Shown here: positions 1 to 37,012 of the stretch, piece by piece
How positions within the stretch are numbered: the first letter of the stretch is position 1
Layout of the letters: every line of letters starts with the position of its first letter
From: Jaapia argillacea MUCL 33604
Taxonomy: Eukaryota; Basidiomycota; Agaricomycetes; Jaapiales; Jaapiaceae
Assembly (NCBI GenBank): GCA_000697665.1
Contig: KL197766.1
Span: 1 to 37,012, forward strand
Direction of reading: 5' to 3'
DNA: 37,012 nucleotides
The notes under the pieces: model-generated
Database searches by the model: none
What the model saw: only the letters and a program-made list of their open reading frames with translations
Told to the model about the DNA's origin: nothing
Program-made: the position numbers and the translations under genes

Positions 1-520
1 TACACAATCTATCTACGCACATGTAAGCGTCTATCACTAAGCGGGGCTGCTGCGCCCGTGCTTCTACTGCGAGTCCTGAGTAACTATCCTGAGTTACGGT
101 CCTGAGTTAGGTCATACGACGTACTTGGAGAAATCTAGAATGACTGCGGCGTAGTGCGCAGCAACTCAGAGAAATCTGGACTACTACAGAGTTCTGGAAT
201 GTTCTACATGACATCAGGGGGATCTGGAGGTGTCTATCACATGACTTACCTGGCGCTTGTTATGTTCGACGATCTAGACTGAACCTTCTAGGTTAGGGTT
301 GAATTGTGGGATCCTTTATGGAAACCGTGACAGTGGCGTCCTCGAGGACGGCAATGAGACTGTATTTCCACCCCCAATTCTGAAGTAAGCGTCTCTCACC
401 ATATTAAAAGCAACCTCCATTTGTGACTGTCCATGAATAACTTGTCGATCATTTCACAGCTTGGACGGATATTAAGACCAGCAATGTGCTCCATCCTCGT
501 GTGGTGGACATATCGAGCAT
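1..520. other. Intergenic, no gene seen
   Basis: I see no supportable gene in this stretch. It holds a short 13-bp tandem repeat (listed separately) and several scattered TCTGGA-like words. From about 520 onward it merges into the promoter of the first GTPase gene. Confidence 0.5.
75..113. repeat. 13-bp tandem repeat, three copies
   Basis: The core CCTGAGTWA recurs at 75, 88 and 101, exactly 13 bases apart, with diverged 4-base tails. It is a small imperfect tandem array outside any gene. Confidence 0.6.
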
Positions 521-521
521 C

Positions 522-690
522 CTGGCGTCTATCCGATGCCGTATCTATTGTGATGGTCTGATCGAGATAAATATGGGTATTACGATGATCCTCTATGCTT
601 TATCGAAGGAGTCTGAGGGATCCCGTCGGCTATGGATGCGCTGTAAAGCGCTAGCTGGGTAAAGTTACCGTCTGACGCCTGTGTATATAT
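522..690 (+). promoter_or_regulatory. Promoter of GTPase gene 1: distal element plus TATA box
   Basis: A 16-bp element, CTGGCGTCTATCCGAT, lies at 522-537. A TATA box (TATATAT) follows at 684-690, 143 bp before the ATG at 833. The same element occurs upstream of the other three paralogues with the same order and near-identical spacing to TATA (162 bp start to start here; 154-156 bp in the others). The interval is homologous over most of its length to the reverse complement of about 10500-10730, the promoter of gene 2. A role as core promoter with a family-specific regulatory site is inferred. Confidence 0.65.
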
Positions 691-832
691 TGTGAAGTGC
701 TCGGTTGAGTAACTCAACACTGAAACGGGACTGTTCATACTTTGAAGTAGCTCTTCGTCTCCCACTTGACAACGCTACCACACTCGAACTTATACGTTCC
801 ACCTCGACAACTCGCCCTCGCACTTTCTTCAA

Positions 833-2434
833 ATGGGCGGCGTCGTCTCTGTTGTCAGCGACATAGTTTCCGGGATAGGGAGATTACTTGGTATTGTCAG
901 GGATGCGGATATCACTCAAAACCCAACCATGCATGACGTCGAGGAAGCAGCTAGAGTAGTCGAAAGGCAACGGCAGGAAGCAGCCGAAGCCATGAGGAGG
1001 GCTCAGGAGCAGGCTGACGAAGCCAAGAGACAAGTTGAAGAGGCGAAGAGGAAGGCCGACGAAGCTAAGCAGAGGGCAGATGAGGCTCATCAGAGAAGCG
1101 AGAACGAGAAATGGAAGGCTGAAGAGGCGAAGCGGAGGATGGACCAGGAGAAGAAGGAGATGGAGGATGCGAGGAATAAAGCTGAGCAAGACAAGGCGAA
1201 AGCGGAAGAGGAAAGGAGGAAGGCCGACCAGGAGAGAAAGAACGCGCAGGAGGCGAAGGATAAGGCCGACCGAGAGAAACGGAGCGCAGAGGAAGCGAGG
1301 GCAAGGGCAGATGATGATCGGAAGAAAGCTGAAGATGCGAGGGTGAAAGCGGAGGAGGAGATGAAGAAGGCCGAGGATGACGCAAAGGAGACGAGAAGGC
1401 AGGCTGAAGAGAGTAGACTGGCGGCTGAGGCAGAGAGAAAGGTGGTGGAAGAGCAGAAGAGGGAGGCGGAGGAGGCATTCCTTCGAGCTGAAGAAGAGAA
1501 AAGGCTTGCTGAAGAGGAGGCCGATAGAGCCAAGGCTGAGCAGTTGGAAGCCGACGAGAGAGCGGCTGAGGCCCAGAGACAGGCGGACATTGCGAAAGCC
1601 GCTCAGCAAAAAGCAGTGGAGAACCTACAGGTGCAGACTGCCAGAGCCGACGAAGCGGAGACCAAGTGGATGCGAGGTGACCGACCAGTCGTATGGCCCA
1701 CGCTGGAGGAAATAGAGTCTGCCAAGATCCGATTTTATTATACAGAAGGAAAATTCCACTTCGCCATTGCTGGTCTTGCGGGTAGTGGAAAGTCGTCCTT
1801 GATCAACGCATTCCGCGGCTTGACCAATAACGATCCACGAGCGGCCAATACGGGTATCGTCGAGACCACCTTGCATGTCACGGGCTATCCGGATCCCGAT
1901 CCCAAGAATCCATTCATCTGGTACGACATCCCAGGTGCGGGTACTTTGGAGATCCCGGATTGGCAGTACTTCAATGCTCAAGGGCTCTTCGTCTTCGATT
2001 GCATCATCGTTCTAATCGACAACCGCTTCTCCGCCACGGATATCGCGATCCTCGAGAACTGCAAGCGGTTCAATATCCCCTCGTATATCGTCCGATCCAA
2101 GGCCAATCAGCACGTTTTGAACATCATGAATGACATGGGGTACGACTTCATGACGGACGACGGAACCCAACGCGCTCAGCTGTTGCCAGCGGCGCGGGCG
2201 AGGTTCATCGCTGAAACTCGCCAGAGCGTGAAGGCCAACTTGGAGAAAGCTGGGCTCTCTCCAAAAAGAGTTTATATCGTATCCAAGGATGCGATGGTGC
2301 CGGTTATCCAGGGAAAAGCGATGAGGAAGGACGCACTTATGGATGAGGTGGAACTCGTTGAGGATATATTGAAGGAGGCGACGCGTAGACGAGTGAAACC
2401 GAAGCAGAAAGCGCAATCTAGTTCCGCTTGCTGA
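833..2434 (+). CDS. Coiled-coil IRG-like GTPase, paralogue 1
   Basis: An intronless 533-residue protein. Residues 1-8 (MGGVVSVV) fit the N-myristoylation consensus (Gly2, Ser6) and are followed by a short hydrophobic or amphipathic stretch to about residue 23. Residues about 36-285 form a long charged coiled coil built from heptads such as KADREKR. The G domain follows: P-loop GLAGSGKS at 314-321, G3 DIPG at 365-368, an unusual G4 (RSKAN, 421-425), and a G5-like SKDA at 484-487. Order and spacing match the interferon-inducible IRG (IIGP) GTPase family. After G5 only about 50 residues remain, so the C-terminal helical domain of animal IRGs is missing or much reduced. The ATG at 833 is preferred because the MG-x-V-V-S start recurs in two paralogues and a TATA box lies 143 bp upstream. 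By family analogy it may act in membrane remodelling or defence; no function is shown here. Confidence 0.88.
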   Translation: MGGVVSVVSDIVSGIGRLLGIVRDADITQNPTMHDVEEAARVVERQRQEAAEAMRRAQEQADEAKRQVEEAKRKADEAKQRADEAHQRSENEKWKAEEAKRRMDQEKKEMEDARNKAEQDKAKAEEERRKADQERKNAQEAKDKADREKRSAEEARARADDDRKKAEDARVKAEEEMKKAEDDAKETRRQAEESRLAAEAERKVVEEQKREAEEAFLRAEEEKRLAEEEADRAKAEQLEADERAAEAQRQADIAKAAQQKAVENLQVQTARADEAETKWMRGDRPVVWPTLEEIESAKIRFYYTEGKFHFAIAGLAGSGKSSLINAFRGLTNNDPRAANTGIVETTLHVTGYPDPDPKNPFIWYDIPGAGTLEIPDWQYFNAQGLFVFDCIIVLIDNRFSATDIAILENCKRFNIPSYIVRSKANQHVLNIMNDMGYDFMTDDGTQRAQLLPAARARFIAETRQSVKANLEKAGLSPKRVYIVSKDAMVPVIQGKAMRKDALMDEVELVEDILKEATRRRVKPKQKAQSSSAC

Positions 2435-2600
2435 GGACGGACTCTACTTTTTTTAATGTACCAAGTTAGCATTGGTTGATATTGAAGGATGACGAATCGA
2501 CGAACGATCGAAATTCATGCTTGAAACAGCAGACCTCGACGATGACTCCCCAGTCGAAGTCGGAGTCCTCTCGGGCTGAAATACCACCCACGTGAATGTC

Positions 2601-5095
2601 TCATAGCAGCAGATGCATGAGGTTGCGAGAGGTAAACGTCGAGATGTCTTGAAACTTGGAACCTGGTGAAACCAAATATCATAAAGTAAGCTGAGATCAT
2701 CGGTCGCTTACCACTGGCTCCGACTTCAACACCTAAGCCATCGCAACTGAAGGAAATCCCGTCGTGAGCGGTGAGGTATATGAGGCCAAAGGACCGAGGC
2801 GTGATTCCAGGTATCGTGAATTCGAGTTCAATTTTAAGTAAGAGACAAAGAATCACCGATATTCCAGGCAGTTGTTTTCAGACGAAAAGATAACGGAGTG
2901 CTCAGCTCCTCGTCGACCTTAGACTGTGCCGTGGTGACCACAGCAGCATAAGTAGCAACGTGGTAACAAGCATCGTCCCATTCCACAACTCATTTCTGGA
3001 GGAGTGTGTGCATTGACGCCTCGGGAAATAAACCTGGAGGTACAAACAGCACATATCAGGTCAAGACTGGATGTGGATAGCGCCGTGGTAAGGGTACGTG
3101 ATACACCCAAGTACAGTATAAGCAAAAGACAAGGTAGAAGACCAAAAGGGATTTCGGGTATCTGGATAGACTGGCGTATTACATATATCGTTCATGATTA
3201 AGGGTCCAAAGAGAGGAATAAGTTACAGATAATTACGCAGGGTTACCATCACGGATTCCTCAAAGATTGATGGTGAGGATTGGATGGATGGATGGGATGG
3301 ATGGGAAGAAGAGAGGAGAGTGTACAGGTGAAGTCCGCGAGAAACGCCTTCTGGATTGTACAATCTATCAAAATGAAGTCGTAGTCAGCGTGGAATTAGG
3401 GCAGAATGTATGGAGAGATGGTGAACGGAGAGAAAGATGGTCAGAATAACGAAAAGTACTCACGAGATGGGTTCAGGTTACTTGCTAGTGAGATCAGGTT
3501 CGTTTTCAGATTCATCCTTGGTAAGTTCTTTAATAAGGTTCTCTTGTAAGATAAGTGGGATGACGACGGGTATATCAAGACTCAATCTACCCCAGACAAT
3601 GATCATCAGCACTCTAATCACATCGAGCTAAAGATAGATGAACCGGCGACTCACGGGTATGTCAACCTCTGGTCCGGGTCCTCCAGTTCCTTCACCTCAG
3701 TACTCGTACTAGGTAAAAGGGGCTGCCGAACGGAAGAAGGTTCGTATAATTGTAACAGAGCGGCATCGAGACTGGGTAACCAATCTATCCATCCGGATTT
3801 GGGTGCCATGCGGGATGTGCGAGAGGGTACGTGAGAAGAGGTGGAGACGGTGGCAAGCGTTGAGGAAGAGGTCCGTGCGGCGGCGTTACGGAGAGGTGAG
3901 AGGTTCTTTGACGAAGATTGGGATTGGGCTTGGGACGAGGGCGGTGTACTGGTGGATTTCGAATAGGAGGAGGAAGATGAGGAGGATGCGGAGGGGGTGG
4001 ACAGAGAGGATGAGGGGGAGGAGAACGACAAAGATGGGGGAGAGATGGAAGTGATGATGGGCACTGCCGTGATCTCGTGATCGCCCTCGGGGCAAGGCTG
4101 GGCAATGAGGCGAGGTGACGGAGGTTCATGAATTGTCGTTGAACAATGGAATGGAAGTGGCTTTTCGGATATTTCGTGGGCGATTGGGGAACCGCGAGTG
4201 AAGCCGAACGAGAAACGCGTCCAGAATTGGGAAATTCTGAATATGCTACGAGGAGGCGCGCCACAAGGTATGTGTGGTTCATCATCCTCTTCCTCGTCGT
4301 CATCTCCAAGGGTGGCCATGTCTGAGGCAGGGTCTAAGGAAGCGTCAGTGGATCTGTGACACGTGCGAAAATGAACGACCTGGTGCTTACCTGACTCGAC
4401 CTCCAAATATTCCTTGAATTCAAACATGCTGGCAACGACTGTGGTGGTAGTCTCCTCTTGACAATGAGCACGGGCGTCGCTATGAGCCATCATGCCAGAT
4501 AACGGCGCGGTGACAGTGGCAGGGGGGTTGTGGAAAGAACGTCAGCTTGACCTGTGGTTTCCGCGTGAGTCAGTGGTGAATTCAAGGATGGGGGGAGGAG
4601 AAAACAAAATAGAGCGCCTGAGGGGATGATGGGGAAAATGCGACGAGGTCGGCGGAGAAGGGCGATATGTAAATGAACCACTCGATAAAGTTTGTGAAGT
4701 CACTAAGGGAGCAACGTGCATGGGCTAAGCGACACTGCTTTGGCCTTTCACCTTCCATCCGTTGGATAGAACGATGGGGAAACTGGCACACCGAAAGACT
4801 GCGATTGTAAACGGGTGTTGAAAGATATCATCAAAGGAGACGAACACCCTCGTTCAAGGATGAACAGCGCCACGAACAACACCAATTTCAAGCTTGTTTG
4901 CCGTTGGCAACGGCGAAGAAACACAAAGCGAAAATGACAGCAACCATCGTCGACGACACTCACCTTTGTAGCTAGTGGTCTGTGCGCAATGCTGGACACG
5001 ACGATGAGAGTCGTGATAAGGAGATGGGAGAAGGAGATGGGGGTTGTGGTGGAGACCAAGGTCCAAATGATAGCGCTAGAACCAGATCTGAGTTT
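2601..5095 (-). CDS. Candidate spliced gene of unknown function, exons unresolved
   Basis: Several minus-strand stretches look coding but I could not join them into one model. About 5090-4963 encodes a hydrophobic, membrane-segment-like stretch ending at a GTGAGT donor. About 4450-4391 ends at a GTAAGC donor. 4350-3655 encodes a Ser-rich protein with an acidic run (DDDEEEDDEP) and ends at GTGAGT. A further exon-like piece ends at the GTGAGT donor at 3463-3458. About 2990-2850 gives a frame containing WDDACYHVATYAAVV, and 2840-2712 gives another containing LEFTIPGITPRSFG before a GTAAGC donor. The frames do not connect cleanly, so this may be one multi-exon gene, two genes, or a decayed locus. 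I do not recognise the family. Confidence 0.28.
3277..3306. repeat. GGAT-type microsatellite
   Basis: A short run of imperfect GGAT/GATG units, low complexity, within the unresolved region. No further role is apparent. Confidence 0.6.
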
Positions 5096-5189
5096 CGGTC
5101 ATTTTTGCCACTTCTCTTGAACCTTCCACTTCGCGTGGCATCCAATATCCTTGAGCTCCATCTCTCTTTGCTTGTTTTTGAAGACTAAG

Positions 5190-7100
5190 GAGCGCTATGC
5201 TATTCGCAAGTAACTATACTTTGCCTTTGAGGTATTCTCAGTCAATTTTGATTGGCAAGGTTGCTGATGGCCGTCAGATCTAGAAAATCCGACGCCTAAT
5301 TCAAGTCACCGAACATGGTTATCTCACGCAGTTCGTCGGCACTCGTTCCTACTCCTCCCCAATTTCCTCCCAAGAGGCTCGCGCAGGATATCTGCTTATC
5401 GAAGTGTCAGAGGTATAGTTGTTCGAACCCGGAGAATCAACTTGACCGGGCGCCAACAGTCCTTTGGTACCAGAGACGCTGAAACCAAGGGATCGGGAGA
5501 CCCGACGTCTAACTGCGCATCCCTCCCACACGTTGTCATTTCTCGCGTGGGTTCAATTCTTGCTTCACTTTTCATCTGACCTCAAGAAGGCCTTGCAACT
5601 ACTGCCGGACGGCGTGGAGCGAGCGTCGCGGCTGGTCTGATGTCGTCTAGTCTGCCTTGATGAAGATCTCATCGACTCGGGCTGGTGTTACCGAATCGCA
5701 TACGCCCATCCATCGCACCGATCGTCCGCCAATATCAAAAAGCGCTGCCGTTATATATCAAGAGAAGTTCCATCGTCACTTTTCGATACATATCTTACTC
5801 AGTGCGGCAATAGCTTGCGCGTTTTGTCGCAGCTTCACATATCTACGAGATGGTTCCTTGAGTATGTCCCCAACGAGCTCGCACCTAACCCATAATGATT
5901 CTCCCCTCCTCAGGCCTTAGTTGGACGTCTGCCGCCACGGTTTATTTGGACAAGACATGCATACTTTGTGGAGGAAGGTTGGCCTTCTCTCAGTCTCTCT
6001 TTGCGTTCTCTTGGGTTTTAGAAATGGTCCTCGTACGTGCGACTGGCATCATCCGAGCCAGTGGTCAGCCAAGACGAGCGAATAGCCCCTGGGTTGAAAG
6101 ACGACCAGTCGTGAATGATCAGGGACCTATACAACACAAGGTATCGGTTTTGGATGGACCGTGTCAATGAGCCACCCCGGTAGCAGGAGAGGTGACACAT
6201 GACAAGGAACACCCGACCGTCAGAGCTGTTGGATTTGATTTCTTTCGAGCTCCCATGACCAGCTTCGAATTGTATGGACACTGGAGTAGCTCGTCACTCA
6301 GGCCTTGGTGCGGATGAGAGCTGTGAGTCGTATACGCACTGAATGAAACGTGAAGAACACCTAGAAAGGCCTCGGAACCCCATCGAGGATTCGCATCTTC
6401 GCCATCTTGAATCCGCCCTTGACTCAGTCATGAGACGGCAAGCTTTGTTGCTAAGTGCTAAGCAGTAAGGCCGTACTACCTCACTAGTCATCACTGCGAG
6501 GAGTTTGGACTACTGAAGAGGAATCTGCCAACGAGCCACAGCATTTTTGGCTCGGACCTCACAGACACGCTGGATGGTGTATCCCTCAAAATCCTGCGCA
6601 CTATGCATCCAATCAGGGCTTGACACGGGTCAAGGAGGAGGAATAACTTGCGAGCCAGTTGATCACCCAGGATGCTAGAGGACGTAGGGCGCGCTGATCA
6701 ATTGTAACGGTAGCACTTCAACTCGGTCTCAGCTCCCCACATCTCACCTCCGAGAACTGAACTCTGTCTATGATGGGCCGGCTAGTTCAACTCATCAGTT
6801 GTAGCCCTTGCATGCGACACACTATCGAAGCCGTCACCTCGAAGAAGCCAAAATTTGGCACGCGATCAGGACGAAGGTTTGAGAATCGACAGATTCTATG
6901 AGACTGTAGAATACTAGTAGCGCATTAAGGGCGGTCAAAGGCAAGAAGTTGATCCGACGACCTCTCCGGCCCCACTGGTTGTAATTTGTGTAAAATTCAC
7001 CCATGTGAAATCTTACCAAGGGATATCGCGGCTGATAAGGCGGGGAAGAAGAGCGGATGGCTTTGGGTGGAGCCAACGCCGCAGGTGACTCTGCAAACGA
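5190..7100. other. Intergenic stretch with no supportable gene
   Basis: Only short overlapping open frames occur on both strands, without splice-site-bounded continuity or recognisable motifs. A cysteine pair (CILCGG) in a short plus-strand frame near 5960 was noted but has no support. No tRNA or mobile element was recognised. Confidence 0.45.
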
Positions 7101-7125
7101 TCTAGGTCGGTATCGGTTGCGCTGG

Positions 7126-7177
7126 CCAATGGAGCGAAGGGTGCCGCAAACGACAACATGGCTCCTGTGTATAAATA
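7126..7177 (+). promoter_or_regulatory. CCAAT box and TATA box of the metallothionein-like gene
   Basis: A CCAAT pentamer at 7126-7130 is followed by TATAAATA at 7170-7177, 168 bp before the ATG at 7338. This is a plausible core promoter. I did not identify a convincing metal-response element. Confidence 0.5.
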
Positions 7178-7337
7178 CAGGTCACAGGGACGAAGCATAC
7201 ACCAGCCAAAGGCAGAGACTTACCCTTCATTCGACAATTCCACTCTCACAAGTCCCCACCTGTGAGTCGAAGCGTCTCCCTCTCACAATCCTTTGCTTGC
7301 TCACCTCAACGTCAAGACTATTCCTCATTTGATAACA

Positions 7338-7475
7338 ATGGCTGGAGCATGTGGAGAACCCCAATGCAACTGCGGAGAATCGTGAGTAACACTTCCCGTT
7401 TACAATGATTGACCTCACAGTTGATCGCTTCGCGATAGGTGCAAATGTCAACCAGGGGCTTGCAAATGCGTTTAG
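7338..7475 (+). CDS. Small metallothionein-like Cys-rich protein, two exons
   Basis: Exon 1 is 7338-7381, the intron is 7382-7438 (57 nt, GTGAGT...AG) and exon 2 is 7439-7475. The spliced frame encodes 26 residues, beginning MAGACGEPQCNCGES and ending at TAG. Seven cysteines fall at positions 5, 10, 12, 16, 18, 23 and 25, giving three C-x-C motifs, and there are no aromatic residues or histidines. This is typical of fungal class metallothioneins, which chelate Cu(I), Zn or Cd in the cytosol through cysteine thiolate clusters. The intron sits between two Cys-rich halves. TATA and CCAAT boxes lie at suitable distances upstream. The start codon is in a good context (acaATGG). The gene is too short for usual gene finders. 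A chance Cys-rich frame is possible but unlikely, given the clean splice sites and motif spacing. Confidence 0.8.
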
Positions 7476-7479
7476 CAGT

Positions 7480-8060
7480 TGTCCAAACCTTGCGGCCATA
7501 AATGTTCATCGACGGGTTTTGGTTTTGAGGCGTAAGAGGGTGGGGCAGCGTGTACGAATTTGACGAGAAAATTGTTTCGATGACCCATTATCTTTGTACC
7601 TGTGGCGTTTCGAGTCGGTTACAATCTTGAATCCGACGGTTCAATTCGACCTGCGCATTCGGGCTTGTGCAAGAAAATTCGTCATGTGTGGGTTAGCGCA
7701 ATTGTGGATGACTTTGGCGACGCTGGAGTGAACCCAACCACGTAAAACTCGCCGCTCTGAACAAGACCGACCCCTCACCTGAGCCTAGACTCCCTGCAAG
7801 CTACCTAAACAGATCTCTGGTGGGCAAGCAGCCCTCGCTCGATGGAGAGCGAACCGCCGAACTGACCTCTTGTTCCGACCGAATATCGCTCTGCAGTCGC
7901 CTTGCTCAATTCGGGCTATTCGACATGAATCCTCTGGCAGAAATATGTGCAGAGAGACGTACCCAACGGTCACAACAATTAGTGTGAACGATCATTTTCG
8001 AAATGGTTGTAGCATACCGAACAACTTGGGCATTCAGTATCCGAGTCTTAGGAAGTCGGT
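7480..8060. other. Intergenic, no gene seen
   Basis: This contains the downstream flank of the metallothionein-like gene. Open frames here are short and unconvincing. Confidence 0.45.
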
Positions 8061-8067
8061 GATCATA

Positions 8068-8670
8068 CTAATCACTGATTCGGAGTCCAAGAGCGAAGTC
8101 AGATTGTGGACAACTTGAATGGCGGCAAGTCGAACTGGAGCATGGATGAGAACTTCGGTCGCAGGGGTCACACTCAAAAGTGAACATACCAAACGCCACC
8201 GTCGTGCGCTTCACTTCAATTCCACTATAGGTAGAGTCGTCTGTCTGATCCGCCGGGGAGAGCACAGGTGGAATCAAGGGAGTAACAAAGTGACAACCGT
8301 TAGTTGAACCGCAACCCTGGACAAACGGAAGTCCTGCTCCGTTCTCATCATGATTGAAAACAACACCTATCGATAAGAGTAAAAAAAGGAAGCGAACGAT
8401 ATGCAGATGACTGCCAGTGACGGTGACATTGTCGCTCGATGGAACGATTGCAGATGGATCAATCATCATCCTCAGATGATCAATGTGAGAGTACTGTGCC
8501 ATTCTGCAGTGTGCCAGTCGCGCTGAGGATGCCAGAGTTGAAGTGCAGAGTCCTTCCACACACATCACACAACATCGAGATTGGGCTGGGATCACCCTTT
8601 CGGCCCTTTCCCCTCTGGCATCGACCTGCTTGGTGGTGAGGCGACGAGTCTGGCATTCAAATTCCTCCAC
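8068..8670 (-). CDS. Hypothetical minus-strand open frame, probably spliced
   Basis: A frame of about 200 residues is open, but the best coding signal is the middle piece at about 8355-8190. It follows an acceptor-like TCGATAG and ends at a strong GTATGT donor (8189-8184). It contains FNHDENGAGLPFVQGCG and TPLIPPVLSPADQTDD. An upstream piece includes DPSAIVPSSDNVTVTG. The downstream exon was not found. It lies just beyond the 3' end of GTPase gene 2, in convergent-free tandem orientation. The family is not recognised. It could equally be a gene remnant. Confidence 0.25.
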   Translation of the reverse strand: MEEFECQTRRLTTKQVDARGERAERVIPAQSRCCVMCVEGLCTSTLASSARLAHCRMAQYSHIDHLRMMIDPSAIVPSSDNVTVTGSHLHIVRFLFLLLSIGVVFNHDENGAGLPFVQGCGSTNGCHFVTPLIPPVLSPADQTDDSTYSGIEVKRTTVAFGMFTFECDPCDRSSHPCSSSTCRHSSCPQSDFALGLRISD

Positions 8671-8795
8671 CCCAGTTCGGCCCTGGTGGGTTGTCGAAGT
8701 GAATTTCCATGGTTTGATGACTCGTCATCTGCTAATATCCACCAATTCTCTCGGAGTACATCGACAGAACACCATCCTCAACAAGCAAGACTATT

Positions 8796-10382
8796 TTACG
8801 CCTTCTGCTTCGGTTTCATACGTCTACGTGTCGCCTCCTTCAAGATATCCTCAACGAGCTCCACTTCATCCATAAGTGTGTCCTTCCTCATTGCCTTTCC
8901 TTGGATAACCGTCACCACAGCGTCCTTGGACACGATATAAACTCGTTTTGGAGGGAGCTCAGCTTTCTCCAAGTTGGCCTTCACGCTCTGGCGAGTTTCA
9001 GCGATGAACCTCGCCCGCGCCGCTGGCAACAGCTGAGCGCGTTGGGTTCCGTCGTCCGTCATGAAGTCGTACCCCATGTCATTCATGATGTTCAAAACGT
9101 GCTGATTGGCCTTGGATCGGACGATATACGAAGGGATATTGAACCGCTTGCAGTTCTCGAGGATCGCGATATCCGTGGCGGAGAAGCGGTTGTCGATTAG
9201 GACGATGATGCAATCGAAGACGAAGAGCCCTTGAGCGTTGAAGTACTGCCAATCTGGAATCTCCAAAGTACCTGCACCTGGAATATCATACCAGATGAAT
9301 GGATTCTTGGGATCGGGGTCGGGATAGCCTGTGACATACAGGGTGGTTTCGACGATACCCGTATTGGCCGCTCGTGGATCGTTGTTGGTCAATCCACGGA
9401 AGGCATTGATCAAGGAGGATTTTCCGCTACCCGCAAGGCCAGCGATCGCAAAGTGAAATTTCCCTTCGGTATAATCAAATCGGATCTTGGCAGACTCGAT
9501 TTCCTCCAGCGTGGGCCATACGACTGGTCGATCACCTCGCATCCACTTGGTCTCCGCCTCGTCGGCTCTGGCAGTCTGTACCTGTAGGTTCTCCAGCGCT
9601 TTCTGCTGAGCAGCTTTCGCAACGTCCGCCTGTCTCTGAGCCTCAGACGCTCTCTCGTCGGCTTCCAATTGCTCAGCCCTGGCTCTATCGGCTTCCTCTT
9701 CAGCCAGTCTCCTCTCCTCTTCAGCTCGAAGGAATGCCTCCTCAGCCTCCCTCTTCTGCTCTTCCACCACCTTTCTCTCTGCCTCGGCGGCTAGTCTGCT
9801 CTCTTCCGCCTGCCTTCTCGTCTCCTTTGCGTCATCCTCCGCCTTCCTCATATCCTCCTCTGCCTGAGCCCTCGCATCTTCAGCTTTCTTCCGATCATCA
9901 TCTGCCTGAGCCCTCGCCTCCTCCGCATTCTGTTTCTCTCGGTCGGCCTTATCCTTCGCCTCCTGCGCGTTCCTCCTCTCCTCGTCAGCCTTCTTCTTTT
10001 CCGCTTCCGCGTGCCTCTTTTCTTCCTCAGCTTTATTCTTCGCATCTTCCATCTCCTTCTTCTCTTGGTCGATCTTCCTCTTTGCATCCTCAGCCTTCCG
10101 TTTTTCATCGTCACTTCTCCGTTGCGCCTCGTCTGCCCTTTGCTTAGCTTCTTCAGCCTTCTTCTTCGCCTCGTCCACTTGTCTCTTTGCTTCGTCGGCA
10201 TCGTCTTGGGCCTTTTGCAAAGCTGCTGCTGCCGCTAACCTCTGCCTCTCGACTTCTGCCGCAGCTTCCTCGACGTCTTGCATCGTTGGGTTCGGAGCGA
10301 CATCCGAACTTCTGAGAGCGCGAATCAGACCAACTACTCCGGCGACCACAGCGGGGATAACAACAGAAACGACGGCGCCCAT
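8796..10382 (-). CDS. Coiled-coil IRG-like GTPase, paralogue 2
   Basis: An intronless 528-residue protein and inverted twin of the gene at 833-2434. It starts MGAVVSVV, again with Gly2 and Ser6 for possible N-myristoylation, followed by a strongly hydrophobic stretch (residues 7-23). A coiled coil of near-perfect heptads (units such as KADREKQ and QADDDRK) spans about residues 37-286. The G domain has P-loop GLAGSGKS at 315-322, DIPG 51 residues later, the same RSKAN G4 and SKDA G5. The frame is open upstream to 10424 but without an ATG, so the ATG at 10382 is taken. It ends at KQKA, shorter than gene 1 because the stop falls earlier. Coding sequence, promoter and some 3' flank are all homologous to gene 1. 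Function is inferred only by family: a dynamin-like or IRG-like membrane GTPase. Confidence 0.88.
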   Translation of the reverse strand: MGAVVSVVIPAVVAGVVGLIRALRSSDVAPNPTMQDVEEAAAEVERQRLAAAAALQKAQDDADEAKRQVDEAKKKAEEAKQRADEAQRRSDDEKRKAEDAKRKIDQEKKEMEDAKNKAEEEKRHAEAEKKKADEERRNAQEAKDKADREKQNAEEARAQADDDRKKAEDARAQAEEDMRKAEDDAKETRRQAEESRLAAEAERKVVEEQKREAEEAFLRAEEERRLAEEEADRARAEQLEADERASEAQRQADVAKAAQQKALENLQVQTARADEAETKWMRGDRPVVWPTLEEIESAKIRFDYTEGKFHFAIAGLAGSGKSSLINAFRGLTNNDPRAANTGIVETTLYVTGYPDPDPKNPFIWYDIPGAGTLEIPDWQYFNAQGLFVFDCIIVLIDNRFSATDIAILENCKRFNIPSYIVRSKANQHVLNIMNDMGYDFMTDDGTQRAQLLPAARARFIAETRQSVKANLEKAELPPKRVYIVSKDAVVTVIQGKAMRKDTLMDEVELVEDILKEATRRRMKPKQKA

Positions 10383-10565
10383 TTCAGGATAGTGCGAAGA
10401 TGAAGTGTGCAAAAATGGTTTCAACTGGTACGTGAGGTGTAATGGATAAGGTCAAGCGCAATTTTGCTATCGAGGGGGCGACGAGGAGCGTACCTCAAAA
10501 TGTGAACGGTCTCGATTCAGTCTTGGGTGATTCAACCGAATACTTCACCACAGTCCTCCAGCGAG

Positions 10566-10726
10566 ATATATACACGGGCGTCAGACAGTGACTTTACCCA
10601 GCCTCACAGCACATGCATCGATTCAGGGATTCCTTAGACTCAGTCCATAAAGCATGGAAGATCATCGCAATACCCATATTAGTCTATAATGCAATCACGA
10701 TAGATACAGTATCGGATAGACGCTAG
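10566..10726 (-). promoter_or_regulatory. Promoter of GTPase gene 2: distal element plus TATA box
   Basis: On the minus strand the distal element CTAGCGTCTATCCGAT starts at 10726. The TATA box TATATAT starts at 10572, 154 bp downstream and about 190 bp before the ATG. The sequence GACGCC(C)GTG just before TATA is shared with gene 1. Confidence 0.65.
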
Positions 10727-10921
10727 GATAAGTACATGCTATATCCACACTGGCAGTACATGAGGACGGAGTACATTGTTCAATTTAATATTCGTCCGAG
10801 CTGTGAGATGTTCGACGACTATTCCTGGATAGTAAGGGACTGAGGATTGGTTTTAATTTGCGAGAGGTGCTCACCATTTGATTAGGGCGCTGCGGTGGGA
10901 ATACAACCCTCACAGCTAACG

Positions 10922-11482
10922 TCAAGAGCGCTGTGCGGACAAGGAAGCTTTCGCATTCGCCGCTTCAATCCGAGCCTTGTCGGCTCTCTGGTCTGCTTCG
11001 GCTTGTTTCGATTTCGCTCGACCGGCGAGCTCTTCCGCCAACGTCTTCTCTTCCTCAGCCTGACGAAGATCCTCTTCAGCCCCCTTCTTAGCCTCTTCGA
11101 CCGCCTTCTCCTCCGCCTCAGCAACGCGTATGTTCTCTTCGGCTCTCCTTCTCGTCTCCCTTTCCTCATCCTCAGCTTTCCTCACGTCCTCATCCGCCTT
11201 CCTCTTGATCTCTTCTGCCCGCATCTTCTCTTGATCGAACTTCGTTCTCGCCACTTCTATCCTCGTCTGCTCTTCCTCGATCTTCTTCCTCACATCTGCA
11301 ATCTTCCGTACCTCCTCTTCAACCTTCCTTCGAGCATATTCCGCCCTCTGCTTAGCCTCGGCGACTTGTCTATGTGCCTCGTCGGCGGCTACCCTCGCCT
11401 TCCTTGCCGCCTCTGCCGCCTCTTGCCTGGAACCCTCTGCTTTGGCCGCTATTTCATCGATAGTGGAAACGACGGAACCCAT
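10922..11482 (-). CDS. Coil-only paralogue of the IRG-like GTPases
   Basis: A 186-residue protein starting MGSVVSTIDE (Gly2 and Ser6 again suggest N-myristoylation), followed by continuous charged heptads to the C-terminus (units such as KAEDEER and RAEENIR). The last third, with AEELAGRAKSKQAEADQRA, aligns with the end of the coil in the full-length paralogues, but the stop comes where their G domain linker would begin. No P-loop or other GTPase motif follows downstream; the promoter of gene 2 lies there. It has its own TATA box and the shared distal element. It may be a truncated duplicate kept as a coil partner that could heteromerise with the GTPases (inference), or a young remnant. An exon of a larger gene is possible, but I found no continuation. 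Confidence 0.72.
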   Translation of the reverse strand: MGSVVSTIDEIAAKAEGSRQEAAEAARKARVAADEAHRQVAEAKQRAEYARRKVEEEVRKIADVRKKIEEEQTRIEVARTKFDQEKMRAEEIKRKADEDVRKAEDEERETRRRAEENIRVAEAEEKAVEEAKKGAEEDLRQAEEEKTLAEELAGRAKSKQAEADQRADKARIEAANAKASLSAQRS

Positions 11483-11669
11483 GTGTAGAGGAGGGTTACG
11501 ATACGGTTGTTGGTGCTATTTGGCCTGTAAAACAGAAGTGTCTCGTAGGTTTGAGCAACACCATCGCCAACAAAGATAGTGAACGTACTGGAAAGGCTAC
11601 TGTGCAAACGCCAAACGCAAACTGGGGGCAGGATACTTGGAAAACTATCACAGCCAAACGCCCAGTTGC

Positions 11670-11832
11670 ATATATAGTCGGGCATGTGGTAGAGGCTTGA
11701 CCGACCGCATCGCTGGCCTTTGGGCCTTGGTGCATTCCATCTGTGTCGATCAAGGGAGGGAGATGGCCCCAACGTCCATTTTGATCTGCATTGCAGCGTT
11801 TTGGGGGTATAGGTTCATCAGCCAGACGCAAG
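11670..11832 (-). promoter_or_regulatory. Promoter of the coil-only gene: distal element plus TATA box
   Basis: On the minus strand a diverged distal element, CTTGCGTCTGGCTGAT, starts at 11832. TATATAT starts at 11676, 156 bp downstream and about 190 bp before the ATG at 11482. It matches the gene 1 element at 12 of 16 positions, and the spacing is conserved. Confidence 0.5.
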
Positions 11833-11839
11833 GGTGTGT

Positions 11840-12610
11840 GATGCGTGAAGACCACACGAGGGTGGGACAACGATAGACACGCGGCAATAGCCTGAGGCAT
11901 GTGTGCACGCCTTGATTGGGGATGTGGGTCGCAGAAATCGAACAGAAGTTCCACGTTACCATCATAGCATCAAGATCGACATTCAGCATGATTGAAAATG
12001 CGGACTTCAGTCACACACCTGGCTGCCATGAGGTAGCCACGACCCAGAGGAGAGACGAGCCCCCAACTCGATGGTTGTGGGCGAAAGAAGTCTCCGAGAA
12101 GGAGATGGCTAGATATGGATTCTTCCATCCTTGGGTGGTGCGATTCATTGAACGTTCATTTTCGTGGTTGTCGAACGGACCGTATCAGTGCGCGTACCAC
12201 TGGGCCAGCGACAGTCCTACGGTAAGTCTGACCGAAATATTAGACTATATACCGAGTCGACTGTAATAGCGTCAAGCGAATTAATTATCTGTTATCGATA
12301 TCCTTCCCCTCCGAAATCCTTGAGCTTTCTATGAGAACCTGACGATGAGGAGCGCCAGAGCTTGGAGGCGGGCGACGGAGACGTGGCGCAAGCAAGTTGC
12401 GGGTCATCGGCCCGACATTAAACCCAAACCTTCATCAAGGCTGGCAACTGGCACAACTGAGCGCGTCCAAGCGGACTATTCGGGTTCTTGCTACAAAGTT
12501 ACGCCCCTTATGTCAACGTCCCGGAATCCAGCATACGTTCGCTACAATCCTATTCGAACAACAGTACATGACAAGTCTAAGGAAACACAACATGATGAAC
12601 CACAGTAGTA
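11840..12610. other. Intergenic, no supportable gene
   Basis: A plus-strand frame at 11916-12266 (116 residues, containing FFHPWVVRFIERSFSWL) is open, but it has no recognised motif, promoter or splice context. I do not call it a gene. Confidence 0.4.
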
Positions 12611-12623
12611 CCGCCATGACAAG

Positions 12624-14036
12624 TTACGCATCTGCTTTGACTCTCGAGCCTTTGTGGGTCGACTCCTTCAGGATATCCTCAAAAAGTTGCACCTCGTCGA
12701 TGACTCTATCCTTCCCAATCGGCCTTCCCTGGACGACTGCAGCCATCGTGTCCTTGGAGACGACGTAAACCTTTTGTGGAGGAAGCCCAGCTTTCCCCAG
12801 GTTCGCCTTTACGCTCTCGCGGGTTTCCGCTAGAAACTTCGCCCGTGCTGCTGGCATCATCTGAACGCGTTGCGTCCCATCGTCCATCATAAAATCATAA
12901 CCCATGTCCGTCATGACGTTCAAGATATGCTGGTTCGCCTTGGATCGGACGATATACGAAGGAATATGGAACCGTTTGCAGTTCTCGAGGATCGCGATAT
13001 CCGTGGCGGAGAAGCGGTTGTCGATCAAGACGATGATGCAGTCGAAGACGAAGAGGCCTTGGGCGTTGAAATATTGCCAGTCGGGGATCTCCAAAGTGCC
13101 CGCACCTGGAATATCGTACCAGACGAAAGGGTTCTTGGGATTAGGATCTGGGTATCCGGTGACCTGCAAGGTGGTTTCGACGATCCCCGTATTAGCCGCT
13201 CGTGGATCATTGTTGGTCAATCCGCGGAAGGCATTGATCAAGGACGACTTTCCACTGCCCGCGAGCCCAGCAATCGCGAAGTGGAAGTGTCCCTCGGTAT
13301 ATCCAAATCGAATCTTGGCGGATTTAATGTCGTCGTCAGTCGGCAATACGACTGGTCGATCTCCACGTAACCATTTGGCCTCCATTTCATCCGTCCTCGA
13401 AACCTGCTGCCGGAGATCATCCAGCGCTTTTTGTTCCCTTGCTTTCGCGGCATCCGCCAGACTCTGGGCCTGGGCGGCTCTCTCGCCTGCTTCCAACTGG
13501 ATTTCCCTCGCCCTAGCGGCTTTCTCTTCAGCCAATCTCTTCTCCTCTTCTGCTTGTTGCCGACCTACTTCCGCCATCCTCTTCCTCTCTTCCGCTTCCT
13601 TCCTCTCCGCCTCTGCCGCCCGCATCCTCTCCTCAGCTTTCCTCTTCGTCTCCCTTGCTTCGCTCTCAGCCTCCCTCCTCTCCTCCTCGGCCTTGACTCT
13701 GGCAGCCTCCGCCCACCTCTTCTCATCTTCAGCTCTAGCCCTGGCTTCGTCCACCATCCTCTTTTCTCGATCAGCACTGTCCTTCGCCTCTTGCATCCTC
13801 CTCTTCTCCTCGTCAGCTATCCTCTTCGCCTCTTCCGCCATCCACTTCTCGTGATAAGCCTGATTCCTTGCCGCCTCTATTGCCCGCTTCTCGTCCTCGA
13901 TTCTTCTTCTCTCATTCTCCCAAGTCCTTCTTTCCTCATCAATCTTCCGCTGGGCTTCTTCGGCCCTCTGCCTAGCCGCAGCAGCCTCCTCCTTGAACCT
14001 CGATATCTCTCTAGCAGCTTTTTCAGGGTCGCACAT
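12624..14036 (-). CDS. Coiled-coil IRG-like GTPase, paralogue 3 (N-terminus diverged)
   Basis: A 470-residue protein from the ATG at 14036. The coiled coil spans about residues 2-230 and is clearly diverged from the coils of paralogues 1 and 2. The G domain is nearly unchanged: P-loop GLAGSGKS at 257-264, DIPG at 308-311, G4 RSKAN and G5 SKDT. The start aligns with an internal Met of the other paralogues (their TM-x-DVEEAA). Upstream in the same frame is a TAA, and at 14120-14118 a relic ATGGGC opens a frame that stops after five codons. The TATA spacing (about 164 bp) fits that relic ATG better than the ATG used here. Either the myristoylated start was lost by mutation or a short first exon is spliced in a way I could not confirm. 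Confidence 0.82.
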   Translation of the reverse strand: MCDPEKAAREISRFKEEAAAARQRAEEAQRKIDEERRTWENERRRIEDEKRAIEAARNQAYHEKWMAEEAKRIADEEKRRMQEAKDSADREKRMVDEARARAEDEKRWAEAARVKAEEERREAESEARETKRKAEERMRAAEAERKEAEERKRMAEVGRQQAEEEKRLAEEKAARAREIQLEAGERAAQAQSLADAAKAREQKALDDLRQQVSRTDEMEAKWLRGDRPVVLPTDDDIKSAKIRFGYTEGHFHFAIAGLAGSGKSSLINAFRGLTNNDPRAANTGIVETTLQVTGYPDPNPKNPFVWYDIPGAGTLEIPDWQYFNAQGLFVFDCIIVLIDNRFSATDIAILENCKRFHIPSYIVRSKANQHILNVMTDMGYDFMMDDGTQRVQMMPAARAKFLAETRESVKANLGKAGLPPQKVYVVSKDTMAAVVQGRPIGKDRVIDEVQLFEDILKESTHKGSRVKADA

Positions 14037-14277
14037 GATTGTGTTTTACGCGATATCCGAGGCTCGAAGTTGGTGGGGTAAGGTCGATATGTTGGTGATG
14101 TGTCAAAGGATTACGCCCATTCGGTGGAGAAAACGCGAGCGATCGTCGAGCAGTAAAGAGCAGTTTCAACGGGGATGAAAGGTACTATGACCCAAGATGT
14201 CGACGATGATACAATGAGTGCCCTTGTTGAGTCGTTTGCCGTCTTACTGGCCGAGAGGCAGAGATTTACCGAGTAGC

Positions 14278-14439
14278 ATATATACACGACCGCCAAACGG
14301 GAACCTTATTCTTCTTTGCTGCGCATCCTTAGCAGCTTCGCCTTCGATGTTCCCCTTCCGCCCATCACGATGGAAGATCGTGTCAACATTGCTCTGCAGT
14401 ATAGCATATTCGGCAGCCTGCGCATCCGATAGACGCCAG
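14278..14439 (-). promoter_or_regulatory. Promoter of GTPase gene 3: distal element plus TATA box
   Basis: On the minus strand the distal element CTGGCGTCTATCGGAT starts at 14439. TATATAT starts at 14284, 155 bp downstream. The motif GGCGGTCGTG precedes the TATA box, as in genes 1 and 2. Confidence 0.62.
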
Positions 14440-14941
14440 GTCTGTGATTCCTTCGCACTACTAGCATGAGGATAGAGGGCTTTGCTCGGCTTAATATCCG
14501 CTAGTGCTGTGTAACAATAAACAATGTTCTACCCACGTCCTAGGAGAGAGAAGGAAGACACGCCAATTGTGGAAAACGGAGGTCAAGAGAAATGAAACCT
14601 AGTGAACACAACGTTAGTGAAATACCAGTGCGTGTGCACCATGAACTATATGGGTCTTCGCAGGGTTGATCGAAAGCCTGATCGCCCCGACCCCCATTCG
14701 ACCGCATTTCATGAACTATCACAACGGGTGTTCGTCCTGGATTTTTCACCAGCCCCTTTTTTCATCTTCACCAATTCCCTAACTCCGAGTCTATTTCCAA
14801 TGGCACCGAACCCAGATCGAGTGAAATGGTACATGTTAACAATGCACATGGTGTCGTACATGACAGTTTCATCGAGTGAAGCACTGGATCCGAGTGACTC
14901 AAGGATAAATGCCACATTTCGGCGGTCGAGTGTCGTCTTAC

Positions 14942-15683
14942 TCATCCCCTCCCAGCCAAAACACCTTCCTCCAACACGATCCCCGCAGACCTTTTATTGA
15001 AAAAATTCTTGATTCGTCTTGTAGCCCTTCTGAGAAACCTAGTTCTATGACGAGTACTGTGGAATTGCCGAGAACGGTATTGTGGTTGTTTGAATTTGAT
15101 GTTTGTTTGCCAGCAGAAGTCTTCCCGGTAGGTTGTTACTGGGATTTCTGGCGATGGTGGCGGAGACACGGGCACTTCTTGTATTTCGTAGAGTTGTGAC
15201 GATTCAATTGAAGATATCGTTGACCGAGCGATGTTTAGGGTATCTGGACCGGGCGAAGGAAATGACGGACAGGTAGAGGTTTCGTCGTGAGAGAAGGTAA
15301 AGACGGGCGAGTTTTCGGGGATGGATGAGAGAATGGTTGGGATGAAAGGTTGGGATGATAGAGGTCTTGGTTCTGGGTGTAGTTCTCGGTTACATTTGGG
15401 TCGGGTGGCCTTAGGTTGAGTGACGCTGAAGAATGAAGGAGGGACGAGTAAACTAGCTGATCAAGTAGAATAAGGGGTGAACTCGCCTTTCAGGGATCGG
15501 ATCCAACTCCGCCACCTCCGGATCGGACCGGGCTCCTTCCCTCCGATGGATGATCCTGGTCAAAGATGATACAAAGGGGTGCATCTCGGGGTGGTTTTGT
15601 GGCAAGGTTGCTTGTGGCTTTGGATTGGAGCAGGTACTGGAATAGTATGAGATGCTGGCAGGAGACGGGGGAGTTGAGACCAT
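14942..15683 (-). CDS. Hypothetical protein, at least two exons, junction unresolved
   Basis: A probable first exon starts at ATG 15683 (MVSTPPSPASISYYSS, good context) and runs to about 15490. A second open stretch runs from about 15428 to the TGA at 14942. It encodes a Pro/Ser-rich protein with a basic C-terminal segment (RTRFLRRATRRIKNFF). A clear acceptor (CATTCTTCAG) near 15428 supports an intron, but I could not find a donor in matching phase. A further minus-strand frame at 14945-14709 (contains VAFILESLGSSASLDET) overlaps the end and might be an additional exon. The family is not recognised. Confidence 0.4.
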
Positions 15684-15984
15684 GCTGGTGTGGTGGATTA
15701 AAAGGAAGGGAGGGGTGAGTCATAAACCGCAATTTAGCGAGAGTAGAAGGTGGCGCTTTATCACGGAGAGGAGCTGTGCGTTGTTTGGGTAACAAGAAGT
15801 AAACGCTGAGCACCGAAAACGTTGGCGAAGGGAGCGACTATTGTCCTGCACTGCATCGTCTGCTTCCCGAGAGCCAACGTCTACGCATCGCTGCAGTACT
15901 TCATGGATCTTCAAAGGGCTATGAAGACGCGAGGGTAGTAAGATCATCTTCACTGAAAACTCGTGTGCCGTGGGCTTCAAGTTG

Positions 15985-16765
15985 TGTGGCGAGTTGGCGA
16001 CTGTGATTCCCCTTCTAGAACTTCGATGACAGCGATGAGACAGGAGCAGCCTTCAGTTCAGCTCATAAATGAAGATATGTCGAAGAGAAGTATCCACTCG
16101 ATGCACAGACTAATCTGCGACTCGAGTCACCCGACTGATAGTACCATGTTGTTGCGGACAGTATGTGGTCGACCAGCGAAATGACATGATTTTATTTAAC
16201 TGCAAACAGCAATGATTGCGAAGCCCTCCCAGAAGGTATCGCAACAAGGCAGTAAAATCTCAGAGTCGTTACTGTGGCCCATAATCGCGCCAGGACGAAA
16301 AGTGCGGCATGACAGCAAAACGGCTTGCATGTCACCTCACGTCACAAATAAAGTTCCAGCACCGCCACACGTAAATTTCGGCCTTCTCCGTGCCCGTTCC
16401 TTCCAAAAATGAATTTCCAAATTCCGTCTCGTTCCTCCTCGTGTCTCGCAACCTCTCGCTTTGCCTGTTCCAAGTGCCCGTTCCCCATCCCAGAATGTAT
16501 CTGCAGAGCTTCGCATCAATGTCTCGTTCCTTTTTCTATTGGTGCTCGAGCAGTGGAGGTTGCTTTGACTAGGCAGGGGCGGTGGGGAGATAAAACCGCC
16601 CGTTTTGACAGTTCTGCCCTCCCCACTGACACCTACCAAGGTCGTTGTATATTGCAGCAGTCCTAGCTGAGACACTTGCTTTACTTTTAATTCTCCTCTC
16701 CCCATCGCACCAGAATCATCGACTCGTGGCCACATTGAAACAACCCAATTGATACATCTCCAGAC
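15985..16765. other. Intergenic, upstream of the kinase gene
   Basis: No gene is supported. A minus-strand frame at 16337-16735 is open, but it overlaps the likely kinase promoter and shows no recognised domain. Confidence 0.4.
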
Positions 16766-16771
16766 TCCGTC

Positions 16772-19700
16772 ATGATACTCTCTCGCTTCACGCGAAGTCT
16801 CAAACGTCTCCTCCGGAGAAAGAGGTTCAATACATGCCCTGCTACCCCAGCTCTACCGCCGAGTCCAAGGCCATCGCTGGACACCATTTCAAATCCACCC
16901 ATCGTAATCAACACGGAGGGCTCAGTACTCTCAGCGTCACCATCGAGGAGATCTACGACTTCTGCAATTATCCTCAATGCAACTTGTGCTCGCGCCGAGC
17001 GACTCGTACTAGTCGAAATCCCACATACCGGTGAGCCCGCCACCTCATGTCTTTCATTCGATCATCTAACGCTCTTACAGGAACTGTTGAACATAGTGTT
17101 CGATCATCTTCCACAGCCAACCCCACGGAACAGCAACCGGACCTCTCCGTTTTGCGAGTAGAAAGCAGCTCGCCCAGAAACGACGACGATTTCTTGGCGC
17201 CTCACCCTAACCGTTTGTCTCCGAATGGTGAGCACCCCACCCACATTCACTTGCCCGACTTGCGTCTGACGTAGAATAATAGATGAACGGAATGCATCGT
17301 CACCAGTACCTACTTCCCTGGAAGTTGGATCGAGAGACGTTAACGAAACTGCCGAGTTGGCATCACCTTCCCGGAGAGATATCGGTGTCCAGACGGGCGA
17401 TATCATGGACGAGCTTGCCTGGGATACGCACAAGGCGGAGACAGACGCGATCGACTCCTTGGAGTGGAAAGCCGAAGTGGAAGATACCCCCATAGACGAA
17501 ATCTCCTCGCACCCAGAGCGAGGTATCCACTTACCTCAACCCGACTCTCTCAACGCAGAACGGTCAGGTGGGGGGATCGGAAATGATCCTCCGCCACGTT
17601 CATCCCGTGCTGAAGACTCATTGAGCCCTTTCCGATACCCACCTCCGATCAGCCATTGCCAATCCAGCCCAGGTGCCCCCACCCCTTTACACCACCTTAG
17701 CTGTACGACGAACGACTTCGCTTATAGCGATGTCAGTCCAAGACATGGCTTCGCCTCTCGCGGAAAACCTCATCTCGTTCCCGGCTTTTGAACCGCAAGG
17801 CCTTTTTACGGACATTACGGAGAGCCTCAACGAGGTTGAAGAAGTCCACTTATCGCATCGATCCACAACGCGAGATGGATTTTTACCACCATACCTAACA
17901 TCACCCCCTGCTGAGAACCTCCCCCAACCGAACTTCTCGCCAAAGTTGGGTTTCCGCAGAACACCCCGGTCTAGTCGTCCGCTCCCCCTCCTACCGACAC
18001 CAGGAAATGGGCTGGGACTGATAGGAATGCCTACCAACATCGCATGTGAAGATAGCGATGCAAGGCTTACTCTCCCACTGGATCCCTTTAGTCTACCAAC
18101 CCCGACTCCTTTTCGTCCTCCAGGTCTTCCCTCACCGATACAACGCCCAATCGACCTAATCACGATTGACGGAGCCCTCTCTCCCTCCCCTTGCACGAAC
18201 ACCCAACCTAGTCAAGATCCTGACAAAGCGATGGCTCGGATTATGCGTATCATCGAACAAGCACATCCCTTTACGCCTGTTTCGCATGAGCGGTCGGGGT
18301 TTGACTCTCCTCGGAGGTCTGAAGCTCCTCAGTGGCCTCCACTGTTTCAATCACAGGCGAGGTCTGTGGATCTGCCTTCGTCACGGGTTGCGAACTATGG
18401 CGTTTCAAGGGTCGGAGAGGTTGAGCCTTTTACTCTGGGGAGTTCATACCACGCAACGCGTGAAACTCCTCCGCCCCCTGTTAATCCTCTCAAAAATGGG
18501 ATTTGGAACGTCACACAAATACGACAAATTAGGATCGATCCTACCGGGACGCGTCAATGGTATACAGGTGGTACCCTCGGTATGGGAGGGTTTTCGGCTG
18601 CTTACCTCGTTTACAACCCCATGCATGAACGGGAAGTGGTTATCAAGTGTATGAGGGCGTGTCTTCCTGTTTCGAGGAGAACCATAGAGGGTGTGATGAA
18701 TGAGGTCAAGGTGCTAAAGAAGTTGAGGGAGGAGGAGCGCAGGTGTGGTGGGGGGAACTTTTTGTTGAAGCCTGGGTTTGGACCGAAGGGTGTAGATGAA
18801 GCGTTCTATTGGTTCTCTAGTTTGGGGTTCTTACAAATCGCGATTGTGAGGAGCTTGTTGTTTTTTACCTTGGATATCGCTAATCGTCTTTCGCGTATAG
18901 GAGTATTGTCCGGGCGGCGACTTGGTTCAGTACGCGAAACGACTCACCTCCCCCCAGTTATCTCTCGTCTTCGCAGAAGTGGTAAGAGCACTCTCTCGCT
19001 GTGCTCCTCTTCCAGACCCTAATAACCTTCGTTCTTCATTCGCAGGCACACGGCCTCATTCACCTACACGATCTCGGCATAATCCACCACGACCTCAAAC
19101 CCAATAATATCTTCATCGACAGACTCGGTCACTGCGTCATCGCCGATTTCAATGGGTCCGTCTTCGTACCGATCCACCAGAAAGGAGTGAAGAGAGACAA
19201 CGATATCTATACTCTTGGTTTCGCTGCGCCGGAATTGGTTGATGAGTATGTGACTTGGTATGATCATGGGATTGATTGGTGGGCTCTGGGTGTTTGTATA
19301 TTCTTTTTGGAGACGGGAAAGGTGAGTCTTTGGTTTCGGTGTGGAGATGGAGGGATACTCATTATTGTCTGTGTGCATAGCACCTTGTTGGTATGGATAA
19401 CAATGAGCGCCCGTCTTCAATGGTCTTCTGGGAGGGTGTCGCGAGTATGGGCAAGAAACTTCGTGCGCGTGGCGCATCCCCTGATCTGATCGACCTTCTG
19501 CAGAAGGTACGTTCGGGGTCTCCTACATGTTTTGCAAGGTTCTTACGCGTGTATTGTTATTTCGCAATTCAGGTCCTTACATTGAACCCTAACGAACGAC
19601 TCCAAGGAAAATCTCTTTTTGCACACCCATACTTCCACAACCTGTATGTCTCTCCCTCTATCCATCATGCCAAGCGATACTTACTCCTGACTTCTCCCAG

Positions 19701-19914
19701 ACCTTGGGACCTCGTAGAATCAAAAACGAAACCAATCTTCGAATACGTACCACTCCAACCCACACGGAAAGATTTCCCATCCCGACCAGGCAAACATTGG
19801 GATGTGGCTGGGGTGTCAATCCTTTCACAACTTGCTGTGGAAGGGTTGGAGGTGCGGATGGATGATTCGTTCTTCCCAGATTTTGGAGATTTTGTGGAGG
19901 AGTTGGCGGGTTAG
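16772..19914 (+). CDS. AGC-like serine/threonine protein kinase, 9 exons
   Basis: Exons: 16772-17030, 17081-17227, 17283-17567, 17626-18845, 18901-18981, 19046-19321, 19381-19506, 19573-19643, 19701-19914. All introns are GT-AG and 50-66 nt. The product is 892 residues. The first 540 or so are low-complexity Pro/Ser-rich. The kinase domain then shows the glycine loop GTLGMGGFS (546-554), Lys571 (VVIKC), Glu590, hinge EYCPGGDL from 638, catalytic loop HHDLKPNN (678-685), DFN at 698-700 in place of DFG, AAPE (724-727) and DWWALGV, followed by the HPYF-type end of the C-lobe and a C-terminal tail. The third intron is the least certain, because a 28-nt GT-AG alternative (17673-17700) also keeps the frame. 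Catalytic residues are present, so activity is plausible; substrates are unknown. Confidence 0.85.
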
Positions 19915-20137
19915 GCGGATTGAGGTGTTTGGCCACGGATTCTGGTTTCGTTACTTATTTGTTGTTTAATTCTGCGGTGTATCGATAATTATATCTGGGA
20001 GCGTTGCATTCTCCCTGTCCGCCAGTCGAACATACCAACTTTGCGGATCGTCGTTGAGTGGACGAACTTCGACGACATCGGGGAAAGTGCATTGAAGATG
20101 GTTGGTGAAAAAAGAAAGCGAAGTGTTTTACAAAACA

Positions 20138-20224
20138 TGGACGCCAGGAGAATTGAACTCCTCCCCTCTCGCAAACATGAGAATCATGCTAAGCGAGCGT
20201 GATAACCAACTACACCAGGTGCCC
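20138..20224 (-). tRNA. tRNA-Ala(AGC) with 13-nt intron
   Basis: The minus strand reads GGGCACCTGGTG at the 5' end. The anticodon stem is CTCGC/GCGAG with loop TTAGCAT interrupted after position 37. The T arm is AGGAG/CTCCT and the discriminator is A. The anticodon is AGC and the acceptor carries the Ala identity pair G3:U70. A run of six T on the transcript strand (20113-20108) could terminate Pol III. Confidence 0.88.
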
Positions 20225-20406
20225 GACGGCGATATTACCCTCTGATACACTAAGATGCTTGGGGAGACAACCGACGTGAAAATGATGCTGAGGCGGTTTC
20301 AACTGTGTGCTTAGCTCGAGAATGCAAATATTTGTGTGACAAAGCCTACATCTCAATCTAAAGGAGTTTCAAGTTGGGCACAAAACGAGACGATGTGAGT
20401 TACCCA

Positions 20407-20493
20407 TGGACGCCAGGAGAATTGAACTCCTCCCCTCTCGCAAACATGAAAGTTATGCTAAGCGAGCGTGATAACCAACTACACCAGGTACCC
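20407..20493 (-). tRNA. tRNA-Ala(AGC) with 13-nt intron, variant acceptor
   Basis: Same structure as the neighbouring copies, but the 5' acceptor strand is GGGTACC, giving U4:G69 instead of C4:G69. G3:U70 and anticodon AGC are kept. Confidence 0.82.
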
Positions 20494-20669
20494 GATGCAA
20501 CTCCGAGTTTCAATGCCTACTCAGTCTTTGGCGAGAAAATGAGCCTAAAAAATGAGATCTTGTGTATTTTCCATACAGTTTGACAATGCAATGCTTTCCG
20601 AAATAGAGATCTATCGGAATCTTTGATCAATAACTCCCAAGGGAAAAAGAAGTGGATTCACTGCTTGAG

Positions 20670-20759
20670 TGGACGCCAGGAGAATTGAACTCCTCCCCTC
20701 TCGCAAGCTTACGAAATGTAATGCTAAGCGAGCGTGATAACCAACTACACCAGGTGCCC
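20670..20759 (-). tRNA. tRNA-Ala(AGC) with 16-nt intron
   Basis: The mature sequence is identical to the first copy, with a longer and unrelated intron. About 30 nt of its 3' flank (AAGCAGTGAATCCACTTC and a T-run) nearly matches the 3' flank of the copy at 28938, showing that these two genes descend from one duplicated unit. Confidence 0.88.
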
Positions 20760-21414
20760 GATGACTATGATGGCTAAATATACTCTGTGGCAGTTGGGCA
20801 TAAAGGAGAAGGGAGACGCGCGCGAGGAGTTCAGGTTTAAGGCCCAAGGGAGCGAAGAGACGAAGGAAGCGCGTGGTGCAAAGGTTGAGGCGAGGATGGT
20901 AGGGAGTGTCACGAGAAGGGGTGTCATTCAAGTTGAATGTAAAATGTTAGATTGGTACTTCCCGTTCTTGCTCATTTTCAAGGGGTTCTTCCTCAGGTGA
21001 ACTCACTGCGACGCTCACTGGCAAGGGACGAGACTCGACGTCAATGGTAAAGGAGATAGATGGAAGAATGTGGTTCGTGTTTGGGGATACGTGCTGCGAT
21101 GAGGTGGAGTAGATGGCACAGTGGCGATTAGTTGAGAGGCGAGAAGAGGAATGAAAACCTGGAAGCTGAGTACAAGTGCCGTAGGGATGGTATATTGGTT
21201 TTCAAGTGAAGCGTTGATGCGAATCACGGTTGACGTGATTTTAGATGCGTCAATGACACCAGAGGAGAGCCTCGCGTATTGCATTCCATGGAGGGACGTC
21301 AAAGTAAGATAGGACGACGTTACTGATGATCTACAGGCGAAGTAGCAAGTGAGCCTCAAAGTTTCAAGCTCACTCGAAACCGAAATGAACATACTTAAAA
21401 ACCGATCCAACGAA

Positions 21415-21844
21415 CTATTGAGTCTTCAAGAAATTACTCTCCCGAATGGCTTCCCTCCTCTCCTTCCTCAGCCTAACCTTCTCAGCCTTGCCTCCAGGTC
21501 CGTCATCCGGTAGAACCTTCTTTTGCAATAAGGTCCAAAGCCAAGGTGGGTACTCAGAGTCTGGAAGAGCGAGAACTGGGGGTTGGTCTTTTAGCCAGTT
21601 CAGACCTGGCATGAGGGTGTTTGGCGTGCATGATGATAGGGCTGTTGGAGCGCGACCCAAGTAGGCAGACATGAATTGGTTGGATAACAGAAAGAAGAGG
21701 AGGAAACTGACATTCGGGTTCTACGTCCTTGGCTTTTGGGGATTTCGCAGGGCTAGCAAGGACATTTGATGCTAGACCCCTCGCTATATGTCGACATCGG
21801 AGGGTTTGGGACGGGCGGAGGACGCGAAGGAGAGATGAGGACAT
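21415..21844 (-). CDS. MRPL37: Mitochondrial large-subunit ribosomal protein mL54
   Basis: Exon 1 is 21844-21712 and exon 2 is 21641-21415; the intron of 70 nt (GTCAGT...CAACAG) splits a Ser codon. The product is 119 residues. The N-terminus (MSSSLLRVLRPSQTLRC...) is Arg/Ser-rich without acidic residues, as in a mitochondrial presequence. The body carries the family signature SSC-x(6)-MPGLNWLKD followed by LPDSEYPPWLWTLL, typical of mL54 (yeast Mrpl37). A basic C-terminal helix (KAEKVRLRKERREAI) would contact rRNA. The protein belongs to the mitochondrial ribosome 54S subunit. The gene is divergent from the coiled-coil gene at 22059, with 214 bp between their start codons. Confidence 0.88.
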
Positions 21845-21896
21845 GAAGTAGGAGAGAATTTGAGGTGCAACCGTGGACGCGACGGGAACCTTGGTG

Positions 21897-21946
21897 GACC
21901 CATGGACTTGAGAGACCCATGGACTTGGCAGACCATGGACCTGTTG
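21897..21946. repeat. 17-bp tandem repeat with CCATGG cores, between divergent genes
   Basis: Three head-to-tail units beginning GACC(C)ATGGAC start at 21897, 21914 and 21931. They lie 53-102 bp upstream of the mL54 ATG in the intergenic region shared with the coiled-coil gene. The palindromic CCATGG recurs in each. Confidence 0.6.
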
Positions 21947-22058
21947 CGCACCTGTCGATCTCTGAATCGCACCCAGAGCTCAACGATAAATGGCGCGAGG
22001 ACTCCCCTGATTAATTCTCTGTTCATTCTGTTCGTCGGTTCTGGGATCGCTATAAAAT

Positions 22059-25000
22059 ATGGATCTCGAACTTCATCTCGACGAGGAGCACCCGCTCGCC
22101 CTCGAACTCGCCAGTTTGAGGGCTGCCGTCGAGCGTTATCAGGTCAGTACGTGTTTCGTCCTTGATGAATTCATTTATGGAGGGTATTGACACCATCGCC
22201 CGCTTGCGCTCAATGTCTGATTTTATCTGATTTTATTTTATATAGCATGAAACATACACGACATCCCTAACACTCCAACGAACATCCCTCGACGCCTCAC
22301 ACTCCCTAACCCGTCTCCAATCTCTCGAACGTGAAAACGCAGCTCTCCATTCCGAGTTAAACACCCTCCGTTCAACACCCCCTCCCCCGCCTTCCTCCAC
22401 CCACCAACAAACTCAAACTATAAATGAATTAACACTTTCCCTCCGTCACCTCTCTGCCAAACTCGATTACACCACCTCGTCTCTCCTTGAACGCGAACAC
22501 CAATTGGCAGAAGCGAATGCGGAGGTGAGGAGAGCGGAGAAGGAGAAGGAAGCGGCGTATGAGCTTGCTGCTCGAGCCAGAGCGAGAGAGGAGGATGTGA
22601 AAGTTAGGTTGAGGGAGGTTGAAGGGAAGAGGAGGGTCCTGGAGGAGGAAGGGAGGATGATGGATTTGGTCGTTAGGGAGTATGCTGATTTGGTTAGGAA
22701 GTTGGAGGGTCGTGGAACATCTCTTCGATCATCCTCTGGTTCAGGTTCATCAATATCATTGGGATCAACCGCGAACGGATCAATCCCTCCCTCCCCTTCT
22801 CCCTCCCACACCCTAAACGAAGGGAAGACAGGTCTAGTCACCCTCCTCACAGAATTCAACACCGAGACTTCTTCCCTCCATTCCGAGATTTCGAGGTTGA
22901 GTGATGAACTCGATAAAGTGAGAGTAGAATTGGATGTGGAGAGGGAGGTTGGCTTGAAGGAGAGGGACGAGCTAGCAAAAGTGAGAATTGAGTGTGATAG
23001 GATGAAAGGGGATGATAGTGCTGCTGCGAAAGTGGTTTCTCGCTATATGTAAGTCTCACCTCAAATCACCCCTTCTTGAGTCTTCCCATCTCGCAGTGGT
23101 TCATTTACGCTAACATTGATTTGGCCCTCCCTTGATCCAGGAAATTCTCACAAAGCACAACAGACACCCTCCAAACCTCCCTCGAATCCCTCAAAACCCG
23201 TCAAGCAGCAACACTCTCAACCCTCTCCACTCAAATCACCTCACTCGAACATACACTCACTCAAGAGAAACACGAGTCTTCTCGTTTACGTGATATGTTG
23301 GATGAGTTGACTGAGGATATATCCAGGGAGAGTTATGGGAGGAGGAGAGAGGTGGCGTTGAGGTTGAAGATGTTGGGGAGGGAGGAGGGGTTGGTTGAGG
23401 GTTTGAGGAGGTGGGTTAGGAGGGGGAAGGAGGAGTTGGACAGGGTAGATGGGGATGGGGATGAGGATGAGGAAGTGGAGAAGTGGGAGGTGTTGGATAG
23501 TTTTGAAAGGGTCGTCAAGTCGGGTGTGGCGATGCTTGAGAGCTTGGATGGTGGGCGGGGTGGGGATGGGGATTCGTCTTTGTACCGAGAAGGGAGTGGT
23601 GATGGAGAAGAGGGTATGAGCGCTGGAAGTCTGGGAAGGGTGTTGGCTGCTGAGAGTGCCGTGGGGATGTTGGTGAGGGAGTTGGAAGTTGAGATGGAGA
23701 AGAGGATGGAGGTTGTTAGGAGGCTAGGTGAGTTGGGTGTTGGGATGGAGGGTTTGGATGGGGAAGGGCTGGATGAGGGAATTCGAGATGGTGAGATTGT
23801 GGATGAGGTTGTTCGGGTTAGTGGGGATTTGAGTGAGGATACTCGAGATGGTGGGGTTATAGATGTGGTTCCTCAAGATATCGAGGTTGAGAGTGCCGCT
23901 AGAGCACCTCCCACGGATGAAATCAAGGAGAAGCTCGATCTTGGTCTTCAAGTCGACCAACTTGGTATTGGTGGGGAGAGTGAAAGCTTGATAGACCTCC
24001 CGCCCGCCTCTCATTCATCACTTTCGAAACCCGACATCTCTCTAGTGCAAATATTCCTCGCCGACCGTCCCGAAGGGTTTGTTCAAGGCCCTTGTCCGCC
24101 GGATATGGAGAATGGGGATTCGAGCGTTGAATATCCAAGAGCTGCCGAGGTTGGGTCGGTTCGAGAAACTTCTGTCGAACTTACGATCGGAGAGGGTTCG
24201 TTGGATGGGGCGGTGGAAGTTACGCGTCCGAATGATCCTGTTGATGGAAATCCTCTCATCCAAGAATTACTCGAACCCTCGGAAAATCTTCTCGTACATC
24301 CTTCACTCGTGGAGGGTTCTTTATCAACAGATTCGTCCCAACTCGATGTCGACTCTGCCCCGACGTCCGAACCTTCAATACCTGTACCTGCGGAAACGAC
24401 TGTCAGACCTCCCTCACTACCCGATGCGACGATCCAAAATACCTCTGAAAATACTGCAGTTGACATATCATCGATACCTAATACACCTAATCGCGGTACG
24501 CTTGGAGATGTCGCTCCCTCGTCCGCCCTTATTTCTACGAGACCAGAACAACCCCTGGAAACATCCCCGATTCTTGGGTTGGTGTCGTTCCCTGAACAAG
24601 GACAAGAACCCCCGGTTGAAGAGCGGGAGCTGGAAGGAGAGGATTTGATGCTGGGATCAGAAGAAGTGGTTGTGGTGGATGGGGGGTCGGTAGCTGAGGA
24701 TGTGGAAACTCCCTCTGAACGATCTCCCTCGTCTGCGCCGGCGACACCTCTACTTATCATCACCGAGCCAGAACCGCCAACTTCAGAGGTATTCGATAAA
24801 GCCCTCGCGCATACACTGTCACCTGTGCATGCGCCTTCACCTACGCATACACCTTCACTCACGCATACGCCTTCAGCCACGCATATACCTCTATCTGAGC
24901 ATACGGCTCGGCCCACACAGACACCTTCACCCACCCCCACCCCTCCTCTAACCTCCCGACAAGCCGTCCTCTTGGCGAGTTTACTCCAAGTCAAGGATCG

Positions 25001-25949
25001 GTATGATGATTTGCAAAGATCCTTCCGGAATTGTCACCTCGCTCTCAAAGATCTCAAATCTACGCTATCCTCGCCCTCGTCTGCTTCATCTTCATCAATG
25101 TTGCCCCTACTCAAAACAGCCGTCGGGAGGCTCGATGATTATAATGAAGACACACGTGTCGAGCTCGAGATACGAGTAGCGGATGAAGAACGTATCGTAC
25201 GTGGATACCAGACTCTACTCTCCGTACCCGGAGCCATATCAGACGAAGTGGAATGGCGAGAGGTAGAGGGAGATGTGAGGAAGTTCGTTGATGGTGGTGG
25301 GGATAGAGAGAAAGTGAGAGAAGGGTTTGGGAAGAAGTTGGATGATTTGCAGAATGATATCGCTGTGATCAAACGAACGTTTTATGAGATCGAGTCGACC
25401 CCTTCGCCTTCGACTCCTTCGACGCCGTCTGGTGGTTGGTCGACGTGGACCTCAGGGTTACTTGGGGGAGGGGGTAGCCCTTCGAGGCCTGCTACTCCGG
25501 CCAAGACATTTGGGAATGTCATGACCAGTCCGAGGTTGAGACATCCCAACCTTGATGGCACTCGCAAAACTTCGGCAAGTCATGACTCAAATCCTGCCGA
25601 TCCATTTGGTTCTTTGGGATTACGGATACCCATGCCTTCCTACGTCCCTTCCCCTCCTCGCCCAGAGACGACGACGACGATCAGGCCTCAGATTGGGATG
25701 AATATTGGGATTGGGACGCCTCCGCCTGGTCAGAGACAGAGGACTATTTCGGGGATGTACATGCTTGGGTTGGGGTCGAGGAGGAGTTCAATGGTTGTGC
25801 AGAAGGAGCCTGTGACCCCGACGAAGTTGTCGACGGGGGTTAGGCAGATCAGTGGGGGTCAGAGGAGTGTTGTGAGGAAGGACGAGGTTGAGACCGAGAC
25901 TGAGACCGAGACCGAGACCGAGGGTGAGGAGGATACGGACGTTGAGTAG
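22059..25949 (+). CDS. Large coiled-coil protein of unknown function, 3 exons
   Basis: Exons: 22059-22142, 22246-23048, 23141-25949 (introns 103 and 92 nt). The product is 1231 residues. The ATG follows a TATAAAAT-like sequence directly and opens MDLELHLDEEHPLALEL. Residues about 20-420 alternate coiled-coil segments (for example RAEKEKEAAYELAARARARE) with short Ser/Pro linkers. The middle, about 470-960, is acidic, Ser/Pro-rich and probably disordered, including degenerate HTPSxT repeats. A further helical stretch (LLQVKDRYDDLQRSFRNC) precedes a Pro/Ser-rich basic tail that ends in an ET-repeat and acidic residues. The architecture suggests a scaffold or cytoskeleton or membrane-trafficking tether, but I do not recognise the family and see no catalytic motif. 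The exon structure is well supported. Confidence 0.8.
24805..24945 (+). repeat. Degenerate 15-bp coding repeat (THTPS-type)
   Basis: Within the large coiled-coil gene, units encoding variations of THTPS/L recur about eight times. They form a Pro/Ser/Thr-rich low-complexity linker that may vary in length between strains. Confidence 0.6.
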
Positions 25950-26186
25950 GCGTTTGGAATTCTGGTATTGGGACGGTTTAGACTATTATTCCTTGTTCTC
26001 CTGGATCTCTCCTACACTTACTAGCAATGTTTGTTTTGAATACCTGGTGGCGATCCTACACACCTTCCTAATCGGGGCCGTACAATTCTGAATCAGCGTC
26101 GGAGCCGTGTTTCTCATCATCACAGATCTTCGTTTCCTGCGTTCCCTCACATTTCCCTGCCAACAAAACTAGGATTTTGCTACGCC

Positions 26187-28823
26187 ATGTCTTCCCAAGT
26201 CGCTACTCAGACTCAAACTCGTGGAGGTCAGCGTGGCAGGAGGCCGGGAAGGGGCCGTGGAGGTCCTAGAGGTGGAGCTGGACGAGGAGGACCTCATGGT
26301 GGATTTCGAGCGCCCAATCCCACCACTGCTCAACCTCCCAAAACTGAGGAACCCGAGCCCATTCAGGAGGCCGCAGTTGGCGCAGAAACGGATGCTCAGA
26401 CTGCCGAAGCTGCTGATGAAGGACCTGTTTGCTGGATATGTGCCGAACCTGTCAAGTATTACTCAGTTTCGGAGTGCAATCATCGGACCTGCCACGTTTG
26501 CGCGCTTAGGCTGAGAGCACTTTACAAGAAGCTTGAATGTACTTTTTGCAAGGTGAGTTTCGACTATCGCGATGCCTCATTTCCTGAGAGAAGTTTGGTG
26601 TGTAGGAACCCCAGCCTTCGGTGATCTTCACCACCTCGATTGATGCACTCTTCTCTTCGTATGGCCCGGATGCTATTCCATACAAAGATCCCAAGTTGTC
26701 GATATTCTTCGAGACTTCTGAGATGAAGGAAGAGACTTTGTTACTCCTTCGATTCAACTGTCCTGATCCGCAATGTGATTATTTGGGAACTGGTTGGGGA
26801 GACTTGAAGTTACATGTTCGAGAAGCGCACGGGAAGGTCATGTGGTGAGTCTCACTTTCCATACTCCGGTCTCCGCCTTATTGACGGTAAGGCGCTTCAG
26901 CGATCTTTGCATACGACATAAGAAAGTGTTTGCCCACGAACAGTCTTTGTATCCCCCTAACTTGCTTCCCGCCCATCTCCCCTCCCTCCCTTATCGGTCC
27001 CGAAAACTACTTCCAAAAGAACAGATCGAAGGCGGCATTCATCCACTATGCGAGTTCTGTCGAGAGTGTTTCTTCAGTGATGATGAGCTGTATGCGCATA
27101 TGAGGGAGCGGCATGAGGAATGTTTTATTTGTAAGCGGAACGAAGTCAGAGATCAATAGTATGTATCCATCCTCCATTTTTTTTATTGATCCTGAACTGA
27201 TTGCCTACGTCTCCAGCTTCCAGAATTACGATGCGTTGGTGAGTTTATTCTCTCACCGAACCATCGACGTGGGGTTCGGACACCTATATAACATCCATTA
27301 CAGGAAAGACACTTCACACACGCTCACCATCCTTGTACCCACTCAACATGCCAAGCCCGAAAATTCGTAGTCTTCGGTTCTGCTCTTGATCTTAAAGCCC
27401 ATATGGTGGAGGAGCACGGGGCTGATATGTCTTCACGAGATAAGAAAGATGCTCGGCGGGTTGTTGCAGAGTTTGAGTTTGAGGAGGTTGGTGGTGGTGG
27501 ACCTGGAAGGAGAGGGAGGAGGGATAGGGGTGATAGGGAACGTGAACGCGAGCCTCCACCCCATGTCCCTGCTCCGCCTCCCGCTGCCGTTGGCGGTCCT
27601 CCGAGGCCCAATGCCAGACGGCGAGAGGGATTCGGAGCACATCTCACGGAGGGTGGTTCCAATGGGTCTTCTGCTAATATCACCCCGGAGCCCAGTCGGC
27701 GCCCCTCACCCTCCCCCCCTCCAGCCGATTCCGACCCTGAAGCCGCAGCGTCTGTCCAATCTTTTCATCCGTTACTCATCCACTGACGGCCTATTTCTTT
27801 TCACAGGCGACAAAGCGCGTTTACGGCTCGTATCGTCGCAGTAGCGCCCAACAACGCGAGGGCTGTTCCGGCCGTTCGAGCTGCCATCCGTTCTTATCGG
27901 GCGTCAGAGTCTGCTGCTCGCGATCTAATTTCGACTATCTGGAATGTCTTGGATCGTGATTTGGATAACACGGCTAGCATCGTCACTGCCATCGTTGATT
28001 TATTGTTGGATGAGGAAGAGAAGAAAAAGGATTTATTGGCTTCGTGGAATGGTTTCAAGATTGAGGTATGTCTGCCACAGATACAGACTCCTGTTCGTTT
28101 CCGCATTCCTTACTCGGACTCCTGTAGCAACGCAGAAACTTCCCTGACCTAGTGCCACAAGGTTTTGGGAATGAGTATGCTGGAATCGCAGCAGGACGTG
28201 TGCTCAATGCCAAGCACTCGACGGCTACGAGGTCCTCATCTCGATCCTCCCGACAAGTATGGGATCGTGTCGCAGCAGCCGCTTCAGCATCTTCCTCTTC
28301 ATCTGGACCCCCTCCAGCCCCTCCACCACCCAGTCGATTCCCCCCTCTTAACCCAGCTGGACCAACGCCTGTGCCGGTCCCGGCTTACAGACAACCCCAG
28401 CGCAACACACCCTGGGCATCTACAGTCGCTGCCACTTCGAGCGCCAACACATTCCGGCCAATGGTACAACAACCAAGTAGGAGTAAACCCAGTGGTGGCC
28501 CCGCTCGCGCGCCTACTTTGTCGCAGTCCGCTTTCCCTGAGTTGCCAAGTGCGAGTTCTGGGAGAGCGAAACCTGCTGTTGGTGGGAATCAGTCTTTGAG
28601 GAAGATTTTGGGAGATCCGGATCCGCCTGCTTCGGTTTGGGGTGGAGGTGATGGCACTGGCACTGCCAAGGGTGGGCCTGTGGCGACGAATGGCGGATCG
28701 CAGGGTGATGGGAGTGGGAATGTGGAGGATGAGGAAGTGAGGAATGAGATGGGTAGTGGGAAGAAGAAAGGGAAAGGAAAGCAGAAGCAGACTTTGTTTA
28801 AACTGGGCAGTTTCCCTACCTGA
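26187..28823 (+). CDS. HEL2: RING E3 ubiquitin ligase Hel2/ZNF598 (ribosome quality control), 7 exons
   Basis: Exons: 26187-26552, 26606-26844, 26901-27158, 27217-27238, 27304-27749, 27807-28065, 28128-28823; the product is 761 residues. An RGG-rich N-terminus (12-42) precedes a C4HC3-like RING at 82-121 (CWIC...CNH...C-x2-C...CTFC). C2H2-type fingers follow, including CEFCRECFFSDDELYAH, a CFIC finger and a finger with ARKFVVFGSALDLKAH. Further on are a conserved FPEL motif and a basic C-terminus ending in KQTLFKLGSFPT. This order is that of Hel2/ZNF598, which senses collided ribosomes and ubiquitinates 40S proteins to start ribosome-associated quality control. The exon-5 donor (GTCTGT) is weak but fits the phase and the 57-nt intron. 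A 22-nt exon 4 is unusually short but required to maintain the YFQNYDAL motif. Confidence 0.93.
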
Positions 28824-28937
28824 TAGATATATTGTTTGAAGATGTGCACCTACGAGCCTATTTGCGTGGACTGGTGAGTATGGCTTCATCACGCCGATCG
28901 TGATTATTGTGTAGTCGTGTGGTGTAACACCAACGTC

Positions 28938-29027
28938 GGGCACCTGGTGTAGTTGGTTATCACGCTCGCTTAGCATAACAACTCGTTTGCTTGCGAGAGG
29001 GGAGGAGTTCAATTCTCCTGGCGTCCA
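28938..29027 (+). tRNA. tRNA-Ala(AGC) with 16-nt intron
   Basis: Same mature sequence as the minus-strand copies at 20.1-20.8 kb. The 3' flank has a TTTCTTTTT terminator-like run near 29043-29052 and matches the flank of the copy at 20670-20759. Confidence 0.88.
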
Positions 29028-29232
29028 CTCAAACAGTGAATCCATTTCTTTTTATCCCCCTCAATTCCTCAATGGTCCTTTAAATTTGAGGGCCTCATGT
29101 AATTTGGATATTTGGGTTGATCACTGCGTAAATTATGTTACATACTGTATATGCCAACCAGATGATGCTCATATGTTATAGCTCAATTTCTCGCCATTAG
29201 ATATAAGTGTCTACAATGGCCGTCAAAACGCT

Positions 29233-29320
29233 GGGCACCTGGTGTAGTTGGTTATCACGCTCGCTTAGCATGACCGTTGTTGTGTGCGAGAGGGGAGGAG
29301 TTCAATTCTCCTGGCGTCCA
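29233..29320 (+). tRNA. tRNA-Ala(AGC) with 14-nt intron
   Basis: Identical mature sequence with a different intron. Anticodon AGC, G3:U70, A-box-like TGGTGTAGTTGG and B-box-like GTTCAATTC. Weak T-runs follow the gene. Confidence 0.88.
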
Positions 29321-29636
29321 CTGAATGTGATTGATATTGATTGGTTCTTTGTTTTGGTGAGCTTTGTGAATTGATTTGATATGCATCGAGCGAACGCTTT
29401 CCTGTTCGTCATTTCTCTTCCAAGTATTCATCTAGTGATTACCTTGGGCTCCCTCGTCATTTACGATGTCCGATTTGACCTGTGAACCCAGTTCCGTGAA
29501 TCTGCTGGGATGCGGACGTGACGCGTGAAATTGCAATCAGGTGACCGGCCGGGCTTATACTCTTTCTCCGTTTCGTCAACAGGCTCGAAATGATGTCTTC
29601 ACCTCGCCCTCTCGACGACCACGTTCCCAAATACCA

Positions 29637-31173
29637 ATGGCAGCGATTCACCAAGTACCCCAGACTACGAAGTCCCTATTAGTCAAAGCGTCTTTGACTT
29701 CCAAAGCTCTGACGACGAAAAAGCCTGCTTCGTACGATGCAGTCCTCACCGAGCGTCCGATTCCCAGCTTGAAGCAGGGGGAGATACTGGTCAAGATTGG
29801 CGCGGCTGGGTTTAACCACAGAGATGTGAGTTCTTTTGCCTTCACCTGGCTCGGTCGCTGACGTATTTTGAATACGGCTCAGCTTTGGATCAGGCTGGGT
29901 CAATATCCAAGTATCGGGGAAGGGAATCCATACGGTGCCGATGGCGCAGGTACGGTACTCATCTATTATCTACCCATGTAATACTCAAGACTTTCGTCTG
30001 TTCTGCTATAGGTACTGTCGTGGCATCCGCTCAAAAAGATGACCCCCTTATCTCTAAGCGAGTCTTCCTCCTCCCAATGCGAGGTTGGAAAAGCCACCCA
30101 GATGCACCCGAATCAAAGTCAGTTAGTCAGACCTGGCACGACAACCCACGCTTACCTCGTTTCCCAACAGCTTTGTCATCGTCGGAGGAGTCAGTGGAAC
30201 TCGTGTAGGCACGTTCTCGGAGTATGTAGTTGTGGAACGGGATCAAGTCATCCTCACACCCCACCACCTGGACGATATCCACGCTGCTGCTTGGCCTTTA
30301 GGTGGTGTCACTGCTTGGAGGTACATCTCCCCTCCTTTCCCCTTCAGTTCACTTTGGTTAACGGAATTGGACTCCATGTAGAGCAGTGAACAATGCCCGA
30401 GTGAAAAAAGGAGATAATATCCTCATCACAGGCATCGGCGGTGGTGTTGCACTCATCGCACTCCAGCTCTCCGTAGCTAAAGGTGCCAATGTCTATGTCA
30501 CTAGTAGTTCGGCCGAGAAGATCCAGAAAGCTGTGGAGATGGGCGCGAAGGCAGGTTTTGACTATAAGGATGGTGGGTCCTTTCTCGTGACGCCTTTCGA
30601 ATTCTAACAATCTGACGGCGTCCTCCTTTTGTTACGGCCGATAAGCCAATTGGTCGTCGGACCTCGTCAAGACTCTTAAGACGGACTCGAAAGGACATCC
30701 TGAACTTGATGCGATAATTGACTCGGGAGGTGGAGATATTCTCGCTTCATCGAGTAAGGCCCTGAAGCCTGGTGCGAGAGTGGTCGTTTATGGCATGTAA
30801 GTTCAATCTTTCTCCGTCAGTCCCTTCTCTCTCCTGTTTTGTTGATGGGTTATGTAGGACTGCGAAACCCCAAATCCCATTCACGATGAGAGAAGTTCTC
30901 AAACATATCCAACTCATCGGTCCGCCCTCCCTTCCATTTCCCCCTCGGCTTGTGCTCACTGCATTACCAGGTTCAACGATGGGCTCACACAAAGACCTCG
31001 AAGAAGCAACGGCTTTCATCGCGCAACATCGCATCATACCAACCGTTTCTCGCGTGATTGACGGGTTGGAGAATGCCGAAGAGGGCTTTGGGATCTTAAA
31101 AAGTGGGAGTCATTTTGGGAAGGTTGTTATTGAGGTTGGTGGGAGTGGTTCGGGTGTGAAGGCGAAGTTATAG
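29637..31173 (+). CDS. MDR-family NAD(P)-dependent oxidoreductase (quinone reductase/ADH-like), 8 exons
   Basis: Exons: 29637-29825, 29883-29949, 30012-30117, 30171-30320, 30382-30572, 30646-30796, 30858-30919, 30971-31173; the product is 372 residues. The ATG at 29637 (context accaATGG) is chosen because the upstream open frame lacks an ATG. The GroES-like N-domain has GFNHRD followed by LWIRLGQYP and YGADGAGTV. The Rossmann domain has GIGGGVALIALQLSVAKGA with the NAD(P)-binding glycine pattern, and later ALKPGARVVVYGM. No structural-zinc cysteine cluster is visible, so it resembles quinone oxidoreductase-type MDRs that reduce quinones or enals using NADPH. The substrate cannot be told. All introns are GT-AG and 51-73 nt, and the frames join without conflict. 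Confidence 0.9.
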
Positions 31174-31179
31174 GCGAAG

Positions 31180-33515
31180 TTATTGTTTTCATCGTCACTC
31201 GTGTTTTCAGAGTCGGGTGTGTGCAAATGATCATGGTGAATTTGTATAAGGGATGCGACTTGCCGAGTTAGTCTTTTGAAATTCGAACGACGCAGGCGAT
31301 GCATACATTGGACATTGGGTATTATAGACGTACTGTATAATCTTTAGTGTTGGAGAGGCTGCAGCCTGAGTACAACACCGCGAACCCCAGACTGGGTTGA
31401 AATCACCCGAGAATTCTCAAGAGTAAGTGAAATGAACCGGGAAGCGGGTGACAGGGGACACAGGTGAGAACCATCCATGCCCACTCACTGACCAAAAGGG
31501 AGAAATTCGACTGGGAATTGAAGCCGCCAGAATGTGACTTTCGTTTACCCACAGATTGGGTAGTTTCCAGTGCCAGCCTGGAAGAGATATGAACGAAGAC
31601 TCGGACACACAGAGCTCTGTGCCTCGACCTCGAAGTACAACTAACTCGAAACATGTTACGCGTTATGATTGCAATTGGCCAGTCGGGCTGGAGATGTATG
31701 TCAGACAGTCAAGAAATGGGATAATTGCCGAGCACCAGACGGTGGTACGGGGTACGGTAATGTTGGAATGTCCAAATATAACGCCATCAGTTCGCAGATG
31801 ATACATGTGGCAGACGAGTATGGGGACTCAAACGCGGGACCCATATCAATTGGATGTAGCCAGAAGACATAACTGTCAAATTATCAGAGCGTTATTTCTC
31901 TATCCACTGGGTGCATAATCAGGACAGAATAGCAGAGGGACGAAGACCCTCTGGGCCAGACCGTCGATCCTCGATGTGATTCGAATGATGGAGCGCTGCT
32001 GGATGACAGCAAATCGCAGCTGGAAAATACAGTTCAATCGATGGAAAAAAATTGATATCGAAGGAACATACCCCGAGAATGTCACAGGTGACGTTAATCT
32101 TGTTATTACAGGAAATGACAATCTGCTCATCAGCCGGTTGCAGTGCACAACACGAGGTTGAACTATGTGTTGATATCTCTCTGACAAGCATCTGAAGGGC
32201 CTCCATTTCCCTGCCACAGAACCAAGTTAGCTCAGTTTTATGAAAATGAGGCCACAACCGACTTCACAAAGCCATTCGCCGCGTCTATCATCTCCCGAGA
32301 AATGCTTGTCGGCTTCGTTTGGTCTGGCATTTTGGGCCAACAGAACCAGGGAGTGTGGTGTCGCATGCATGGCCTAGCTGAAAAGTGAAAAGATGAATAA
32401 TGCGCCGTGAAAGAAGCCTACCTCAACCGATTCTGCCAATTTCAAGGCCAATCCAATAGCTTCTCGAAGGAAAGGAGCAATAGTGATATCAGCAGTGTGC
32501 CAGGCAGGCTGAAGCAACGCAATGATTCCCTGTAACAAGCTCTTGCTCTCGTGACCAGCCAGGTCTTTGGCGAGATCAAAGTGAGGTATATGTCGTGAAC
32601 TGACAGAGGATGGTGCGGTAAAGTTGCTATCTGCTGCGATATTGCGCGACGATCAGCATTGACTCTCAGAGTTCCTTCACTCCCTGGAGGCTTGAGGCCG
32701 GTAAGTTTGGCATTGAAGCAACGTGTGTTTAACTCCGAGGCTTGAGTTGGGACGTTGAACCTTCCAGTGGCTAAGTTGGTGGCGTTCCGCCGAAACCTTG
32801 TCCTCCTGTCTCTCGGATCCTTCCTCAGATCATGCGCACACTGTGTTGGATACACGCCCACAACATGGTTTGGATCGTTGATTGCACGGTGTTCGGGGAC
32901 AAGTCCTACATATCACCTTCACTGGCAGGTCGTGTATTCTTGTGCCATGATGGGTGAGGCAATATGACTCCTCCCGGAAGTGAGCCGTTCAGTCTATTAG
33001 TGTTGTTATGAAACTTTAGCGGATGATAAGCTGAGCAACGACCCTCCGTCCTCTTGCTGGTTGTGTGAACACACGTATCGTGGTGTCTATCCGAAGCACC
33101 AATCGATGTGATGCAGAGCAACGCCAACATGTTTTCCATAATTGATCGATGGACTCAGAGGGAAATGTCGAAGATTTTGGATGCGCAGCAAAGGTGGGTA
33201 AATGTCGACGTCTGAACCGAGTACAAGTGCAAATCTCCAGGAGACGATCGCTTACAGCGCTTTTGGTGCACAAACTGGCAGCGTGGACATCACCTAAAAT
33301 CGATTAGATATATTGTTGAAATACACACCGTTCACCGCCACTGGCGTCTGAGGTTCTTCCCTGTGTATGCCAGTTATGGTTTCCAGTGACCGCCACGACT
33401 CAATCACGGTGCCTTAGGCTCTTCACGTTGCTGTTTCAATGCGGTCACATATTTAGAAGTCAACGACTTCAACTCAAAATGCTAACGCTCGTCCAGACCC
33501 TCACCACTATCACCT
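31180..33515 (-). other. Sparse region with fragments of a possible minus-strand spliced gene
   Basis: Two stretches look coding on the minus strand. At about 32590-32430 a frame contains HFDLAKDLAGHESKSLL and APFLREAIGLALKLAESVE, ending at a GTAGGC donor. At about 32215-32070 a frame after a GTGGCAG acceptor contains MEALQMLVREISTHSS, ending at a GTATGT donor, followed by a further piece with QLRFAVIQQRSIIR. Phases between them do not join cleanly. It may be a multi-exon gene with an N-terminal helical domain or a decayed copy. The rest of the interval (31180-31850, 32900-33510) shows nothing convincing. Confidence 0.3.
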
Positions 33516-33518
33516 GCT

Positions 33519-35813
33519 ATGCCTACCACTCGTGAGCACGAAAGTACTCAAGCGACATACGCACGCCTCATGTTAGCACACCAACATGGCTACCCTCTCT
33601 ATCAACCTGAACCAACTGGCCCTCCCAATCTGCCGGGGGAATATCATCAGGGAGGATACCAAATTGGAGATGTCGGTACCATCACGGACAATGGCGGTTT
33701 TGATGTTTTCTTCAACTTTTGCCATACCCACGAGGATCCAATCAATGCGCGGGGCGTACCACCGAACTTCAGGCAAGTACCACTCGATCCAAATACAGTC
33801 ACTACCTCTATCTTCCTTCCACACACCATCAGTTGCTCCTCGATCAAGAATGAATCACTCGGAGTCACTTTCGAACCCAATGGACAGAATCCGTAAGTGA
33901 CTCCCCTGTCGTGTAAAAACTTCCTCTGAATCCTCCCTGCAAAGTGTGGTTCCATTCGGAGGTGGTCTTGGTTACGAGTATAGCTCTGAGACGGCGGAGG
34001 GCGCTATAGCTGTGCTGCCAGAACGTGCAGAACGTGCCGACGTCACCAGACGGCGAGATAGATTTTTGACCCGAGCCACAGAAGATGCAGTTGGCTGGTA
34101 CAAGTGGATCAATGGAACCGGAGACGATGACTTGGGTGCAATGATTGGCCATAGGTCGCTATATCTCATCACTGGATTTGACAAATCTACATGCTGGGCA
34201 GGCACGGCCTATAGCTCGACCACCAACAATACCGCGTTTCGTGCCACCTTCAAAGTCGCTTCGGTCTCCAGTGCCGGAATTCAACGCAAGACGTACAATT
34301 GGGAAAGTTATACTCACGGCGAACCTCGCGTTCAGCTACACCATCCCCAGCATCCCGAAAATCGATACTTGACCCCATTCATTCGTGGATTCAGGATCAC
34401 TCCCAGAAAGCTTGTTCCAGCCCGGTTGTTAGGACCCGTCGTAGTTTCCGACGTGCAAGGCAGTGTTTTGCCTGGCATTGGGTTGTTAACTCGATTCACG
34501 TCTTTCTTCTCCTGGGGCGACACCCCTCCGAATGATGACCAGGGTGGGTCTTCAGCTGGTGCGGAAATGGGAAACAGCCGCGGCTCTGGTTATCAAATCG
34601 ATGTTACAAATGTTCCAGTGGGGGAGTCGGTGAGATTCTGTCGTACTTACAAGGATGATATACTGATTGTTTCCAGCCTTACCACCCAGCTGATTTTGTC
34701 AACGAGTATCTCCTGAACAAGGTACTTTCTCCCAATGTGTCTTTTATTTCGTCCTCAATCCCTCTCCCATTCTAGTTCCCGGAAGCCCAAATTGCTATAG
34801 TACACGATGATCAATGGAGCAATGTGTTAACCGAGGTGAGCAACTTTGGCTTGGGGTTTTTAACAGTTAATAACTTGATTTCAAGGGAGAACTGCTCCCC
34901 GACGCCCCAGAGCTCACTAGACGGATTTTGAAAAAATATATCCCGTGTTATGAATCCGGTCAGTAGTTATTATCCACTCTGGCTGTCAAATGTTCTTATT
35001 ACCATGTCACTAGGTTGTGGATACCTCTTAACCTACTGGGAGCGGGTGCGGGAGCGGGAGCAGGAGTGGGAGCGGGAGCGGGTGCAGGTGCGGGAGCGGC
35101 TTCTGGGGTGGCGTCCGGAGCTGGGGCAGGAGCTGGGGCAGGAGCTGGTGCGGCAGGAGCTGCAGCGGCAGGAGCTGGAGATACAGGAGCGGCAGGAGCT
35201 GGAGATGCAGGAGCGGCAGCGGGAGGAGCTGGAGATGCAGGAGCAGCAGGAGCTGGATGAGGAGCGGCGGCGTCGGGAGCTGGTGGAGGAGCGGCGGCGT
35301 CGGGATTTGGTGGAGGAGCGGCAGCGTCGGGAGCTGGAGGAGGAGCGGCAGCGTCGGGAGCTGGAAGAGCAGCGGCGGCGTCGGGAGCTGGAGGAGCAGT
35401 GGCGGTGTCGGGAGCTGGAGCTGGAGCAGCAGCAGCGGCTAGAGGAGCTGGAGCAGCGGCGGCAGCTAGAGGAGCTGAAGCAGCAGCAGCGGCTGGAGGA
35501 GGAGGAGCAGCGGCTGGAGGAGGAGCAGCAGCAGCAGGAGGAGGAGATGCAACGGGAGGAGGAGATGCCACGAGAGGAGGAGATGCCACGGGAGGAGCAG
35601 ATGCCAAGGCTGGAGCGGGGGCTGGTGCGGGAGCTGGAGTGGGGGCGGGTGCGGGAGCTGGAGCAGGGGTCGAAGCTGAAGCATGGGAAGGAGATGAGGC
35701 GGCTGGGGGAGATGAATCAGGGAGAGACGAGTCTGAGGCGGGATACAAGGGCTGCAGGGGCTCGGGTACTGATTGCAGAGGATGAGAGCCCTCAGGTACT
35801 AACAGAGACCTAG
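33519..35813 (+). CDS. Uncharacterised fungal domain fused to a long charged repeat helix, 6 exons
   Basis: Exons: 33519-33892, 33945-34629, 34677-34721, 34776-34835, 34886-34958, 35014-35813; introns of 47-55 nt, all GT-AG. The product is 678 residues. The N-terminal part has HGYPLYQPEP, YQIGDVGTITDNGGFDVFFN and a block with FDKSTCWAGTAYSSTTNN. It recalls an uncharacterised protein family of agaricomycetes, which I identify by pattern only. Exons 3-5 add short helical pieces (FVNEYLLNK, ELTRRILKKYIP). The last exon encodes about 265 residues rich in Glu, Arg, Gln and Leu, including six 9-residue repeats of EERRRRELV type, predicted to form a long coiled coil or single alpha helix. The final junction keeps this frame; the other two frames give Ala/Gly or Trp/Gly repeats, so the last exon's frame is slightly uncertain. 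Confidence 0.65.
35259..35420 (+). repeat. 27-bp coding minisatellite, six copies
   Basis: Six consecutive 27-bp units encode 9-residue repeats (EERRRRELV, EERRRRDLV, EERQRRELE and so on). Surrounding sequence is related but less regular. Length polymorphism is likely. Confidence 0.75.
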
Positions 35814-36059
35814 GTGGTCACAGGTGTAGATGAGGTGGTGTGATTTGTTGTGATGATTCGCTGGCGGAGGATGAGATGCAGTGACTTCTTGATGCATCTA
35901 GAGGGTTTCTGGGGATTTGGGTCGTGGGGTACTTCGTTTCAGTCACTGCCTCAATGCCAACAGTCCCTGGTACTTATTACTTCTACAAAACCACCTATGC
36001 TCTTAAAGAGCTGAAGGTGAATCCTGGCAGATCTAATTGACATGGATGTAGTTGGATGG

Positions 36060-36700
36060 AACGAGAAACCAAAATTGAACAGTATACAATCATTGCTGAC
36101 CTTGCAAAGATGAAGGATATCGGGATCGCTGATGACCAACACACAACAGAGCTGTGTCATATTTTGTGGGTGGTTCGGTGTAGGGAGTCGGACTCCAATG
36201 TGAATGACTTTAGATGGTGCTGTTCCAAGGTAGCAAAGGGTACGATTAGGGGCCCTGTTATCAAAGAGCAGTCAGCAGTCACAGTCTATGATATTGCTAA
36301 TGGAAAGCAATTCATCTGGTACTTACAACATCCTGGGCCAGTTATCTTGGACAACCCTAGTTTGCAATACTTCATTCAGCAGGGTCTCTTCATCTTCAAC
36401 TGCGTTATCATCAACAATTTCTGTTACAGATAACACGATTTTGGAGCACTGCGATAGCTTTAGCATCCCTTCATTGTTCAGCCAAAGGTGCAACAGCATA
36501 TTTCAAACATGAAAGAGGAAATGAATTCCAGTGATACGACTAACCATCAGACAAGACTTGCAGCCGTGTGAGTGAAGTGATTTCAGAAACTCATTGTAGT
36601 GCAGACTTGGAGGAAAACTTGGTGAGAGCTGGCCTCCCTCAACAAAGGGTTGATATTGTCTCCAAGAAGAATGTGGCAGTACAAGGAAGAAGAAAAAAAG
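36060..36700 (+). pseudogene. Decayed IRG-like GTPase G domain
   Basis: Blocks in different frames match the G domain of the cluster on the left. Around 36306-36410 a frame reads FIWYLQHPGPVILDNPS then LQYFIQQGLFIFN, corresponding to FIWYDIPGAGTLEIPDW then QYFNAQGLFVFD of the intact genes. After a frame change ITDNTILEHCDSFSIPS follows (about 36430). At 36601-36693, ENLVRAGLPQQRVDIVSK matches the G5 region. The P-loop is no longer recognisable (a GVGSRTP-like relic near 36175), the G3 motif is altered and stops interrupt. No coil precedes it. The surroundings are AT-richer than the rest of the window. This is a dead copy, older than the duplication that gave genes 1 and 2. Confidence 0.75.
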
Positions 36701-36771
36701 GGGGGATGTCCTGATTGATGAAGATCTAATGAAGTGACTGCTTAGAAGTGCACAGGCAGTGAACTCAACAG

Positions 36772-36933
36772 CTGTACAAAGAGATAAATCCTCAGATAAG
36801 GGTTGTAAGACTTGATCTATTAGAAAGGTAAATACCTGTACAAAGAGATAAACTACAAGACAGGTTAGTCCAGGAAGTACATAGGATCATACAAGAGACT
36901 TACTCCTCAGACAAGGCTTGTAAGACTTGATCT
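36772..36933. repeat. Interleaved direct repeats at the right edge
   Basis: A 17-bp word (CTGTACAAAGAGATAAA) occurs at 36772-36788 and 36836-36852. A 29-bp word starting CCTCAGA occurs at 36790-36818 and 36905-36933 with two mismatches. They follow the decayed GTPase in AT-rich sequence and may belong to a mobile-element edge, but no element is recognised. Confidence 0.65.
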
Positions 36934-37012
36934 GAGGAGCTGAGGACGCAACCCACACAGTTTATATAGACTACAGAGGATAGCATGACGTCATAGAAAG
37001 AATGCATAGAAA

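Follow-up and report, generated by a model that had tools for sequence, protein, structure and literature searches.

The IRGs have been studied as interferon-inducible immunity GTPases of animals, with a helical domain to which segments before and after the G domain contribute. The tethers of the dynamin superfamily, such as atlastin and the GBPs, consist of a GTPase head, a helical stalk and a membrane anchor. The N-terminal pattern MGxxxS, a start of the type that is also present in mouse Irga6, is an N-myristoylation pattern. According to the cited part of the IRGB10 study (PMC7815755), the N-terminus of this IRG is myristoylated and its G domains dimerise head-to-head, and a comparison with atlastin is drawn; a myristoyl group is also mentioned for Irga6 (cited parts of PMC3042988 and PMC7815755). 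In Irga6 itself, E106 is described as essential to the activation of hydrolysis, and E106, R159 and D164 as crucial for oligomerisation and hydrolysis, whereas the engineered D186N substitution considerably lowers the affinity for guanine and shifts Irga6 towards xanthine nucleotides, with retention of oligomerisation and GTP hydrolysis (cited part of PMC3042988). Here we describe a set of paralogous fungal genes in which an IRG-type G domain is found in a different layout, following a long alanine-rich coil.

A cluster of genes for coil-containing IRG-type proteins

The stretch of DNA analyzed here (hereafter the window) comprises the first 37 kb (37,012 nucleotides) of a contig of Jaapia argillacea, the genome of which amounts to 43.7 Mb. 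A fungal host, as assumed in the preliminary description of this locus, is supported by 56 hydrophobin matches in the genome, and we take the fungus to be mushroom-forming. The four paralogues reported in that description are all uninterrupted open frames, and the frames, the Pfam matches and the coil periodicity agree that three of them combine a coil with a G domain and one consists of the coil alone (Table 1). Genes 1 and 2 form an inverted duplicate (385-2517 and 8700-10874, 82% identical), the core of which has arms at 850-2440 and 8772-10362 that are 88% complementary. A search of the same genome with gene 1 identified 10 places, including the four window genes, a decayed copy (36194-36613 matching gene 1 at E 3.4e-8 with 29% identity) and four further members outside the window, three on contig C55 and one on contig C26; the IIGP profile matched the genome at 7 places. 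The tree of eight G domains contains no starred branch, and we accordingly claim no branching order. The decayed copy, at 36.2-36.7 kb, is located beyond the range of the cluster as initially delimited.

Table 1. Members of the family, their N-termini and the copies of the shared upstream element (window positions unless a contig is given)
Feature	Position	Strand	N-terminus	Description
Gene 1	833..2434	+	MGGVVS	533 aa; uninterrupted frame; coil aa 36-275, IRG-type G domain aa about 298-525
Gene 2	8796..10382	-	MGAVVS	528 aa, ATG at 10382; uninterrupted frame; coil and IRG-type G domain
Gene 3	10922..11482	-	MGSVVS	186 aa; uninterrupted frame; coil alone, without G domain
Gene 4	12624..14036	-	MCDPEK	470 aa, ATG at 14036; coil and IRG-type G domain
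Decayed IRG-type G-domain copy	36194..36690	+		5 in-frame stops
C55a	C55:5.8-7.2 kb			Coil and G domain; own-genome search
C55b	C55:98.5-99.5 kb		MGGVVS	Coil and G domain; two places in own-genome search
C55c	C55:104.3-105.3 kb		MGQAIS	Coil and G domain; own-genome search
C26 member	C26:335 kb			Most of coil missing; own-genome search
Element, gene 1	449..576	+		256 bp 5' of ATG; in model
Element, gene 2	10674..10811	-		291 bp 5' of ATG; in model
Element, gene 3	11776..11867	-		293 bp 5' of ATG; held out; E 5.3e-6, 2.5e-6 unfiltered
Element, gene 4	14384..14517	-		347 bp 5' of ATG; in model
Element, 33 kb	about 33006..33117	+		Held out; E 2e-12, 9.8e-13 unfiltered; non-IRG gene starts at 33519
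Element, C55c	C55:103185-103290	-		Held out; E 2.6e-9

The G domain

IIGP (PF05049) is the top Pfam match of each coil-G protein in the window (E-values of 3.1e-21, 5.6e-21 and 3.7e-21 for the three G domains; about 76 bits, with a cut-off of 24), and all seven G domains of the family match this profile. A single-sequence search of the PDB with gene 1 detected mouse Irga6 at E 8e-17, and the 13 best PDB sequences are all animal IRGs, with mouse Irga6 as the best; the identity to Irga6 is 34% over 125 residues in the region from G1 to G4. No Pfam match to dynamin, GBP or atlastin was found in the window proteins at E up to 1. Membership in an IRG-type family, which had been deduced from motif order, is thus borne out by the Pfam IIGP, Irga6 and PDB profile matches, with IIGP, and not the dynamin superfamily, as the profile that is matched.

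The similarity covers only positions 35-157 of the 375 in the IIGP profile and ends after G4; the proteins themselves end approximately 100 residues further on, after a conserved SKD segment near the C-terminus that we read as a putative G5-like motif. A helical domain to which sequences on either side of the G domain contribute, as in the animal IRGs, was not found. Hence the reversed layout suggested in the preliminary description holds with respect to the long N-terminal coil, but the C-terminal helical domain, described there as nearly absent, is lacking altogether. Because this domain is missing, we classify the predicted products as IRG-type GTPases and not as canonical IRGs. AlphaFold models, for which the window sequences alone served as input (alignments of 4 and 3 rows), assigned low confidence to the G domain (mean pLDDT of 42 in a 274-residue model and about 23-46 in the full model), and a Foldseek search with the full gene 1 model produced 38 matches at E <= 10, all of them with E above 0.001.

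In the alignment with Irga6, which includes six fungal sequences (gene 2 was left out) and is numbered by Irga6 chain positions, the equivalents of T102, E106, T108, R159, D164 and N191 are invariant, and the same six residues are invariant across all seven fungal G domains when these are aligned among themselves. The catalytic-interface residues of the IRGs (E106, R159 and D164) are therefore all present, and the P-loop GKSS and the DxPG motif are invariant as well, with GSGKSS kept as in Irga6; K101, K161 and K162 of Irga6 are not conserved. The aligned region deviates from the animal IRGs in G4, where TKxD (TKVD in Irga6) is replaced by SKAN in six of the seven G domains and by SKAD in C55a, such that the guanine-reading Asp, D186 of Irga6, is Asn in all members but C55a. 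The aligned position is the one altered in Irga6-D186N (cited part of PMC3042988), with the difference that the substitution was engineered in the mouse protein and is natural in the six fungal paralogues. Judging from the motif, Asn in G4 may result in weak GTP binding.

The coil and the N-terminus

The coils of genes 1 to 4 comprise 240, 240, 172 and 212 residues, respectively, so that the heptad coil of 200-250 residues ascribed to the three G-domain genes is indeed observed, at 212-240 residues and rich in alanine; no such coil precedes the G domain in animal IRGs. Alanine and hydrophobic residues taken together recur with a period of 3.5 residues in genes 1, 2 and 4 and with a best period of 3.55 in gene 3, and none of 300 shuffles reached the observed value in any of the four genes. 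Genes 3 and 4 show a weaker signal when alanine is considered by itself (the observed value was reached by 0, 0, 4 and 5 of 300 shuffles for genes 1 to 4). In the AlphaFold model of gene 1, residues 33-281 are helical (33-153 and 161-281), with ten-residue confidence means mostly of 70-93 and a dip to 49 at 151-160. Because the gene 1 coil contains neither Gly nor Pro, the break between the two helices is probably a fold-back artefact of single-chain modelling. If straight, a coil of about 240 residues would, with 0.15 nm per residue, reach a length of at most about 36 nm; an Ala-rich, charged helix of this kind could also remain unpaired.

Of the seven members whose 5' end is readable, five have an MGxxxS start, among them the coil-only gene, and in each of the five this ATG is the first in its open frame. 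Gene 4 and C55a do not have this start; upstream of gene 4, the ATGGGC of its relatives persists at the aligned site and is followed by an in-frame stop. The N-terminal stretch is hydrophobic in genes 1 and 2 (Kyte-Doolittle 19-residue maximum of 1.83, at residue 4, and 2.54, respectively), intermediate in C55c (1.22), and not hydrophobic in C55b (0.54) and gene 3 (0.10). The membrane attachment that had been proposed for these proteins is thus supported at the level of a motif, and lipidation of the five MGxxxS members can be predicted from it.

Selection and the coil-only gene

Pairwise omega values, several of which are rough because many dS values exceed 1, are 0.05-0.20 for the G domain in all 21 pairings among the seven coil-G members (gene 3 excluded) and 0.13-0.44 for the coil in the 15 of these pairs that were computable, the other six, all of which involve C55c, being saturated. 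The G domain is accordingly more conserved than the coil. The possibility that the coil is hypervariable was considered and rejected, its omega being below 0.45 in every computable pair. For the coil-only gene 3, dN/dS is 0.16-0.26 in all five comparisons with relatives (C55b and C55c excluded), with dS of 1.2-1.6 over 85-86 codons. Gene 3 has no Pfam match at E up to 1, and no remnant of a G domain was detected above noise in the 542 bp beyond it (best tblastn E 0.44). By its substitution pattern, gene 3 appears to be an old gene retained under purifying selection.

A shared upstream element

A block of about 130 bp could be aligned from the regions upstream of genes 1, 2 and 4, C55a and C55b. 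Using a sequence model built on these five copies, with the remaining copies held out, we found the element close to each of the seven members whose 5' region is readable and also at a further locus, at 33 kb. In six of the seven members, the element is in the sense orientation about 250-350 bp before the start (the start of C55a is unclear, and the distance was counted to the point where homologous coding begins); C55c has a single, inverted copy about 840 bp upstream. The model did not detect the element in the partly covered stretch around the truncated C26 member.

A genome-wide pattern search yielded 10 matches, with 1 in the control; five of the 10 adjoin IRG-type genes, and the five elsewhere have two mismatches each, with no element found by the model around them. 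In blastn searches, copies were found only at IRG genes, and the 33 kb copy matched itself alone. The genome may contain further weak copies, because blastn missed copies that the model recovered and the model was run on selected loci. In all ten pairs, element copies are more alike than the sequences that separate them from the start. Their identity is also higher than that of four-fold sites of the same pairs, by 4-19 points, in nine of the pairs, and 1.5 points lower in the pair of gene 4 and C55a; since the block was picked for its similarity, which inflates both comparisons, the apparent constraint is modest at best, and the copies are in part due to common descent. An RNA structure of the element is not supported (covariation term of +2.84; a double change kept in 3 of 21 pairs), and no Rfam family reached its gathering score in the window. 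The suggestion that the members are co-regulated gains from these data a shared motif through which common regulation might be exerted.

The preliminary description also envisaged a partner protein. Comparison of 219 window ORFs of at least 70 aa with four 10 kb stretches around other members, one of them covered to about half and another except for a short part, revealed no shared non-IRG gene at E <= 1e-4, a search that short exons escape; the matches comprised only IRG genes, the decayed copy and overlapping other reading frames. The element does not point to a partner either: the only non-IRG gene that has it precedes the decayed IRG copy, and none of the seven relatives of this gene in the genome has the element in the stretches examined. 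Because the decayed copy lies downstream, the simplest reading of the 33 kb element is that it is a leftover IRG promoter.

Possible functions

Taken with the domain order and the conserved motifs, the above suggests, with what we regard as an even chance, that the family consists of membrane-anchored, rod-mounted IRG-type GTPases that tether or scaffold membranes. In this model, the N-terminus, putatively N-myristoylated and, in the case of genes 1 and 2, hydrophobic as well, would insert in the membrane, and the Ala-rich coil of about 240 residues would pair chains and keep the G domain off the membrane. Nucleotide-loaded G domains would then pair head-to-head via the interface known from Irga6, and the paired heads would connect rods of one membrane or of two facing membranes. 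The coil-only protein and the members without MGxxxS could join via the coil, tuning valency and anchoring, and the common upstream module would switch on the whole set jointly. In outline, such an arrangement of head, helical part and putative anchor resembles atlastin and the GBPs, but the fungal helical part precedes the G domain, and none of these families is matched in Pfam. A further idea, which we consider quite improbable, is that Asn at the position of Irga6 186 represents a natural guanine-to-xanthine switch, whereby the family would sense XTP/XDP or a low-affinity GTP state, together with G-domain-free and some unlipidated partners under one upstream module.

Several features of the membrane-tether model would fit equally a set of cell-autonomous fungal defence GTPases that, similarly to animal IRGs, are induced on invasion and load onto the membrane of an invader or a damaged organelle to break or mark it: the IRG-type G domain, the myristoylation motif, the common upstream element, and the presence of a decayed copy alongside paralogues that are partly clustered and partly dispersed. 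Nevertheless, we consider a defence role unlikely given the absence of the IRG-type C-terminal helical domain and the purifying, not diversifying, selection on both coil and G domain in all computable pairs. Moreover, PADLOC gave only ZorA3 (gene 1 coil, E 5e-6) and mad3 (26 residues at the gene 4 P-loop, E 0.007), both of which we read as composition or motif noise.

About as doubtful is a scaffold without a GTP switch, in which the G4 Asn would leave a weak or non-GTP binder and the coil alone would organize the membrane. The invariance of GKSS, DxPG and the E106, R159 and D164 equivalents, in a domain that is conserved better than the coil, argues against this possibility, in favour of which stands the replacement of TKVD by SKAN in six of seven members; and the considerably lower guanine affinity of Irga6-D186N can be cited on one side, and its persisting oligomerisation and GTP hydrolysis on the other (cited part of PMC3042988). 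A housekeeping organiser of membranes or septa in hyphae, unrelated to defence, appears less probable than either because a core gene would not normally be expected to occur in a cluster, with duplicates and decaying copies, even if the purifying selection and the resemblance of the long coil to structural tethers are compatible with such a role. That the G domain derives from another P-loop family (EngB, septin or ABC) and is IRG-like by motif accident can practically be dismissed: MMR_HSR1 does score above its Pfam cut-off (E 1e-6 to 1e-5), and NCBIfam shows weak matches to ABC and EngB models, all far under their cut-offs, but IIGP outscores MMR_HSR1 by at least 14 orders in the three window proteins and matches all seven G domains, the PDB profile search gives 5.6e-22 for Irga6 and 6e-14 for the weakest IRG compared to 1.7e-4 for EngB, which comes next at more than 9 orders weaker than that IRG, and no unrelated family ranked above IIGP in the Pfam, NCBIfam, PDB or seven-G-domain searches.

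Novelty and wider distribution

Some fungal proteins bear the database labels 'IRG-type G domain' or interferon-inducible GTPase, and because of these labels the mere existence of fungal IRG-type proteins may not be new. Among the open-access matches listed, no paper on fungal IRG proteins was apparent from the title or the start of the abstract, and open-access queries that combined 'immunity-related GTPase' with 'basidiomycete', or 'interferon-inducible GTPase' with both 'fungi' and 'Basidiomycota', returned zero matches each. What appears to be new is the placement of a known type of GTPase in a new layout, in which the G domain tops a long rod that is probably anchored in the membrane. A fungal set in which the residues for G-domain pairing and the lipid motif persist, the C-terminal helical domain is missing and a long coil is present would reveal the indispensable parts of the machine, the natural counterpart of D186N offers a means to probe nucleotide choice, and the family makes the role of non-animal IRG-type domains directly testable.

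None of the 186 pattern matches in viral contigs was a relative, and no match was found in the plasmids and phages searched. Among the 591 pattern matches listed for prokaryote genome contigs, there were two relatives, in genomes with no match above the IIGP cut-off; both are short P-loop matches.

The IRG-type copy in C26 and other features of the window

One IRG-type member located elsewhere in the same genome, at 335 kb of contig C26, is a translocated fragment or a fusion: its coil is shortened to about 120 residues, and the sequence upstream of the coil is unrelated and fused in frame.

Features of the window other than the IRG-type cluster
Feature	Position	Evidence or context
Protein kinase gene	17625-19914	Pkinase match
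~90 bp units (n = 5)	20136-20763 and 28932-29325	pairwise blastn
Zinc-finger gene	26040-28823	profile matches
Non-IRG gene, multi-exon in appearance	33519-34960	
GC-rich repeat stretch	34932-35813	between the non-IRG gene and the decayed IRG copy

The family of the non-IRG gene, which we take to be typical of mushroom fungi, is represented at eight places in the J. argillacea genome. The upstream element of the IRG-type genes is also present at this gene. Of the reading frames of the adjoining GC-rich repeat, which is only putatively coding, one would give a coil rich in Glu, Arg and Gln, and another a Pro/Ala sequence.

The five short units, which share 88-96% pairwise identity and one of which (29233-29321) was called as tRNA-Leu by ARAGORN, are probably dispersed tRNA-Leu genes or pseudogenes. 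The zinc-finger gene, with zf-C3HC4_3 (E = 4e-7) and zf-C2H2_13 (E = 6e-7) above cut-off and RING_ZNF598 (E = 9e-5) below its own, is perhaps of the ZNF598/Hel2 type. The kinase gene apparently contains introns; its Pkinase match (E = 1.4e-19) is in the frame 18986-19489.
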